A stretch of DNA of 64,000 nt from Actinotalea sp. Marseille-Q4924. GTDB lineage: Bacteria > Actinomycetota > Actinomycetes > Actinomycetales > Cellulomonadaceae. Shown one piece after another: positions 1 to 64,000 of this stretch. The notes below the pieces were generated by a model, which was not told the origin of the DNA, did not search any database, and saw only the letters and a list, made by a program, of their open reading frames with translations. Every line of letters begins with the position of its first letter. Within the stretch, counting starts at the first letter, position 1. The position numbers were made by a program, and so were the translations under genes. The DNA lies in contig NZ_CAKAKB010000006.1 in assembly GCF_916618755.1 (NCBI RefSeq), positions 1 through 64,000 of the forward strand. The letters run 5' to 3'.

Positions 1-2
1 AG

Positions 3-104
3 GTCGACGGCAACGGCACCGTCGTCTGGGAGAGCGGGGTGAACCGGGTGGCCACGTCGCCCTCGACCGGGACGCTCACGCTCAGCGACACCTGGCGCAG
101 CTAG
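3..104 (+). CDS. C-terminal end of an unidentified protein (partial)
   Basis: An open frame enters from the left edge and stops at TAG 102-104, giving the last 33 residues of a protein. The tail is rich in Gly, Thr, Ser and Val with alternating hydrophobic residues (for example GTVVWESGV), as in beta-sandwich or lectin-like carbohydrate-binding domains of secreted proteins. That is only an impression from composition. A hairpin follows directly, so the gene probably ends its own transcription unit. The substrate-binding protein expected beside the next two permeases is not recognisable in this short tail. Confidence 0.45.
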   Translation, partial: VDGNGTVVWESGVNRVATSPSTGTLTLSDTWRS

Positions 105-116
105 CCGGGACCTCGA

Positions 117-172
<56 letters not shown>

Positions 173-236
173 CGTCCCTCGGCGCTCCCCGCCGACCCCC
201 CGGTGCACCCACCGCCGCGTGCCCTAGGAGCGAACC

Positions 237-1175
237 TTGGCTACCACCACCCTCACCCGTCCCCTGCGGCCGCGCGGGAGGACCGTCCACCCCCGCGTGA
301 GCGGGTGGGCGAACACGCACCGCAAGTGGCTGTTCGCCGCCCCCGCGATGGCGTTCGTCGCCGTCCTCATCGTCTTCCCCGTGGCGTGGACGATGTACCT
401 GAGCCTCACCGACGCGTCCGGCTCGGTCCGCGCCGAGTCGGAGTTCATCGGCCTGGGCAACTACGTCGAGGTGCTCACCGACACGGCCCGCTTCTGGCCC
501 GCCGTCGGCAGGACCGTCGCGTTCACGGGCGTCGTGCTCGCCGTCGAGGTCGTCCTCGGCATGGCCATCGCGCTGCTGCTGTGGCGGCCGTTCCGGGGAG
601 AGAAGTGGGTCCGCGTGGCGATCCTGCTGCCGCTCGTCGCCACCCCGGTCGCCGTGGGCATGATGTGGCGGCTGATCTTCGACCCGAACATCGGGCTCGC
701 CAACACGATGCTGGGCTGGGTGGGGATCTCCCCGCAGCCGTGGCTCGCGGGCCGGGCCACCGCCCTGCCGACCACGATGCTCATCGACATCTGGCAGTGG
801 ACGCCGATGGTCGTGCTCATCCTGCTGGCGGGGCTGACGTCGTTGTCCGAGGAGCCCAACGAGGCCGCCCTCATGGACGGCGCGAACGCGTGGCAGCGGT
901 TCCGCTACGTGACGCTCCCCCTGATGATGCCGACGGTCGTCGTCGCGATCCTGCTGCGGGGCATCGACGCCCTCAAGACGTTCGACATCCTCTACGCCAC
1001 CAAGGGCAAGGGCGGCGGCTCCTTCCACGAGGTCGAGACGCTCAACGTCTACGCCTACGGACTGAGCTTCGACTACAACGAGTACGGCTTGTCCTCGACC
1101 GTCCTCATCATCTTCTTCCTCATCATCATCGGCTCCATGTGGGCACTCACCTCACGCCGGAAGGTGACCGACTGA
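237..1175 (+). CDS. ABC sugar transporter permease (MalF/UgpA type)
   Basis: Inner-membrane permease of a CUT1-type carbohydrate ABC importer, 312 aa. It has the usual six or so hydrophobic segments (first near residues 35-58) and the EAA loop EEPNEAALMDGANAWQRF at about residues 205-225, which contacts the ATPase. I chose TTG 237 because AGGAG lies at 226-230, six bases upstream. It is the first gene of a tightly packed operon with the second permease and sugar-acid catabolic enzymes. Neither a binding protein nor an ATPase is visible here; in actinobacteria a shared MsiK-type ATPase encoded elsewhere often serves such importers. Substrate is inferred from neighbours as a sugar acid or a galactose-containing compound. 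Confidence 0.9.
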   Translation: MATTTLTRPLRPRGRTVHPRVSGWANTHRKWLFAAPAMAFVAVLIVFPVAWTMYLSLTDASGSVRAESEFIGLGNYVEVLTDTARFWPAVGRTVAFTGVVLAVEVVLGMAIALLLWRPFRGEKWVRVAILLPLVATPVAVGMMWRLIFDPNIGLANTMLGWVGISPQPWLAGRATALPTTMLIDIWQWTPMVVLILLAGLTSLSEEPNEAALMDGANAWQRFRYVTLPLMMPTVVVAILLRGIDALKTFDILYATKGKGGGSFHEVETLNVYAYGLSFDYNEYGLSSTVLIIFFLIIIGSMWALTSRRKVTD

Positions 1176-1990
1176 TGCGTGTCAGCGCCCCGTACCGCGT
1201 CTTCAAGGCCACCGCGCTCGTCGTCGTCGTCCTGACGCTCCTCGCACCGCTGGTGTGGATGGTCATGGCGTCGTTCAAGACGAACGTCGACATCTACGAC
1301 GTCGGCAAGGCGGTCTTCTTCGAGCCGACCGTCGAGAACTACGACACCGTCCTGCAGCAGGCCGACTACGTCCGGTTCATCGTCAACAGCCTGTGGCTGG
1401 CGTTCGCCTCCACCGCGCTGTCCATCCTGATCGGCGTGCCGGCCGCGTACTCGATGAGCCGGTTCGCGATGCGCCGCTCCGCACTGGTCGTGCTCATGGC
1501 CCGCGTCATCCCCGCCGTGTCCCTGCTGGTGCCCTGGTACTACGTCTTCTCGAACCTGCGCATGGTCGGCGGCTTCGGCGTGCTGATCCTGTCGCACATG
1601 TTCGTGGCGCTGCCCCTGATCGTCTACATCATGATGGGCTACTTCGACAGCCTGCCGCTGGAGCTGGAGGAGGCGGCGCTCGTCGACGGCCTGACGCCCA
1701 TCGGCGCCTTCCAGAGGATCAGCCTGCCGCTGTCGACGCCAGGCATCGCGACGGCCGGGATCCTCGCGTTCATCTTCTCCTGGAACAACTTCATGTTCGC
1801 CCTCGTGCTCTCCGGGGCGGACACCAAGACCCTGCCCGTGGCCATCTTCGACTTCGTCGGGTACGCGAGCATCGACTGGGGCGGCCTCATGGCGGCCTCG
1901 ACCGTCGTGACGGTCCCGATCATGGTGCTCGCGCTGTTCGCGCAGAAGTACGTGGTGTCGGGTCTGACCGCCGGTGCCACGAAGGGCTGA
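1175..1990 (+). CDS. ABC sugar transporter permease (MalG/UgpE type)
   Basis: Second permease of the same importer, 271 aa, paired with the MalF-like protein before it. It has about six membrane segments, beginning near residues 11-33, and the EAA loop LELEEAALVDGLTPIGAF at about residues 165-185. ATG 1175 overlaps the previous TGA (1173-1175), so the two permeases are probably translationally coupled and made in equal amounts. The dehydratase gene starts three bases after its stop, which ties transport to the catabolic enzymes. Confidence 0.9.
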   Translation: MRVSAPYRVFKATALVVVVLTLLAPLVWMVMASFKTNVDIYDVGKAVFFEPTVENYDTVLQQADYVRFIVNSLWLAFASTALSILIGVPAAYSMSRFAMRRSALVVLMARVIPAVSLLVPWYYVFSNLRMVGGFGVLILSHMFVALPLIVYIMMGYFDSLPLELEEAALVDGLTPIGAFQRISLPLSTPGIATAGILAFIFSWNNFMFALVLSGADTKTLPVAIFDFVGYASIDWGGLMAASTVVTVPIMVLALFAQKYVVSGLTAGATKG

Positions 1991-1993
1991 GGC

Positions 1994-3142
1994 ATGACCC
2001 TGATCGCACGCGTGGAGACCTTCCTCGTCGCGCCCCGGTGGCTGTTCGTCCGCATCGAGACCGACAGCGGCGTCGTCGGCTGGGGCGAGGCGACCTGCGA
2101 GGGCAGGTCCGAGACGGTCCGCACCGCCGTCCAGCAGCTCAGCGAGCTGCTCGTGGGCCGGGACCCGCTCCGCATCGAGGACCACTGGCAGGTCATGACC
2201 AAGGGGTCCTTCTACCGGGGCGGCCCGATCCTGGCCAGCGCCGTGTCGGGGCTCGACCAGGCGCTGTGGGACATCGCCGGCAAGACCTGGGGCGTCCCGG
2301 TGCACCAGCTGCTCGGCGGGCCGGTCCGGGACCGCATCCGCATGTACGGCTGGGTCGGCGGCGACGAGCCCGCGGAGGTGGCCGACCACATCGCCGCGCA
2401 GGTCGAGGCGGGGCTCACCGCCGTCAAGATGAACGCGAGCGGGCGGATGGCGCCCGTCGCGACGGTCGCGGAGATCGACGGCGTCGTCGCCCGCGTCGCG
2501 GCTGCTCGGGAGGTGCTCGGCCACCACGGCGACGTCGCCGTGGACTTCCACGGACGCTTCACGCTCGCGAACGCCCGACGCGTCGCCCCCCTCCTGGAGC
2601 CGTTCCGGCCGTTCTTCCTCGAGGAGCCCGTGCTGCCCGAGAGCTCGCACCTCATGGCGCAGTTCACCGCGTCCACGAGCACGCCGGTCGCCACCGGCGA
2701 GCGGCTGTACAGCCGCCAGGAGTTCCTGCCGGTCCTCCAGGCGGGGATCGCCGTGGCGCAGCCCGACCTGTCCCACGCCGGCGGCATCACGGAGACGCGC
2801 AAGATCGCCGCGCTCGCCGAGGTCTACGACGTGCAGATCGCGCCGCACTGCCCGCTGGGGCCGCTTGCCCTCGCAGCCTGCCTCCAGGTGGGGTTCGCGA
2901 CGCCCAACTACCTCATCCAGGAGCAGAGCATCGGCATCCACTACAACCTCGGCGCCGAGGTGCTCGACTACCTCGTGGACCCCGCACCGCTGACCTTCGT
3001 CGACGGCTACGTCGAGCGGTTCACGGGCCCTGGTCTCGGCATCGAGATCGACGAGACGGCGGTGCGCGCGGCCGACGCCCGGGGCCACGCCTGGCGCGGT
3101 CCGGTCTGGCGCCACGCCGACGGCTCCTTCGCGGAGTGGTGA
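1994..3142 (+). CDS. dgoD: D-galactonate dehydratase-like enolase-superfamily enzyme
   Basis: A 382-residue mandelate racemase/enolase-superfamily dehydratase, closest in appearance to DgoD, which converts D-galactonate to 2-keto-3-deoxygalactonate. Visible active-site elements of that subgroup are VDFHGRF (metal-ligand Asp plus His, about residue 184), FLEEPV (Glu, about 211), TGERLY (Glu, about 236) and APHCPLGP (base His, about 285). Length matches the family. It is followed at once by an aldolase and a KDG-type kinase, the two other steps of the DeLey-Doudoroff route, which supports galactonate as substrate. Closely related dehydratases act on other sugar acids, so specificity remains an inference. 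Confidence 0.85.
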   Translation: MTLIARVETFLVAPRWLFVRIETDSGVVGWGEATCEGRSETVRTAVQQLSELLVGRDPLRIEDHWQVMTKGSFYRGGPILASAVSGLDQALWDIAGKTWGVPVHQLLGGPVRDRIRMYGWVGGDEPAEVADHIAAQVEAGLTAVKMNASGRMAPVATVAEIDGVVARVAAAREVLGHHGDVAVDFHGRFTLANARRVAPLLEPFRPFFLEEPVLPESSHLMAQFTASTSTPVATGERLYSRQEFLPVLQAGIAVAQPDLSHAGGITETRKIAALAEVYDVQIAPHCPLGPLALAACLQVGFATPNYLIQEQSIGIHYNLGAEVLDYLVDPAPLTFVDGYVERFTGPGLGIEIDETAVRAADARGHAWRGPVWRHADGSFAEW

Positions 3143-3144
3143 CC

Positions 3145-3780
3145 GTGACCGAGGACCTGATCGGGCGGCTGACCGCCGCGCGCGTGCTGGCGATCATCCG
3201 GGGTCGCGACGCCGACGCGTCGGTGACCGCCGCGCTGACGCTGTTCGACGAGGGCGTGGAGCTCGTCGAGGTGTCGCTGACGAGCCGGGACGCGCTCGCC
3301 GTCATCCGCAGCGTCCGGGACCGGGCCCCGGAGGGCTGCCGGATCGGCGCGGGCACGGTGCTCACCGCGCAGGCCGCCGCCGACGCCGCCGACGCGGGGG
3401 CGCAGTTCGTCGTCACCCCGGCCGTGACGCCGTCGATCGAGGCGGCGCTGGAGCTCGGGCTGCCGGTCCTCGCCGGGGCGCTGACGCCGACGGAGGCATG
3501 GGCCGCGATGGACCGCGGTGCCTGCGCGGTCAAGCTCTTCCCCGCCTCGGCCGGAGGACCCGCGTACCTGCGCAGCCTGCGCGACCCGCTGCCGACGACG
3601 CCGTTCGTCGCCGTCGGCGGTGTGGGCATCGACGACGTCGTGCCGTACCTCGAGGCGGGCGCGGTCGCCGTCGGCGTCGGCGGACCGCTCATCGGGGACG
3701 CCGCCTCCGGCGGTGACCTGGAGCGCCTGCGCGAGCGGGCACGCGCGTACCTCGAGGTGGTCCGGGGGTCCTCGGCATGA
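3145..3780 (+). CDS. dgoA: 2-dehydro-3-deoxy-6-phosphogalactonate/-gluconate aldolase
   Basis: Class I aldolase of the KDPG/KHG family, about 211 aa, cleaving KDPGal (or KDPG) to pyruvate and glyceraldehyde-3-phosphate. The Schiff-base lysine is in AVKLFPAS at about residue 130; the catalytic Glu is probably in ELVEVSLTS near residue 36; GAGTVL and AVGGVG are typical phosphate and strand motifs. GTG 3145 is preferred because GGAG (3133-3136) lies eight bases upstream. An in-frame GTG at 3139 overlapping the dgoD stop is the alternative. The kinase gene overlaps its end. The symbol follows the pathway context; eda-like specificity is possible. Confidence 0.85.
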   Translation: MTEDLIGRLTAARVLAIIRGRDADASVTAALTLFDEGVELVEVSLTSRDALAVIRSVRDRAPEGCRIGAGTVLTAQAAADAADAGAQFVVTPAVTPSIEAALELGLPVLAGALTPTEAWAAMDRGACAVKLFPASAGGPAYLRSLRDPLPTTPFVAVGGVGIDDVVPYLEAGAVAVGVGGPLIGDAASGGDLERLRERARAYLEVVRGSSA

Positions 3781-4718
3781 GCACCCTCGACGTCCTCACC
3801 ATCGGCGAGACGATGGTGAGCTTCCGCAGCGACGGCCCCCTCGGTCAGGGCAGCCGGCACACCGCCCACGTGGCGGGTGCCGAGTCCAACGTCGCGATCG
3901 GGCTGGCGAGGCTGGGGCACCGGGCGGCCTGGGTGGGGCAGGTGGGCGCCGACCCGTTCGGCCACATGGTGCTCCGGGCGCTCCGCGGGGAGGGCGTGGA
4001 CGTCTCGCGCGCGGTCGTGGACGGCACGGGCCCGACCGGGGTCATGTTCCTCGAGCAGCGCACCGCCGACCGGACCCGGGTGGAGTACCGCCGCCGAGGA
4101 TCCGCCGGCTCCGCGCTCGACGCCCGGCAGGCGCTGGCCGCCCTGGACGACGGACCGAGGGTCCTGCACCTCACCGGCATCACCCCTGCCCTGTCCGGCT
4201 CGGCACGTGACGCGGTCCTCGCGGTCGCGGACGCGGCGTCGTCGTCGGGGGTGCTGGTCTCGCTCGACGTCAACCACCGCAGCCGGCTGTGGTCGCGGGA
4301 GGAGGCCAAGGAGGTCCTCACGGTGCTGGCCCGGCACGCGCAGGTCGTCATCGCGTCCGAGGACGAGCTCGACCTCGTGGCCGGCGGCGGCGAGGTGGAC
4401 GCCGTCGCGCATCTGCTCGACCACGGTGCCCAGCACGTCGCCGTGAAGCGGGGGGCCCGCGGCGCCACCGTCCACGGCACGGGCGGCCGTGTGGACGCCG
4501 ACGCGCTGCCCGTGACGCAGGTCGACCCCGTCGGGGCCGGCGACGCCTTCTGCTCCGGCCTGCTGTCCGGGCTCCTCGACGGCCTCGCCCCGGACGCCGC
4601 GCTGCGGCGGGCCGTCACCTGCGGTGCCGTCGCCGTCTCGACGCACGGGGACTGGGAGGGCGCACCCACGCGAGCCGACCTGGACCTCCTCGATGAAGGC
4701 GACACGACGGTCCGCTGA
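3777..4718 (+). CDS. kdgK: 2-dehydro-3-deoxygluconokinase/galactonokinase (PfkB family)
   Basis: Ribokinase/PfkB-family sugar kinase of 313 aa that would phosphorylate the keto-deoxy sugar acid made by the dehydratase, feeding the aldolase upstream. It starts with TIGETMVSF, the substrate-side motif seen in KDG kinases, and carries the PfkB signature with catalytic Asp in DPVGAGDAFCSG near residues 248-260. ATG 3777 overlaps the aldolase stop (ATGA), indicating coupled translation. A DgoK-type kinase belongs to a different fold, so this pathway uses the PfkB solution. Gluconate- versus galactonate-series specificity cannot be told from sequence alone. Confidence 0.85.
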   Translation: MSTLDVLTIGETMVSFRSDGPLGQGSRHTAHVAGAESNVAIGLARLGHRAAWVGQVGADPFGHMVLRALRGEGVDVSRAVVDGTGPTGVMFLEQRTADRTRVEYRRRGSAGSALDARQALAALDDGPRVLHLTGITPALSGSARDAVLAVADAASSSGVLVSLDVNHRSRLWSREEAKEVLTVLARHAQVVIASEDELDLVAGGGEVDAVAHLLDHGAQHVAVKRGARGATVHGTGGRVDADALPVTQVDPVGAGDAFCSGLLSGLLDGLAPDAALRRAVTCGAVAVSTHGDWEGAPTRADLDLLDEGDTTVR

Positions 4719-4753
4719 GCGGACGGTCCTGCGCGTGACGAGGGAGGCTCGAC

Positions 4754-5371
4754 GTGGCTGCTGAGACGGCGCGCCCCGGTGCTGCCCCGAGGACGATGCA
4801 CGTCGTCGTCATGGGGGTCTCGGGGTCCGGCAAGACGACCGTGGCGCGCGGCGTCGCCCGCGCCGCCGGGCTGCTGCTCGCGGAGGCCGACGACTTCCAC
4901 CCCGTGACCAACGTGGACAAGATGCGTGGCGGCATCCCGCTCACGGACGAGGACCGCTGGCCGTGGCTCGGTGAGCTCGCCGGCTGGATGGCGGACCGCG
5001 CCCGTGAAGGCGTCTCCACGGTCATCACCTGCTCCGCCCTCCGTCGGGCGTACCGGGACGTCCTCGCCGCGGGGCCGCCGTCGATCCACTTCGTGCACCT
5101 CCGGGCGCCCACGCCGCTCATCCACGAGCGGCTGGCGATGCGGGTCGGGCACTACATGCCGCCGAGCCTCCTGGGCTCCCAGGTCGAGGCGCTGGAGCCG
5201 CTCGACGACGACGAGCCGGGCGTGGTCGTCGACGTGAGCGGCTCCCCCGACGAGGTCCTCGCCCGCGCCCTCCGGTCGATCGCAGGCCTCAGCGGACCCC
5301 GGGGGTCGGCGCCTCCTGCACGCCGACCCCCGGACGCCCCTGTCCGAGCTGCGCGTCAGGGCGCGAGGTAG
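4754..5371 (+). CDS. gntK: Gluconokinase (GntK/GntV family)
   Basis: P-loop carbohydrate kinase converting gluconate to 6-phosphogluconate, about 205 aa. The Walker A motif GVSGSGKTT is at residues 22-30, followed by the family pattern LAEADDFHP and DEDRWPWL, then CSALRRAYRD. GTG 4754 is supported by GGAGG at 4743-4747. The catalytic domain ends near residue 178. The remaining tail is Pro/Ala/Arg-rich and runs through a terminator-like hairpin (5299-5333), so it is probably not functional protein structure. The gene ends 16 bases inside the convergent gene on the minus strand. It extends the operon's range from galactonate-type acids to gluconate. Confidence 0.9.
   Translation: MAAETARPGAAPRTMHVVVMGVSGSGKTTVARGVARAAGLLLAEADDFHPVTNVDKMRGGIPLTDEDRWPWLGELAGWMADRAREGVSTVITCSALRRAYRDVLAAGPPSIHFVHLRAPTPLIHERLAMRVGHYMPPSLLGSQVEALEPLDDDEPGVVVDVSGSPDEVLARALRSIAGLSGPRGSAPPARRPPDAPVRAARQGAR
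5299..5333 (+). terminator. Hairpin terminator inside the gntK 3' end
   Basis: Arms CCGGGGGTCGGCG (5299-5311) and CGCCGACCCCCGG (5321-5333) are perfect reverse complements around a nine-base loop. No T-run follows, which is usual in high-GC actinobacteria. It lies inside the last 25 codons of gntK and just before the end of the convergent gene, so it can serve both directions. Confidence 0.65.
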
Positions 5372-5865
5372 TCGCAGAACGGCTGGAGGTCCTCCGGACC
5401 GCCCGTCGGCTCGAGGACCACGTCCTCGCTGCCGTCCGCCGGCCACAGCGTCAGACCCGACCCCCACGCGAGCTTGACGGTGCCCTCACCCGAGACGACC
5501 CGGGTGACGATGCCGCGGATGTGCACCGTGGCCGAGCCGTCCGGGTGGAAGACGGCGGTCTCCGGACCCATGGTGACGCCCCGAACCGTCTTGCCGTTGG
5601 CCGAGCTCTCGCTGCGGAACTTGAAATGGCGGAGCTCGCGGACCGCGGCGCCCTCCTCGTCGGTCCACGTGCGGACGAGGAACTCGCCCCACACGTGGAC
5701 CGACACCGGGAACCCGCACACCTCGCTGAAGTACGGGTGCTCCGCGAGGGTGAACTCGAGCGTCTCGACCGTCCGCTCCGGGGCGGAGGCCTGCGCCGGC
5801 AGGGCGGCCACGGTGGCGAGGAGCCCGGCGGCGGCGAGGGCGGTGGTGGTTCGGCGGAGGGACAT
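5356..5865 (-). CDS. Small secreted protein of unknown function
   Basis: A 169-residue protein with a clear signal peptide: basic start MSLRRTT, hydrophobic core to about residue 22, and a probable cleavage after ALPAQASA. The mature part is about 140 residues, mostly predicted beta strands, with two cysteines (in EVCGFP and PFCDYL) that could form a disulfide between the beginning and end of the domain. AGGAG lies five bases before ATG 5865. I recognise no named family. Short secreted proteins of this look are common in actinobacteria. It converges on gntK with a 16-base overlap and lies downstream of the large regulator gene on the same strand. Confidence 0.65.
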   Translation of the reverse strand: MSLRRTTTALAAAGLLATVAALPAQASAPERTVETLEFTLAEHPYFSEVCGFPVSVHVWGEFLVRTWTDEEGAAVRELRHFKFRSESSANGKTVRGVTMGPETAVFHPDGSATVHIRGIVTRVVSGEGTVKLAWGSGLTLWPADGSEDVVLEPTGGPEDLQPFCDYLAP

Positions 5866-5958
5866 GTCAGCTCCTGGAGGTCGTTCCCCCCGGCCTGCCC
5901 GGTGGGGTCGGGAGCAACGCTGCAGCCCGGTGGTCGCACCGCGGTCGCGACCCGGTCT

Positions 5959-8900
5959 CTACGACCGGGCCCCGGTCCCCTCGCACCGCGGGCTCGCGCC
6001 CCGGGCGTCTTCCCGCAGGTGGATCTGACGCTCGGTGTCCGTCAGCTCGCGGTTGGCGGCGGCGCACGCGGCGGCGACCCAGTCCCGCGGGGCGGTGGAC
6101 ACGCGCACGACGACTCCCTGCTCGCTCCAGCTGTGCAGCACGGGGCGCTCGGGGTCGAAGCCCAGCCAGCCCCACATCGTGCCGTCGCTGACGGGCCGGC
6201 CCAGGGGCTGCCACGTCGCCACGTCCCACAGCAGGAGGTCGCCGTCAGTCCCCAGGCTGGCGGCGACGTCGCCGGCGGGCGAGACCGCGAGGTCGAGCAC
6301 CCATCCCGGCGAGACGATGCGCGCCGGTGAGCGGGGTGCGAGCGTCCCGGCGTCCAGGACGTGCACCCGTCCCTGGGAGCTGCCGACCAGCACGGTGCGG
6401 CCGTCCGCCGCCCACTCCAGCGACACCGCCTCGTCCTCCCCGGGCAGCGCGGCGGCGGCGAGCTCCTCGGCCGTCGAGCTGTCGAGGACGGCGACACCAC
6501 CGGGTGTCGCCACGAGCACCGTCGTCCCGTCGGGCGAGAGGGCGGCCAGACCCGCGGTGTCCGGGTAGCGCTCCAGCTCCTCGCTCCGCTGCGTGGCGAC
6601 GACGCGTCCCGTGGTGAGGTCCACCACCGCCCGTTCGTCACGCCCGACGACGACGGCGCGCGACCCGTCGTCGCTCACGGCGATGCCGAGCACCGGACCC
6701 GGCAGGTCCACCTGCGTCCGCAGGGAGCCGGACGGCAGCGCGTACACCGCGAGCACCGTGGGAGCCGCGTACGGGTCGTCACCGGTCCCCCAGGCGGCGA
6801 CCCCGGTCGTCCCGTCGCGGGACACACCCGTGGTCCAGACGAACGGCTCGGCGGAGGCCGGTGGCGGCAGGTCCTCGACCAGGACCTGCCCCCGCGGCAG
6901 GTCGACGACGTGCAGGGCACCGAACCCGGGCTCGTCACCGTCGAAGGCCTGGGCGAGTCCGACACCGGTGGCCGCGGCGGTGTGGCCCTTCACGACGGAC
7001 GCCACCCCGCGCTGGACGTCGAGCAGGCCGGAGCGCCCGGTGAGGTCCCAGGCGATGGCCGCACCGTCGCGCCCGGCGCTCCACAGCACGTCGTCGTCGG
7101 GTCCCGCCAGGGCGAGGCCCATGACGGTCCCCGAGTGCGCCCGGTGCGTGCCGACGCGCTCGCCGGAGGCGACGTCCACCACGACGACGACGTTCTCCTC
7201 GCCCGCGTAGAGGGTCGCGCCGTCCGCGGACAGCAGCCCGGTCCGGGAGGCGTCCACGCCGATCGGCGCACTGACCGGCTGCAGCGTCGCGGCGTCGTAG
7301 ACGGTGTAGACGACGTCGTCCTGCGCGCTCGCCAGGTCCTCGCCGACGAGGAGGAGCCCGTCCGGGGTGGAGTGCCAGACGTGGCCCGAGAGCCGGGCGG
7401 GCTCCCGCTCGGGGTGAGCCGGGTCGATGACGAGGGAGCCGCCGTCCTCCGACGCCATGCTCACGCGACCGTCCGGGAAGAGGTGGACGAAGTCGGGCCA
7501 CTGCGGGCGCGGCAGCGGCACGGCGTGCTCCAGGCCGCCGCCCGCGGTCAGGTACACCAGGTGCGTGGGCGTGACGACGAGGACGAGCCCGTCCGGGGTC
7601 CACGACACGAAGGGGGAGACCACCGGGTCCGCACCCGGCTCCAGGACGCCCCGCAGGGCCGGCTCGTCGACGAACCACCGCTGCGCACCGGTGGCCGGGT
7701 CGAGCAGCGCGACGCCGGAGCCGTCGTCGGACGGGCCGCTGACCAGGACCCCGCCCGGGCCGGCGTCCAGGCCCAGCGCCTGGACCGGGAGGTCGGCGGT
7801 CCACAGCCGTGCTCCCGTCGCCGCATCGACCGCCCAGACCCGCGGCGCGTTCTCGCCCACGTACACCGTCCCGCCGTCCTCACCGGCATCCACCCTGAGG
7901 AAGCGCTCCTCGGTCCGCACCTGCGTCCGGAGGTCCGGCGCCTGGCCGAGCAGGGTGAGCAGCGGTCCGTAGGTGTCGGGCGTGGGGGCGCGGTCCACGG
8001 CCTCGAGGGCCAGGAGGAGCGCCCGGTCGTAGTAGTCCTCGTTCACCGCCGTCGCGGCGAGCCGCCCGGCGGTCGCCGTCACCGCGGCCTCCTCGGCCCT
8101 GGACTGCGCCGCGAGGGCCTCGGCCTGGGCGCGGCGCGACCGCAGCTCCGCCTGCCAGGCCACCACACCGGCCAGCAGTGCCACCACCAGGACGCAGGCG
8201 AGGCCGACGACGACGAGGCGGAGCCGACGGTTGCGGCTCAGCGCGTCCTGCGCCCGCCGCTCCGCCTCGACCCGGTCGCGGTCCAGCTGGTCGCGTGCGG
8301 CGTCCAGGAACTCACGCTCGACGCCGGTGACCTCCTCGGGCCGGTGCTGGGCGACCTCCAGGCCTGCGGCCAGGCGGGTCCCGGTCCACAGGAGGGACGG
8401 GTCGCGGTGCTCGTCGTCCCACTCGCCGGCGGCGACGGCCAGCCGCCGCTGGACGGCGCGGCCCGCCGTGTCGTCCTCCAGCCAGGCGCGCAGCCGCGGC
8501 CACTCCCGGAACAGGGCCTCGTGGGAGACCTCGACGTGCCCGTCGGAGACCGTCAGCAGCCGGGCGCGCGCGAGCGTGTCGACGAGGTCGGCCATGCCGG
8601 GACGTCCGAGGTCCAGCAGCTCCTTGAGGGGCACGCGGCGGCGGGTCACCAGGTCGCCCTCGCCCGGGCCGGCCAGGCGGAGGAAGAGGGTCTGCGCCAG
8701 CGGGTGCACGTTCTCGGGCAGCGCCTGCATGGCCGTCTCGGCCTGGTGGGCGATGGCGCCGCTGAGCCCGCCCGTCCCGACGTACGCCGCGAGGGTGAGC
8801 GTCCGGCCACGTCGCATGTGCCACAGCTGCGTCAGCGAGGTCGACAGGAGCGGCAGGAGCCCCGGCTCGCGGCCGGCGTCGGCGACGAGGGCGTCCGCCA

Positions 8901-10971
8901 GCCCGACCTCGAGGTCCAGTCCGGCACGACGGGCCGGGAGCTCGACCGCCCGCCGGATCTCCTCGGGCGAGGGCGGTCCGACGAGCACGGTGGCGTCACC
9001 GACGACGCGCGCCATGTCGGCGTGCTCGGCGAGCTGACCCACGAGGTCGGCCCGCACGGCCACCACGAGCGTGATGCCGGCGTCGCCCGCCGGGAGTGCG
9101 GCCAGGGTGTCGAGGAACGCCGTCCGCTCCCCGACGTCGTGGCACGCGGTCCAGGCCTCCTCGAGCTGGTCGACGACGAGCACGACCCGTTCCGGCCCCT
9201 CCTGCGACCTGAACAGGCTCCCGATCGCGTCCTCGACGGCCACGCCCGGCTGCCCCACCGCGGCCTCCGCGAGCGCGCGCATCGGGTGCGCGCCGGGCTG
9301 CACGACGACCTGCCGCCAGCGCCCGCTCCCCGGGAGGAGGTCCTCGCGCAGGCCGGCGAGCAGGCCGGCCCGGATCACCGAGGACTTGCCGCTCCCGGAC
9401 GGGCCGACCACGGCGAGCGCACGGCTGCCGGCGATCCGCGCCAGCAGCTCGGCGGTGAGCCGTTCCCGCCCGCAGAACCACCGGGCGTCGTCGACGGCGT
9501 ACGCCTCGAGGCCGCGCCAGGGGCACACGCCGTCCTCGTGGCCCGGCGCCCCGCTCTCCGCCAGGGTCTGCACGCCGTCGACCAGGGAGCTCCGCGCGTC
9601 GGCGAGCTCCGCCGCCGAGGCGCTCGCCCGCAGGCTCGCGTCACGCACGGAGACCGCCGCCTGCGCCCGGTTCCAGCTCACGGTGGCCGCCTCGACCCGG
9701 CCCGGCCAGCCGCCGGACCGCTCGAGGACGTGCTCCGCAGCGGCGGGGGCCGTCTGCGGGCCGAGCCGGTCCGCGAGCATGGCCACGACGTCGTCGGCGC
9801 CGAGGGGACCGAGCTCCACGACGTGAGCCGCGGACGTGGGGACCTCGTGCGGGCGGCACAGCTGGACGAGCAGCGTGGCCGGCGCGAGCGGCCCGGTGAC
9901 GGGGCCGCGAGCCACGACGAGCGCGGGCGTCCCGTCGCCCATCGGCGTTGCCGGGCCGGCGCCTGCCTCGCGCACGTGGCCACCGCGGTCGAGCACCTCG
10001 GTGGCGAGCGCCTGGACCAGCCTGCCGGTGCCCGCGCCGGGCGGTCCGGTGAGGACGACGTGAGCGCTGCCGCCGTCCTCGGCCACGCCCCACGCCCGCC
10101 GGAGGGCGGCGAGCTCCTGCTCCCGTCCCCGCAGCGGGGTGGCCGGCTCCCGCAGCCGCGGCGGCACCACGTCGGAGGGCGGGGGGCCGCCCAGCTCAGG
10201 GTCCTGCGTGAGCACCTGCTGGTGGCGCCGGCGGAGCGCCGCTCCGGGGTCCACGCCGAGGTCCTCGGCGAGCACGTCGCGCACGCGCTCGTACGTCCGC
10301 AGGGCGTCCGCCTGCTGCCCCAGCCGGTACTGGGCGAGCATGAGGAGCTCCCACGCGCGCTCGCGATGCGGATGGTCGGCCACGAAGCGCTCCAGCTCGC
10401 GCGCCGCCGCCGGGAGGTCTCCGCCGTCGATCTCGGCCGCCCACAGGTCCTCGGTCGCCGTGAGGCGGGCCTCGTCGAGCCGACGGCCCTCCGCCTGGCC
10501 GAACGCCGTCCCACGGACGTCGGCGTACGCGGGTCCGTGCCACATGCCCAGGGCCTCGCGCAGCATCCGGGCGGCGGCCGCGGGTCGTCCCCCCGCCATC
10601 GCCTCCCGCGCCTGCGTCACGAGGCGCAGGAAGCGCTCGGCGTCGATGGCGGACGGGTCGAGGGTCAGCCGGTAGCCCGGACCGTCCGTGACGAGCAGCC
10701 GCGGGGGGCGGCCGCGCTCCGGCTCGATCGCGTCCCGGAGCCGGAGCACGACCGTCTGGAGGGACTTGGCGGCCGTGCGCGGCGGGTCGTCCCCCCAGAG
10801 CGCGTCGACGAGGTCGTCCGTCGGCACCATGTGACCCACGCTCGCGACCAGCCGCGCGAGCAGGGTCCGCTCACGCCGGCCGGGCACCTCGACCGTCCCG
10901 TCCCCGACGCTGACCCTCATCGTGCCGAGGACCGACACGTGCATGCGCTGAGGGTAGACCCAGGCGACCAT
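5959..10971 (-). CDS. SARP/BTAD regulator fused to STAND NTPase, membrane helix and beta-propeller
   Basis: A 1,670-residue multidomain protein. Residues about 10-105 form an OmpR-type winged helix and about 110-260 a BTAD domain, as in SARP/AfsR activators. Near 312 is a degenerate P-loop (GPPGAGTGR, missing the usual Lys). Near 520 is an intact Walker A, GPSGSGKSS, with Walker B VLVVDQLEEAW near 595, typical of nSTAND1 ATPases. A single strong transmembrane segment follows at about 915-938, then a coiled-coil-like linker and a WD40/PQQ-like beta-propeller to the end (repeats such as DGTTVLVATPGG, DGRTVLVGSSQG). I infer a signal-sensing transcription factor anchored in the membrane. Start 10971 has GGAGG ten bases upstream; ATG 10944 is the alternative. 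No obvious target operon adjoins it. Confidence 0.85.
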   Translation of the reverse strand: MVAWVYPQRMHVSVLGTMRVSVGDGTVEVPGRRERTLLARLVASVGHMVPTDDLVDALWGDDPPRTAAKSLQTVVLRLRDAIEPERGRPPRLLVTDGPGYRLTLDPSAIDAERFLRLVTQAREAMAGGRPAAAARMLREALGMWHGPAYADVRGTAFGQAEGRRLDEARLTATEDLWAAEIDGGDLPAAARELERFVADHPHRERAWELLMLAQYRLGQQADALRTYERVRDVLAEDLGVDPGAALRRRHQQVLTQDPELGGPPPSDVVPPRLREPATPLRGREQELAALRRAWGVAEDGGSAHVVLTGPPGAGTGRLVQALATEVLDRGGHVREAGAGPATPMGDGTPALVVARGPVTGPLAPATLLVQLCRPHEVPTSAAHVVELGPLGADDVVAMLADRLGPQTAPAAAEHVLERSGGWPGRVEAATVSWNRAQAAVSVRDASLRASASAAELADARSSLVDGVQTLAESGAPGHEDGVCPWRGLEAYAVDDARWFCGRERLTAELLARIAGSRALAVVGPSGSGKSSVIRAGLLAGLREDLLPGSGRWRQVVVQPGAHPMRALAEAAVGQPGVAVEDAIGSLFRSQEGPERVVLVVDQLEEAWTACHDVGERTAFLDTLAALPAGDAGITLVVAVRADLVGQLAEHADMARVVGDATVLVGPPSPEEIRRAVELPARRAGLDLEVGLADALVADAGREPGLLPLLSTSLTQLWHMRRGRTLTLAAYVGTGGLSGAIAHQAETAMQALPENVHPLAQTLFLRLAGPGEGDLVTRRRVPLKELLDLGRPGMADLVDTLARARLLTVSDGHVEVSHEALFREWPRLRAWLEDDTAGRAVQRRLAVAAGEWDDEHRDPSLLWTGTRLAAGLEVAQHRPEEVTGVEREFLDAARDQLDRDRVEAERRAQDALSRNRRLRLVVVGLACVLVVALLAGVVAWQAELRSRRAQAEALAAQSRAEEAAVTATAGRLAATAVNEDYYDRALLLALEAVDRAPTPDTYGPLLTLLGQAPDLRTQVRTEERFLRVDAGEDGGTVYVGENAPRVWAVDAATGARLWTADLPVQALGLDAGPGGVLVSGPSDDGSGVALLDPATGAQRWFVDEPALRGVLEPGADPVVSPFVSWTPDGLVLVVTPTHLVYLTAGGGLEHAVPLPRPQWPDFVHLFPDGRVSMASEDGGSLVIDPAHPEREPARLSGHVWHSTPDGLLLVGEDLASAQDDVVYTVYDAATLQPVSAPIGVDASRTGLLSADGATLYAGEENVVVVVDVASGERVGTHRAHSGTVMGLALAGPDDDVLWSAGRDGAAIAWDLTGRSGLLDVQRGVASVVKGHTAAATGVGLAQAFDGDEPGFGALHVVDLPRGQVLVEDLPPPASAEPFVWTTGVSRDGTTGVAAWGTGDDPYAAPTVLAVYALPSGSLRTQVDLPGPVLGIAVSDDGSRAVVVGRDERAVVDLTTGRVVATQRSEELERYPDTAGLAALSPDGTTVLVATPGGVAVLDSSTAEELAAAALPGEDEAVSLEWAADGRTVLVGSSQGRVHVLDAGTLAPRSPARIVSPGWVLDLAVSPAGDVAASLGTDGDLLLWDVATWQPLGRPVSDGTMWGWLGFDPERPVLHSWSEQGVVVRVSTAPRDWVAAACAAANRELTDTERQIHLREDARGASPRCEGTGARS

Positions 10972-11100
10972 CCGTGACCTGCCTCCGTTCGGGGGTGCTG
11001 ACGCCACCCTGGCGGGGTCCGGTCGCGGCCCGGTCGTGGTCCGGTCTCCGACGGCGCGAGGTCGTCCAGCCGCCGCGGCGGGCACCGGGCCGCCGCGTAG

Positions 11101-11120
11101 AGTTCCGTCGAGGGTTCCGC
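11101..11120 (+). repeat. Dispersed 20-bp repeat, copy 1
   Basis: AGTTCCGTCGAGGGTTCCGC. Near-identical copies occur at 30640-30659 and 30704-30723. The preceding 40 or so bases also align between 11062 and 30668 (for example CGTCCAG and CGCCGGGC-like blocks), so the 20-mer is the conserved core of a longer intergenic repeat. Confidence 0.75.
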
Positions 11121-11149
11121 CCAGCGCTCGGTGGCCGAGGCGTGGAGCT

Positions 11150-11214
11150 CCCGGGCCTCCTGGGGGTTCCACCCTTTAGTCGAGACCTGCGGAACCACAC
11201 CGACGTAAGCACCC
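11150..11214 (+). repeat. Left flanking direct repeat of the accessory island (att-like)
   Basis: This 65-base block matches 24623-24686 in the same orientation with only one single-base indel and two substitutions. The core reads GGGGGTTCCACCCTTTAGTC then GAGACCTGCGGAAC. Lower similarity continues on both copies for another 70 bases. GTTCC and GGAAC arms inside can pair. The two copies bracket 13.4 kb of accessory genes, as attachment sites or duplicated insertion ends would, but no recombinase is seen. Confidence 0.75.
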
Positions 11215-11457
11215 GATCTCGGCGTCGGGGAGAACGGCGTCCACACGCTCGCGGAACGCTTTCACCGCGCAAGCGTCATGCCGAACGAACCGGCAAGGCG
11301 CCAGCACTCCTCCCGACGCAATGCCCTTGCTGGTGTGCAGCTCCTGGCTCCCGGTGCGGAAAAGCCTCGCCAGGGCGCTCGCTCGGAGCCGCTGTGTCGG
11401 TCGGTCGGCGTCCGCCGATCCAGACGCACGGGCTCGGACGACCGTGGTGCGACCGCG

Positions 11458-12186
11458 TCAGACGGTAGCCATCTCGTCCTCGACGGCAACAAGCTCGGCG
11501 ATCTTGGTGGCGACAACGGCCATGGAGTCGTCAGAGGTGTTCAACCCGTTCCGCGAGGCCAGCAGGGGGCTGACCTTCCGGAGCTCGTCGTAGGTCGTCC
11601 CGTGAACGACAGGGATGAGCAAGTCGCGTGCGAGGAGCTCGGAGAGCTCCTTGTCAGAGACACCCCGGCTGTCGACGCGCTCCAGCAGTGCAGGGGTGAC
11701 AAGGACGAGGCCGGTACGCGACTTCGCCAGGCCCCTGTCGATCTCTCGCATGAACGGTTGGCCGAGCACGATGTCCTTCTCGCTAAACCAGACTGACACC
11801 CCCTCAGCCGTGAGCAGGGCGTGCAACTCGGTCGCGACACCACGCCGGTCATCCCACGCGTGGCAGAGAAAAACGTCGCGGAGGTCGGGATCTTCGCGCG
11901 CACGCAACTCGGCCGTTCGGCGGACAGGAGTCAGCGCGCGCACTTCGGCAGGCGTGTAGGTCACGGTTGAGGTGCTCGGGGACCAACTCGGCCGCACTCT
12001 GCCGCCGATGGGCGCACCCCCACCGCTCGCGCCGCCCCCTCCGCTGCTCCGCGGCGAGGACGTCGGCCGCGTGTCGTAGTACCAGGACGAGGAGTACCCG
12101 CCGGATCCGCGACCGCCACATGCAGGGCACTTCGCGCGCGCACTCGCCGTGCGATGGCCCCAGACTGGCGCTGTACACCTACTCAT
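11458..12186 (-). CDS. TIR-domain protein with N-terminal zinc-binding-like motif
   Basis: A 242-residue protein. Near residues 3-35 is a Cys/His-rich motif (CTAPVWGHRTASARAKCPAC then GGRG) that looks like a small zinc knuckle. A low-complexity Ser/Gly/Pro linker follows to about residue 65. The C-terminal 140 residues form a TIR domain: DVFLCHAWDDR (strand A, box 1), VWFSEKDIVLG (box 2-like) and a SRTGLVLVTPALL strand. The Glu in WFSEKD is a candidate catalytic Glu of NADase TIR domains. TACACT (complement of 12194-12199) lies seven bases before ATG, so the mRNA may be leaderless. TIR proteins of bacteria often act in anti-phage defence through NAD+ cleavage or cyclic-ADPR signalling; that role is inferred here from the domain and island. 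Confidence 0.85.
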   Translation of the reverse strand: MSRCTAPVWGHRTASARAKCPACGGRGSGGYSSSWYYDTRPTSSPRSSGGGGASGGGAPIGGRVRPSWSPSTSTVTYTPAEVRALTPVRRTAELRAREDPDLRDVFLCHAWDDRRGVATELHALLTAEGVSVWFSEKDIVLGQPFMREIDRGLAKSRTGLVLVTPALLERVDSRGVSDKELSELLARDLLIPVVHGTTYDELRKVSPLLASRNGLNTSDDSMAVVATKIAELVAVEDEMATV

Positions 12187-12288
12187 GACTGAAAGTGTAG
12201 TGGGCGCTGACGCCCCGGGGCTGATCAAGATGGCCCCGACGCGCGGCGCGCGGCCCCGTGGCGACGTGCTCGTGGAACGATCACGCTC

Positions 12289-13042
12289 ATGAGCGACCCC
12301 GAGGTGTGGCAGCAGATCCCCGACGGCTGGCCGGCGGCTCCCGCCGACCTCATCGAGGCAGCAACCCTGCAGGCGCTCAAAGCGCTCAGCGACGACACCA
12401 AGCGACCGGCGAGCGAGCGGCTGGCGCAGTACTACGACCTCGCCGGGAACTTCGCTGGGGCGACCTTCGTAGATCTGCAGCCCAACGATCCGAACGACAT
12501 CACCGCGACCGACCTGCACGCCTTGACTCTCATGAAGGTCGAGGTCCTTGGCGGTGGGACCCGCCGACTCCTGGAAGGGAACACCCACCGTCCAGCGATC
12601 CTCCAGGCCCTGGCCGGGGTGGAGCCAGGACTTGCTGGTGGCCGGCCCCACCGACTTCCTCGCGATGGAGAGGCTGTACCTCGCGGTCCGCGACGCCCTC
12701 TCCGAGCCGGGTGTGAAGAGCCGGAACCAATGGGTCACGGCCTCCAAGCTTTGCGCCCGGAAGCGGTACGACCTGTTCCCGGTACGGGACAGCGTCGTGT
12801 GCACCTACCTGGGCCTGATCCCCTCCAAGGGGAAGGGCAGAGGCAACTACCAGATCGACTACCAGGTGTACCGGGCTCTGATCGGGAACCGGGAGGTCAT
12901 CGAGCGGATCGACGACCTGGTCGACCGGCTGCGGGACGGTGTCCCAGGCCGGGAGGTGCGGCTGGACGGCGGTCGCCTACGCCTGCTGGACGCAGCCCTG
13001 TGGACCTGGGTCGACAAGAGCGAGCTCGCGCGCCGTCGCTGA
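12289..13042 (+). pseudogene. DUF6308-like protein, broken by a frameshift
   Basis: Two overlapping reading frames together make one protein of about 250 residues. The first runs from ATG 12289 through KALSDDTKRPASERLAQYYD and ends its sensible sequence with ILQALAGVEP. The second frame takes over with DLLVAGPTDFLAMERLYLAV and continues to TGA 13042. One extra base at about 12628-12629 (in CCAGGAC) explains the switch. The overall pattern (YYD, RLLEG, KLCARKRYDLFPVRDSVV) looks like the DUF6308 family, whose function I do not know. It may be a real loss or a sequencing error. It is divergent from the TIR gene, with about 100 bases between them. Confidence 0.6.
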
Positions 13043-13074
13043 CTGGGCCGTGAACCGGGAAGTAGCAACCCACC

Positions 13075-13842
13075 GTGTTGTCGAACGCACAGGCCGACGA
13101 AAGGGGCCGTCTGACCGTGGGTGCCGGAGCCTTCCGCGCTGCGACCTGGAACACCGAGTGGCTCCGAAACACGCGACGAGTTCCGGAGGCCCTGGCGGTG
13201 ATCGAGGCGTGGGACGCCGACGTGCTGGTGCTCACCGAGGTGGACGAGGCGCTGCTCGGCCGCTTGAACCTGCATGTCGCGCGAGGCGGGGACGACTGGG
13301 GCTACGGCCACTCCCCTGGGCGGCGGAAAGTCGCGGTGTGCTCCCGGACCCCGTGGCGTGACGTCGACAGTGTTGGTCACCCCGGCCTGCCGGCCGGACG
13401 GTATGTCGCTGCGACGACGGACACCGCCTCCGGACCACTCCGCGTCGTGGGCTTGTGCATACCGTGGCGCGACGCGCACGTCCGCACCGGTCGCCGGAAC
13501 CGGGTCGCCTGGGAGGACCACGCCGCGTACTTGGAGCCGCTACCCGAACTCCTCAAGCAGGAGTCCCTCCGCGGAGCCCTGGTGGTCGCTGGTGACCTGA
13601 ACCAGACAGTCCCCGGCACGCGCTCTCCCCGACCTGTCCAAGACTTGCTGGCTCGGGCGTTCGCAGACCTCGAGATCACCACCGCCGGCCGCTCGTGCGG
13701 GAACCGCCTTCTGGACCACATCGCAGTGACCTCGCACTGGAATCCGCTCGAGGTGGTCCTGGAGTGCCTGGCACACGGCGAGGCCCCGCTGTCCGACCAT
13801 GACGCAGTAGTCGTCACGCTCGAACAGCAGGCCAGCCTTTAG
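13075..13842 (+). CDS. Endonuclease/exonuclease/phosphatase (EEP) family protein
   Basis: A compact 255-residue metal-dependent phosphodiesterase fold. Family landmarks are ATWNTEWLR (Asn, about residue 25), VLVLTEVDE (metal-binding Glu, about 54), VVAGDLNQ (Asp/Asn pair, about 182) and PLSDHDAVVV (Asp-His near the C-terminus). No signal peptide, so the enzyme is cytoplasmic. GTG 13075 gives the full frame; GTG 13117, with AAAGGGG about ten bases upstream, would give a protein beginning just before the first motif and may be the true start. DNA, RNA or a phosphorylated small molecule are all possible substrates. It lies in the defence-like island between a DUF6308 relic and an IS-disrupted gene. 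Confidence 0.8.
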   Translation: MLSNAQADERGRLTVGAGAFRAATWNTEWLRNTRRVPEALAVIEAWDADVLVLTEVDEALLGRLNLHVARGGDDWGYGHSPGRRKVAVCSRTPWRDVDSVGHPGLPAGRYVAATTDTASGPLRVVGLCIPWRDAHVRTGRRNRVAWEDHAAYLEPLPELLKQESLRGALVVAGDLNQTVPGTRSPRPVQDLLARAFADLEITTAGRSCGNRLLDHIAVTSHWNPLEVVLECLAHGEAPLSDHDAVVVTLEQQASL

Positions 13843-13923
13843 CCAATGGTGCCCCGGCCCGCTCACTTCTGGCGCGGGTCGAGGGGCAACCAGGTGTCGG
13901 AGCACCGCAGTAGCCTCCCCAAC

Positions 13924-14168
13924 ATGGCCGAGCCGCCGCTGCCGAACGCTGAAGAGACCGTCACGCTTCTGGACGATCTCATCGCTGAATGGAAGGCCGT
14001 CGACGGACCGATCGACGTACGGGTCGATGGTCACATCTCCCACGCCGTCCACGTGTTCGGGCTTGTCTGCCACACGTACGCGCTGGCCGACGCCGTGCTG
14101 CACCTTCGCGCGGCCGGTCACCATGTGCAGTCGGTACCGCTGATCCGGCAGGCCATGGAAGGGTCTGC
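13924..14168 (+). pseudogene. 5' part of an unknown gene cut by the IS3 element
   Basis: ATG 13924 opens a frame whose first 80 residues look genuine (for example HISHAVHVFGLVCHTYALAD and VPLIRQAME), mostly helical and reminiscent of DUF5677/AbiV-like helical proteins, although that similarity is weak. The frame then runs straight into the terminal inverted repeat of the IS element at 14169 and stops inside it. No continuation is recognisable on the far side of the element, so insertion was probably accompanied by a deletion. TAGCCT at 13911-13916 sits seven bases before ATG, consistent with a leaderless promoter. Confidence 0.6.
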
Positions 14169-14192
14169 TGCACGAGTAGGTGACAGTCGGTC

Positions 14193-15068
14193 TCAGGCGG
14201 CGAGTGCGACCTGAGTGGTCATGATGGTCTCGTACTCGATGGGGGTCAGACGGCCGAGGCGGGCTTGGCGTCGGCGGCGGTGGTAGGTCCGTTCGATCCA
14301 GGTGATGACCGCGATCCGCAGGTCCTGGCGTGTGGCCCAGCGGCGCCGGTTCAGGACGTTCTTCTGCAGGAGCGAGAAGAAGGACTCCATGGCGGCGTTG
14401 TCCCCGGCGGAGGCGACCTGGCCCATCGACCCGACGAGGTCGTGAGCGGCCAGGACGCGGGCCACCTTCCGGCTACGAAATTGGCTGCCGCGGTCCGAGT
14501 GCACCACGCAGCCGGCCACATCGCCGCGACGTTGCACGGCGCTGACCAGTGCGTTCACCGCGATCTGGGAGGTCATGCGGTCGCTGATCGAGTACCCCAC
14601 GATCCGGTTGGAGAACACGTCCTTGATCGCACAGAGGTAGAGCTTGCCCTCGCTCGTGGAGTGCTCGGTGATGTCCCAGAGCCACAGCCGGTTCGAGGCG
14701 TCGGCCGTGAACCGGCGCAGCACGAGGTCGTCGTGAGCAGGAGGGCCGGCCTTCTTGCCGTTCCTCGTGCGCTTCTTGCCGAACACCGACCACCAGCCGT
14801 TGCCCGAGCAGATCCGCCACACGGTCCGGTCGCAGGCGACCTGGCCGGCGCGCCCGGCCTCGTCGGCCAGGAGCCGGTAGCCGAACTCCGGGTCGTCGCG
14901 GTGGGCGTCGAACAGCACGTTCGCGAGGTAGGCCTCCTCGAGCTCGCGGGCACCGATCGGCGCGGCGAGCCAGCGGTAGTAGGGCTGGCGGGCGAGCTTG
15001 AGGACCCGGCACGTCACCGTGACGGGGATCCCGTCAGCGGCGAGCTCAGTCACGAGCGGGTAGATCAT
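14193..15068 (-). CDS. IS3-family transposase OrfB (DDE integrase core)
   Basis: A 291-residue transposase subunit. The N-terminal third is an HTH_21-like region (SRVLKLARQ-type start, YRLLADEAG). The rve integrase core follows, with catalytic Asp in LWLWDITEH (about residue 130), Asp in VVHSDRGSQF (about 193) and Glu in AAMESFFSLLQ (about 229). Its ATG overlaps the orfA stop as ATGA, next to an AAAA run (GGGAAAATGA on the coding strand). This suggests that OrfAB is made by -1 frameshifting, or OrfB by coupled re-initiation, as in other IS3 elements. Confidence 0.92.
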   Translation of the reverse strand: MIYPLVTELAADGIPVTVTCRVLKLARQPYYRWLAAPIGARELEEAYLANVLFDAHRDDPEFGYRLLADEAGRAGQVACDRTVWRICSGNGWWSVFGKKRTRNGKKAGPPAHDDLVLRRFTADASNRLWLWDITEHSTSEGKLYLCAIKDVFSNRIVGYSISDRMTSQIAVNALVSAVQRRGDVAGCVVHSDRGSQFRSRKVARVLAAHDLVGSMGQVASAGDNAAMESFFSLLQKNVLNRRRWATRQDLRIAVITWIERTYHRRRRQARLGRLTPIEYETIMTTQVALAA

Positions 15069-15361
15069 TTTCCCGGCAGGTGCGCCTGGGCGGAGTAGGC
15101 CGCCGCCCGGCGCAGGACCTCGTTCTCCTGCTCCAGCAGCCGGTTGCGGCGCTTGAGCTCTCGGAGCTCGGTCGACTCGCTCGGCGTCGTTCCGGGGCGG
15201 TGACCATCGGCGACATCAGCGGCTTGCAGCCAGTTGCGCAGGCACGACTCGGAGATGCCGAAGTCCTTGGCGATCTGAGCGATCGGGGCATCGCCGCGGC
15301 GGGCCACCGCGACGACATCGTCGCGGAACTCCTTCGGATGGGGTCTGGGCACGGTCAACAT
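15065..15361 (-). CDS. IS3-family transposase OrfA (HTH)
   Basis: A 98-residue DNA-binding subunit. The N-terminal helix-turn-helix (PKEFRDDVVAVARRGDAPIA then FGISESCLRNWLQAAD) recognises the IS ends, and a C-terminal leucine-zipper-like coiled coil (LRELKRRNRLLEQENEVLRR) mediates dimerisation with OrfAB. I used ATG 15361, which begins just before the HTH. A longer frame from GTG 15388 exists but lacks a good ribosome site. The 3' end overlaps orfB by four bases. Confidence 0.9.
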   Translation of the reverse strand: MLTVPRPHPKEFRDDVVAVARRGDAPIAQIAKDFGISESCLRNWLQAADVADGHRPGTTPSESTELRELKRRNRLLEQENEVLRRAAAYSAQAHLPGK

Positions 15362-15553
15362 CCTTCCAGCGGCGCCCTCCGGCACCACAGGTCAGGTGTC
15401 ACCTACTCGTGCATCAGACCCGAAGGAGGTGATACGGCACCTGCGTCCGATCCACCCGGCCGACACCACGGTCCGCTCAGCCCGGGATCACTTCACCCCT
15501 GCATCGGGCAACTGTCCCCGAGTCGGGCACCATCGCACGACTACAGTCGCGCC

Positions 15554-16195
15554 ATGTCGATGAACGGGCGCGTCATTGCGGGCCACTTCCTGAATGCGGC
15601 GGTGACCACGACTCCCATCGGGAATGGCGTGGTCGTCCAATCGGGACTCAAGTGGCGGAAGCTGAACCACGAGCAGGTGGCCGAGTGGGAAGAAGTGCCC
15701 TCCGAGTCGCCGGGCACGTTGAGCGCCGTCGGACAGGCAGTCACCGGCGCGGTCCTCCCCCGCTTCATCAGCAAGGGTGCCTCAGCGGCGGTCGGCGCTG
15801 CCATCGACGCCAACCTGCGGCCCTCGCACACAGTGCGCGTCGACTGGGCGGACGGGAAGCGATCCCTGCTCAAGCTCCCGGATCAGCTGTTCGCGCACCT
15901 GGAAGTCATGCTCAAGGACCGCCGAGCGGCAGTAGCCCCGCCCGTCCCCCATACCTCGGAGCCCGCAGGCTCAGGACTCGCGCCCACAGCCCAGCCCACA
16001 GTCACAGAGCAGGCGTTCTCGCTCGTCTCGGGCCTGCTAAAGGAGCGCAAGGCCGCCCCGTCCACCGGGTCGACCGCTACGGAGAAGCCCGATGTCGCCG
16101 AGCAGCTCATGAAGCTGGCCTCGCTTCGAGATGCCGGTGTACTCACCGACGACGAGTTCGCGGCCAAGAAGGCTGAACTGCTGTCGCGGATGTAA
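15554..16195 (+). CDS. SHOCT-domain protein of unknown function
   Basis: A 213-residue protein. The C-terminal 30 residues (DVAEQLMKLASLRDAGVLTD then EFAAKKAELL) are a SHOCT domain, a short helical module found at the ends of many otherwise unrelated bacterial proteins. The first 115 residues look like a small beta-rich domain with an Ala/Gly-rich hydrophobic stretch near residues 58-78, and a Pro/Ala-rich linker follows. TACAGT (15542-15547) is six bases before ATG, so transcription may start at the start codon. It lies between the IS element and hsdR, reads in the same direction as hsdR, and ends about 95 bases before it. Confidence 0.7.
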   Translation: MSMNGRVIAGHFLNAAVTTTPIGNGVVVQSGLKWRKLNHEQVAEWEEVPSESPGTLSAVGQAVTGAVLPRFISKGASAAVGAAIDANLRPSHTVRVDWADGKRSLLKLPDQLFAHLEVMLKDRRAAVAPPVPHTSEPAGSGLAPTAQPTVTEQAFSLVSGLLKERKAAPSTGSTATEKPDVAEQLMKLASLRDAGVLTDDEFAAKKAELLSRM

Positions 16196-16289
16196 CGCAT
16201 CGCCGAGGAGGACGCCACGACCGCGACGCCTTCGAGGCTCTGACTGGTCTGCCGAGGGCCATCGCAGTCGCGCCACTACGGTTAGGAGC

Positions 16290-19052
16290 ATGCTCGTGGA
16301 GGACGCACCGCGGCTGCCGGCCGAGCAGCGCGCCCGGGTCCTCATCGACGCCCAACTCGTGGCCGCCAGCTGGGTCGTCCAGGACAAGGGGCAGGTCAAC
16401 CTCTTCGCCGGCCCCGGCGTCGCGGTCCGCGAGGTCGTCATGGCCCCCGGCCACGGCCGCATCGACTACCTCCTCTACATCGACAAGCAGGTCGTCGGGG
16501 TCATCGAGGCCAAGCCCGAAGGCACGACCCTGTCCGGCGTGGAGTGGCAGTCCGCGATGTACGCCACCGGCCTGCCCGAAGCGCATGCCAAGCGTGCCGT
16601 CACCGTCGGCGGGCGCCTGCCGTTCGTCTTCGAGGCGTCCGGCACCGAGACGCACTTCACCAACGGCTACGACCCCGACCCCCGCGCCCGCCAGATCTTC
16701 GCCTTCCCCCAGCCGGCCTCGCTCGCACGCGTCCTGCGCGGCGTCGACGACGCGCCGGACGCCCCGACATGGCGAGGCAAGGTGAAGGACCTCCCTTCGC
16801 TGGACACCGACCCGCTGCGGCCGGCGCAGATCGACGCCATCCAGGGCCTCGAGAGCTGCCTCGCCGAGCAGCGGTTCGCGCGATCGCTCATCCAGATGGC
16901 CACCGGAGCCGGCAAGACCTACACCGCCGTCACCGCCGCCTACCGGCTCCTCAAGCACGGCGGCTTCGGCCGCGTGCTGTTCCTGGTCGACCGCAACAAC
17001 CTCGCCGACCAGACCCTGGCGGAGTTCGGGAACTACCGCACCCCCGACGACGGCCGCCGGTTCACCGAGATCTACACCGTCGACAAGCTGTCCAGCGCCG
17101 GGATGCTCGCCAGCTCCAACGTCGTCATCTCCACCATCCAACGCGTCCACCGCGTCCTGTCAGGGGCCGAGGCACCGGACTACGACGACCCCGCCCTGGA
17201 CGGGTGGATTCCCGGCACCCCGGTGACCGTCAACTACAACCCGGCGATGCCACCGGAAACGTTCGACCTGGTGATCGTCGACGAGGCGCACCGGTCCATC
17301 TACGGGGTGTGGCGCTCGGTGCTGGAGTACTTCGACGCCCACATCGTCGGGCTCACCGCAACCCCGGGCCGGCAGACGTTCGCCTTCTTCCAGCAGAACC
17401 TGGTCTCGGAGTACACCTACCCCCAGTCCGTCGCCGACCGCGTCAACGTGGACTTCGACATCTACCGAATCCGCACCGAGAAGACCGAACAGGGCGGCAC
17501 CATCGAGGCCGGGACCGTCGTGCCGAAGGTCGACCGGCGCACCCGCGCCAAGCGGTACGAGACGCTCGACGAGGACCTGGACTACACCCCGTCTCAGCTG
17601 GACCGGGCCGTCACCGCCCAGGGGCAGATCCGCCTCGTCCTCGAGACCTTCCGGGACCGGCTGTTCACCGAGATCTTCCCCGGCCGCTTCAGCGTCCCCA
17701 AGACGCTGATCTTCTGCAAGGACGACGCCCACGCCGAAGAGGTCGTCACCCAGATCCGGGAGGTGTTCGGCAAGGGTAACGACTTCGCCGCGAAGATCAC
17801 CTACGCCGCCAAAGACCCCAAGGGCCAGCTGCAGGCGTTCCGGACCTCCGCCTCCCTGCGGGTCGCGGTGACCGTGGACATGATCGCCACCGGCACCGAC
17901 GTCAAGCCGCTGGAGTGCGTGTTCTTCCTGCGGGACGTGCGCTCGGCGCAGTACTTCGAACAGATGAAGGGCCGCGGCGCACGTACCATCACCCCCGCCG
18001 ACTTCCAGGCCGTGACCCCCGACGCGGAGGTCAAGACGCGGTTCGTCATCGTCGATGCCGTCGGGGTCACCGAGCGCGACTTCGTCGAACCGCCCCTGAA
18101 CCGGGAGAAGGGTGTCTCCCTCAAGCAGCTCCTGGACCGCGCCGGGCAGCTCGTCCTCACCGAGGCCGAGACCGCCACCCTCGCCTCCCGCCTGGCCGCT
18201 CTGGAGCTGCAGCTCACCCCGGACGAACGCACGGAGCTCGACACCGTCGCCGGCGTCCCGCTGCGTACCGTCATCCGAGGGCTGATCGACGCCGTCGACC
18301 CCGACCTGCAGGCCAGGGCGCTCGCCGCCGCGCCCGGTCAAGACCGGGACGACGTCATCGCCGGGCTGGTCGAGACCGCGATCGAGCCGCTGGCCGCCAA
18401 CCCCGAGCTCCGGGCCCGGATCCTCGAGCTGCGGCAGACCCACGAGCGAGTCGTCGATGAGGGCGCCGACGCCCTCATCGACGCCTACGGCGTGGTCGAC
18501 CCCGACCGCGCGCGCGGCATCGTCGAGTCCTGGCGGGCGTACCTGGACGACCACCGCGCCGAGATCACCGCCATCCAGGTCATCGGCGAGGCCCGGACGC
18601 GGGCCGTGCCCTTCGCCAGCCTCAAGGAGCTCGCCGACCGCATCGCCCGCCCTCCGCACAACTGGACCGTGGACATGGTCTGGGCCGCGCACGAGGCCGT
18701 CGACGTCGGCCGCGTCCGCCACAACGACCACGCCCGCCTGACCGACCTGGTCTCCCTGCTCCGGTACAGCCTCGGCGTCGACGGCGAACTGGTCCCGTAC
18801 GCCGTCCGGGTCCGGGAGCGCTACGCCGGGTGGCTCCTGCAGCAGGAGCAGGCCGGAGTCACCTACACCGAGGCGGAGCGGTGGTGGCTGGACCGAATCG
18901 CCGACGTCATCGCCTCCTCCGCCGGCATCACCGACGACGACCTCGACACCGCGCCCTTCACCGAACGCGGTGGCATCGACGGCGCTATCCGCGACCTCGG
19001 CGAACAAGCCGCCACCCTCCTGCACGACCTCAACGAGGAGCTCACGGCGTGA
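16290..19052 (+). CDS. hsdR: Type I restriction endonuclease subunit R
   Basis: Motor and nuclease subunit of a type I restriction-modification complex, 920 aa. The PD-(D/E)xK nuclease is near residues 50-75 (RIDYLLYIDKQVVGVIEAKP). The SF2 helicase follows: Walker A MATGAGKT near 205, VIVDEAHRSIYG near 330, GLTATP near 353, and a motif VI-like MKGRGARTI near 560. The remaining part is the EcoEI-type C-terminal domain that binds the methylase. Two starts compete: ATG 16290, seven bases after TACGGT (16277-16282), fits a leaderless mRNA; GTG 16296, seven bases after AGGAG, fits a normal ribosome site. I used ATG. The specificity gene overlaps its stop. Confidence 0.95.
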   Translation: MLVEDAPRLPAEQRARVLIDAQLVAASWVVQDKGQVNLFAGPGVAVREVVMAPGHGRIDYLLYIDKQVVGVIEAKPEGTTLSGVEWQSAMYATGLPEAHAKRAVTVGGRLPFVFEASGTETHFTNGYDPDPRARQIFAFPQPASLARVLRGVDDAPDAPTWRGKVKDLPSLDTDPLRPAQIDAIQGLESCLAEQRFARSLIQMATGAGKTYTAVTAAYRLLKHGGFGRVLFLVDRNNLADQTLAEFGNYRTPDDGRRFTEIYTVDKLSSAGMLASSNVVISTIQRVHRVLSGAEAPDYDDPALDGWIPGTPVTVNYNPAMPPETFDLVIVDEAHRSIYGVWRSVLEYFDAHIVGLTATPGRQTFAFFQQNLVSEYTYPQSVADRVNVDFDIYRIRTEKTEQGGTIEAGTVVPKVDRRTRAKRYETLDEDLDYTPSQLDRAVTAQGQIRLVLETFRDRLFTEIFPGRFSVPKTLIFCKDDAHAEEVVTQIREVFGKGNDFAAKITYAAKDPKGQLQAFRTSASLRVAVTVDMIATGTDVKPLECVFFLRDVRSAQYFEQMKGRGARTITPADFQAVTPDAEVKTRFVIVDAVGVTERDFVEPPLNREKGVSLKQLLDRAGQLVLTEAETATLASRLAALELQLTPDERTELDTVAGVPLRTVIRGLIDAVDPDLQARALAAAPGQDRDDVIAGLVETAIEPLAANPELRARILELRQTHERVVDEGADALIDAYGVVDPDRARGIVESWRAYLDDHRAEITAIQVIGEARTRAVPFASLKELADRIARPPHNWTVDMVWAAHEAVDVGRVRHNDHARLTDLVSLLRYSLGVDGELVPYAVRVRERYAGWLLQQEQAGVTYTEAERWWLDRIADVIASSAGITDDDLDTAPFTERGGIDGAIRDLGEQAATLLHDLNEELTA

Positions 19053-20341
19053 TCCGCAACGTTCCCCTGTCCGAGCTGCTTAGCGGCACAGGTCAACGCG
19101 GACAGCTGCAGCAGGGATGGAGCCCACAGTGCCTGGCGACGCCTGCACCGGACGACGCGTGGGGTGTCCTGAAGACCACTGCGATCCAGCCCGGTGAGTT
19201 CCTCGCGCAGGAGAACAAGGAGTTGCCGGCCCACTTCGATCCGCGGCCGGAACTCGAGGTGCGCACGGGGGACTTGCTCCTGACGTGTGCAGGTCCACGT
19301 TCCCGATGCGGAGTGCCCACGCTGGTCCGCGCGACGCGACCGAGACTGATGCTCTCCGGCAAGATGTACCGCTTCCAAACGAAGACCGACGTTCTCGATC
19401 CGAGGTACCTCGAGTACTACTTGCTTTCGCCGGACGCGCAGGCCCGGATCGACCGAATGAAGACCGGCATCAGTGAGAGCGGCCTGAACCTCACGAAGCA
19501 ACGCTTCCTCAACCTGCCTGTTCCTGTTGCCTCACCGTCAGAGCAGGGGCGGATCGTCGACATCCTCGAAGACCACCTCTCCCGCCTCGACGCCGCCGCC
19601 AACTACCTCGACGCCGCTTCAAGGCGCGTCAGCCGCCTACGCGAATCGTGGCTTGCGCGATCCCTGCCCACGGGCCTCCCGTCCACCGAGTCGATCACGA
19701 TCGCAGATGCCTTAGTGAGTTCGCGGGGCGGGTGGAGCCGATCGCGCGCGCACCTCGTCGAGCCACCCTCGGGCGTGCCGTACCTCAAGATGCACAACAT
19801 TTCGCGGTCCGGCTCCCTCGAACTGCGAGACGTCGTGCGGGTCGCTGCATCTGACGCGGACGTGGCGCGCTACGGGCTCCGTGACGGGGATGTGCTCTTC
19901 AACTCCAAGAACAGCGGCGATCTGGTGGGGAAGACCGCCGTCGCCGACCGTCGAGTCGCGGGCTGGGTCTTCAACGAGAACATCATGAGGCTCCGATTCG
20001 ACGACCGCTTGCTTCCGTCATTTGTCGGCTTGTGGTTCCAAGGGCCGAGCATGCGACGCCAGATCGTGGAGGCCGCGAGCGCAAGCACGAACGTGGCTGC
20101 GGTTTACATGCACACACTCAGCGGTTTCCGCCTCTGGATTCCGGAGAGGAGCGTCCAGGCCCGACTCGTCGACGAGTTCGAAGCCCTCCAGGGGAGCATG
20201 AGAGGGTGCCTCGACTCGGCTGAAGACAATGCTGCGCGGGTGCGTCGTTTGCGCGCTGCTGTGCTGAGCGCGGCGTTCTCGGGCCGCCTGACCGGCCACT
20301 CGTCCGACCTCGACCGCGCAGAGGAGATGGCGTTCGCATGA
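19049..20341 (+). CDS. hsdS: Type I restriction-modification specificity subunit S
   Basis: A 430-residue protein with the classical two-half design: first target-recognition domain about residues 1-165, a conserved helical spacer (SEQGRIVDILEDHLSRLDAA) about 165-200, a second recognition domain about 215-365, and a C-terminal helical repeat (ARLVDEFEALQGSM then RLRAAVLSAAFSGRL). It would read a bipartite DNA site for both the methylase and the restriction subunit. GTG 19049 overlaps the hsdR stop (GTGA) and its own stop overlaps the next ATG. The gene order R-S is unusual because hsdM is separated from it by three other genes. Confidence 0.93.
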   Translation: MIRNVPLSELLSGTGQRGQLQQGWSPQCLATPAPDDAWGVLKTTAIQPGEFLAQENKELPAHFDPRPELEVRTGDLLLTCAGPRSRCGVPTLVRATRPRLMLSGKMYRFQTKTDVLDPRYLEYYLLSPDAQARIDRMKTGISESGLNLTKQRFLNLPVPVASPSEQGRIVDILEDHLSRLDAAANYLDAASRRVSRLRESWLARSLPTGLPSTESITIADALVSSRGGWSRSRAHLVEPPSGVPYLKMHNISRSGSLELRDVVRVAASDADVARYGLRDGDVLFNSKNSGDLVGKTAVADRRVAGWVFNENIMRLRFDDRLLPSFVGLWFQGPSMRRQIVEAASASTNVAAVYMHTLSGFRLWIPERSVQARLVDEFEALQGSMRGCLDSAEDNAARVRRLRAAVLSAAFSGRLTGHSSDLDRAEEMAFA

Positions 20342-21367
20342 GCAACGTCTGGGGCGTCCACAACGACACGCTCACCACCGAGCTCTTGGACGAGGGCTTC
20401 GTCAGCATCGGCTGGGACGACCTCGGCGACCTCAACGCCCTCCCACCCGGCCGTGACGCTCAAGGCCGCTCTCGCAGCCTCCCGCCCCGAGGACAAGCCG
20501 GGCGCCATCGCGACATGGGCGGGCACGCTGAACCGCTTCCGCGACGAGATGCAGCCCGGTGACGTCGTCGTGGCCCCGTACAAGCCGGACAGCACGATCA
20601 ACATCGGCATCGTGTCAGGGCCGTACACCTACGTCGCCTACGCTCCCACTCATCGCCATCGTCGGTCGGTGGCGTGGAAGAAGGTGGGCGTATCCCGCAC
20701 CGTCTTCACTCAGCCGGCCCTCTACGAGCTCGGTGCCTTCCTCACCGTGTTCCGGATCCGCCGCAGCGCCGCCGAGTTCCAGGCCGTGCTGGAGGCGACC
20801 GACGACTCCGTCGAGGGCGTGACTCGCCTGGTTGAGGAGGTGGCGCACCGGACGTCGTCGGACGCAGAGACCACGGACGAGCCGCGCGCCTCGCGGATCG
20901 AGCGACACACCCGCGACTTCGTCCTTGAGACGCTTCAGAAGCGGCTGACGCATGCCGAGTTCGAGGAGTACACGGCCGACCTGCTCCGCTCGCTCGGCTA
21001 TCAGGCGCGGGTTACGGCGTACAGCCGGGACGGCGGCGTCGACGTCGTGGCGCACCGCGACCCCCTCGGCGTCGAGCCCCCGCTCATCAAGGTGCAGTGC
21101 AAGCACCAGACCGGCGCGATCGGGGCGCCGGACGTCCAGCGCCTCATCGGCAGCCAGGGCATGAACGAGCTCTCCCTGTTCGTCACCCTGGGCTCCTACA
21201 GCCGCGACGCGGTGAGTATCGAGCGCACCCGCAGCGGCCTCCGACTGCTCACGGGCGAGGACGTCGTCACGCTCACCCTCCAGAACTACGCCGCGCTCCC
21301 CCAGCGCTGGCGGTCCCGCATCCCGCTGACATCAGCACTCGTCGTCGACGACGCCGCCGACTCCTGA
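20338..21367 (+). pseudogene. Mrr-like restriction endonuclease with PUA/EVE-like N-terminus, frameshifted
   Basis: One protein in two frames. The frame from ATG 20338 (WGVHNDTLTTELLDEGFVSI and GWDDLGDL) gives way near 20458 to a second frame beginning LKAALAASRPEDKPGAIATW and running to TGA 21367. A loss of two bases or gain of one explains it. The joined product would be about 342 residues. An N-terminal domain (WAGTLNRF, GDVVVAPYKPDSTINIG) resembles PUA/EVE-type nucleotide readers. The C-terminal Mrr-type nuclease contains FEEYTADLLRSLGY, GGVDVVAHRD and KVQCKHQ, the DxxxQ-K-like core of restriction endonuclease-like folds. ATG 20338 overlaps the hsdS stop. It may be inactivated, or the assembly may have an error. 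Confidence 0.75.
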
Positions 21368-21460
21368 GGACGGTGCGGGCCCGGCCGCCAGGAGTGCGCC
21401 ACAATCGTCGTGTCGGTGCCCGCTGAGACCATGGCTGCGGGATCGACAGAGGAAGAGGTC

Positions 21461-21640
21461 ATGACGCAGATCACCTACTTGACCAAGGACGACATCGCGC
21501 GCCGCCGGGCGGAGCTGCTCGATCGCGCAGGGCTGAACCTGGACGAGCTGCGTGGGCGTGGAGCCACGTACCAGCTCTCCCCTGAGCAGGCGGTGATCCT
21601 CAAGGAGCTGGAGGACCTGGAGTTCCTCGCCGGTGCCTGA
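21461..21640 (+). CDS. Small protein paired with the next gene (antitoxin-like)
   Basis: A 59-residue, strongly charged helical protein (TKDDIARRRAELLDRAGLNL, ELEDLEFLAG). GGAAGAGG at 21451-21458 supports ATG 21461. The following gene starts eight bases before its stop, so translation of the two is coupled. Size, charge, coupling and position before a larger unknown gene are like the antitoxin of a toxin-antitoxin pair, or a small regulatory subunit. I have seen similar small proteins in actinobacteria but know no function. Confidence 0.6.
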   Translation: MTQITYLTKDDIARRRAELLDRAGLNLDELRGRGATYQLSPEQAVILKELEDLEFLAGA

Positions 21641-22379
21641 GCCCACGCCACAACGCCTCGTCGCTAAGGTCGAGGAGTTCGCAGACGAGCTGGGAGCACT
21701 GCTTTCCGGCGTCTTCCCCGGGCAACACCCTGACTTCCTCGCACGCGTCACCGAGGGCGAGTCGACGCTCGTGATCATCGAGCAGGACCCACCCACGGGG
21801 ATCGAGCTGACCGCAGCCGAGGAGCCCCTGCTACGGCTTACGGCCTCGTACCGCTGCTCCTGGGACCACGCAGGTGAGTTCCTGGCGGTGCTCGAGTCGA
21901 CCTTTGCCGTCTTCACGTCGCAGTCCGACGAGCCCCTTTTCCGGTACGACTTCATCGAGTCCGACGGCAAGGTGCCCGGCGCACACCTCAACGTCCACGG
22001 TCATCGCGACGAGATGGTCTTCGCGCTGACGAGCGCCGGCAGGCGGCTTCGGGGCCGAGCGCGCTCCGCCACGGTCAGCCGCGGCCGCGTCCCCCGGCTT
22101 GCCTCCTTCCACTTCCCGCTGGGCGGGCCGCGTTTCCGTCCGTCGCTCGAAGACGTCGTCGAGATCGTGGTTCGCGAGTTCGGCCTCGACACCAATCCGG
22201 GTTGGGAGCGGGCCGTGCAGACCGGTCGCTCAGCATGGCGGGAGAAGCAGCTCCGCTCAGCGGTGCGTGACGATCCCGAGTCCGCTGCTGACACCCTTAC
22301 CAGTCTGGGCTACACCGTCTCGTGGCCCGACGGCCAGGAGCGGCGCCCGCGCCGCGACGAGCGAATCCTTGCCCTCTGA
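21633..22379 (+). CDS. Unknown 248-residue protein inside the hsd operon
   Basis: A soluble protein with no signal or membrane segment. The N-terminal 130 residues mix strands and helices (VIIEQDPPTGIELTAAEEPL, FRYDFIESDGKVPGAHLNVH). A conserved-looking His-rich spot, HLNVHGHRDE, is near residues 118-127. The second half has a basic patch (RLRGRARSATVSRGRVPRL), then SFHFPLGGPRFRPSLEDVVE, which I remember from uncharacterised actinobacterial proteins. GTG 21633 overlaps the small upstream gene. It may be the effector half of a two-gene module carried within the type I restriction locus. No function can be assigned from sequence. Confidence 0.6.
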   Translation: MPEPTPQRLVAKVEEFADELGALLSGVFPGQHPDFLARVTEGESTLVIIEQDPPTGIELTAAEEPLLRLTASYRCSWDHAGEFLAVLESTFAVFTSQSDEPLFRYDFIESDGKVPGAHLNVHGHRDEMVFALTSAGRRLRGRARSATVSRGRVPRLASFHFPLGGPRFRPSLEDVVEIVVREFGLDTNPGWERAVQTGRSAWREKQLRSAVRDDPESAADTLTSLGYTVSWPDGQERRPRRDERILAL

Positions 22380-22402
22380 GACGAGCGAGTCCTTGCTTCT
22401 GA
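22356..22402 (+). repeat. Imperfect tandem duplication across a stop codon
   Basis: GACGAGCGAATCCTTGCC plus CTCTGA (22356-22379) is followed directly by a 23-base near copy (22380-22402) that differs at a few positions. The first copy contains the stop codon of the preceding gene; the second lies in the leader of hsdM, 25 bases before its start. Confidence 0.7.
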
Positions 22403-22426
22403 ACCGTGAACACAAAGGAGCAGCCA

Positions 22427-23923
22427 GTGGCCGACGCACGCCGCCTGGTCGACAAGCTGTGGTCGTACTGCAACGTGCTGCGCGACGACGGCGTCGGCAC
22501 GCTGGAGTACACCGAGCAGCTCACCTACCTACTGTTCCTGAAGATGGCCCATGAGCGGGCACACCGCCCCCTCAAGCCGGAGAAGATCGTCCCCGACAAG
22601 TTCTCCTGGCAGCGCCTCCTCGACGCCGACGGTGTCCAGCTCGAGTTCGAGTACACCCGGATCCTGCTTGGCCTCGCGCAGCAGCCAGGCACGCTCGGCA
22701 CGATCTTCCGCAAGGCGCAGAACCGCATCCAGGACCCCGCCAAGCTCAAGCGGCTCATCCACGACCTCATCGACGCTGAGCAGTGGTCGCAGGCGGGTGT
22801 GGACATCAAGGGCGACGCCTACGAGTCCCTGCTCTCCAAGGGCGCCGAAGACATCAAATCCGGAGCCGGACAGTACTTCACGCCGCGACCGCTCATTCAG
22901 GCGATGGTCCACTGCGTCGATCCCACCCCGGCGGACACCGTGACCGACCCGGCTGCCGGAACCGGCGGGTTCCTGCTGGCGGCCCACGAGCACGCATCCC
23001 GTGACGCCGCCGACCTCGACCCCTCGCAGCGTAACCACCTGCGTGACGGATTCGTCCATGGTGTCGAGCTGGTCGACGGAACCGCTCGTCTGGCTGCCAT
23101 GAACCTTCTGCTGCATGGCATCGGGCAGCCCAACGGCGACTCCCTCATCGAGGTGAAGGACTCCTTGATTGCCGACCCCGGTCGGCGGTGGACCGTCTGC
23201 CTGTCCAACCCGCCCTTCGGACGCAAGTCGTCCCTGACCATGGTCGGCGCGGACGGACGCGAGGTCCGCGAGGACAGGGAGATCGAGCGGCAGGACTTCG
23301 TGGTCACCACTTCGAACAAGCAACTCAACTTCCTGCAGCACATCATGACCATCTTGGAGATCAACGGGCGCGCGGCGGTCGTCTTGCCGGACAACGTCCT
23401 GTTCGAGGGAGGGGCCGGCGAAACCCTCCGCCGGCGGCTCCTGCGGGACTTCGACCTGCACACAATGCTGCGCCTGCCCACGGGCATCTTCTACGCTCAG
23501 GGCGTCAAGGCCAACGTCCTGTTCTTCGACAAGAAGCCCGCCGCCGAGCGCCCGTGGACCGACCGCACATGGGTCTATGACCTGCGCACCAACCAGCACT
23601 TCACGCTCAAGCAGAACCCGCTCACGCGAGCGGCACTCGACGCCTTCGTGCAGTGCTACGCCCCCGGCCGACCACGAGCAGAGCGGGTCGAGACCGAGCG
23701 ATTCCACGCCTTCACCTACGACGAACTCGTCGCCCGCGACAAGGCCAACCTCGACATCACCTGGCTACGGGACGAGTCGCTCGAGGACCTCGACAACCTC
23801 CCGGCACCTGAGGTGATCGCCCGCGAGATCGTCGAGGACCTCACGGCCGCTCTTGCGGAGTTCGAGGCTGTCGCAGTGGCCCTGCAGAAGGCCGGCCAGA
23901 CCTCGTCGGGCGAGGAGACGTGA
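22427..23923 (+). CDS. hsdM: Type I restriction-modification methyltransferase subunit M
   Basis: N6-adenine DNA methyltransferase subunit, 498 aa. An N-terminal HsdM helical domain (about residues 5-130) precedes the catalytic domain, with AdoMet motif I DPAAGTGGF near residue 174 and catalytic motif IV NPPFG near 261. The C-terminal part is the region that docks HsdS. GTG 22427 is chosen because AAGGAG lies six bases upstream; GTG 22406 is in frame but without a ribosome site. It is in the same direction as hsdR and hsdS, about 2 kb downstream of hsdS, and overlaps the next gene by four bases. Confidence 0.95.
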   Translation: MADARRLVDKLWSYCNVLRDDGVGTLEYTEQLTYLLFLKMAHERAHRPLKPEKIVPDKFSWQRLLDADGVQLEFEYTRILLGLAQQPGTLGTIFRKAQNRIQDPAKLKRLIHDLIDAEQWSQAGVDIKGDAYESLLSKGAEDIKSGAGQYFTPRPLIQAMVHCVDPTPADTVTDPAAGTGGFLLAAHEHASRDAADLDPSQRNHLRDGFVHGVELVDGTARLAAMNLLLHGIGQPNGDSLIEVKDSLIADPGRRWTVCLSNPPFGRKSSLTMVGADGREVREDREIERQDFVVTTSNKQLNFLQHIMTILEINGRAAVVLPDNVLFEGGAGETLRRRLLRDFDLHTMLRLPTGIFYAQGVKANVLFFDKKPAAERPWTDRTWVYDLRTNQHFTLKQNPLTRAALDAFVQCYAPGRPRAERVETERFHAFTYDELVARDKANLDITWLRDESLEDLDNLPAPEVIAREIVEDLTAALAEFEAVAVALQKAGQTSSGEET

Positions 23924-24483
23924 TAGCGACACCGGCGCTCCGCGACACGCCCGGCGGTGAGCTGGCGGCGTGGACCCACATGTGGATGGTCGCGGCTTCG
24001 CTGACGCTCGAGCACCTCGAGGACTCGTGGGTGGACGCAGAGCCCGCGAGTTCGATCGGCGGGCGCGACGCGCTGTCGCTCGTCGTGATCGACGCGGTCC
24101 GCAACGTCTACCGCGGCGCCAAGGCAACCCTGCCGCGCGACTCTCCCGCCCTTGCGCGCTTCGATGGCGCACATCCTCAGCTGGTTCGCATCCGCGACTT
24201 CTTCGAGCACTTTGACGAGTACGTCGCCGGTCGAGGGAGGATCCAACAGAAGGCTGGGACTCCCGCCGACGAAGGCATCGGCATGCAGTGGAAGCGCAGC
24301 GCGAGCGGCGGCCCCAGCGGACACACCATGGTCATCGCCGTCCGAGAAGGTGGCGAGCGCGCGGAGTACGAGGTCAACGCCACCCTGGCCGTGAAGGCGG
24401 CCCAGATGCTCGCGCGTGCAGTCCTGGAGCATGCTGGACTCTTGGACGCCCGACACGTCGGCGCGTGTCGCTACTGCCGTTGA
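23920..24483 (+). CDS. Unknown protein translationally coupled to hsdM
   Basis: A 187-residue soluble protein starting at GTG 23920, whose GTGA overlaps the hsdM stop. It is mostly helical (WTHMWMVAASLTLEHLEDSW, PQLVRIRDFFEHFDEYVAGR), ends with a CRYCR motif, and has a glycine-rich basic loop (MQWKRSASGGPSGHTMVIAV). I recognise no family. The tight overlap suggests a part in the restriction system (an accessory or control protein) or passenger status at the operon end. It is the last gene before the right flanking repeat. Confidence 0.55.
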   Translation: MIATPALRDTPGGELAAWTHMWMVAASLTLEHLEDSWVDAEPASSIGGRDALSLVVIDAVRNVYRGAKATLPRDSPALARFDGAHPQLVRIRDFFEHFDEYVAGRGRIQQKAGTPADEGIGMQWKRSASGGPSGHTMVIAVREGGERAEYEVNATLAVKAAQMLARAVLEHAGLLDARHVGACRYCR

Positions 24484-24622
24484 CTGCCCGGCGCCGGAGC
24501 ATGACCCCGGACACCGCACATCCGGCGGGGTTGGCGGGCACGTACGCTGGGCGACGGTGGCAAGCACCCGTAGGAAGTCTCGAGCGTTCTCCCTTGGGTT
24601 GTTTCAGTGAATCCCTGCTTGT

Positions 24623-24686
24623 CCCGGGCCTCTGGGGGTTCCACCCTTTAGTCGAGACCTGCGGAACGACACTGACGTAAGCACCC
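24623..24686 (+). repeat. Right flanking direct repeat of the accessory island (att-like)
   Basis: A 64-base block that matches 11150-11214 in the same orientation, apart from one indel and two substitutions. Like the left copy, it is followed by about 70 bases of weaker similarity (GGAACG, TTCACCG, GGCGTAACGCCGA). An inverted partial match, GACTAAAGAGTGGAACCCCC, lies at 30738-30757, touching tRNA-Lys. Confidence 0.75.
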
Positions 24687-24921
24687 ACACCCTGCGTCAG
24701 GCGGAACGGAATCGGGCCGCCGACGGAACGGGTTCACCGTCCAGGCGTAACGCCGAGGGCCCGTGAGTGTTGGGTCATGGGTGCGCCGGGGGACACGGGA
24801 CACGCATGCGCCCAGTTCCCCCAGGAGCTGGCTTCCCTGACGTCGGGAACGCACCGTTGCGCGGTAGCGCGCGCATGGCATCCGCCGGGAATCCGGGCCG
24901 TTCACCGCTTAGCACTCCACC

Positions 24922-24955
24922 GAACGCAGGACACACCAGAACGCGGGACACACCA
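24922..24955 (+). repeat. 17-bp tandem repeat, two copies
   Basis: GAACGCAGGACACACCA (24922-24938) is followed directly by GAACGCGGGACACACCA (24939-24955), with one difference. It lies in non-coding DNA between the island boundary and the trk gene. Confidence 0.7.
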
Positions 24956-25028
24956 GAGCCTCCACTGAACCCGGGGCGGTTCACTCCGCTGCGCAGCCAA
25001 CGATGCGGTGCCCGATCGGATCTGCGGC

Positions 25029-26486
25029 TCACCCGACGATCGGTGCGCCCTCGGGCCGGCGGTACAGCCGTTGCCGTTCGCGCAGCGCCATCGCGGTGCC
25101 GAGCGCGACGGGCCCGAGCCGCCCGGCGAACATGAGGACGATCAGCAGCAGCTGGTGCGCCGGGTGGAGGTCCGCGGTGATCCCTGTCGAGAGCCCGACC
25201 GTGGCGAACGCGGACACGACCTCGAAGAGGACCTCGTCCTCAGGCAGCTGGGAGGTCATGGTGATGACCAAGGTGGGCACGATGACGGCGGCGACGCTCA
25301 GGAGCGCGACGGAGAGCGCCTGCCGCTGGACGGGTGTCGGGATGCGCCGGTCGAAGAACGTGACGTCGGGGTCGCCGCGCAGCTCGGACCAGATGACCAC
25401 GAGGAGCACGGCGAAGGTGGTCATCTTGATGCCGCCGGCGGTGCCGCCGCTGCCGCCACCGATGAACATCAGGACGTCAGTAGCCAGCCACGTGCCGCTG
25501 GTCATCTCGCCGGTGTCGATGGTGTTGAACCCTGCGGTGCGCGGCATGATCCCCTGGAAGAACGCGGCGAGGATGCGTCCCGGGCCGTCCAGTGCACCGA
25601 GCGTGCGCGGGTTGGACCACTCCCCGGCGAGGACGAGGAGCGGCCCGACGACGACGAGCACGGCGCTCATCAGCAGCGTGATCCGGGTGTGCAGGCTCCA
25701 GCGGGACCAGCGTCGGTGCCGCCGGAGCTCGAAGAGAACGGGGAATCCGATGCCGCCGATCAGGACCGCGGCGATGACGGGCAGGTTGACCCACGGGTCG
25801 GTGGCGTAGCGCGTGAGGTTGTCCGGCCAGAGCCCGAACCCGGCGTTGTTGAACGCGGAGATGGAGTGGAACAGCCCCAACCACACCGCGCGGGGCAGGG
25901 GCTCGTCGTAGGTCGTGGCGAAGCGGACGGTGAGGACCACGGCGGTCGTCGTCTCGATGAGCACGGTGATGCGCAGCACGTTGAGGAGGACGGCGCGCAC
26001 GTCGCCCAGCCCGACCGAGCGTGTGGCGGCCGCGGCGACGAGGCGCGACTGCAGGCCGAGGCGGCGGGCGATGACCAGTCCGAGCAGCGAGGCGACGGTC
26101 ATGATCCCGAACCCGCCGACCTGGATGAGACCCAGGATGACCGCCTGGCCGAAGCCGCTCCAGTGCGATCCGGTGTCCACCACGACGAGCCCGGTGACGC
26201 AGACCGCGGACGTGGCCGTGAACAGAGCCTCGATCACCGTCGCCGGCCGCCCGGCGCTGGACACGGGCAGCAGCAGCAGCAGCGTCCCGACCACGACGGC
26301 GCCGGCGAACCCGGTGACGACCAAGCGGCCGGGGCGGCGCCGGATGTCCCGCTGGACCGGTCGCTCGCGGGCAGCGCTCCGGCCGGTCCCGGTGCGACGA
26401 GGCCAGGTGCTGGGTCCGACCGCCGGGGCCGACGCGCCCGGTGCATCGCGCCGGACGTCCCCGGTGACCGGGTGGTACTCGAGCAT
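25029..26486 (-). CDS. TrkH/KtrB-family potassium transporter
   Basis: Integral membrane K+ uptake protein of 485 aa built from four M1-P-M2 repeats. Selectivity-filter loops are visible at SAVCVTGL (about residue 92), AFNNAGFGL (about 209), PRTAGFNTID (about 314) and FATVGLSTG (about 427), each with the key glycine. The GGGSGGTAGGIK stretch near 340 corresponds to the gating-loop region of the third repeat. The first 55 residues are a basic, Pro-rich cytoplasmic extension. A TrkA/KtrA regulatory subunit would be required but is not in the window. It is the last gene of a probable operon with the response regulator and sensor kinase upstream on the same strand. Confidence 0.92.
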   Translation of the reverse strand: MLEYHPVTGDVRRDAPGASAPAVGPSTWPRRTGTGRSAARERPVQRDIRRRPGRLVVTGFAGAVVVGTLLLLLPVSSAGRPATVIEALFTATSAVCVTGLVVVDTGSHWSGFGQAVILGLIQVGGFGIMTVASLLGLVIARRLGLQSRLVAAAATRSVGLGDVRAVLLNVLRITVLIETTTAVVLTVRFATTYDEPLPRAVWLGLFHSISAFNNAGFGLWPDNLTRYATDPWVNLPVIAAVLIGGIGFPVLFELRRHRRWSRWSLHTRITLLMSAVLVVVGPLLVLAGEWSNPRTLGALDGPGRILAAFFQGIMPRTAGFNTIDTGEMTSGTWLATDVLMFIGGGSGGTAGGIKMTTFAVLLVVIWSELRGDPDVTFFDRRIPTPVQRQALSVALLSVAAVIVPTLVITMTSQLPEDEVLFEVVSAFATVGLSTGITADLHPAHQLLLIVLMFAGRLGPVALGTAMALRERQRLYRRPEGAPIVG

Positions 26487-26643
26487 GGGGCTCCCACGAC
26501 GGGCCGGGCTCGGATGTCCGGCGGTTCCACCTCCGACTATCGGACGCGCGGGGTCATGGGAGGACCGCAGGAGGTCCCGAACGGCCCATCCTTGACGTTT
26601 TCCTAACGCCGCAGGCCGACCCCGGACCCGCCCTGCAGGCGGC

Positions 26644-27324
26644 TCACTCGAAGAGGTAGCCCTGGCCCGGGCGGGTGAGCAGGTGGACAGGGCGCGAGGA
26701 GTCGTCCTCGAGCTTGCGGCGGAGCTGGGCGGCGTAGACCCGCAGGTAGTTCACCTCGGTCGTGTACGCGGGCCCCCAGACCTGGGCGAGGATCTCCTGC
26801 GGGGGCACGACAGCGCCGCGGTGCCGGGCGAGGACCTCCAGGAACGACCACTCCGTGGGGGTCAGCCGCACCTCCAGACCGCCGCGGTGCACGCGCTTCC
26901 GCGCCAGGTCGACACGCAGGTCACCGGACTCGACGAAGAGGTCGGTCTCGTCCGTCGGGGCCGCGCGGCGGACGGCGGCCCGCAGGCGGGCCATGAGCTC
27001 GTCCGCGGCGAACGGCTTGGTCACGTAGTCGTCGGCACCGGCGTCCAGCGTGTCGACCTTGTCCTCCCGGCCGCGGCGCGCGGACAGCACGACGACGGGC
27101 ACCTCACTCGTCTGACGCAGGTGGGCCAGGACCGTCAGGCCGTCGATGTCCGGCAGCCCGAGGTCCAGCACGACGACGTCCGGGGACTCCCGAGCGGTTG
27201 CGTGCAGTGCGCCTGCGCCCGTCGTCGCGGTCGACACCCGCCAGCCGTGGGCGCGCAGGGTGATGGTCAGCACCCGCAGGAGGGCGGCGTCGTCGTCGAC
27301 CAGCAGGACGTGGCGGCCGTTCAC
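26644..27324 (-). CDS. OmpR-family response regulator, KdpE-like
   Basis: A 226-residue response regulator. The receiver domain (residues 1-120) has the acidic pocket LLVDDD, phospho-acceptor Asp54 in VVVLDLGLPD, and Lys in YVTKPF. A winged-helix output domain occupies about 125-226 (RLTPTEWSFLEVLARHRGAV, YLRVYAAQLRRKLEDD, the latter characteristic of KdpE). It overlaps the kinase gene by four bases, so the two form one two-component system. It lies 158 bases upstream of the trkH-like gene in the same direction, which suggests that it controls K+ uptake through Trk rather than through KdpFABC, none of which is in this window. Confidence 0.9.
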   Translation of the reverse strand: MNGRHVLLVDDDAALLRVLTITLRAHGWRVSTATTGAGALHATARESPDVVVLDLGLPDIDGLTVLAHLRQTSEVPVVVLSARRGREDKVDTLDAGADDYVTKPFAADELMARLRAAVRRAAPTDETDLFVESGDLRVDLARKRVHRGGLEVRLTPTEWSFLEVLARHRGAVVPPQEILAQVWGPAYTTEVNYLRVYAAQLRRKLEDDSSRPVHLLTRPGQGYLFE

Positions 27325-28685
27325 GGTGACGCCGTCCCGTCGCGGGGCACGTCGATCGACATGGTCAGACCCCCGCCCGGGGTCTCCTCGACCCGCAGGC
27401 GCGCACCGACCGCATCGGCCAGTCCGCGGGCGACCGCGAGCCCGAGCCCCATCCCGCCGGCGCGGTGCGGGCCGCGGGCCGCCTCCGCACCCACCCGCTG
27501 GAACGGCTGGAACATGCGCTCTCGTTCCTCGGGAGCCACCCCGGTCCCGTGGTCCACGACGCGCACGACGACGACGTCGTCGCCGGCTCGGACCTCGACG
27601 CGCGCCGGCCGACCAGGTGGGGAGTGCCGCACGGCGTTCGCGGCGATGTTCGCGACCACCCGTTCGAGGAGTCCCGCGTCGGTCATCACCAGCGGCAGGT
27701 CGTCGGGCAGGTCCACGGCGATCCGGTCCGCGGGCAGGCCGTCGACCGCGGGAAGGACGACCTCGACGAGCTCCGTCGGTCGCAGCTGCGGCTCGACGGC
27801 ACCCATCTGCAGCCGCGACAGGTCCAGGAGGTCGTCCACGATGTGCTCGAGGCGCGCGGTCGCCTCAGCCACGGCCAGCGTCATGGCCTCACGGTCCTCG
27901 ACCGAGAGCGTCACATCATGGGCGTGCAGCACGTCGACGGCGGCGCGGATGGCCGCGAGCGGCGTCCGCAGGTCATGAGACGCGGCGGTGAGGAGCGCCG
28001 TCCGCAGGGCGTCGACCTGCTCCAGCTCCCGGGCCCGCTGGGAGACCTCGCGCAGCTCCTGCCGCTCCAGGATGAGGCGGGCCTGCGCGTCGAACGCGGC
28101 GACGATGCGCAGGTCGGCGGGACTCAGGCTCGGCCCGTCGAGGGGGACGACGCCGCCGATATCGGCCGCCTCCGGCAGGGCGACCGCCGCGCGGCCCTGC
28201 TCGCGGAAGTGCCTCAGGAGCACGTCCCGGAGCCGGTCGCGGGACGCCTCGCCCGCGAGGACTGCTCGCGAGAGCTCCGACAGCACCGCGGCCTCCGCCT
28301 GCGCCTCGCGGGCCTGGCGCGACCGGCGCTCGGCGAGATCGACGACGGAGGCCACCGCGGTCGCCACCAGAGCGAAGACCACCAAAGCGAGGACGTTCTC
28401 CGGGTCGGAGATCCACCACGTCCCGGTCGGTCGGGTGAAGTAGTAGTTCAGCAGCGACGCGGACGCCAGCGCGCACACCAGCGAGGGCACCAGCCCCCCG
28501 ACGAGCGCCGTTGCGACGACCAGCGTGAAGAACATCATCAGATCGCTCGCGAGTCCGAGGTCGTCGCGGTTCTGCAGCAGGAGCCACGTGAGCATCGGCG
28601 GCCCGACCACAGCCAGCAGCCACCCACCCACGACGCGCCTGGTCGCGAGACGCGTCGGGGCGAACTGCCGGAAGGGCCCCTGCAT
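27321..28685 (-). CDS. Sensor histidine kinase, shortened KdpD-like form
   Basis: A 454-residue kinase. The N-terminus has four membrane helices (residues about 18-115) of the DUF4118 type found in KdpD, then a coiled linker and GAF-like segment. The HisKA domain has phospho-His in ASHDLRTPLAAIR near 236, and the HATPase domain has IAANAVRHSP, DHGTGVA and GGMGLGLAVA. Full KdpD proteins are about twice this length and begin with a KdpD nucleotide-binding domain and a universal-stress domain. Both are missing here, so sensing must rest on the membrane part and the linker. The ATG start directly precedes the conserved region. Confidence 0.9.
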   Translation of the reverse strand: MQGPFRQFAPTRLATRRVVGGWLLAVVGPPMLTWLLLQNRDDLGLASDLMMFFTLVVATALVGGLVPSLVCALASASLLNYYFTRPTGTWWISDPENVLALVVFALVATAVASVVDLAERRSRQAREAQAEAAVLSELSRAVLAGEASRDRLRDVLLRHFREQGRAAVALPEAADIGGVVPLDGPSLSPADLRIVAAFDAQARLILERQELREVSQRARELEQVDALRTALLTAASHDLRTPLAAIRAAVDVLHAHDVTLSVEDREAMTLAVAEATARLEHIVDDLLDLSRLQMGAVEPQLRPTELVEVVLPAVDGLPADRIAVDLPDDLPLVMTDAGLLERVVANIAANAVRHSPPGRPARVEVRAGDDVVVVRVVDHGTGVAPEERERMFQPFQRVGAEAARGPHRAGGMGLGLAVARGLADAVGARLRVEETPGGGLTMSIDVPRDGTASP

Positions 28686-29010
28686 GGTCGCAGCCTGCCA
28701 GGCGGCTCCGCGGTGGTCGACGTCACGCCCATCGCGGGTCCTGCATCAGCTACTGGCCGCAGCCGAGCGATCGGCCCGAGACGCGCCAGTCCGTGCCTGC
28801 GAGGTATGACCACCTGCCGTCGTCGGTCCATGCGGGGCTACGTCCGCTCATGGCGCTGCCACCGCCACCCTTCTGAGGCGCTCATCACGGGGATGCGGTC
28901 CTCGTCCACGGCATCGACCCCCCGGCGGCATGCACCAAACGCTCTTACGCTGTGACGCCACGGGCATTCGCTGAGGCGTGGGCGCACGCGGAACCGACGG
29001 AGGTCGAGCG
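28686..29010. other. Divergent intergenic region
   Basis: These 325 bases separate the minus-strand kinase operon from the plus-strand aldo/keto reductase and must hold both promoters. A TACGCT hexamer at about 28947 could be a -10 element for the reductase. I see no gene, strong hairpin or repeat. Confidence 0.4.
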
Positions 29011-29979
29011 ATGGACTACACGACGCTGGGGCGCTCCGGTCTCAGAGTGAGCCGTGTCGGCCTCGGGTGCATGAGCTACGGCGTGGCCGCCACGGGCCTC
29101 CACCAGTGGACCCTCGACGAGGACGCTGCGGCACCGTTCTTCCGCCAGGCCGTCGAGCTGGGCGTGACGTTCTGGGACACCGCGAACGTCTACCAGAGCG
29201 GCACCTCGGAGGAGTTCGTCGGCCGGGCGATCCGGCGCTACTCCCGCCGCGAGGACATCGTCCTGGCCACCAAGGTCCACGGGAGGATGCACGACGGCCC
29301 GGGCGGCAGCGGCCTGTCACGCAAGGCCATCCTCGAGCAGCTCGACGCGTCCCTGCGCCGCCTCGACACCGACTACGTCGACGTCTACTACATCCACCGG
29401 TTCGACGAGACCGTGCCGGTCGAGGAGACCATGGAGGCCCTGCACGACGTCGTCAAGGCCGGCAAGGTCCGCTACCTCGGGGCCTCCTCCATGTGGGCGT
29501 GGCAGTTCGCCAAGCTGCAGCACACCGCGCGGGCGACGGGGTGGACGCCGTTCGTCGCGATGCAGGACCAGTACAACGTCCTGCGCCGGGAGGAGGAGCG
29601 GGACATGATCCCCCTCTGCCTCGACCAGGGCGTCGGGCTCACCCCCTACTCACCGCTGGCCAAGGGCCGCGCCGCACGGCCATGGGGAGAGCAGACGGCG
29701 CGCTCCTCCACCGACGCCGTGGCCCAGGCGTTCGACCGGGACGTCGACAAGGCCGTGGTGGACGCCATCGAGCACGTCGCCGCGAACCGCGGGACGTCCA
29801 TGGCGCAGGTCGCGCTGGCGTGGGTGCTGGCCAAGCCGGTGGTCGCCTGCCCGATCGTCGGTGCCACCAAGCCACACCACCTGACCGACGCCGTCGCGGC
29901 CCTCGAGCTCCACCTCACACCCGAGGAGGCCGGGGCGCTGGAAGAGCCGTACACGACCCAGGACAACTACTGGTGGTGA
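29011..29979 (+). CDS. Aldo/keto reductase
   Basis: A 322-residue TIM-barrel NADPH-dependent oxidoreductase of the AKR superfamily. The catalytic tetrad is recognisable: Asp and Tyr in FWDTANVYQSG (about residues 54-60), Lys in VLATKVHG (about 88), and His in VYYIHRFD (about 129). The NADP-binding C-terminal part has VGATKPHHL. The sequence resembles YghZ/YajO-type reductases of small aldehydes. CGGAGG at 28998-29003 supports ATG 29011. It stands alone, so no pathway can be assigned; detoxification of reactive aldehydes is a fair guess. Confidence 0.9.
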   Translation: MDYTTLGRSGLRVSRVGLGCMSYGVAATGLHQWTLDEDAAAPFFRQAVELGVTFWDTANVYQSGTSEEFVGRAIRRYSRREDIVLATKVHGRMHDGPGGSGLSRKAILEQLDASLRRLDTDYVDVYYIHRFDETVPVEETMEALHDVVKAGKVRYLGASSMWAWQFAKLQHTARATGWTPFVAMQDQYNVLRREEERDMIPLCLDQGVGLTPYSPLAKGRAARPWGEQTARSSTDAVAQAFDRDVDKAVVDAIEHVAANRGTSMAQVALAWVLAKPVVACPIVGATKPHHLTDAVAALELHLTPEEAGALEEPYTTQDNYWW

Positions 29980-30099
29980 CCCACATCGCCCATGGACGGT
30001 GGCACCAGAACGGCAACGCGCTCAGAGCCAGGTGGCCGCAACCCTGATCTGCCGCAATGAGGGCGGCTACGCTCGCCCGTGACGGGACCTCGTCGTGGT

Positions 30100-30232
30100 T
30101 CACGGGTACATCGCTGTGATGTGCGGGTCGGGGTCGGCCCAGGCATGGGCGACCTCGGTGGCGGTGCGGTAGCCCAGCCCGGAGCACGGGCGTCGGTGGT
30201 GGGTGTCGATGTAGGCGCCGGTCGCCCGCCCT
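30100..30232 (-). pseudogene. Remnant of an IS3-type transposase C-terminus
   Basis: Reading the minus strand gives about 43 residues, including YIDTHHRRPCSGLGYRTATE and VAHAWADPD, before a stop at 30100-30102. The pattern R-R-P-(H/C)-S-G-L-G-Y-R-T-(P/A)-x-E-V is the usual C-terminal end of IS3-related DDE transposases. No start or catalytic core remains. It differs from the complete IS at 14169-15413, so it came from another element. The rest of the gap 29980-30302 shows nothing recognisable. Confidence 0.65.
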
Positions 30233-30302
30233 CTGATTGCGGTGTGATCACCGACCCCGGTGGGCGAGTGCCGCGGTGCGGCGGCGGGGCAGGATGGGTG
30301 GC

Positions 30303-30605
30303 ATGCAACTGCAGTTGCTGTACTTCGACGAGTGCCCGAACTGGCAGGTCGCCGATGCCCGGTTGCGTGAGGCCCTCATGAAGCTGGGCCGTACCGTCGA
30401 AGTGGAGAAGGTCCTCGTGACGACCCCGGAGCAGGCCGAGGAGTGGGGCTTCCGCGGGTCGCCGTCGTTGCTCGTCGACGGCGAGGACCCCTTCGCGCAA
30501 GCAGGGGCGCCCGTCGGGCTGTCGTGCCGCCTCTACCGGACACCGGAGGGCATCGGTGGTTCGCCCACGGTGGGCCAGCTCGTTGAGGTCCTGTCCCGGT
30601 CGTAG
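30303..30605 (+). CDS. Thioredoxin-fold family protein
   Basis: A 100-residue protein of the small thioredoxin-like family that begins LLYFDECPNWQVADARLREA. The active-site region has a single Cys (ECPNW) rather than CxxC, followed later by GFRGSPSLLVDGEDPF with the cis-Pro of the fold and LSCRLYRTPEG. Homologues are sometimes called alkylmercury lyase-like, without evidence. CAGGAT lies seven bases before ATG 30303, so it may be leaderless; GGCAGGA could also act as a weak ribosome site. Redox function is inferred from the fold. Confidence 0.8.
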   Translation: MQLQLLYFDECPNWQVADARLREALMKLGRTVEVEKVLVTTPEQAEEWGFRGSPSLLVDGEDPFAQAGAPVGLSCRLYRTPEGIGGSPTVGQLVEVLSRS

Positions 30606-30639
30606 CCGGCGAGCTACGGGAAACGGACAGCCGCGACAT

Positions 30640-30723
30640 AGTTCCGTGGAGGGTTCCGTGGAGGCAGTCGTCCAGGCCCAGCTCGCCGGGCGCCCCGGCG
30701 TACAGTTCCGCCGAGGGTTCCGC
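30640..30723 (+). repeat. Dispersed intergenic repeats upstream of tRNA-Lys
   Basis: Two further copies of the 20-bp core, AGTTCCGTGGAGGGTTCCGT at 30640-30659 and AGTTCCGCCGAGGGTTCCGC at 30704-30723, flank a segment similar to 11062-11100. Inside the first copy the unit GTTCCGTGGAGG occurs twice in tandem. An inverted piece of the island flanking repeat follows at 30738-30757. Confidence 0.75.
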
Positions 30724-30756
30724 ACAGGGTTCAGTGGACTAAAGAGTGGAACCCCC

Positions 30757-30829
30757 GGGCCTCTAGCTCAATTGGCAGAGCTGCGGACTTTTAATCCGTA
30801 GGTTGTGGGTTCGAGCCCCACGGGGCCCA
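30757..30829 (+). tRNA. tRNA-Lys (anticodon TTT)
   Basis: The 73-base cloverleaf has acceptor GGGCCTC paired with GGGGCCC, D-arm AGCTCAATTGGCAGAGCT, anticodon loop CTTTTAA (TTT) and T-arm GTGGGTTCGAGCCCCAC. The discriminator is A30829, and the 3' CCA is not encoded in full. The five bases before it complete GTGGAACCCCC, part of an inverted copy of the island flanking repeat. Confidence 0.95.
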
Positions 30830-30946
30830 CCGATGAGCGATCGACGCCGCGGCCGCCGCGGGTCCCCCGGACGGAGCAGGGGCCTCGAGCCCGCCGTGGA
30901 GCACCGGTCCCGGGACACTGGGTCGAGCCGTGTGAGGGGGTGCGTC

Positions 30947-31810
30947 GTGCCGGGAACGTCGGGCGCTCGTCCGCTCCCGCGAGCTGCGCTCGTCCCCGTC
31001 CTCACTGCGTCCCTGTCGCTCGCGGGCTGCGCCGTCACGCCGAGCCCGACGACGTCCACGACGAGCTCCTCCCCCACCGTCGGCGCGTCGACGCCCGCCC
31101 CGTCACCGTCCGCCCCGGGCGGTGACAGGAGCGACAGGCCGCTTGAGGGCGTCGTCGTCGCACTGGACCCGGGGCACAACGCCGACAACGCGACCAGCCC
31201 CGAGACCCGCGAGCTCGTCGACGCCGGCGGTGGCCTGGAGAAGCCCTGCAACTCCACGGGCGCCGTCGCTGCCGACGGCGAGCGGGAGAGCGCGCACACC
31301 TGGGCCGTCGCGGTGGCCCTCGCCGACGCGCTCGCAGAGCTCGGCGCCACCACGCCGATGACGCGTGACGCGGACGCAGGGTGGGGGCCGTGCGTCGATG
31401 CCCGGGGTCGCTTCGGCGCCGAGCAGGACGCCGACCTCACCGTGTCGATCCACGCCGACGGCGCCGGCGCGGACGGGCGCGACCGCGGCTTCCACGTCAT
31501 CCGCCCCGGCGCGCTGGAGGGGTGGACGGACGACGTCGTCGACGACAGCGCGGACCTGGCAGTCGCCCTGAGGGACGCCCTCGTCGACGCCGGGTTCGAG
31601 CCGTCGACCTACCGCGGGGTGGACGGCATCGACGTCCGCTCCGACCTCGGCACCCTCAACTGGTCCGACGTCCCCGTCGTCGTCGTCGAGACCCACAACA
31701 TGCACCACCCCGTCGAGGGACCGGCCATGCGCACGCGCGAGGTCCAGCAGCGGCTCGCCGACGCCCTCGCGGACGGCGTGACGGCCTACGTCACCGCGCG
31801 CGGGGACTGA
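30947..31810 (+). CDS. N-acetylmuramoyl-L-alanine amidase, lipoprotein
   Basis: A 287-residue cell-wall hydrolase of the Amidase_3 family that cleaves the bond between muramic acid and the stem peptide. A lipoprotein signal ends in LSLAGC (lipobox) near residue 24, then a Ser/Thr/Pro linker to about 65. The Zn-binding residues are the His in VALDPGHN (about 76), Glu in GERESAHT (about 113), His in TVSIHADG (about 169), and catalytic Glu in VVVETHNM (about 247). GTG 30947 has GAGGGGG six bases upstream. An in-frame ATG 30833 right after tRNA-Lys would add a non-signal extension and seems wrong. Confidence 0.88.
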   Translation: MPGTSGARPLPRAALVPVLTASLSLAGCAVTPSPTTSTTSSSPTVGASTPAPSPSAPGGDRSDRPLEGVVVALDPGHNADNATSPETRELVDAGGGLEKPCNSTGAVAADGERESAHTWAVAVALADALAELGATTPMTRDADAGWGPCVDARGRFGAEQDADLTVSIHADGAGADGRDRGFHVIRPGALEGWTDDVVDDSADLAVALRDALVDAGFEPSTYRGVDGIDVRSDLGTLNWSDVPVVVVETHNMHHPVEGPAMRTREVQQRLADALADGVTAYVTARGD

Positions 31811-31865
31811 CGCCGCGCTTCCCCGCTCCGGAGGGGTCCGAGCCCGCCGTCCGTCGCGGTGGTCG

Positions 31866-32798
31866 TCACCACCGCACGCCCAACGTCACGGCGAGCGACG
31901 GCGTAGCGGGGTCGTCCGCGTCGAGCGTCGCGAGGACGCGGGCCCGCCCCCCGTCGCACCGGACGAGCGCCATCCCCTCCACCTTCGGCACGCAGCCGTC
32001 GACGTGCGGGAGCGGCGTCTCGGCGAGCACGGCGCCGTCGGCGTCGAGCACCGCGAGCGCGGACCCGACCACCGGGCCGTCGTCGCGCGGGTCCGGCGTG
32101 TCCTCGGCCGCGGCGCTGACCAGCACCCGCCCGTCACCAAGCGCCACCGCGTCGGTGACCGCGAGCCCCACCCCCTCCACGTCCCCCAGGTCGTACGCGC
32201 GGCGACCTCGCACGTCGACCGCCGTCACCGCCGCCCTGCCCGCGAGCGCGGCCAGCACGGACGCCAGGTCGAGGTCGACGCTCGCGGTCGGGTCGCCCGC
32301 CGCGGGCGCGCCCCGGTGGAACCACCGCAGCACGTCGCCGACGACGCACGCGCCCTCCAGGTTCAGCAGGTCCCGCTCGACCCGCAGCACGTGCGCGACC
32401 CGGTCGTAGAGGGGGCCAAGCTCGACCGCCGTCACGGTGACCGCCTCGCCGACGGCTCGTGCCAGGGCGGCCCGCGTCCGAGCCGGCGACGACCCCGACC
32501 CGAGGAGCAGCAGCCACGGACCGTCCTGGCCGTCCGGCACGTGCACGGCCGACTCGAGGTCCGGCTTCAGCACCTTCGTCCCGTCGGCCTCGAAGAAGTC
32601 GTCGTGCCCCTCGACCGGGGGCAGGAGCCGCACCGGTGTCGCCGGCCCGGCCGGACCCGTGCGGAGCCACGCCGCGTGGGTGCCGTCGTCCTGCGCGACC
32701 AGCCACCCGTCCCCGAACCGGCCGATCGCCGACGCCGCCCGCACCGGGGCACCGTCGGCGAACCGCAGCGGTACGACCCGCTCCACCTCGACGTCCAT
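31866..32798 (-). CDS. Unknown protein, possible beta-propeller (DUF6929-like)
   Basis: A 310-residue protein without signal peptide or membrane segment. Regular alternation of short strands and turns (RFGDGWLVAQDDGTHAAWLR, VLDADGAVLAETPLPHVDG, ALVRCDGGRARVLATLDAD) suggests a propeller made of four or five blades. KVLKPDLESAVHV and LLLLGSGSSPARTRA look like conserved patches. I believe the family is DUF6929 but cannot confirm it here. The gene is convergent with the amidase, 55 bases away, and divergent from the CorC-like pair. Confidence 0.6.
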   Translation of the reverse strand: MDVEVERVVPLRFADGAPVRAASAIGRFGDGWLVAQDDGTHAAWLRTGPAGPATPVRLLPPVEGHDDFFEADGTKVLKPDLESAVHVPDGQDGPWLLLLGSGSSPARTRAALARAVGEAVTVTAVELGPLYDRVAHVLRVERDLLNLEGACVVGDVLRWFHRGAPAAGDPTASVDLDLASVLAALAGRAAVTAVDVRGRRAYDLGDVEGVGLAVTDAVALGDGRVLVSAAAEDTPDPRDDGPVVGSALAVLDADGAVLAETPLPHVDGCVPKVEGMALVRCDGGRARVLATLDADDPATPSLAVTLGVRW

Positions 32799-33032
32799 CG
32801 TGCGCTCCGTCCTCCGACCGGCTCACCACGCTAGGACCCCGACGACGGCGCCGCGCGGCACCACCGGCGTCCACAGTTCCGGCGGCCCTCCGACCTGAGC
32901 GGTCGGACCCGCGCCCGTATCGTGGTGCGACATGACCCCGACCGGCCACAGACCCGTGGCGCCCGGTGGCTCCTCCGACACGGAGCCTCCCGATCCGGCG
33001 CCCACCCCCCGCCACCCCGGTGAAGGAGCTGC

Positions 33033-34568
33033 ATGACCACCGAGTGGCTGCTCGTCCTGCTCGTCGTGCTCCTCATCGCGGCCAACGCCCTGTTCGTGGC
33101 CGCGGAGTTCTCCCTCGTGACCGTCGATCGGCCCACCGTGGCTCGCCTGGCGGAGTCCGGTGACGCGGGAGCCGTCTCCATCCAGAAGGCCACCCGCTCG
33201 CTGTCCACGCAGCTGTCGGGCGCACAGCTCGGCATCACCGTCACCAGCCTCGTCGTGGGCTTCATCGCGGAGCCGTCGATCGCCACCCTGCTGCGCGGGC
33301 CCGTCGGCGCGGCGGGGCTCGACGACGGTGCCACCGCCGCCGTCTCCTTCGCGCTCGCGTTCGCCATCGCGACCGGCGCCCAGATGGTCTTCGGGGAGCT
33401 GGTGCCGAAGAACTGGGCGATCACCGAGCCCCTCGCCGTCGGTCGCGTGGTCGCCGGCCCCCAGCGCGGGTTCAGCTGGGCGACCCGGCCGCTGCTCCGG
33501 TTCCTCAACGGCACCGCCAACCGGGTCGTCCGAGCGTTCGGCGTCGAGCCGCAGGAGGAGCTCGCCTCGGCGCGCTCCGCGCAGGAGCTCGGGTCCCTCG
33601 CCGCCCGGTCGGCCGACCGGGGACTCCTCGACGAGGGCGCCGCCCACCGGGTCGCCCGGTCCGTCGAGCTCTCCGACCGCACCGCCGCCGACGCGATGAC
33701 CCCCCGGCCGCGCGTCCGGTTCCTCGACGCCGACGCGCCCGTCGACGAGGTGTTCCGCCTCGCCGCCCGCACCGGGCACGCGCGGTTCCCTGTCCTCGGG
33801 CAGGACGTGGACCACGTCGTCGGCGCGGTGCACTTCAAGCACGCCCTCGCCGTCCCCGCCGAGCGCCGGGCCGCCACGACCGTAGGCGAGATCGCCCGAC
33901 CCATCTCCGCCGTGCCCTCGGCGATGCCGCTGGACGCCGTCCTCGACGTGCTGCGTGAGGGGCTGCAGATGGCGATCGTCGTCGACGAGTACGACGGCAC
34001 CGACGGGATCATCACCCTGGAGGACCTCGTCGAGGAGATCGTCGGCGAGATCGAGGACGAGCAGGACCGTCCGGTGAACCGCCACCGGCGTCTGCCCGAC
34101 GGCACCTGGTCCCTGTCCGGCCTGCTGCGACCCGACGAGGTCGGGGAGCTCACCGGGCTCGACCTGCCGGAGGGTGAGGAGTCCGACACCCTCGGCGGCC
34201 TCGTCACCGAGCAGCTCGAGCGCTTCCCCGAGCCCGGCGACAAGGTCGTGCTCGACGCCCGCGACGAGAACGAGCGCGACGACGACGGGATCGCCGCCGC
34301 CGTCCGCGTCCGCCTGGAGGTGACCCGGCTGGACGGGCGGCGCGTCGACCGGCTCACGCTCACCGTGCTCGCCGCGGGGGACGACGAGGAGGCCAGGGAC
34401 ACGGACCGCGACGACCCGTCGACGGACCACCACGCCGACGACGCCGACGCCGCCGTGGTGAGGGCTCCCCTGCACGCCGACGCCGCAGCGCTGAACGAGG
34501 ACAGCGGGACCGGCGGGCCCCCGGTGCGGATCCGGCCCGAAGGATCTGAGGGAGACCACCATGGGTGA
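33033..34568 (+). CDS. CNNM/CorC-type membrane protein (hemolysin C family)
   Basis: A 511-residue protein with a DUF21/CNNM membrane domain (residues 1-180; helices near 5-25, 55-80, 95-120 and 130-155; conserved GELVPKNWA), two CBS domains (about 205-335; MTPR, FPVLGQD, DEYDGTDGIITLEDLVEEIV), and a C-terminal CorC_HlyC domain (about 350-430). An acidic, disordered tail of about 70 residues follows. Family members move or sense Mg2+ and other divalent ions. It forms an operon with the next, related gene, whose ATG overlaps its stop by eight bases. Confidence 0.88.
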   Translation: MTTEWLLVLLVVLLIAANALFVAAEFSLVTVDRPTVARLAESGDAGAVSIQKATRSLSTQLSGAQLGITVTSLVVGFIAEPSIATLLRGPVGAAGLDDGATAAVSFALAFAIATGAQMVFGELVPKNWAITEPLAVGRVVAGPQRGFSWATRPLLRFLNGTANRVVRAFGVEPQEELASARSAQELGSLAARSADRGLLDEGAAHRVARSVELSDRTAADAMTPRPRVRFLDADAPVDEVFRLAARTGHARFPVLGQDVDHVVGAVHFKHALAVPAERRAATTVGEIARPISAVPSAMPLDAVLDVLREGLQMAIVVDEYDGTDGIITLEDLVEEIVGEIEDEQDRPVNRHRRLPDGTWSLSGLLRPDEVGELTGLDLPEGEESDTLGGLVTEQLERFPEPGDKVVLDARDENERDDDGIAAAVRVRLEVTRLDGRRVDRLTLTVLAAGDDEEARDTDRDDPSTDHHADDADAAVVRAPLHADAAALNEDSGTGGPPVRIRPEGSEGDHHG

Positions 34569-35625
34569 CCTCACGGCGATCCTCATCGCCGTCGCGCTGC
34601 TGGCCGGCAACGCGTTCTTCGTCGGGGCGGAGTTCGCGCTCATCGCCGCCCGGCGCACCCAGATCGAGCCGCGCGCCGCGGAGGGGTCACGGCGGGCGCG
34701 CCTGACGCTGCGGGCCATGGAACGGGTGTCCCTCATGATGGCGGGCGCCCAGCTCGGCATCACGATGTGCTCGCTGGGCCTCGGCGCGATCGGCGAGCCG
34801 GCGGTCGCTCACCTCCTCGAGGTGCCGCTCGCCGCGGTCGGCATCGAGGGCGCGCTCCTGCACGGCATCGCGTTCGCCATCGCGCTGGCCGTCGTCGTGT
34901 TCCTGCACATGGTGCTCGGGGAGATGGTGCCGAAGAACATCGCCATCGCCGGCCCCGAACGGTCGGCACTGGTCCTCGGCCCGGTGCTCTACGGGGTCGT
35001 GCTCGTGCTCAAGCCGGTGATCGTGGCGCTCAACTGGGTCGCGAACGTCGTCCTGCGCGCCCTGCGGGTGGAGCCGAGGGACGAGGTGGCGTCCGCGTTC
35101 ACCGCCGACGAGGTCGCGGCGTTCATCGCCGAGTCCCGCGAGGAGGGGCTGATCGAGGAGGGCGAGGGCGAGCTGCTCGCCAGCGCGCTGACCCTCAGCG
35201 ACCAGCCCGTCCGTGCGGTGACCGTGCCGCTGGACGACCTGGTGACGCTGCCCGTGGGCGTGACGTACGCGCAGGCGGAGGAGGCCTGCGTCCGCACGGG
35301 CTTCTCCCGCTTCCCCATCGCCGACGACGCCGCGCACCTCGTGGGGTACGTCCACCTCAAGGACCTGCTCATGGTGCCGGACGGCATGCAGGACACCGCG
35401 GTGCCGCCCGGTCGGGTCCGGGCCCTCGCGCACATCTCCGCCGAGACGCCCCTGGACACCGCCCTCACCGCGCTCCAGGCGCGGGGAGCGCACCTGGCCG
35501 TCGTCCGCGACGGGCAGACGGTGCTGGGCGTCGCGATGTTCGAGGACGTCGTCGAGCGGCTCGTCGGCGAGGTCGCGGACGCGGCGCAGTCCGAGACGCC
35601 CCGGGACGCCCGCCGGACGCGCTGA
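34561..35625 (+). CDS. CNNM/CorC-type membrane protein, second member
   Basis: A 354-residue paralogue of the preceding protein. It has the DUF21 domain (residues 1-185; GEMVPKNIAIA) and a CBS pair (about 210-345; TVPLDDLVTL, FPIADDAAHLVGYVHLKDLL, LGVAMFEDVVERLV). It lacks the CorC_HlyC domain, so it is a shorter type. The GGGAGA sequence before ATG 34561 serves as the ribosome site. Adjacent long and short members of this family are common in actinobacteria and probably form heteromers. A strong terminator follows at 35704-35735. Confidence 0.88.
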   Translation: MGDLTAILIAVALLAGNAFFVGAEFALIAARRTQIEPRAAEGSRRARLTLRAMERVSLMMAGAQLGITMCSLGLGAIGEPAVAHLLEVPLAAVGIEGALLHGIAFAIALAVVVFLHMVLGEMVPKNIAIAGPERSALVLGPVLYGVVLVLKPVIVALNWVANVVLRALRVEPRDEVASAFTADEVAAFIAESREEGLIEEGEGELLASALTLSDQPVRAVTVPLDDLVTLPVGVTYAQAEEACVRTGFSRFPIADDAAHLVGYVHLKDLLMVPDGMQDTAVPPGRVRALAHISAETPLDTALTALQARGAHLAVVRDGQTVLGVAMFEDVVERLVGEVADAAQSETPRDARRTR

Positions 35626-35703
35626 CGCCCAGTAGCGCGGACGCCCGCAGGCCGCGCTGACGCCCGCACGTCGCCCCGCCCCGGCGGCCGGTCTCCCGAC
35701 ACG

Positions 35704-35735
35704 ACGAGGGCCGCCACAGACGTGGCGGCCCTCGT
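35704..35735. terminator. Bidirectional hairpin terminator
   Basis: ACGAGGGCCGCCAC (35704-35717) and GTGGCGGCCCTCGT (35722-35735) pair perfectly over 14 bp around the loop AGAC. It lies between the convergent CorC-like operon and the HesB-fold gene, so it can end both. Confidence 0.85.
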
Positions 35736-35771
35736 GCGGCCGGCTTCCGGCCCGATCGGTGGCGGGTGTGG

Positions 35772-36053
35772 TCAGCCCTGCGGCGCGAGCATGAAGCCGA
35801 CGCCCTCGGGCGACGCCGATGCGTCGAGCTGCTGGTCGGCGAGGACCTCTGACGTCTCGGACTCCACGAACACCCGGGTGCCCTCGGCGTCGATGACCTG
35901 GTCACCGTCGGCGGGCGCGGGGACGAGCGAGAGCTCGAAGCTGCCGGACTCCTGCTGGGACTTGGCGATCCGCAGACCGCCGTCGTCGGGCAGGCCCGCA
36001 CGCGTCGCGATGTCCTGGACGGCGTGCCGGGCGTTGTCGGTCAGGGTGAGCAT
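35772..36053 (-). CDS. HesB/IscA-fold protein lacking cysteines
   Basis: A 93-residue protein (MLTLTDNARHAVQDIATRAG, GLRIAKS, FELSLVPAPADGDQVIDAEG, RVFVESETSEVLAD). The strand order and length match the HesB/IscA family of Fe-S assembly proteins, but the three cysteines that bind iron or clusters in A-type carriers are all absent. A carrier role is therefore unlikely; this is a cysteine-free subgroup of unknown role. AAGGAG five bases before ATG 36053 sets the start. It stands alone. Confidence 0.8.
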   Translation of the reverse strand: MLTLTDNARHAVQDIATRAGLPDDGGLRIAKSQQESGSFELSLVPAPADGDQVIDAEGTRVFVESETSEVLADQQLDASASPEGVGFMLAPQG

Positions 36054-36406
36054 GCTGCTCCTTCGTGCCGGGATGGTGTGCCCGGTCCGTGGGGAGCGAC
36101 CGGGCCTCTCGAGCCCTTCCACCGTCACAAGGGCGCTCGTGGCATGCAAGGCGTGGACGCCGGTCGTCTCGGATGGCGAGAGAGAGCGCTCTGTCCGTGC
36201 GGGCCGCCTCACGAGCGACTTCCACATGCTGGACCCACCCCGGGTGAAGGAGGCCCGTACCGCTCCAGCGACGACGACCCGATGATCGTCCCCGTCGGCT
36301 CGGGCGCCGCCGCGCCACCAGTTTCGACGTGCGGCGGCACTCCCCCGGGTCTAGCGTCCCCGGCAGAGGCCCTCACAGGGCCCCATCACACGGAAGGGGA
36401 ACGGCC
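36054..36406. other. Divergent intergenic region before the YeaQ-like gene
   Basis: These 353 bases hold the promoters of the HesB-fold gene (minus) and the YeaQ-like gene (plus). TAGCGT at 36352-36357 may be the -10 element of the latter. Otherwise I see no gene, repeat or clear hairpin. Confidence 0.35.
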
Positions 36407-36667
36407 ATGGAGGTCAGCGGCATCATCAGTGCCATCATCATCGGGCTCATCATCGGAGCCCTGGGTCGGCTCTTCGCGCCCGGCAAGCAGAACATCTCGC
36501 TGATCGTCACGATCATCGTCGGCATCCTCGCTGCCTTCCTCGGCGCGTGGATCGTCCCGAGCGACGACGGCTTCAGCATCCTCACGCTCATCGTGCAGCT
36601 CGTCCTCGCGGTCATCGGCGTCATCATCGCCGCCCAGCTCCTGGGCCGTAGCCGCCGCCGCGCCTGA
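36407..36667 (+). CDS. GlsB/YeaQ/YmgE-family small membrane protein
   Basis: An 86-residue protein with three hydrophobic helices and the family pattern of the transglycosylase-associated group: GIISAIIIGLIIGALGRLFA, then a short polar loop with PGKQN, a second helix IIVGILAAFLGAWIV, and a third LIVQLVLAVIGVIIAAQLLG. The C-terminus is RSRRRA. Members are often stress-induced, although their molecular role is not known. GGAAGGGGA upstream supports ATG 36407. It is a single-gene unit followed by a palindrome and a strong hairpin. Confidence 0.9.
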   Translation: MEVSGIISAIIIGLIIGALGRLFAPGKQNISLIVTIIVGILAAFLGAWIVPSDDGFSILTLIVQLVLAVIGVIIAAQLLGRSRRRA

Positions 36668-36672
36668 CGGCT

Positions 36673-36690
36673 CGCTCCTCATGAGGAGCG
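36673..36690. promoter_or_regulatory. Perfect 18-bp palindrome
   Basis: CGCTCCTCATGAGGAGCG is fully self-complementary with no spacer, six bases after the stop of the YeaQ-like gene. It could be a protein-binding site or part of the termination region; the larger hairpin lies 15 bases further on. Confidence 0.5.
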
Positions 36691-36704
36691 CGACGCACGC
36701 CTGA

Positions 36705-36745
36705 CACCGGTGCCCGGTGACCGCCACGGTCGCCGGGCACCGGTG
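36705..36745 (+). terminator. 19-bp stem hairpin terminator
   Basis: CACCGGTGCCCGGTGACCG (36705-36723) pairs with CGGTCGCCGGGCACCGGTG (36727-36745) with a single T-G wobble and a three-base CCA loop. It follows the YeaQ-like gene and is very stable. Confidence 0.8.
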
Positions 36746-36792
36746 CGTCCGGCGGACGCACGCCACGACCCCGAACTGCGTCCGCGCCACCG

Positions 36793-36816
36793 CACCAACG
36801 CACCAACGCACCAACG
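36793..36816 (+). repeat. Tandem octamer CACCAACG, three copies
   Basis: Three perfect copies of CACCAACG lie head to tail between the terminator of the YeaQ-like gene and the galE promoter. Function unknown; slippage-prone or protein-binding iteron are both possible. Confidence 0.7.
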
Positions 36817-36925
36817 GCGGAGGATTGCCCGCGTTGCACGCGGCGAACTCTCCGCTGTCGCGGCGCGGAGGTGCACATCCGCACTCGGAGCGTGTTGACA
36901 TCTGTTCGTTCTCGTTCGATCGCGA

Positions 36926-36931
36926 TAGGGT
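36926..36931 (+). promoter_or_regulatory. -10 element of a probable leaderless galE promoter
   Basis: TAGGGT matches the actinobacterial TANNNT -10 consensus and ends six bases before ATG 36938, the spacing of leaderless transcripts; no Shine-Dalgarno sequence is present. TTGACA at 36895-36900 is too far for the same promoter (25 bases). The pentamer-rich stretch GTTCGTTCTCGTTCG (36904-36918) between them could be an operator. Confidence 0.5.
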
Positions 36932-36937
36932 GATCGC

Positions 36938-37912
36938 ATGACCTGGATGGTGACCGGAGGCGCCGGGTACATCGGCGCGCACGTGGTGCAGGCGTTCCTC
37001 GAGGAGGGCATGGACGTCGTCGTCGTCGACGACCTCTCCAGCGGGCACGCGGAGTTCGTCCCCGACGGGACGCCCCTGGTGCGGACCTCGATCCTCGACG
37101 GCCCGACGCTCGAGGCGACGATGCGCGAGCACGGCGTCACGGGGGTCGTCCACCTCGCCGGCTTCAAGTACGCCGGCGTCAGCGTCCAGCGACCGCTGCA
37201 CACCTACGAGCAGAACGTCACGGGGACCGCTCGCGTCCTGGAGGCCATGCAGACCACCGGCGTGGACGCCGTCGTCTTCTCCTCCTCCGCCGCGGTCTAC
37301 GGCACCCCCGACACGGACCTCGTCACCGAGGCGACCGCGACGGCGCCGGAGTCGCCCTACGGCGAGAGCAAGCTCATCGGCGAGTGGCTCCTGCGGGACC
37401 AGGCCACCGCCACGGCGGGCACGGACCGACCCCTGCGCCACACGTCGCTGCGCTACTTCAACGTGGTCGGCTCCGGGCGCGCGGACCTGTACGACTCCAG
37501 CCCGCACAACCTCTTCCCGCTGGTCATCGACGCCCTCCTCGAGGACAGGACGCCACGGATCAACGGCACGGACTACCCCACCCCCGACGGCACGTGCGTG
37601 CGGGACTACATCCACGTCGCGGACCTCGCTCGGTCCCACGTCGTCGCGGCACGGGTCCTGGCCGAGGGCGGCTCGCTCGAGCGCGTCTACAACCTCGGCA
37701 GCGGCGACGGCGTGTCCGTCCGGGAGATCATGACGACCATGGCCCAGGTGACGGGTATCGACTTCGAGCCGGTCGAGGGCCCGCCCCGACCAGGGGACCC
37801 AGCCCGCATCGTCGCCTCCGGGGAGCTCGCCGCGCGCGACCTCGACTGGAGCATGCGGCACTCCCTCGAGGAGATGGCCGCGTCAGCCTGGGAGGCCCGC
37901 CGCCCCCGCTGA
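36938..37912 (+). CDS. galE: UDP-glucose 4-epimerase
   Basis: A 324-residue extended short-chain dehydrogenase that interconverts UDP-galactose and UDP-glucose in the Leloir pathway and in envelope sugar synthesis. The NAD-binding motif TGGAGYIGAH is at residues 6-15, the catalytic Ser is in FSSSAAVYG (about 115), the YxxxK pair is in SPYGESKLIGEW (about 139-143), and the conserved C-terminal VRDYIHVADLA is near 225. The length is typical. The gene stands alone, probably with a leaderless promoter; no other gal genes are near. Confidence 0.93.
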   Translation: MTWMVTGGAGYIGAHVVQAFLEEGMDVVVVDDLSSGHAEFVPDGTPLVRTSILDGPTLEATMREHGVTGVVHLAGFKYAGVSVQRPLHTYEQNVTGTARVLEAMQTTGVDAVVFSSSAAVYGTPDTDLVTEATATAPESPYGESKLIGEWLLRDQATATAGTDRPLRHTSLRYFNVVGSGRADLYDSSPHNLFPLVIDALLEDRTPRINGTDYPTPDGTCVRDYIHVADLARSHVVAARVLAEGGSLERVYNLGSGDGVSVREIMTTMAQVTGIDFEPVEGPPRPGDPARIVASGELAARDLDWSMRHSLEEMAASAWEARRPR

Positions 37913-37973
37913 CCGCCGACGACGGCGCCGCGCGTCGCCCGCCCTCGGCGGTGGCGCGGGCCCGCCGGCCGGG

Positions 37974-38876
37974 TCAGCCGATCGCGCGCAGCTCGTCCAG
38001 GCGCGCGGCGGCCTCCTCGAGCACGGCCTCCGACCCCGCGTACACGCCCTCGGCCCGCGGCCAGTGCACGACGACGTCGGTGAAGCCGAGCGCCGCGGCC
38101 CGCTCGACGCCGTCCCGCAGCACGTCGAAGGACTCCAGCGAGAACACCGGGGCGGCGTCGACGTTGAGGTAGCGGTCGATCGAGCCCGGCGCCCGCCCCG
38201 CCGCTGCCAGCGCCTCCTCGAACCGACCGACCGTCCCGGCGAGGCGCTCCCACCAGGCCTCCTGCGCCTGTGCCGGGGAGAGGCCGTCGTCGTCGACGAC
38301 ACCGCCGTACGTCGCCCAGCCCTGGCCGTGCCGGGCGGCCACGGCCATCGCCCGCGGCCCGTTGGCGGCGACGACGAACGGCACGCGGGGCTGCTGCACG
38401 CACCCCGGGCGCATGCGGGCGCCGACGGCGGTGTAGTGCTCGCCCGTCCAGTCGGTGACCGGCCGTGTGAGGAGCCGGTCCATGAGGTCGACGAACTCGA
38501 CGAAGCGGTCGGTCCGCTGCCGGGCGCTCAGGCGCTCGCCGAGGACGTCGGCGTCCCAGCCGGTGCCGCCGGCGCCGAGGCCGAGCAGGAACCGGCCCCC
38601 GGTCACGTCGTCGAGGCCCATGACGTCCTTGGCGAAGGGCACGGGGTGCCGGTAGTTCGGGTGGGACACCCACGTGCCCAGCGGGATGCGCTCGGTGACG
38701 CCCGCCGCAGCCGCGAGCAGCGGCACGGTCGCCAGCCACGGCTCGTCCACGAGGGACTGCCAGGCGAGGTGGTCGTACGTCCAGGCGTGGTCGAAGCCGT
38801 ACTCCTCGGCCCGGCGCCACCGGTGCCGCGCCTCGGCCCAGCGGTCCTGCGGCAGCAGCACGATCCCGATCCGCAT
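37974..38876 (-). CDS. LLM-class flavin (F420)-dependent oxidoreductase
   Basis: A 300-residue luciferase-like TIM-barrel oxidoreductase (RIGIVLLPQDRW, RAEEYGFDHAWTYDHLAW, GRFLLGLGAGGTGWDADV, VPFVVAANGPRAMAVAARHG). Such actinobacterial proteins usually bind coenzyme F420 or FMN and reduce or oxygenate small molecules. AGGAGGAGGA lies just upstream of ATG 38876. It forms a unit with the metallopeptidase gene 51 bases upstream on the same strand. The substrate is unknown. Confidence 0.88.
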   Translation of the reverse strand: MRIGIVLLPQDRWAEARHRWRRAEEYGFDHAWTYDHLAWQSLVDEPWLATVPLLAAAAGVTERIPLGTWVSHPNYRHPVPFAKDVMGLDDVTGGRFLLGLGAGGTGWDADVLGERLSARQRTDRFVEFVDLMDRLLTRPVTDWTGEHYTAVGARMRPGCVQQPRVPFVVAANGPRAMAVAARHGQGWATYGGVVDDDGLSPAQAQEAWWERLAGTVGRFEEALAAAGRAPGSIDRYLNVDAAPVFSLESFDVLRDGVERAAALGFTDVVVHWPRAEGVYAGSEAVLEEAAARLDELRAIG

Positions 38877-38927
38877 GCGTCTCCTCCTCCTGTCCGGTGG
38901 CACGGCCACCCGCGGGACGGCTCCGGC

Positions 38928-39272
38928 TCAGCCCCAGCCGAGCTCGTGGAGCCGGTCGTCGTCGATGCCGAAGTGGTGCGCGACCTCGTGGACCACCGTG
39001 ACGGCCACCTCGTCGACGACCTCCTCGACGGAGTCGCAGATCGCGAGGGTCGGGTTGCGGAAGATCGTGATCCGGTCGGGCAGCGACCCGGCGGCCCACC
39101 AGCCGTCCCGCTCGGTGAGCGCGACACCCTCGTACAGGCCCAGCAGCTCGGGGTCGTCCTCGGGGGCGTCGTCCTCGACGAGCACCACGACGTTGTCCAT
39201 CGTCGCGGCCAGCTCGGGCGGGATCTGGTCGAGCGCGTCACGGACCGCGTCCTCGAACGCCTCGCGCGACAT
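38928..39272 (-). CDS. Minimal zincin-like metallopeptidase
   Basis: A 114-residue protein of the metallopeptidase family (DUF1025/Zincin_1). The first half (MSREAFEDAVRDALDQIPPE, NVVVLVEDDAPED) is followed by ITIFRNPTLAI and the HExxH zinc motif in VVHEVAHHFGIDDDRLHELG near residue 95, with a downstream Asp/Glu as likely third ligand. No signal peptide is present. Start ATG 39272 fits the family N-terminus. Substrates of this small family are not known. Confidence 0.88.
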   Translation of the reverse strand: MSREAFEDAVRDALDQIPPELAATMDNVVVLVEDDAPEDDPELLGLYEGVALTERDGWWAAGSLPDRITIFRNPTLAICDSVEEVVDEVAVTVVHEVAHHFGIDDDRLHELGWG

Positions 39273-39342
39273 GTCGACCACCGGAGCATTGTCCCTGATC
39301 GGCGGGCCTCCCGGGCGCGTCTCCGCGGTCCCGGGACCGGCT

Positions 39343-39371
39343 TTGGACATCCCCGCCGTGACCCGTATGCT
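39343..39371 (+). promoter_or_regulatory. Promoter of tRNA-Glu
   Basis: TTGGAC (39343-39348) and TATGCT (39366-39371) are separated by exactly 17 bases, a near-consensus primary sigma-factor promoter. Initiation would fall about 40 bases before the tRNA. Confidence 0.7.
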
Positions 39372-39420
39372 GTGCGAGGTCCACGGCGCGGTAACGTGAC
39401 GGGCGTCGATCGGAAGGTTG

Positions 39421-39493
39421 GCCCCCATCGTCTAGCGGCCTAGGACCCCGCCCTTTCACGGCGGTAGCACGGGTTCGAATCCCGTTGGGGGTA
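39421..39493 (+). tRNA. tRNA-Glu (anticodon TTC)
   Basis: A 73-base cloverleaf with acceptor GCCCCCA/TGGGGGT, anticodon stem CCGCC/GGCGG and loop CTTTCAC (TTC), and T-arm ACGGGTTCGAATCCCGT. CCA is not encoded. First of three clustered tRNA genes on the same strand. Confidence 0.95.
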
Positions 39494-39549
39494 CGAGCAG
39501 CACGGCTCAGCAGCACACGCAGTACCGGTATCCTTGTGATCCACCACAA

Positions 39550-39623
39550 GGCCCCGTAGCGCAGTTGGTTAGCGCGCCGCCCTGTCACGGCGGAGGTCGC
39601 GGGTTCAAGTCCCGTCGGGGTCG
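39550..39623 (+). tRNA. tRNA-Asp (anticodon GTC)
   Basis: A 74-base cloverleaf with acceptor GGCCCCG/CGGGGTC, D-arm AGCGCAGTTGGTTAGCGC, loop CTGTCAC (GTC) and T-arm GCGGGTTCAAGTCCCGT. A TATCCT hexamer at 39529-39534 may be its own -10 element. CCA is not encoded. Confidence 0.95.
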
Positions 39624-39665
39624 CTCGGCACACCGCCCGGTCATCTGACCGGGCGTCGGTGTCTC

Positions 39666-39741
39666 GGCCAGATAGCTCAGTTGGTAGAGCGTTCGACTGA
39701 AAATCGAAAGGTCCGCGGTTCGAACCCGCGTCTGGCCACCA
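39666..39741 (+). tRNA. tRNA-Phe (anticodon GAA)
   Basis: The cloverleaf has acceptor GGCCAGA/TCTGGCC, D-arm AGCTCAGTTGGTAGAGC, loop CTGAAAA (GAA) and T-arm CGCGGTTCGAACCCGCG. Here the 3' CCA (39739-39741) is encoded, unlike the two tRNAs before it. Confidence 0.95.
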
Positions 39742-39987
39742 GGACCACCAGCGGGCGCTGCGCCCGCCGCACGCATCCTCCGCCCCACCTGCCGTCGGCC
39801 GGTGGGGCGTCGTCGTCTCGCGGCAGGGGTCGCGCACGGCCGCCCGGCCCGGCAAGATCAACGGTGCGGCCGCGACGAATTGCCGAAGTCGCCCCGCGCC
39901 TGTTGGCTGTGGGACAGGATGAGCCTCGGGACGCCGCTGGACGGGCGGCCCTGGCCACACGACGAGGGACCCGAAGGACGTGGTGAG

Positions 39988-40404
39988 GTGCCGAGCACAC
40001 GCAGGACTCCGGGGCGCGACGAACGCCCGAGCATCGGCGAGCTGGTGAGCCAGCTGTCGGAGAAGCTGTCGTCACTCGTCCGCAACGAGATCCAGCTGGC
40101 CAAGGGGGAGCTGGCCGTCAAGGCGAAGCACGCCGGCACCGGGATCGGCCTCCTCGCCGGCGCGGCGCTGCTCGGCTTCTTCGGCTTCGCCGCCCTCATC
40201 ACCACGGCGATCCTCGGGCTCTCCAACGCGGTGTCCCCGTGGCTCGCGGCGCTCATCGTGGCGCTCGTGCTCCTCGTGATCGCGGCGGTCCTCGGGCTGC
40301 TCGGCAAGAAGGCCCTCGAGAAGGGGGTCCCGCCCACGCCGGACCGGGCGCAGCAGAACGTCAAGCTCGACGTGCAGGCCGTCAAGGAGGGGTTCCGCTC
40401 ATGA
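39988..40404 (+). CDS. Phage-holin-family (Holin_X-type) membrane protein
   Basis: A 138-residue protein. The N-terminus is an amphipathic helix (IGELVSQLSEKLSSLVRNEI, QLAKGELAVKAKHAG) followed by two membrane helices at about residues 52-75 and 85-108 and a short polar tail. The pattern is that of the actinobacterial phage-holin-family/DUF1469 proteins, which are ordinary chromosomal genes and no evidence of a prophage. GTG 39988 gives the family length; ATG 39919 would add 23 residues. The DUF3618 gene overlaps its stop, the usual pairing. Confidence 0.82.
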   Translation: MPSTRRTPGRDERPSIGELVSQLSEKLSSLVRNEIQLAKGELAVKAKHAGTGIGLLAGAALLGFFGFAALITTAILGLSNAVSPWLAALIVALVLLVIAAVLGLLGKKALEKGVPPTPDRAQQNVKLDVQAVKEGFRS

Positions 40405-40682
40405 GCACCACGTCCCGCGAGCAGATCGAGGCGGAGATCAGCCGCACGCGCGAGGAGCTGCGCACCACGGTCGACGAGCTGTCCGACCGGCTGAGCCCCA
40501 AGAACCTCGCGCAGGAGGCCACTGACGAGGTGAAGATCGCCGTCGCCGACCTCAAGCGCCGCGCGACCGGGGAGGTCCGCGCGCCGGACGAGCCCGAGGC
40601 GACGAGGACGGGCTGGATCCTGCTCGGCACGGGGGCCCTCGTGGCGCTCACCGTCGTCCGGAAGATCGTCAAGCGGCTCTGA
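40401..40682 (+). CDS. DUF3618-domain protein
   Basis: A 93-residue protein. The N-terminal DUF3618 motif (REQIEAEISRTREELRTTVD, ELSDRLSPKNLAQEA) is a coiled-coil-forming helix. A single membrane helix is near residues 70-88 (GWILLGTGALVALTVV), and the end is basic. ATG 40401 overlaps the holin-like gene's stop. The two proteins are often found together and may act as an envelope-associated complex of unknown purpose. Confidence 0.88.
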   Translation: MSTTSREQIEAEISRTREELRTTVDELSDRLSPKNLAQEATDEVKIAVADLKRRATGEVRAPDEPEATRTGWILLGTGALVALTVVRKIVKRL

Positions 40683-40913
40683 CGCCCGTCCGGCCCCGGC
40701 CGCCGTCCCTCGCCCCCTCCGCTCGCGGAATGGAGGGGGCGGTCCGTGCGTTGTCGGTGTCAACGGCTGTGATCGGCTGTGGGCGGCCTGCGGGCGGCTC
40801 GCTCCAACTGCCGCGGACCATGTACCGTTAGCGCACGACGAAGAACCAGCTCCTCGGGGCCGCTCGTGGTGACACGATGCCGCCCCGCTTCCACGTTAGA
40901 GGGGGTCGATGCC

Positions 40914-41105
40914 ATGGGGCGCGGCCGTCAGAAGGCGAAGCAGACCAAGGTCGCTCGCGAACTGAAGTACTCCACGTACGAGCCCAACCTCCGTGCCCTC
41001 GAGCAGGAGCTCACCGGGGGTTCGCCCCGCGGTGGTCTCGCCACCTCGGAGGTCGAGGACCGGGACACGGACGAGGACGCCGACTGGGGTACCGACAGGC
41101 GATGA
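40914..41105 (+). CDS. DUF3073 protein
   Basis: A 63-residue protein with the highly conserved actinobacterial N-terminus MGRGRQKAKQTKVARELKYS, then YEPNLRALEQEL, and an acidic tail. GAGGGGG eight bases upstream supports ATG 40914. It is commonly found next to purM, as here, where purM converges on it. Function unknown; the basic start suggests nucleic-acid binding. Confidence 0.92.
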   Translation: MGRGRQKAKQTKVARELKYSTYEPNLRALEQELTGGSPRGGLATSEVEDRDTDEDADWGTDRR

Positions 41106-41173
41106 CGCGGCCTGGCCGGACCGCCCACCCGCCCGCGGCGGCGTGAGCGTCCCGGCCCTCCTCGGTAGGACAC

Positions 41174-41204
41174 GTACCGCGGTGCCATGCAGGCACCGCG
41201 GTAC
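41174..41204. terminator. Hairpin terminator between DUF3073 gene and purM
   Basis: GTACCGCGGTGCC (41174-41186) pairs perfectly with GGCACCGCGGTAC (41192-41204) around the loop ATGCA; outer ACAC/GTGT bases may extend the stem. It serves the convergent DUF3073 and purM transcripts. Confidence 0.85.
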
Positions 41205-41317
41205 TCGTGTGCTCGGGGGCGTGCGGCACGGCCGGGCACCTCCGGGAGCTCCGGAGGGCGCCGCACCGGCAGCGGCACCGGCGGGCAGCCCAGTACCCCC
41301 GGTGACCGCAGGCAGCC

Positions 41318-42451
41318 TCAGACCCGGTAGGCCCCGCGCATGCGGACGGCTCCCCCGTCGACGCCCTTGGTGCCGCGCACGACGTCCGGGCCCCGAGCGC
41401 CGTCGTCGGCGTGGACGGTGCCGAGCACCCACGCGGGCACGCCGCGCTCCCCCAGCATGGCCAGGGCCCGGTCGACCGCGTCGGGTGCGAGCACCGCGAC
41501 CATGCCGACGCCCAGGTTGAGCGTCCGCTCCAGGTCCTCCCACGGGACGTCCCCGAGCCGGCGGACGAGGTCGAAGACCGGCGGGACCGTCCACGCGCCG
41601 CGGTCGAGCTCGGCCACGAGGCCGGTCGGCAGCACCCGCGCGAGGTTCGCCGCGAGGCCGCCGCCGGTGACGTGGCTGTACGCGTGGACGTCCTCGGCGC
41701 GCGCCAGCTCCAGGCACGGGCGCGTGTACAGGCGGGTCGGCTCGAGGAGCTCCTCCCCCACCGTGCGGCCGAGCTCGGCGACGTCGCGCTCCAGGCCCCA
41801 GCCGGAGACCTCGAGCACGCGGCGGACGAGCGAGTAGCCGTTGGAGTGCAGACCCGACGACGCCATGGCCAGCACGACGTCGCCCTCGCGGACCCGCTCG
41901 GGACCCAGGACGTCGTCGGCCTCCACGATGCCCGTGGCCGCGCCGGCGACGTCGTACTCGTCGGGGCCCAGCAGCCCCGGGTGCTCGGCCGTCTCCCCGC
42001 CCACGAGCGCCGTGCCGGTCTCCGAGCAGGCTGCGGCGATGCCGCGGACGACGGCGGCCATCCGCTCCGGGACGACGCGTCCGGTCGCGATGTAGTCGGT
42101 CATGAAGAGAGGCGCGGCGCCCACCACGACGATGTCGTCGACGACCATGCCGACGAGGTCGAACCCGATCGTGTCGTGCACGTCCATCGCCTGGGCGATG
42201 GCGACCTTGGTGCCCACGCCGTCGGTCGAGGTGGCGAGCAGGGGACGGCGGTACTGCGCGACGACGGAGAGGTCGAAGAGGCCCGCGAAGCCGCCGACGC
42301 CACCGAGGACGGCAGGGCCGTGGGTCGCGCGGACCGCGTCCTTCATGAGCTCGACGGCGCGGTCACCGGCCTCGGTGTCGACGCCGGCAGCGGCGTAGGT
42401 GACGCCGCCCGTCGGCGCGCCGCCGGCGGGCTGCGCGTGCCGGCCGCTCAC
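41318..42451 (-). CDS. purM: Phosphoribosylformylglycinamidine cyclo-ligase
   Basis: AIR synthetase, step 5 of purine synthesis, about 377 aa. Conserved features include VTYAAAGVDTEAGDRAVELM at the start of the domain, TSTDGVGTKVAIA (about residue 78), VNDI-equivalent GMVVDDIVVVGAAPLFMTDY (about 105), GGETAEHPG (about 155) and VTGGGLAANLARVLP (about 260). GTG 42451 overlaps the purF stop (GTGA), so it is translated with purF. The first 22 residues before VTYAAAG are variable. Confidence 0.95.
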   Translation of the reverse strand: MSGRHAQPAGGAPTGGVTYAAAGVDTEAGDRAVELMKDAVRATHGPAVLGGVGGFAGLFDLSVVAQYRRPLLATSTDGVGTKVAIAQAMDVHDTIGFDLVGMVVDDIVVVGAAPLFMTDYIATGRVVPERMAAVVRGIAAACSETGTALVGGETAEHPGLLGPDEYDVAGAATGIVEADDVLGPERVREGDVVLAMASSGLHSNGYSLVRRVLEVSGWGLERDVAELGRTVGEELLEPTRLYTRPCLELARAEDVHAYSHVTGGGLAANLARVLPTGLVAELDRGAWTVPPVFDLVRRLGDVPWEDLERTLNLGVGMVAVLAPDAVDRALAMLGERGVPAWVLGTVHADDGARGPDVVRGTKGVDGGAVRMRGAYRV

Positions 42452-43992
42452 GGGTGCTGCAGCGCGCCGGCGCCACCGGTCGCCGTCATGAGCGTGGACA
42501 GGCCGTCCTCCGGGGCGCCCAGGGGCAGCTCGCTCTGCTCGAGCAGGTTCTTCCCCAGCCGGTCCGCCGACGGCAGCTCGATGGGGTAGCGGCCCGTGAA
42601 GCAGGCGGCGCACAGCTGGGACGACGGCCGCTCCGTCGCCGCGACCATGCCGTCGATGGAGATGTACCCGAGCGAGTCGGCCCCGATGGACCGGCCGATC
42701 TCCTCGGGGCGCAGGCCGGTCGCGATGAGCTCGGCGCGGGACGCGAAGTCGATGCCGTAGAAGCAGGGCCACTGCACGGGCGGGGACGAGATGCGCACGT
42801 GGACCTCGGCCGCCCCCGCCTCACGGAGCATCCGCACGAGCGCCCGCTGGGTGTTGCCGCGGACGATCGAGTCGTCCACGACGACGAGCCGCTGCCCCCG
42901 GATCACCTCGCGCAGGGGGTTCAGCTTGAGCCGGATCCCCAGCTGGCGCAGCGTCTGCGACGGCTGGATGAAGGTCCGGCCCACGTAGGCGTTCTTGGTC
43001 AGGCCCTGGGCGTAGCGGATCCCCGACTCCGCGGCGTAGCCGATCGCCGCCGGTGTCCCGGACTCCGGCACCGGGATGACCAGGTCGGCCTCGACGGGGT
43101 GCTCGCGCGCCAGCGTGCGGCCCATCTCCACACGGGCGGCGTGGACCGACCGGCCGGCGATCGTCGTGTCCGGGCGTGCCAGGTACACGTACTCGAAGAC
43201 GCACCCGGTCGGGGTGGGCTCCGCGAAGCGGGTCGTGCGCAACCCGTCCGCGTCGACCGCGATGAGCTCGCCCGGCTCGACCTCCCGGACCAGGGACGCG
43301 CCGACGATGTCCAGCGCCGCCGTCTCGCTCGCGACGACCCAGCCGCGCTCGAGCCGGCCGAGCACGAGGGGGCGGACGCCGTGCGGGTCCCGCGCCGCGT
43401 AGAGCGTGTGCTCGTCCATGAACACGAGGCAGAAGGCGCCGCGCAGCCGCGGCAGGACCTCGAGCGCGGTCGCCTCGAGCGTGTGGTCCGGGTCCCCGGC
43501 GAGCAGGGCGGTGATGACGGCGGTGTCCGTCGTGTTCCCGCGGGCGAGCTCACCGCGGCGCTGCGGGCCGTACCGCTCGGCGACGAGCTCGACGAGCTCG
43601 GCCGTGTTGGTGAGGTTGCCGTTGTGGCCGAGCGCGACCGTGCCCGCCGCCGTGGCGCCGAGGGTCGGCTGCGCGTTCTCCCACGTGGAGCCGCCGGTCG
43701 TGGAGTAGCGCGTGTGGCCGATGGCGATGTGCCCGGTGAGGGCGTTGAGGGCCGTCTCGTCGAAGACCTGGGAGACGAGGCCCATGTCCTTGTAGACGAG
43801 CAGCTGCTCGCCGTTGGACGTCGCGATGCCGGCGGACTCCTGCCCGCGGTGCTGCAGGGCGTAGAGGCCGAAGTAGGTGAGCTTGGCGACCTCCTCGCCC
43901 GGGGCCCAGACACCGAAGACGCCGCAGGCGTCCTGGGGGCCCTTCTCACCGGGGAGGAGCTCGTGCGTCAGTCGTCCGTCTGGGCGCGCCAC
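42448..43992 (-). CDS. purF: Amidophosphoribosyltransferase
   Basis: Catalyses the committed step of purine synthesis (PRPP plus glutamine to phosphoribosylamine), 514 aa. A propeptide of about 22 residues precedes the N-terminal nucleophile Cys in DACGVFGVW. The glutaminase domain has GHTRYSTTG and HNGNLTN. The phosphoribosyltransferase domain has the PRPP loop LVVVDDSIVRGNT near residue 370. Cysteines near the C-terminus (CAACFTGRYP) fit the Fe-S-containing Bacillus-type enzyme. GTG 43992 is the start. It is the first gene of the purF-purM operon. Confidence 0.95.
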   Translation of the reverse strand: MARPDGRLTHELLPGEKGPQDACGVFGVWAPGEEVAKLTYFGLYALQHRGQESAGIATSNGEQLLVYKDMGLVSQVFDETALNALTGHIAIGHTRYSTTGGSTWENAQPTLGATAAGTVALGHNGNLTNTAELVELVAERYGPQRRGELARGNTTDTAVITALLAGDPDHTLEATALEVLPRLRGAFCLVFMDEHTLYAARDPHGVRPLVLGRLERGWVVASETAALDIVGASLVREVEPGELIAVDADGLRTTRFAEPTPTGCVFEYVYLARPDTTIAGRSVHAARVEMGRTLAREHPVEADLVIPVPESGTPAAIGYAAESGIRYAQGLTKNAYVGRTFIQPSQTLRQLGIRLKLNPLREVIRGQRLVVVDDSIVRGNTQRALVRMLREAGAAEVHVRISSPPVQWPCFYGIDFASRAELIATGLRPEEIGRSIGADSLGYISIDGMVAATERPSSQLCAACFTGRYPIELPSADRLGKNLLEQSELPLGAPEDGLSTLMTATGGAGALQHP

Positions 43993-44100
43993 TGTGTCAT
44001 GGTGGCACACGCTTCCGCGTTCGCCGATCGGGCGACCGGGTCGTGGGCGCCCGCCCATCGTCCGTCCAGGATCGCCGGCCGCGCCCGCTCGGGTGTGGGA

Positions 44101-44430
44101 TCAGGCCGACGGCGGCGCGGCGTCGTCGGCGGTGCGGCGGCTCGCGCGCAGCGAGCGACGGTCCACGAGGACCGCCACGGCGGTGCCGAGGAGGGCGCCG
44201 AAGCCCCCCAGGACCACGGCCAGCAGGAGCACGACGGACACCGTGTCGAGCGGCGCCCCGTCACGGGCGGGACCGGAGACGACGACCGCCACCACGGCGG
44301 CGAGGACGCCGACCAGCACGCCGGCGAACGCGAACCCGCGGTACCGCGGGGCCCGGCGCAGCGTCGCGGGCGTCGCGGTGCGCGCGAGCTCCTCCGGCGT
44401 GGGGCCGTCGTCGGGTGCGGTGCTGCTCAC
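44101..44430 (-). CDS. Small membrane protein of unknown function
   Basis: A 109-residue protein with a polar N-terminus (PDDGPTPEELARTATPATLR), two membrane helices (about residues 33-53 and 63-85), and a basic tail. ATG 44430 is followed by typical codon usage. It lies 108 bases upstream of purF on the same strand, a place where actinobacteria often carry a small membrane protein. No function is known. Confidence 0.65.
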   Translation of the reverse strand: MSSTAPDDGPTPEELARTATPATLRRAPRYRGFAFAGVLVGVLAAVVAVVVSGPARDGAPLDTVSVVLLLAVVLGGFGALLGTAVAVLVDRRSLRASRRTADDAAPPSA

Positions 44431-44452
44431 GCCGCGACGATACCCGGACGCG

Positions 44453-44484
44453 GAGAGGCCCCCGGCCGTGGCCGGGGGCCTCTC
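44453..44484 (-). terminator. Hairpin terminator after the nucleotidase gene
   Basis: GAGAGGCCCCCGGCC (44453-44467) pairs with GGCCGGGGGCCTCTC (44470-44484); the innermost pair opens to give a CGTG loop. It lies 25 bases downstream of the minus-strand nucleotidase stop and upstream of the small membrane protein gene. Confidence 0.8.
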
Positions 44485-44508
44485 CTCAGAGTGCTGCGGC
44501 GACGACGA

Positions 44509-46845
44509 TCAGCCGCAGGCTCCCGGGGTGAAGGAGGTCACCTCGAGCTGCTCCAGGGCGCCGTCGTGCTGGCCCTGGACGGGGATGCGGACGGAGGCGC
44601 CGGGCGCGAGGCTCGCCGACCGGTCCTTCGCGGTGAGCGTGACGGTCGTCCCGTCCTGCTTCACCATCGCGACCTGCTTACCCGTGAGGATGCGGTCACC
44701 CTCGTCGACCTCGACCACGACGGACCAGCCGCACGCGGGCGTGTCCGTCGGGTTGGTGACGACGACCGTGGCGCTGAACGTCCGCGGCTGGGCCTGGATC
44801 TCGTCGAGGTAGGCCGCCGTGGCCGCGAGGGGGAGGACGAACGACGTCGCCGTGCCGTTGCCCGGGACGGTCACGTCGACCTCGAGCGTGGCGCCCGGCA
44901 GCACCGGGAAGGCCGTCTCGGGGACCGTGAACGTCACCGTCGCCCGGCCGGACGCGTCGCTGCCGGGCACCGCCGCGCCGTTCAGCTGCGCGGTGGCGAG
45001 CTCGACACCGTCGGCGGAGAGGTGGGCGACCGTGGACTGACCGTTGGCGCCCGTGAACAGCAGCGACGACAGCTCCACGGTGGCCGTGCCACCCGGGACG
45101 TAGCCCTGGGCCGGTGCGTCGACGAGCGTGACGCCGACGGCCCGCTGGGCGAGGTCGGGCGCCACGGCCGCGTCGCCGGAGCCGAACGCCGCCATGTAGT
45201 CGACGAACGCCTGCAGGTCGATCCGACCGGAGTCGGCGCGCTGCGTGCCCTCGGCGAGGGTGAAGAAGTTGTCCCCACCCGCCGCGAGGAAGGAGTTCGC
45301 GACGATCCGGTACGACGCCGCCAGGTCGAGCGGCTCCTCACCGGCCCACACCTCGGTGATGCGCTCACCGCGCGGTGCGCTCGGGTCGTAGGTGTACGTG
45401 AGGCCCGAGACGCCGAGCTTGAGGAACGGGCGGCTGGAGCCGTCCGGCTGCCACTGCTCCTCGAGCACGTCCACGACCTGCTCAGCGGTGAGTGTCATGA
45501 CCGTGAGCGTGTTCGCGAACGGCTGCACCTGCGCCGCCTCGCGGTACGTCACGACGCCGTCGGGGGCGTAGACCAGGTCGGTGCGCAGGCCGCCGGGGTT
45601 CATGAAGGCGATCTCCGTGCCGAGGTCCTGCGTGGCCCACAGCTGCACGTCGGCGACGAGGTTCCCGAGGGTGGACTCGCCGCCGCGGTTCTCCGCGACG
45701 ATCGTGTTGCCGCTGGAGTCGGTGCCGGGCTGCGTGGCACGGCGGATGTCGTCCGAGATGGAGCCGAGCTCCACCGCACCGAGGACCGCGGCGTTCGCGG
45801 TGGCGGCCGCCACCCGCGCGGCGACCTCGGGGTCGGCCGGGTACAGCGGGTCGAACCGCGTCGCCCTCGGGTTCTGCGGTGTGGGCGCCGGGACCTCGAC
45901 CGTCAGCGGGAGAACCTCCGACGTGGCGGCCACGACGTCACCGGTCGCCCGGTCCACCGTCAGCTCGATGTGCGCGAGGTCCTCGCCGTACTGGCCACCC
46001 TGCACGACCTGGCGGGCGACCCGCCCGTCGCGGGTCTGCTCGTAGGTGAACACCCGGTGGGTGTGCCCCGAGAAGACGGCGTCCACCTCCGGGCTGAGGT
46101 CGCGGAGGACCTGGCCGAAGGCGGCCTCGGTGTCCGTGATGTCCGCCTCGGACGCGGTCGCGGGGCCCTCGTGGACGAGCACGACGAGGACGTCCGCCTC
46201 GCCGTTGGCGGCGTCGCCGTCGGAGAGCGCAGCCGCGACCCGGTTGACCTCCGGCGCGATGGCGCGGGTCTCGAGCGAGGCGATGCCGGCCGGGGACACG
46301 AGCGCCGGGAGGTCCTCCGTGACGGCGCCGATGAAGCCCACGTCGACACCGTCGACGGTCTCGACGTGGAACTCGTCGAACGCCGGCTCACCGGTCGCGC
46401 GGTCGTACACGTTGGCTGCGAGGTACGGGAAGGTGTCATCGACGTACGGGATGACGCGGTCGTCCAGGTCCACGCGGCCCTGGTCGAACTCGTGGTTGCC
46501 GAGCGCGGAGACGTCGAGGTCCATGAGCTCCAGGACGTCCAGCGTGGGCACGTCCTGGGCGATGAAGGACGTGAACGTGGACGCCCCGATGTTGTCGCCG
46601 GCGGACACGAAGAGCGTGTTGGGGTTGGCGGCCTCGAACTGGGAGACGGCGCCGGCCAGCACGGCGGCGCCCGCGACGACACCGTTGGCCTCGATGCGAC
46701 CGTGGAAGTCGTTGATGCCGAGGATGTCGATCTCGACGGTGTGGTTGTCGGCGACGGCGGGAGGTGCCGCGATGAGCGTGCCGGCGAGGGCGCCGGCCGC
46801 GGTGAGGGGGACGAGGCGCCTGGTCAGGCGCCGAGAGGACTGCAT
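44509..46845 (-). CDS. Secreted bifunctional metallophosphatase/5'-nucleotidase
   Basis: A 778-residue exported enzyme. The signal peptide (MQSSRRLTRR, hydrophobic core, cleavage near AVADN, residue 33) is followed by the calcineurin-like domain with NDFHGR (about 44), SAGDNIGAS (about 85), GNHEFD (about 117) and FSGHTHRVF (about 257). The 5_nucleotid_C domain covers about 335-530 (GNLVADVQL, NPGGLRTDL). The last 200 residues form Ig-like beta domains, probably for cell-wall attachment or substrate contact. It releases nucleosides and phosphate from extracellular nucleotides. GGAGG eight bases upstream favours ATG 46845 over ATG 46860. It sits among purine genes but has its own terminator. 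Confidence 0.92.
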   Translation of the reverse strand: MQSSRRLTRRLVPLTAAGALAGTLIAAPPAVADNHTVEIDILGINDFHGRIEANGVVAGAAVLAGAVSQFEAANPNTLFVSAGDNIGASTFTSFIAQDVPTLDVLELMDLDVSALGNHEFDQGRVDLDDRVIPYVDDTFPYLAANVYDRATGEPAFDEFHVETVDGVDVGFIGAVTEDLPALVSPAGIASLETRAIAPEVNRVAAALSDGDAANGEADVLVVLVHEGPATASEADITDTEAAFGQVLRDLSPEVDAVFSGHTHRVFTYEQTRDGRVARQVVQGGQYGEDLAHIELTVDRATGDVVAATSEVLPLTVEVPAPTPQNPRATRFDPLYPADPEVAARVAAATANAAVLGAVELGSISDDIRRATQPGTDSSGNTIVAENRGGESTLGNLVADVQLWATQDLGTEIAFMNPGGLRTDLVYAPDGVVTYREAAQVQPFANTLTVMTLTAEQVVDVLEEQWQPDGSSRPFLKLGVSGLTYTYDPSAPRGERITEVWAGEEPLDLAASYRIVANSFLAAGGDNFFTLAEGTQRADSGRIDLQAFVDYMAAFGSGDAAVAPDLAQRAVGVTLVDAPAQGYVPGGTATVELSSLLFTGANGQSTVAHLSADGVELATAQLNGAAVPGSDASGRATVTFTVPETAFPVLPGATLEVDVTVPGNGTATSFVLPLAATAAYLDEIQAQPRTFSATVVVTNPTDTPACGWSVVVEVDEGDRILTGKQVAMVKQDGTTVTLTAKDRSASLAPGASVRIPVQGQHDGALEQLEVTSFTPGACG

Positions 46846-47043
46846 CGGACGGACCTCCATTGGTCATGGTCGCGTCGCCGGCGCAGGTAGGCGCCGGGGA
46901 CGCCAAGACCGTAAGGGTCGTCCGGGTGAAAGGGAAGCCGTTCGGCCGAGGCCAGGACTGTTGTCCACGAGGCTTCCGTCGGCGTTCGCCAGATGGCCGC
47001 GCGGCGTTCCGCCGCACGTCCGATCGTGCGGGGCACCGCACCG

Positions 47044-47424
47044 TCAGCGACGGCGCCGGGCCGCCTGCAGCGGCAGCCATGCGGAGAGGTCCGCACGCTC
47101 CCCGGAGGCGCTGACACGGCCGCCGGCGAGCGCGTCGGCCCACGGCAGGCCGCCGGTGACCAGGCCGAGCCAGGTGGCCGGGTCCGTCTCGACGACGTTC
47201 GGTGGGGTCCCCCGCGTGTGCCGGGGCCCCGCGACCGCCTGCACGGCGCCGTCGGGCGGGACGCGGACCTCGACGGCGTTGCCCGGGGCGACCGCCGCGA
47301 GCTCCTCCAGCGTGAACCGCACCGCGGTGCGGACGGTCGCGCGCGCGGCGCCGTCGGGGTCGTCGAGCCACGCCGCGACGGCAGCCCTGCCCTCGGCAGG
47401 ATCGGTACGACGGCGGGGCGGCAC
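47044..47424 (-). CDS. Sterol-carrier-family (SCP2-like) protein
   Basis: A 126-residue protein of the actinobacterial family annotated as sterol carrier family protein, usually encoded near purF or purL. Visible features are [50 protein letters not shown] and the conserved [20 protein letters not shown]. The fold resembles SCP2-like MDMPI C-terminal domains. It starts four bases after the gdhA stop on the same strand, so the two are probably co-transcribed. A biochemical role is not known. Confidence 0.8.
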
Positions 47425-47427
47425 GGC

Positions 47428-51389
<3,962 letters not shown>

Positions 51390-51521
51390 CGATCCCCTAC
51401 CAGGTGGGCCCACGGAACGGCGCCAGGGTACTCGGCGGGGCTGGGCGGCCGGTCGCCGTCTCACGCCGTCGCCCGGAGCGCCGGGCACCGCCCGGCAGCA
51501 GTGGCGGGGGACCATGGGGCC

Positions 51522-52415
51522 GTGCGGACGGGGACCAGCGGTCGACGGAGCGACGTCGCAGGCGTCCGCGGCGTCCCGGGACCGCTGCGCGCGGCCATCC
51601 CGGCCGTCGCGCTGCTGCTCCTCGGCGGGTGCGGCACCGCTGACGAGGCCGGCCGGCCGCCCGCGCCGCCGGACGCGTCGGCCGTGGGCGGCGGCCGCAC
51701 GGAGTCTCCCCGTACCGCGTCCCCCGAGCCCGCGCCCTCGTCCCCGCCCTCCGCCGACGACGTCCGCCGGCCCGGTCGCGCGGTGACGCTCGGGGAGGTC
51801 ACCGTGCACGTGGCGGCGGGGCACGACGCCCCGGAGCCGCCCGCCGCGGACGACGGCGCCGTGACGCTTCCCGTCCCCGCAGGGGCGGCCGGGACGTCGC
51901 CGGCCGGTGACACCCCGGGGCTCGTCGTCGCCGGACCCGTCGGCAGCACGGTCGACGTCCTCGCCGACGGCACGGCGGTGGTCCGTGGCGCCGACGGCGC
52001 CGTCGTCGCGGGTGTGGTGCCGCGGGGCGCACGGGTCGGTGCCGGCGCGGACGGCCTCGTCGAGGTCAGCGTCCTGGTGCGCGGGGACGCCGCGACGGAG
52101 CGGGCGAGCGTCGTCGTCGGTGTCGCGCCCGTGGTCTCCGCCACCTGGGAGGACCGCGGTGACGAGGGCGGGCTGTCGCTCGTCGTCGTGCCGCGGGACT
52201 GGGTGCGCACGGCGGGCGCCGCGGGCGTCGAGGCGGTGTGGTCGGACCTCGGTGCCCGCACGGATCTCGGCGCCGGCGCCGTGGCGCCCGGGATGCGCGA
52301 CCAGCTCGAGTGCCACGCGCTCGGCGCACCCGACAAGGAGTCCTGGAACCTCGAGCCGTGGCGCCCCGACGTCGGGCTCCTCGCCACCCTCGCCGCCCGC
52401 TGCAACCCCGACTGA
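51522..52415 (+). CDS. DUF2599-domain lipoprotein
   Basis: A 297-residue exported protein. The hydrophobic signal ends in the lipobox LLLLGGC near residue 32, followed by a Pro/Ser/Ala-rich linker to about 85. The C-terminal segment [20 protein letters not shown] then LAARCNPD matches the DUF2599 pattern, with two conserved cysteines and WNLE. The middle part has repeated short beta strands. GTG 51522 is the likely start. It is divergent from purL. DUF2599 proteins are secreted actinobacterial proteins of unknown role. Confidence 0.75.
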
Positions 52416-52446
52416 CGCCGCCGCGGGACGGGGCGCCGGTGCGCCG

Positions 52447-53217
52447 TCAGGCGCCGGCCGCCGGCTCCAGCATGGCGAGCGCGAGCAGCAGGACGGCGTT
52501 GGCGCCGAGGCCTACCAGGAACGGCCGGGTCCGGCTCTCCCGGGCCTGCGGGAGCTCCTCCTGGAACACCGTCAGGAGCACCGAGCCGGCGACGACCGCC
52601 GTCATGAGGCTCACCGTCAGCGAGCTGGTCGGCGCCGCCACCGCGGCGAGCGCCCACCCGAGCAGCAGGGCCCCCGCCAGGACGAACCGGCCCACGTGCC
52701 CGTACCGCCGGGGATGGTGCTCGGCCAGCCCTCGGTCGACGACGAGCACGTGCACCGCGACGGCCAGCGTGAACACCGCGGCGCTCACGGGGTCGGCCCC
52801 CACCCGCTCCGGCAGCGTGTAGGCGACCGCCACGTTGTAGAGCGCGAACGCCGCGACGTGGACCGCGAACGCCGACGACGACGCCCCGTCGCCCCCGTGC
52901 CGGGCGGAACCGCGTCGGGCCGCGTACCGCTCCGCGACGTAGAACAGGGTGAAGCCCGCGAGCGCGACGAGGAAGACGACGAGCTCCTGCAGCGGCACGT
53001 GGGCGACGAGCTCCTCGACGGACTCCCCCACGACCCGTGCCCCTGCGGCGACCTCCGGCAGCAGGTGCAGGAACACGTACGCCACCGAGATGCCACCGGC
53101 CGCCGAGACCACGGCGTCCTCGTTCCGTCCGGCGAGCCCCCGCAGGCGCGTGGCCAGGAGGTGCGCGGCGACGAGGACCGCGACGGGGACGACGGCGAGG
53201 AGGGCTGGTGCCGGCAC
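52447..53217 (-). CDS. Multi-pass membrane protein, ZIP-transporter-like
   Basis: A 256-residue protein with about eight hydrophobic helices. [11 protein letters not shown] in the second helix (about residues 49-59) and FQEELPQ near residue 223 recall the H-x-x-P-E and E-containing metal-site motifs of ZIP transporters, although the rest is divergent. A short His-rich loop ([12 protein letters not shown]) follows the sixth helix. TAGCGT (complement of 53224-53229) lies six bases before GTG 53217, consistent with a leaderless transcript. Divalent-metal transport is only a suggestion. Confidence 0.65.
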
Positions 53218-53304
53218 GCATCGACGCTAGGGCGCGGACCTCCGGGGCGCATCACAGGGGCGAGGAGGGATGCGGCGCCGTCGTCGGCGGACCAGACTGT
53301 GCGG

Positions 53305-54369
53305 ATGGACCTGCCGGTGATGCCGCCCGTCGCGCCGATGCTCGCGAAGTCGGTGCCGCAGATCCCCGCGGACCACTGGTACGAGCCCAAATGGGACGGC
53401 TTCCGCGCCGTCGTCTTCCGCGACGGCGACGAGGTGGAGATCGGCAGCCGGAACACCAAGCCCATCACGCGGTACTTCCCCGAGGTCGTCACCGCGGCGC
53501 TGCGCGAGCTGCCGGACCGGTGCGTCGTCGACGGCGAGGTCGTGGTGGCGGACGCGGACGCGACCGGGCTCGACTTCGAGGCGCTCCTGCAGCGCATCCA
53601 CCCGGCGGCCTCGCGGGTCAACCTCCTCGCGGAGCAGACACCCGCCGTCTTCATCGCCTTCGACCTCCTCGCCCTCGGCGACGAGGACCTCACCGCCCGG
53701 CCGTTCCGGGAGCGCCGCGCGCTCCTGGAGCAGGCGGTCTCCGGCGACGGGCCGGGCGTCTACCGCACGCGCCTCACCACGGACCTGGACGAGGCGCGGC
53801 GCTGGTTCGAGCAGTTCGAGGGCGCCGGGCTGGACGGCGTCGTCGCCAAGGACCCGGAGCAGACGTACCAGCCGGACAAGCGCGTCATGGCGAAGATCAA
53901 GCACGAGCGGACGGCGGACTGCGTCGTCGCGGGTTACCGCGTGCACAAGTCCGCCGACGACGCCGTCGGCTCCCTCCTGCTGGGCCTCTACGACGACGAC
54001 GGGCGCCTGGCCTCCGTCGGGGTGACCAGCTCGTTCCCCATGGCGCGCCGCCGGGAGCTGTTCGCCGAGCTCCAGCCGCTCGTCACGGACGCCGCCGACC
54101 ACCCGTGGACGGCGCAGGCCCAGGCGTCGGGCACCCGCACGCCGACCGAGGCTGCCGGGAGCAGGTGGAACTCGGGCAAGGACCTGTCGTTCGTGCCGCT
54201 GCGGCCGGAGCGCGTCGTGGAGGTGCGGTACGACCACATGGAGGGCCCACGGTTCCGGCACACGACCCAGCTCGTCCGGTTCCGCCCGGACCGGGAGCCG
54301 GAGTCGTGCACGTACGCCCAGCTCGAGCGGCCGGTCCGCTTCGACCTCGGCGAGGTGCTCGGCGGATGA
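53305..54369 (+). CDS. ligC: ATP-dependent DNA ligase (LigC type)
   Basis: A 354-residue ligase. The nucleotidyl-lysine is in EPKWDGFRAV (Lys about residue 28), followed by RYFPEVV, VVDGEVVV (motif III, about 77), FDLLALG (about 115), LDGVVAKDPEQTY (motif IV, about 180) and AKIKHERTADCVVAGYR (motif V, about 197). An OB-fold ends the protein. It has no attached polymerase or nuclease domain, so it is LigC-like rather than LigD. Actinobacterial LigC acts in backup base-excision and break repair. CAGACT six bases before ATG 53305 suggests a leaderless mRNA. The next gene overlaps its stop. Confidence 0.9.
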   Translation: MDLPVMPPVAPMLAKSVPQIPADHWYEPKWDGFRAVVFRDGDEVEIGSRNTKPITRYFPEVVTAALRELPDRCVVDGEVVVADADATGLDFEALLQRIHPAASRVNLLAEQTPAVFIAFDLLALGDEDLTARPFRERRALLEQAVSGDGPGVYRTRLTTDLDEARRWFEQFEGAGLDGVVAKDPEQTYQPDKRVMAKIKHERTADCVVAGYRVHKSADDAVGSLLLGLYDDDGRLASVGVTSSFPMARRRELFAELQPLVTDAADHPWTAQAQASGTRTPTEAAGSRWNSGKDLSFVPLRPERVVEVRYDHMEGPRFRHTTQLVRFRPDREPESCTYAQLERPVRFDLGEVLGG

Positions 54370-54914
54370 GCGCACCGGAGCGCGCCGCGCCGCGGCCCGC
54401 GTGGGGTCCCCTCGCCTTCGGGGACCCCTGCCGCGACTGCGGCTACCGCTGGGACCTCCCTCCGGAGGAGGCCGTGGCGCTCGTCCGCGACGCCCCCGGT
54501 CGCTTCACCGCTCTTGTGGAGGGCGCCGAGGGCACCGAGCGCCACCCGGACCTGGGCTGGAGCGTCGCCGGCTACGTGCAGCACGTCGCCGACAACCTGC
54601 TGGGCTGGGGTGCGGGGTTCGCGGCCGCCCTGGCGGGCTGGGAGCGCGAGTACGTCAGCGCCAAGCCCGACGACGTCGCCGCGGTCAAGCGGTACGACGT
54701 GGTCCCTCTCCCGTCGGCCCTGTGGACCCTCGGGCACGCCGCGCAGGCGTGGGCCGCGGTCGCGCCGGCGGCCCTGGACGCGGGCGTCGTCCTGGAGCAC
54801 TCGCGGCGCGGGCGCCTGGACGCCACGACCGTCGTCGGCGCCGTCGCGCACGACGCCCACCACCACGCGTGGGACGTCGAGCGATCCCTCGCGGCCGCAC
54901 GGCGTCGCTCCTAG
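54366..54914 (+). CDS. DinB/MDMPI-like helical-bundle protein
   Basis: A 182-residue protein resembling the DinB_2 four-helix bundle. The N-terminus has CRDCGYRWDLPPEEAVALVR, then HPDLGWSVAGYVQHVADNLL (metal-site His, about residue 75) and VAHDAHHHAWDVERSLAAA (His cluster, about 160). DinB-fold proteins are often mycothiol- or metal-dependent enzymes. The two N-terminal cysteines are unusual and might bind a metal. ATG 54366 overlaps the ligase stop, so the two genes are co-translated. Confidence 0.75.
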   Translation: MSAPERAAPRPAWGPLAFGDPCRDCGYRWDLPPEEAVALVRDAPGRFTALVEGAEGTERHPDLGWSVAGYVQHVADNLLGWGAGFAAALAGWEREYVSAKPDDVAAVKRYDVVPLPSALWTLGHAAQAWAAVAPAALDAGVVLEHSRRGRLDATTVVGAVAHDAHHHAWDVERSLAAARRRS

Positions 54915-54923
54915 GCTCGGCCC

Positions 54924-55742
54924 ATGGCGAAGGACCGTTCCCGCGTCCCGAAGAAGGTCTACGAGGCCGAGCTGTACCGGCTCCAGTCGGAGCTGGTGCG
55001 GCTCCAGGAGTGGGTCCGCGCCGAGGGGCAGCGGGTCGTCGTGGTCTTCGAGGGGCGGGACGCCGCAGGCAAGGGCAGCACGATCAAGCGGGTCACCGAG
55101 TACCTCAACCCGCGCGTCGCGCGCATCGCGGCGCTGCCCGCGCCGAGCGACCGCGAGCGCACCCAGTGGTACTTCCAGCGCTACGTGGCCCAGCTCCCCG
55201 CCGCCGGCGAGATCGTCCTGTTCGACCGGTCCTGGTACAACCGCGCGGGCGTCGAGTACGTCATGGGCTTCTGCACGCCGGACGAGTACCACCGGTTCCT
55301 CCACCAGTGCCCGATCTTCGAGCGGATGCTCGTCGAGGACGGCATCCTGCTGCGCAAGTACTGGTTCTCCGTCAGCGACGCGGTGCAGGAGGAGCGCTTC
55401 CGGTCCCGCCTGGAGGACCCGATGCGCCGGTGGAAGCTGTCCTCCATGGACCTCGAGTCCATCACCCGCTGGGAGGACTACTCCCGCGCCAAGGACCAGA
55501 TGCTCGTCCACACGGACATCCCCGAGGCCCCGTGGTGGGTCGTCGAGAGCGACGACAAGCGCCGGTCACGGCTGAACATGATCCACCACCTCGTCTCCAC
55601 CGTGCCGTACGAGGAGGTCCACCGGGAGGAGATCGTCATCCCGGAACGGCCCGCGACGCAGGGCTACGTCCGTCCGCCGCGGGACACGCAGCGGTACGTC
55701 CCCGACCACGTCCAGGAGCTGCTCGACGGGTCGTCGGACTGA
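54924..55742 (+). CDS. ppk2: Polyphosphate kinase 2
   Basis: A 272-residue P-loop kinase of the PPK2 family that transfers phosphate between polyphosphate and nucleotides. Walker A FEGRDAAGKGSTIKR (about residues 43-57), Walker B VLFDRSWYNRAGVE (about 99-112) and the lid region MRRWKLSSMDLESI (about 167) are intact. The one-domain length suggests PPK2 class I or III. TAGGCT (54912-54917) lies six bases before ATG and overlaps the stop codon of the upstream gene, so transcription may start at the ATG itself. Confidence 0.92.
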   Translation: MAKDRSRVPKKVYEAELYRLQSELVRLQEWVRAEGQRVVVVFEGRDAAGKGSTIKRVTEYLNPRVARIAALPAPSDRERTQWYFQRYVAQLPAAGEIVLFDRSWYNRAGVEYVMGFCTPDEYHRFLHQCPIFERMLVEDGILLRKYWFSVSDAVQEERFRSRLEDPMRRWKLSSMDLESITRWEDYSRAKDQMLVHTDIPEAPWWVVESDDKRRSRLNMIHHLVSTVPYEEVHREEIVIPERPATQGYVRPPRDTQRYVPDHVQELLDGSSD

Positions 55743-55830
55743 CACCGGCCCGTCCCTGGCCGGTCCGTCCGGGCGACGAGTCGCGCCCGGCCCTCGACGC
55801 GGGGACGGTCCGCGGGGCAGGCTGACCCCC

Positions 55831-56166
55831 GTGCGCGAGAGCGAGAGCCGGGACCTGCGTGACGCCGACCGTGTCCACGTCAGCGTCACGCTCGACGCTC
55901 AGAACGGCCGGCACCGCGGCGAGCTGACGGTCTACGGCGCGGGCCGCCCGCTGCTGTACGGCCCGGTCGGGCCGGCGGTGTGGGACCACGTCTTCGGGGA
56001 CCCCAACGTCTGGCACGAGCGCGACGACCTCATGCGCCTCATCACCGACTTCGAGCTCGGCGCCCTGGGGCTCGTCCTCACGGGCGAGCGGGACGCCGAG
56101 CGGTTCACGCCGGCGGACGGCAGCGGGCCGCTGCTGTTCAGCGGACCGGTGGAACGCCTGTGGTGA
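55831..56166 (+). CDS. Small unknown protein
   Basis: A 111-residue soluble protein (RVHVSVTLDAQNGRHRGELT, GPVGPAVWDHVFGDPNVWHE, DDLMRLITDFELGALGLVLT). CAGGCT seven bases before GTG 55831 looks like a leaderless -10 element. The kinase-like gene overlaps its stop by four bases, so the two proteins are co-translated and may act together. No family is recognised. Confidence 0.6.
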   Translation: MRESESRDLRDADRVHVSVTLDAQNGRHRGELTVYGAGRPLLYGPVGPAVWDHVFGDPNVWHERDDLMRLITDFELGALGLVLTGERDAERFTPADGSGPLLFSGPVERLW

Positions 56167-56969
56167 GGGCGGCGCGCGCGCCCGCCGCGGCTGTGGTCGA
56201 CGACGACGCCGACCGTGGACCCGTGGCCCTCGCCGGCGGCAACGTCGGCGTGGGGGTCGTCCGCGTCGGTGACACCGTGCGCAAGCCCGCCGGCCCGCAC
56301 ACCCCTGCCGTCCACGCGCTCCTCGTGCACCTCGCGGAGGTCGGCTTCCCGCACGCCCCGCGCAGCCTCGGCGTCGACGACGACGGTCGCCACGTCCTGG
56401 AGTGGGTCCCCGGGACGATCGCGCACGGCGCCGGCCCGCAGGTCGCGCCGGTCGACCCCGCGGCGATCGGTCGGCTGCTGCGCGCGCTGCACGACGCGCT
56501 GGACGGGTGGACGCCGCCGTCCGACGCCGCGTGGGACTGCCCCGTCCCCACCGACGGGCAGGACCTCGTCGTCCACAACGACGTCGCCCCGTGGAACCTC
56601 GTGCTCGCCGAGGACCGGATGGTCGTCATCGACTGGGACGCCTGCTCCCCCGGCACGCGCGGCTGGGACCTGGCGTACGCCGCGCACGGGTTCGTGCCGC
56701 TCGGCCCAGGCACGCCGCTGCGGGTCGCCGGGGACCGGTTGTGCGCGCTCGCGGACGGGTACGGCCTCAACGAGGCAGGACGGCACCGCCTCGCCTCGCT
56801 CCTCGGCCCGCGCACGTGGTCCATGCACGCGCTCCTCGAGGAGGGCCGTCGCACCGGGGCGCAGCCGTGGGCGCGCCTGGCGGCCGAGGGTCACGCCGAC
56901 GTCTGGCGCCGCGACGCGACGTGGGTCGACACCCACCGCGAGTACCTCCACGCGTCCCTGCTGGCCTGA
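56163..56969 (+). CDS. Aminoglycoside-phosphotransferase-like kinase
   Basis: A 268-residue protein of the APH/ChoK kinase fold. The catalytic loop VVHNDVAPWNLVLA (HxDxxxxN, about residues 138-151) and metal-binding VVIDWDACSPG (about 158-168) are intact. The N-terminal lobe is reduced (GNVGVGVVRVGDTVRKPAGP carries a candidate ATP-binding Lys). Substrates range from antibiotics to small hydroxylated metabolites, so resistance should not be assumed. GTG 56163 overlaps the stop of the small upstream gene. Confidence 0.82.
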   Translation: MRAARAPAAAVVDDDADRGPVALAGGNVGVGVVRVGDTVRKPAGPHTPAVHALLVHLAEVGFPHAPRSLGVDDDGRHVLEWVPGTIAHGAGPQVAPVDPAAIGRLLRALHDALDGWTPPSDAAWDCPVPTDGQDLVVHNDVAPWNLVLAEDRMVVIDWDACSPGTRGWDLAYAAHGFVPLGPGTPLRVAGDRLCALADGYGLNEAGRHRLASLLGPRTWSMHALLEEGRRTGAQPWARLAAEGHADVWRRDATWVDTHREYLHASLLA

Positions 56970-56996
56970 GCGCGTGCGGCCGGACAGGATGCCGGG

Positions 56997-57881
56997 ATGG
57001 CCCCGCCCGACCGTCTCCGCACCGTCACCCGCGAGGGCCTGACCCTCGACGTCCGCGACACCGGCCCCGTGGACGGCCCGCCTGTCCTCCTCCTGCACGG
57101 GTTCCCGCAGGACGGCACGGCGTACGACGACGTCGCGCCGCTGCTGGCGGCCGCCGGGCACCGCGTCCTCGTGCCCGACCAGCGCGGCTACTCCCCCGGT
57201 GCCCGCCCGGCGGAGCTGCGCGCGTACGTGCTGCGCCGGCTCGTCGACGACGTCGTCGCCGTCCTCGACGCCGCCGGGGTGGAACGCGCGCACGTCGTCG
57301 GGCACGACTGGGGCGGGACGGTCGCGTGGGCGGTCGCGAGCCGGCGGGCACCGCGGGTGTCGGCCCTGACCGTCCTGTCCACGCCGCACCCGGCCGCGAT
57401 GCGCGACGCCCTGTGGCGCGGCCAGGCCCGGCGCTCGGCGTACATCCTCGGGTTCCAGCTGCCGCGTCGGCCCGAGCGGCGTCTCCTCGCCGACGACGGC
57501 GCGCGGCTGCGGCAGATGCTGGGCGGGTCCGGCCTCGACGCCGCGCACGCGGACCGCTACGTCCGGCGGATGAGCGAGCCCGCCCTCCCGGGCGGTCCCG
57601 GCCGGATGACCTGGGGCGCGCTCACGGCGGCGCTCGCGTGGTACCGCGCCCTGCGGGTCAGGGACGGCTTCGGAGCCGGGCGCGTGCGCGTGCCGACGAC
57701 CTTCCTCCACGGCACCGCCGACCCGTTCTTCGCTCCCGCCGCGGTCGAGGCGACGGGACGGTACGTCGTCGGCCCCTACCGCTCCGTCGCCCTGGACGCG
57801 GGCCACTGGCTCCCGGAGACCCGGGCCGACGACGTCGCGGCGGCCGTCCTCGCGACGCCGTCGGCCGACGCGTCGGCGTGA
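56997..57881 (+). CDS. Alpha/beta hydrolase, epoxide-hydrolase-like
   Basis: A 294-residue hydrolase. The oxyanion motif LLLHGFPQDG is near residue 32, and the nucleophile elbow VVGHDWGGTVAW (Asp, about 102) has the Asp typical of epoxide hydrolases and haloalkane dehalogenases, not Ser. The acid is probably in HGTADPFF and the base His in DAGHWLPE (about 267). CAGGAT six bases before ATG 56997 suggests a leaderless transcript. It converges on the acyl-CoA dehydrogenase gene with 18 bases between. Confidence 0.88.
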   Translation: MAPPDRLRTVTREGLTLDVRDTGPVDGPPVLLLHGFPQDGTAYDDVAPLLAAAGHRVLVPDQRGYSPGARPAELRAYVLRRLVDDVVAVLDAAGVERAHVVGHDWGGTVAWAVASRRAPRVSALTVLSTPHPAAMRDALWRGQARRSAYILGFQLPRRPERRLLADDGARLRQMLGGSGLDAAHADRYVRRMSEPALPGGPGRMTWGALTAALAWYRALRVRDGFGAGRVRVPTTFLHGTADPFFAPAAVEATGRYVVGPYRSVALDAGHWLPETRADDVAAAVLATPSADASA

Positions 57882-57899
57882 CAGCTGGGGCGTGACGCC

Positions 57900-59984
57900 T
57901 CAGGCCGAGGCGCGCCGCTCCTTCGGCAGCGACTTCTCCGGCACCGGCATGTCGCCGCTCGCCCGCAGCCGGCGGTAGTACTCCCGCGCCTCGTCCTGGC
58001 GCTGCGCCTCGACGCCCGTGGCGATCCCGGCACGGACGTGCTCCGGCGCCAGCCCGAAGGCGTCGACCAGGTCCTGCGCGTGCGGCCGCAGCCGGCGCAG
58101 GAGGCGCTCGACGTAGGACGTCACCGTGCGCGCGCGACCCGCCGACAGCCGGCCGTGGATGAGGTACCACGCGAGGTTCCGCTCGATGACCGTGAGGCCG
58201 AAAAGGTCCCGAAGCCAGGTGAGGACCTGCTTGGTCCCCTCGTCCTGCACCTTCGCGACCCCGGCGGTGAAGCCCTCCCACAGCAGCAGGTCGGCGTGGG
58301 CGCGGGCTGCCTCGATCATCGCGTGCTGGTGCTCGTTGACGATGTCCGCCGCGACGTCGCGCGGCGCCTTCTGCGCCGGACGCAGGGCCTGGGCGAGCTC
58401 CTCGACCATCGTCTCGACGCGGTCGGTCAGCAGCTCGCGCTGGGTCTCCGCGTCCCGCAGGTGGCCGACCGAGCGACGCACGTCGCCGCCGTCGGCGAGC
58501 GTCTGGACCACCCGGGCGAGGGGGGTCCGGTGCAGCGCCGCGTCGGCGGCCCGACCGGCCATGTAGCGCGCCATCGCACCCGCGTCCGCGTCCTTGAAGT
58601 GGCCGGCGAAGTCCGCGAGGAGCCGCTTGGCGACGAGCTGGAGCAGGACGGTGTTGTCGCCCTCGAACGTCACGTAGACGTCCAAGTCGGCGCGCAGCCC
58701 CGTCATGCGGTTCTCCGCCATGAAGCCCTGGCCGCCGCACGCCTCGCGGCTCGCCTGCAGGACGTCGAGCGCCAGCCACGTGGACGACGGCTTGAGCGCC
58801 GCGGCGATCGTCTCGAGGTTCTCGCGGTCCTCGTCCGTGTCGGACGCGCCGGAGAAGACGCCGTCGAACGCCTGGAGGAGGCGCTCGTGCGCGAAGGCGG
58901 CGGCGTACGTGTGCGCGAGGCGCGGGAGGAGGCGGCGCTGGTGCTCGGCGTAGTCCAGGAGGACGACCTCGTCGTTGCCGGGGCCCGAGAACTGGCGGCG
59001 CTGGTTGCCGTAGGTGACCGCGACGATCAGGCCGATCTTGGCGGCGTTGACCGCGGCGCCGTCGAGGGACACCCGTCCCTGGACGAGCGTGCCGAGCATC
59101 GTGAAGAACCGGCGGCCGGGGCTCGCGATGGGCGAGGTGTAGGTGCCGTCGGGGGCGACATCGCCGTAGCGGTTGAGCAGGTCCCGGCGCGGGACCCGGA
59201 CGTGGTCGAAGTGCAGCCGGCCGTTGTCGATGCCGTTGAGGCCGCCCTTCAGGCCGTCGTCCTCCCCGCCGACGCCCGGCAGGAACGCACCGGTCTGCGG
59301 GTCGCGGATCGGCACGTAGAAGGCGTGCACGCCGTGGTCGACGGGCTGCTCCCCGCGGCGCGCCGTGATGAGCTGCGCGAAGACGACGGCGGCGGTGCCG
59401 TGCAGGGCCGCGTTGCCGAGGTAGTCCTTCCAGGCCGCCCGGAACGGCGTGTGGATGACGAACTCCTCGGTGTCCGGGTCGTACGTCGCCGTCGTGCCGA
59501 TGCTCGCGACGTCCGAGCCGTGGCCGGTCTCGGTCATCGCGAACGCACCCGGCACGTCGACGGACATGGCGCCCGGCAGGAGGCGGTCGTGGTGGTCGTC
59601 CGTGCCCAGGTGCATGATCGCCGACGCGAAGAGCCCCCACTGGACGCCGGCCTTGATCTGCAGTGACGGGTCGGCGGTGACGACCTCCTCGAACCGCGCG
59701 AGGCTGCCGCCGTGGTCGTCGGAGCCGCCCAGACGCGAGGGGAAGGCGCGCAGCACGTCGCCCTCCCGGGCGAGGATGCGCAGCTGCTCGAGCACGCGGT
59801 CCCGGTGCGCCGCCATGGGCAGGCTCTCGTCGCGGTGCAGCCGCGGGTCGCGCAGGAAGCCCCGGGCCTCGCGCCGGATCTCCGCCCAGCGTCCGAGCAG
59901 CACCTGCTCCAGGTGGGCGACGTCGATCGTCACGTCGGGCTCGGCATCGGGGGTGATGGGGCGCTTCTCGCTCAGGATCGTCAT
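57900..59984 (-). CDS. Acyl-CoA dehydrogenase/oxidase
   Basis: A 694-residue flavoenzyme that introduces the first double bond in fatty acyl-CoA breakdown. FAMTETGHGSDVASIGTTAT (FAD/substrate loop, about residue 160) and EACGGQGFMAENRMTGLRAD (about 430) are acyl-CoA oxidase/dehydrogenase signatures. The length resembles acyl-CoA oxidases and long FadE proteins. GAGGAG before ATG 59984 is the ribosome site, and the ATG overlaps the tetR stop. The enzyme is thus co-expressed with its likely regulator and divergent from the other beta-oxidation-type genes. Confidence 0.9.
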   Translation of the reverse strand: MTILSEKRPITPDAEPDVTIDVAHLEQVLLGRWAEIRREARGFLRDPRLHRDESLPMAAHRDRVLEQLRILAREGDVLRAFPSRLGGSDDHGGSLARFEEVVTADPSLQIKAGVQWGLFASAIMHLGTDDHHDRLLPGAMSVDVPGAFAMTETGHGSDVASIGTTATYDPDTEEFVIHTPFRAAWKDYLGNAALHGTAAVVFAQLITARRGEQPVDHGVHAFYVPIRDPQTGAFLPGVGGEDDGLKGGLNGIDNGRLHFDHVRVPRRDLLNRYGDVAPDGTYTSPIASPGRRFFTMLGTLVQGRVSLDGAAVNAAKIGLIVAVTYGNQRRQFSGPGNDEVVLLDYAEHQRRLLPRLAHTYAAAFAHERLLQAFDGVFSGASDTDEDRENLETIAAALKPSSTWLALDVLQASREACGGQGFMAENRMTGLRADLDVYVTFEGDNTVLLQLVAKRLLADFAGHFKDADAGAMARYMAGRAADAALHRTPLARVVQTLADGGDVRRSVGHLRDAETQRELLTDRVETMVEELAQALRPAQKAPRDVAADIVNEHQHAMIEAARAHADLLLWEGFTAGVAKVQDEGTKQVLTWLRDLFGLTVIERNLAWYLIHGRLSAGRARTVTSYVERLLRRLRPHAQDLVDAFGLAPEHVRAGIATGVEAQRQDEAREYYRRLRASGDMPVPEKSLPKERRASA

Positions 59985-60709
59985 GACGGCTCCTCGTCGT
60001 CGAGGTGGACAGGTGCGGGATCGGTGGTGGTGTCGGCAGGGAGGGGACGGGCCAGGGAGCCGACCGGGCCGGCCCAGAGCCACGCGGTGACGCGCTCGGC
60101 CAGCTCGTCGGCGGTGGGCGCACCGGGCTCGTCGCGGTGGGCGAGCCACCAGTCGCCGGCGCCCTTGACGAAGCCGACCGCGCCCGCCGACCAGACGTCC
60201 GCCGGCTGGCCCTCGAGGACCGAGGCGCCCCCGCGGCCGCGGAGGAGGGCGACGAACGGGCGGGCGATGAGCGTCGCGATGTCGTCGAGGAAGCGGTTCA
60301 GGGTGACGGACGAGCCCTCGGCGACCGGCTGTGTGACGAACCAGTAGACGCTCGGCGAGCCGTCGATCATCTCGAGGTAGGCGGCGATCATGGAGCGCAG
60401 GCCCTCGCGCGGCGTCACCGCGCTGCTGACGGCCTCGTCCAGCCGCGCGTGCATGTCGTCCAGCACGACCTCGCCGACGGCGGCCTGCAGGCCGCTCTTG
60501 TCGACGAAGTACCGGTAGACGACCGACTTCGACGTCCCCGCCTCGGTGGCGATCTCGTCCATCGACACGTCCGGGCCCCGCAGGTGCACGGCCTTGCGCG
60601 CGACGCGAGCCAGCTCGGCGCGGCGGGCGGCACGGTGGACGTCCCACCGCGCGGACCGGCCGTCGACCGGCGTCTCTCCTGGCGTCGTCGCCGCTGTGAC
60701 TGGGCTCAC
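59981..60709 (-). CDS. TetR-family transcriptional regulator
   Basis: A 242-residue regulator. The DNA-binding domain is at about residues 28-75 (VDEIATEAG-type helix PDVSMDEIATEAGTSKSVVY, RYFVDKSGL), and a ligand-binding helical domain follows. GTG 60709 lies seven bases after TACCGT on the minus strand, which itself lies in the palindromic operator, so the gene is probably leaderless and autoregulated. The ligand is expected to be an acyl-CoA because the acyl-CoA dehydrogenase is downstream in the operon and thiolase/reductase genes are divergent. Confidence 0.9.
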   Translation of the reverse strand: MSPVTAATTPGETPVDGRSARWDVHRAARRAELARVARKAVHLRGPDVSMDEIATEAGTSKSVVYRYFVDKSGLQAAVGEVVLDDMHARLDEAVSSAVTPREGLRSMIAAYLEMIDGSPSVYWFVTQPVAEGSSVTLNRFLDDIATLIARPFVALLRGRGGASVLEGQPADVWSAGAVGFVKGAGDWWLAHRDEPGAPTADELAERVTAWLWAGPVGSLARPLPADTTTDPAPVHLDDEEPS

Positions 60710-60712
60710 GAA

Positions 60713-60737
60713 ACCGACGGTATCAGGTACTGTCGGT
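60713..60737. promoter_or_regulatory. Palindromic operator between tetR and the thiolase operon
   Basis: ACCGACGGTAT and ATAC-rich TACTGTCGGT form an inverted repeat (ACCGAC at 60713-60718, GTCGGT at 60732-60737). It contains a probable -10 element for each direction: TACCGT on the minus strand (60717-60722) and TACTGT on the plus strand (60728-60733). A second short palindrome, CTGTC-N7-GACAG, follows at about 60730-60746. TetR bound here would block both transcripts. Confidence 0.65.
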
Positions 60738-60822
60738 GTCAGACAGTCTCGGGGCGTGGCGCCCCCCGCTCGGCTCAGCACGACCTCAGCGACGAGTACG
60801 CACCGACGAGAAGGAGTCCGCG

Positions 60823-62205
60823 ATGGCGGCACGCGAGTCAGGCACCACCCCGTCAGGCACCCAGTCAGGCAGCACGCAGACGACCGGGGGCAGCGGGCAC
60901 GGGGTGGCGGGCGCACGCCGCGCCGTCGTCGTCGGGGGCAACCGGATCCCCTTCGCCCGTGCGGGCGGGCCGTACGCGCACAGCTCGAACCAGGACATGC
61001 TCACCGCGGCGCTCGAGGGTCTGGTGGCCCGGTTCGGGCTGGCCGGCGAGCGCGTCGGATCCGTCGCGGCCGGTGCGGTCCTCAAGCACTCGCGCGACTT
61101 CAACCTCACGCGCGAGGCGGTGCTCGGCTCCGCGCTGGCGCCCAGCACGCCCGCGTACGACGTGCAGATGGCGTGCGCGACCGGCATGGAGACGGTGGTG
61201 GGCCTCGCGAACAAGATCCGGCTCGGCCAGCTGGAGTCGGCGATCGCGGGCGGTGTCGACTCCGCCTCCGACGCGCCCATCGCCGTCAGCGAGCCCCTGC
61301 GCCGGGTCCTGCTGGACCTCGCGCGGGCCAGGACCCCGCAGCAGAAGCTCAAGGCCGTCGCGCGGCTGCGTCCGGCGCACCTCGCGCCGTCGGCGCCGAC
61401 GACCGGTGAGCCGCGCACCGGCCTGTCGATGGGCGAGCACCAGGCGCTCACGACCGCCGCGTGGGGCGTCAGCCGCGAGGCGCAGGACGAGCTGGCCGCG
61501 GCCAGCCACCACCGCCTCGCCGCCGCCTACGACCGCGGCTTCTTCGACGACCTGCTCACGCCGTACCGGCGCCTCACGCGCGACGCGAACCTGCGGGCGG
61601 ACACGTCGGTCGAGAAGCTCGCGCAGCTCAAGCCGGTGTTCGGCAAGGCCCTCGAGACCCCGGCGACCATGACGGCCGGCAACTCCACGCCCCTGTCCGA
61701 CGGCGCCTCGACCGTGCTGCTCGCGAGCGACGACTGGGCGGCCGAGCGCGGCCTGACCCCGCTCGCCACGATCGTCGACGCCGAGGCGGGCGCGGTGGAC
61801 TTCGTGCACGGCACGGACGGGCTCCTCACGGCCGGCACCTACGCCGTCGCGCGCCTGCTCGAGCGCAACGGTCTGGGCCTGGGTGACGTCGACCTCTACG
61901 AGATCCACGAGGCCTTCGCCTCCACGGTGCTCGTCAACCTCGCGGCGTGGGCGGACGAGGACTTCTGCCGTGACCGGCTCGGCCTGCCGGGCGCGCTCGG
62001 CACCGTCGACCGCGACCGGCTCAACGTCACCGGGTCCTCGCTCGCCGCCGGCCACCCGTTCGCCGCGACCGGCGGGCGCATCGTGGCGACGACCGCGAAG
62101 CTCCTCGCCGAGCGCAAGGCGGCCGACGGCGGCACGCCGCGTGCCCTCATCTCCGTGTGCGCCGCGGGCGGCCAGGCCATCACCATGATCATGGAGGCAG
62201 CGTGA
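60823..62205 (+). CDS. Acetyl-CoA C-acyltransferase (thiolase, FadA2/FadI type)
   Basis: A 460-residue thiolase that cleaves or condenses 3-ketoacyl-CoA. The nucleophile Cys is in VQMACATGMET (about residue 118), the His in EIHEAFAST and in GHPFAATGGR (about 412), and the second Cys in SVCAAGGQA (about 446). About 30 low-complexity residues precede RRAVVVGGNRIPFARAGG. AAGGAG at 60811-60816 supports ATG 60823. The reductase gene overlaps its stop, and the dehydratase gene overlaps the reductase's. Confidence 0.92.
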   Translation: MAARESGTTPSGTQSGSTQTTGGSGHGVAGARRAVVVGGNRIPFARAGGPYAHSSNQDMLTAALEGLVARFGLAGERVGSVAAGAVLKHSRDFNLTREAVLGSALAPSTPAYDVQMACATGMETVVGLANKIRLGQLESAIAGGVDSASDAPIAVSEPLRRVLLDLARARTPQQKLKAVARLRPAHLAPSAPTTGEPRTGLSMGEHQALTTAAWGVSREAQDELAAASHHRLAAAYDRGFFDDLLTPYRRLTRDANLRADTSVEKLAQLKPVFGKALETPATMTAGNSTPLSDGASTVLLASDDWAAERGLTPLATIVDAEAGAVDFVHGTDGLLTAGTYAVARLLERNGLGLGDVDLYEIHEAFASTVLVNLAAWADEDFCRDRLGLPGALGTVDRDRLNVTGSSLAAGHPFAATGGRIVATTAKLLAERKAADGGTPRALISVCAAGGQAITMIMEAA

Positions 62206-63551
62206 CCGACACGTACCTGAACCTCGTCAACGCCGGGTTCACGAAGAAGCTCGCGAAGCAGCTGGGCCTGCCGCGGCCGGCGGTCCTGCGCCGGTACCGG
62301 CCGGGGGCCCCCCTGGTGCCCGGGCCGGTCCTCGTCCTGCACGACGACGCCTCGTCCTCCGACGCCGACGCGCTGGCCGCGCAGCTGCTCGACTGGGACC
62401 TCGACGTCCGCCGGCACGCCCCGGGCGACGAGCGGTACGGCGCCGTCGTCGTGGTGCTGACGGAGGTGGGCGGCCCCGAGGCCCTGAGCACGCCCCTGCT
62501 CGCGCTGGGTCCCGTGCTCAAGCGGCTCACCCCGGGGGGACGCGTCGTCACGGTGTCGCGCCCGGCGTCGTCGGCCGCCTCGCCCGCGGTCGCCGCGGCC
62601 CGGCAGGGCGTCGACGGCGTCCTGCGCTCGGTCGCCAAGGAGCTGCGCGGCGGCGCCACGGGCAACGGCGTCGTCGTCGCGGAGGGCGTGCCGGTGGGGG
62701 CGCCGTCGGTGGTGGGCGCGCTGCACTTCCTGCTGTCGGGACGCTCCGCGTTCGTGGACGGCCAGCTCGTCCAGGTGACGTCCGGCGCCGGCGCGCTGCC
62801 CGGGGACTGGGACCGGCCCCTGGAGGGCACCGTCGCCGTGGTGACCGGCGCGGCGCGCGGGATCGGGGCGGCCATCGCCCGGGTGCTCGCGCGCGACGGC
62901 GCGACCGTGGTCGCCGTCGACGTGCCGGCCGCCGGGGACGCGCTGGCCAAGGTCGCGAACGAGGTGCGCGGCAGCGCGCTCCAGCTGGACATCACCGCCG
63001 ACGACGCCGCGGCGCGCATCCTGGAGCACGTGCGCTCCCGGCACGGGCGGCTGGACGTCGTGGTGCACAACGCCGGCATCACCCGCGACAAGCTGCTCGC
63101 GAACATGACCGCCGAGAAGTGGGACCCGGTCGTCGCGGTCAACGTCGGTGCACCGCTGCGGATCACGGAGGAGCTGCTCGCCGCAGGGGCGCTCGGCGAG
63201 GGCTCGCGCGTCGTGTGCCTGGCGTCCACGAGCGGCATCGCGGGCAACCGCGGGCAGACGAACTACGCGGCGTCGAAGGCCGGCGTGGTGGGGTTCGTGG
63301 CGGCGTCCGCGCCGGCCCTCGCGGAGGTCGGCGGCACCATCAACGCCGTCGCGCCGGGCTTCATCGAGACGGACATGACCGCCCGCATCCCGTTCGCCAC
63401 GCGCGAGCTCGCGCGGCGGTTCAACTCCCTGCAGCAGGGTGGTCAGCCCGTCGACGTCGCGGAGACCATCGCGTTCCTCGCGTCGCCGCAGGCGGCCGGG
63501 ATCAGCGGCGAGACGCTGCGCGTCTGCGGGCAGAACATGGTGGGCCGATGA
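62202..63551 (+). CDS. fabG: 3-oxoacyl-ACP/CoA reductase, FabG4-type
   Basis: A 449-residue short-chain dehydrogenase. The C-terminal 240 residues form the SDR domain: TGAARGIGAAIA (NAD(P) motif, about residue 214), NAGITRD, and catalytic Ser and YxxxK in LASTSGIAG and NYAASKAG (about 346-358). The N-terminal 200 residues form a flavodoxin-like domain without the usual catalytic residues, as in the high-molecular-weight FabG4 (Rv0242c) of mycobacteria. GTG 62202 overlaps the thiolase stop. It reduces 3-ketoacyl thioesters and is likely to act with the adjoining dehydratase. Confidence 0.92.
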   Translation: MTDTYLNLVNAGFTKKLAKQLGLPRPAVLRRYRPGAPLVPGPVLVLHDDASSSDADALAAQLLDWDLDVRRHAPGDERYGAVVVVLTEVGGPEALSTPLLALGPVLKRLTPGGRVVTVSRPASSAASPAVAAARQGVDGVLRSVAKELRGGATGNGVVVAEGVPVGAPSVVGALHFLLSGRSAFVDGQLVQVTSGAGALPGDWDRPLEGTVAVVTGAARGIGAAIARVLARDGATVVAVDVPAAGDALAKVANEVRGSALQLDITADDAAARILEHVRSRHGRLDVVVHNAGITRDKLLANMTAEKWDPVVAVNVGAPLRITEELLAAGALGEGSRVVCLASTSGIAGNRGQTNYAASKAGVVGFVAASAPALAEVGGTINAVAPGFIETDMTARIPFATRELARRFNSLQQGGQPVDVAETIAFLASPQAAGISGETLRVCGQNMVGR

Positions 63552-64000
63552 CGGGCGGCGCGCCGGGGCGGGTCGTCGAGCTGCCGGCCGTCCCGGCGCT
63601 CGGCGGGCTGTACGGGCGCGGCGTCGTCGGGTCCGTGCGGGCGGCGGCGTCCCGGCGGTCGGGTGTCCGGGCCGACGACCTCCCCGGCACGCGGCTCGTC
63701 GTGCGCGGCGTCCAGGCGGACGCGGCCCACCTCACGGCGTACCAGCACCTCCTCGGCGAGCGCGCCGACGACGTGCTGCCCGCCGGCTTCGTGCACGTGC
63801 TCGCCTTCCCGGTCGCGACGGCGCTCCTCGTGCGCCCGGAGTTCCCGCTGCCGCTGCTGGGCATGGTGCACGTCGCCAACCGCGTCGAGCAGCGGCGCGC
63901 CCTGCGGCTGGGCGACGCGCTCGACGTCGAGGTGCACGTGCGCGCGCTGCGGTCCCACCGGGCGGGAGTGATGGTGGACGTGGTCGCGGAGGTGTCCGTG
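63548..64000 (+). CDS. MaoC/HtdX-like 3-hydroxyacyl-thioester dehydratase (partial)
   Basis: The first 151 residues of a protein cut by the window edge. ATG 63548 overlaps the fabG stop (ATGA). The visible part (PGTRLVVRGVQADAAHLTAY, LPAGFVHVLAFPVATALLVR, PLLGMVHVANRVEQRRALRL) is the N-terminal hot-dog domain of double-hot-dog dehydratases such as HtdX (Rv0241c); the catalytic half would lie beyond the edge. The position after a FabG4-like gene strongly supports the call. Confidence 0.82.
   Translation, partial: MTGGAPGRVVELPAVPALGGLYGRGVVGSVRAAASRRSGVRADDLPGTRLVVRGVQADAAHLTAYQHLLGERADDVLPAGFVHVLAFPVATALLVRPEFPLPLLGMVHVANRVEQRRALRLGDALDVEVHVRALRSHRAGVMVDVVAEVSV

Follow-up and report, generated by a model that had tools for sequence, protein, structure and literature searches.

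Repeated ends upstream of an Actinotalea tRNA-Lys gene point to transposon-like elements inserting at tRNA 5′ ends

Gene content and repeats upstream of tRNA-Lys

The window, by which we mean the whole stretch of 64,000 nucleotides of Actinotalea sp. Marseille-Q4924 DNA that was analyzed, contains an intact tRNA-Lys(TTT) gene (30757..30831, plus strand) and, upstream of it, two gene-bearing regions, which we term E1 and E2. E1 (11162..24625) carries a ThsB-like TIR protein (11458..12804, minus strand; residues 207–441 match ThsB), a DUF6308 protein, an EEP nuclease, an IS3-family insertion with 25-nt inverted ends (14161..15421), a SHOCT protein, and a type I restriction-modification system with Mrr (16131..23923, plus strand; HsdR at 16131–19052, HsdS to 20341, an Mrr-like protein at 20453–21367, and HsdM at 22406–23923). 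E2 (24634..30756; 6,123 bp) encodes a TrkH K+ transporter (25029..26486, minus strand), a two-component pair (26644..28685, minus strand) consisting of a response regulator (26644–27324) and a DUF4118 histidine kinase (27321–28685), and an aldo/keto reductase (28978..29979, plus strand). The GC content drops at 11 kb, from 0.77 to 0.68, and climbs again past 25 kb. DNA of E1 was found in 55 plasmid records, and the 20 matches listed comprise the IS3 element plus one methyltransferase.

The original prediction had read the interval 11150–24686 as one island bracketed by direct repeats and set in core-like flanks. The two blocks, 11150–11214 and 24623–24686, can indeed be aligned, an indel and two substitutions being their only differences, and blastn matches the direct repeats over 136 columns (80%): The similarity that was expected to continue on both sides reaches rightward as far as 11284 and 24756, respectively, and is absent leftward. 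As likewise foreseen, a Pfam scan of the 13 island ORFs revealed no site-specific recombinase and only IS3. Within the whole genome the core motif GTTCCACYCTTTAGTC occurs three times at up to two mismatches, each time inside the window (reversed control: 0), which rules out a common dispersed repeat, a circumstance that had been named as speaking against mobility. A 251-base query produced one additional short genomic match, which is located on contig C3 (40 bases, 85%, E 4e-4) and involves the flank part of the query, not the repeat, and a 101-base query returned from 39 relatives only a 21-base match in G005, which we took as chance. The designation of the flanks as core-like did not hold up: The 1737-aa gene on the left has no match at E ≤ 1e-100 in 18 other genomes of the genus, weaker homologues lying outside this search, and none of the ten trkH loci fetched from relatives contains a tRNA. 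Upstream of CNNM genes, tRNA-Lys is found as in the window in four of the eight relatives' loci fetched.

E2 as an element with both ends and an exact duplication

The original prediction had missed a third copy of the repeat, which is inverted, adjoins tRNA-Lys, and forms the right terminal inverted repeat of E2 (30737..30756, minus-strand GGGGGTTCCACTCTTTAGTC). It is preceded by and overlaps with an array of 12-bp GTTCCG-type boxes (30640..30739, plus strand; starts at 30640, 30652, 30704, 30716, and 30728), of which a pattern search recovers four and reading of the sequence five. The opposite end, LE2 (24634..24756, plus strand), reaches a score that was attained by 0 of 300 shuffles and is immediately preceded by GGGCCTCT (24626..24633, plus strand), an exact copy of nucleotides 1–8 of tRNA-Lys, whose right counterpart is the start of the tRNA gene itself (30757–30764). 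E2 is the sole element in the window for which both ends are recognized, and its inverted ends and exact 8-bp duplication lend support to two elements of the original prediction, namely mobility and the idea that the repeats are duplicated ends of a mobile element.

A tandem junction at 11.16 kb

The copy at 11.16 kb constitutes a tandem junction, in which an old right end, the tRNA 8-mer, and a new left end follow one another. The first component is the degraded right end of an older element, E0 (11019..11152, plus strand). It contains two GTTCCG boxes of 12 bp (about 11101–11124) and scores 61 in a local alignment to the tRNA-proximal right end, the best of 1000 dinucleotide shuffles scoring 35. 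It is followed by GGGCCTCCT (11153..11161, plus strand), which corresponds to nucleotides 1–8 of tRNA-Lys plus one extra base, and by LE1 (11162..11284, plus strand), the left end of E1, which begins with GGGGGTTCCACCCTTTAGTC. The left flank of this copy resembles the tRNA-proximal end at 30.66–30.76 kb, whereas it is unlike the sequence flanking the 24.6-kb copy. A second junction of this kind was identified in genome G622, and neither was matched in 1000 shuffles each. Altogether, two of five left ends (window 11162 and G622) have a left flank resembling a right end; those of G912, A. lenta, and window 24634 do not. For E1 no right end could be recognized, as shuffles performed equally well in 310 of 1000 and 873 of 1000 cases in two tests; a candidate end of the G805 type (31 of 2000 shuffles, uncorrected over ten comparisons) was dropped.

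This architecture bears on the question of what the units are. Two near-identical direct repeats are what one would look for in an island 11150–24686 that moves as one unit through recombination between them, and homologous recombination across the 65-bp repeats could remove the intervening DNA; we nevertheless regard such a unit as improbable, because both repeats are left ends in the same orientation and hence do not delimit a single island, the 11.15-kb copy has an old right end on its left, and the partner end sits at the tRNA. A single 19.6-kb element spanning 11162–30756, with 24626–24756 as the relic of an internal insertion, accords with the missing right end at 24625 and with the equally good pairing of LE1 and LE2 to the right end (20/24 positions). 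It appears unlikely to us, given that the 8-bp repeat is exact at LE2 and present at LE1 only as a 9-mer with an extra base.

With a probability of roughly 0.7, we instead interpret the repeats as termini of transposon-like elements whose insertions fall exactly on the first base of tRNA genes, duplicate the first 8 nt, and form tandem stacks, with related elements carrying a module of a DDE-like protein and a disabled recombinase. The ends, the 8-bp repeats, the tandem junctions, and the position at the tRNA 5′ end, as well as the gene pair and the loss of catalytic residues from the recombinase-like protein described below, are read from sequence.

Related ends and elements in other genomes

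Similar ends delimit a 23,373-bp element of Actinotalea lenta (1740616–1763988) at tRNA-Arg(TCT), the first 8 nt of which are duplicated; the far end was located through this 8-mer, which stands beside GGACTAAAAGGTGGAAGCCCC. Together with E2, G912 (3,378 bp), and G622 (1,410 bp), this amounts to four elements in which both ends are present and nucleotides 1–8 of the tRNA are repeated exactly. A score of at least 19 was obtained in four of 14 contexts compared to 5 of 4200 shuffles, and in nine of the 14 contexts no far end was found. A fifth element of about 31.5 kb in G873, whose repeat comprises nucleotides −1 to +7, was assigned post hoc, as 83 of 300 shuffles did as well as its end when the general score was applied. 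Terminal inverted repeats combined with a duplication of fixed length are traits of DDE transposons, and we observe them above the shuffle control in the four elements and post hoc in the fifth.

In the nearest relative, G004, the right end adjoins tRNA-Lys as in the window, and other genes lie upstream. This recurrence at the same gene would also be seen if the sequence were the tRNA's own promoter, inherited from a common ancestor, with the two left copies being chance duplications of it and no mobile element involved. Compatible with a promoter, 9 of 14 cases have TANNNT boxes 45–85 nt upstream, a range that was chosen after looking at the data (the null gives a mean of 3.0 and at most 8 in 1000), and a GGGTTCCAC fragment precedes tRNA-Lys in G005 and G018. 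The full end, however, was not seen before tRNA-Lys in G005, G018, or G006, the same sequence precedes tRNA-Arg in A. lenta, and the sequence is matched by a partner end and an exact duplication of 8 bp, so that we consider an origin purely by descent highly improbable.

A relaxed end pattern matched in 24 of 221 family genomes, and among the 22 such loci besides those of the window's genome and A. lenta a tRNA start is adjoined only in G004. Allowing one mismatch, the end pattern was detected in five others among 396 genomes of the order, none of which adjoins a tRNA start. A search with an exact 18-base pattern returned from genome contigs, besides A. lenta, a Bacteroidales MAG match that lacks a tRNA and was taken as chance, and from viral contigs no match. 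An empty site for the insertions in the window was not seen among the genomes searched, each species being represented by one.

A gene pair encoding an apparently disabled recombinase and a DDE-like protein

The A. lenta element encodes a tyrosine-recombinase-like (Y-like) protein without key catalytic residues plus a DDE-like protein. The Y-like profile matches XerD (E 9e-12); nonetheless, the first catalytic arginine and the histidine of the HxxR motif are each retained in 0/9 Y-like proteins and the second arginine in 3/9, and the tyrosine box is devoid of tyrosine in 6/9. In the remaining three (G770, G873, and G222) a tyrosine is found three residues past the expected position; because of this proximity, loss of the nucleophile is unproven for these three. 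In the DDE-like proteins, two aspartates and an R-x3-E motif are invariant (9/9). D, D, and R-x3-E form the signature of IS4-superfamily DDE transposases, yet all nine proteins lack a Pfam match, and neither Pfam nor PDB profiles provided a match supporting a DDE fold. The AlphaFold model of the DDE-like protein was unusable (mean pLDDT 39.9), and a single weak match to IS1182 (E 0.016) appeared among equally weak unrelated ones.

Matches to the DDE-like profile occur in 16 of 394 class genomes. In 11 of these 16 loci the hit is followed by a tRNA of the same strand, which in ten cases is no more than about 260 bp away from the end of the gene or hit; in the other five, two of which are at contig edges, no tRNA lies beside the hit, nor was one found beside the module on an S. 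mirabilis plasmid or on one viral contig. This contig is the only viral relative of the module, further searches having added none, and the module proteins had no match in phages. In A. lenta the order of the tRNA-side gene pair is reversed. The 305-aa protein of A. lenta belongs only weakly to its group, matching the 300-aa protein at E 4e-4 and the Streptomyces one not at all. On plasmids, the 305-aa protein had no match, the 504-aa protein one weak match, and the Streptomyces DDE-like protein matches on six. A contig of G770 is 100% identical to plasmid pMK12478 over 30,027 bp and stops being so one base before tRNA-Arg. The module is absent from the genome of the window, and its machinery is consequently tied to the ends in the window through A. 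lenta only.

tRNA genes are the usual sites of tyrosine-recombinase integrases, and a Y-like gene is at hand. Accordingly, one may envisage site-specific integration of a circle by a tyrosine recombinase, with exchange at an 11-8-11 core (GTGGAACCCCC-8 bp-GGGGGTTCCAC) whose center is the tRNA 5′ end: Joining of the E2 ends would give a perfect core with an 8-bp center, the same DNA occurs on pMK12478 and at a tRNA in G770, and the second arginine and a tyrosine near the expected place are each present in three of the nine proteins. What makes this route quite unlikely in our view is the loss of the first arginine and the HxxR histidine from all nine proteins and of the tyrosine from the box in six, the conservation of a triad in the other protein instead, and the occurrence of like ends beside different 8-mers in different tRNAs, where exchange would normally need a matching core. 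In two plasmids of mycobacteria and at three further loci, a search for a joined-ends signature 3′ of the gene turned up nothing convincing.

Proposed mechanism and comparison with known systems

For the transposon-like elements we envision the following course of events, in which we infer the DDE chemistry, the aiming role of the recombinase, the promoter function, and the movement in trans. Successive insertions at tRNA-Lys would have produced a tandem stack, with E0 as the oldest and most distant element (right end at 11152), E1 arriving after it (from 11162), and then E2 (24634–30756), which has both ends intact and lies beside the tRNA. The DDE-like protein would bind the inverted ends, perhaps via the 12-bp boxes, and join them to the target by staggered cuts of 8 bp, from which like ends with different 8-mers, as in A. 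lenta and the window, are to be expected. The disabled recombinase would recognize the start of the tRNA gene and thereby aim the DDE-like protein. The right end would take the place of the displaced upstream region, where it may provide the tRNA promoter, and through this replacement the same tRNA gene would be open to repeated insertion. The copies in the window lack both genes and hence would be either non-autonomous, having moved in trans, or relics, in keeping with the earlier suggestion of a lost enzyme or of movement in trans.

The closest precedent, and in the literature searched the single parallel we found described, is TnsF of Tn6022 (Tn7-like) and the Tsy transposon: There, an inactivated tyrosine-recombinase domain guides a transposase of a different class to one fixed site in the chromosome, and TnsF has N-terminal zinc fingers, comM as target, and TnsA, B, C, and TniQ as partners (PMC10293859). 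By analogy, we propose that the Y-like protein may be a TnsF-like selector that would bind the target site and bring in the transposase. The likeness lies in a tyrosine-recombinase fold without catalytic residues; unlike TnsF, the Y-like protein has about 300 aa and is encoded beside one DDE-like gene, and its site is the tRNA 5′ end. Tn7-like elements such as Tn6022 are marked by a TnsB-type (rve) transposase accompanied by TnsC and TniQ; rve, AAA, and TniQ had no match in the module proteins scanned, the scan covering part of the genes of the A. lenta element. Tn7-like elements including Tn6022 duplicate 5 bp of the target, in contrast to the 8-bp direct repeats described here. The use of tRNA genes as safe sites is shared with CRISPR-associated/Tn7-like transposons; the tRNA-homing case described inserts 30–33 nt downstream of the tRNA end (PMC10293859), whereas the present elements insert at nucleotide 1.

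The tRNA target, the defense cargo, and the tandem accretion seen here are also characteristic of tRNA genomic islands. These, however, typically use the 3′ half of the tRNA and an active R-H-R-Y tyrosine integrase, whereas the part duplicated here is nucleotides 1–8 (−1 to +7 in G873) and the first arginine and the histidine are missing from all nine module proteins. We found no prior description of the gene pair or of its insertion at tRNA 5′ ends in the literature searched, most subscription papers being outside its scope.

Somewhat more tentatively, at slightly less than even odds, these elements could constitute an Actinomycetes transposon family of their own: A catalytically disabled tyrosine recombinase would guide a DDE transposase unlike those of known families to tRNA nucleotide 1 with an 8-bp duplication, the elements stacking in tandem with defense and transport cargo and some of them also moving on plasmids. 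If this is true, a small two-gene system would choose its sites at conserved tRNA starts with nearly single-nucleotide precision, provide an independent example of a disabled tyrosine recombinase as target selector, and offer a simple account of Actinomycetes gene islands bounded by the 5′ end of a tRNA. The ends combined with the 8-bp rule make a genome-wide search possible. In three records the current annotation reads "hypothetical protein", "integrase", or "site-specific integrase".

Two left ends and one inverted right end at a tRNA-Lys gene

The original prediction described an island at 11150-24686 that is bracketed by direct repeats and lacks an integrase. Both repeat blocks (11150-11214 and 24623-24686) exist as described, differing by one indel and two substitutions; similarity beyond them, claimed for both flanks, continues on the right side only (until 11284 and 24756, respectively). 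The core motif of the repeats occurs three times in the whole 3.64-Mb genome, each time inside the window, and the third copy, on the minus strand at 30737-30756, adjoins tRNA-Lys(TTT) (30757-30831). This third copy changes the reading: both direct repeats are left ends, and their right end is the inverted copy next to the tRNA. The initial observation is real and more interesting than as first written, but the boundaries of the unit differ. We consider it likely (probability about 0.7) that the window contains stacked elements of a family residing at the 5' end of tRNA genes.

The tRNA-proximal element, E2, spans 24634-30756 (6,123 bp) and carries genes for TrkH, a response regulator, a DUF4118 histidine kinase, and an aldo/keto reductase. 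Its termini form inverted repeats matching at 20 of 24 positions, with no mismatch in the outermost 10. Immediately outside them, at 24626-24633 and 30757-30764, stand exact copies of GGGCCTCT, with which tRNA-Lys begins (nt 1-8); none of 300 shuffles matched the combined score of ends and repeat. Within the right end, five 12-bp GTTCCG-type boxes were read from the sequence, four of which were recovered by pattern. The second left end starts at 11162 and is directly preceded by GGGCCTCCT, a copy of the tRNA 8-mer that is longer by one base, which itself follows a degraded right end (it aligned with a score of 61, versus a best of 35 among 1000 shuffles), so that an older element, E0, once lay to the left of the middle element E1. 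No left end of E0 was found in the window, which shares its first base with the contig. The right end of E1, expected at 24625, is not recognisable, as shuffles scored equally well in 310 and 873 of 1000 cases in two comparisons; here the stacking model, as applied to the window, is at its weakest. A clean tandem parallel occurs in genome G622, where a first right end and 8-mer are followed by a short element with its own left and right ends, a further 8-mer, and tRNA-Arg (0/1000 shuffles).

E1, which starts with the left end at 11162, contains genes for a TIR protein resembling ThsB (PADLOC E 2e-103) and an EEP nuclease, as well as an IS3 insertion and a type I RM locus. The Thoeris TIR protein (11458-12804, minus strand) may be an orphan: the PADLOC matches shown for eight scanned E1 proteins include no ThsA. 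A DUF6308 gene (12289-13053 and 12548-13042, plus strand) is apparently frameshifted, its Pfam match stopping in one frame while the coding signal continues in another, and an ORF at 13846-14214 (plus strand) extends into the IS3 insertion, whose left end is at 14161, and is possibly truncated by it.

Compared with the other 18 genomes of the genus at a cut-off of E 1e-100, the 1737-aa BTAD/nSTAND gene of the left flank had no match. trkH was found in 10 of these genomes (64-70% identity), with no tRNA near it in the ten loci fetched. A tRNA-Lys lies upstream of CNNM in four of eight relatives' CNNM loci fetched; one, that of the closest relative (G004), has a right end at this tRNA, and in the other three no full end is seen within 200 bases before it. 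Two of these three, G005 and G018, have a GGGTTCCAC fragment in that stretch.

Related elements at other tRNA genes

In Actinotalea lenta (G008) a right end abuts tRNA-Arg(TCT), and the window model predicts a second copy of this tRNA's initial 8 nt next to an inverted end. Across 39.8 kb, both strands considered, there are two occurrences of the 8-mer ACGGGGGC, one at the tRNA and another at a distance of 23.4 kb that sits directly beside GGACTAAAAGGTGGAAGCCCC, as predicted; searches with the end sequence alone did not recover this diverged far end. The resulting 23,373-bp element encodes a type I restriction subunit, and we read the adjacent ORFs as putative specificity and methylase subunits. 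Exact repeats of tRNA nt 1-8, with scores of 19 to 23, delimit E2, the A. lenta element, and elements in G912 (3,378 bp) and G622 (1,410 bp); a score of at least 19 arose in 5 of 4200 shuffles across 14 contexts. In G873 the general scan gave a best score no better than chance (83/300 shuffles). A far end was recognised there post hoc from reading the whole contig: GGCCCCCG (tRNA nt -1 to +7) stands just before GGGACGT about 31.5 kb off, and upstream of the tRNA on this 176-kb contig the 8-mer occurs five times, the 7-mer ten times, and both together once. The remaining nine of the 14 contexts yielded no far end.

A 110-kb G770 contig is 100% identical to plasmid pMK12478 over 30,027 bp, stopping one base before tRNA-Arg; barring a misassembly of the contig, DNA found on a plasmid also occupies a tRNA start. 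Separately, a 43-bp segment from the 3' part of this tRNA-Arg (locus L174, 30061-30103) recurs 4.2 kb downstream (34302-34344, oriented), as after insertion of a 3'-end integrase element; the same tRNA was perhaps hit at both ends.

A two-gene module and its possible role

The A. lenta element and its relatives carry a pair of genes for a Y-like (~300 aa) and a DDE-like (~500 aa) protein. The Y-like proteins match the tyrosine recombinase fold (profile versus XerD, E 9e-12), with weak Pfam integrase-domain matches in 7/9 and 4/9. The first catalytic Arg and the HxxR His are replaced in 9/9 and the second Arg in 6/9; the C-terminal box lacks Tyr in 6/9, and in G770, G873, and G222 a Tyr lies three residues past the XerD position. 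The DDE-like proteins gave neither a Pfam nor a PDB match. A D, a second D, and R-x3-E are invariant in 9/9, the pattern of IS4-type DDE transposases; these residues, together with the element ends, are the basis of the DDE reading. In A. lenta two pairs lie at the tRNA side: one (305 and ~500 aa) on the strand towards the tRNA, DDE-like gene first, and one (300 and 488 aa) directed away from it, Y-like gene first. The 300-aa protein has an integrase PHROG match, and the 305-aa protein belongs only weakly to the Y-like group. At other loci the Y-like gene comes first, followed by the DDE-like gene and then the tRNA. At L137 (A. lenta, 1795-6828) the two diverged copies are divergently oriented within one element, the tRNA-side copy being reversed in gene order. 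On two mycobacterial plasmids a divergent HTH gene immediately precedes the pair, with two genes intervening in Streptomyces, and the paired genes overlap by a few bases, an arrangement resembling a regulated operon (L191 and L192, 2443-5308; L136, 2161-7491).

The near-identical window and A. lenta ends flank different 8-mers (GGGCCTCT versus GCCCCCGT), as is likewise the case in G622 and G912, and two or more catalytic residues are missing from every Y-like protein. Both points favour DDE-type cutting, which we regard as the probable mode: A staggered cut would duplicate any sequence present at the target. Site-specific recombinase exchange would instead act on a core formed by the joined ends, which would indeed yield an 11-8-11 arrangement, yet such exchange needs a sequence match that like ends flanking unlike 8-mers do not offer, and the recombinase-like proteins are catalytically incomplete; we judge it unlikely. 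The full mechanism involving both proteins is tentative, its odds falling slightly short of even. The nearest described case is TnsF of Tn6022: a tyrosine-recombinase domain that has lost its activity directs this transposon to comM, acting alongside TnsA, TnsB, TnsC, and TniQ (PMC10293859). The module may work by analogy to that system; in it the Y-like protein is paired with just one DDE-like protein, and the site is a tRNA start rather than comM. On the features tested, membership in Tn7 fails.

Choice of tRNA across the class

A profile built from three DDE-like proteins matched 16 of 394 class genomes, the window's own genome not among them. In 11 of the 16 a same-strand tRNA lies downstream: tRNA-Arg(CCT) in G827, G805, G873, G770, G912, G750, and G639, tRNA-Arg(TCT) in G622, tRNA-Lys(TTT) in G638 and G719, and tRNA-Gly(CCC) in G222. 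The distance is 140-221 bp from the gene end in six and, measured from the end of the hit, about 235-255 bp in four others, with G750 (1.4 kb) as the exception. No tRNA was found beside the match in G598, G799, G654, G701, and G925, of which the G701 and G925 matches reach contig edges; outside this set, none was found beside an S. mirabilis plasmid copy or a viral contig copy. In 13 loci fetched from nine of the 16 genomes, these neighbours are the sole tRNAs (7/7). Insertion at nt 1 would part a tRNA from its old promoter, and the right end may supply a replacement: TANNNT boxes lie 45-85 nt upstream in 9 of 14 right ends (shuffles: mean 3.0, maximum 8 in 1000), which is suggestive only, the range having been set after looking.
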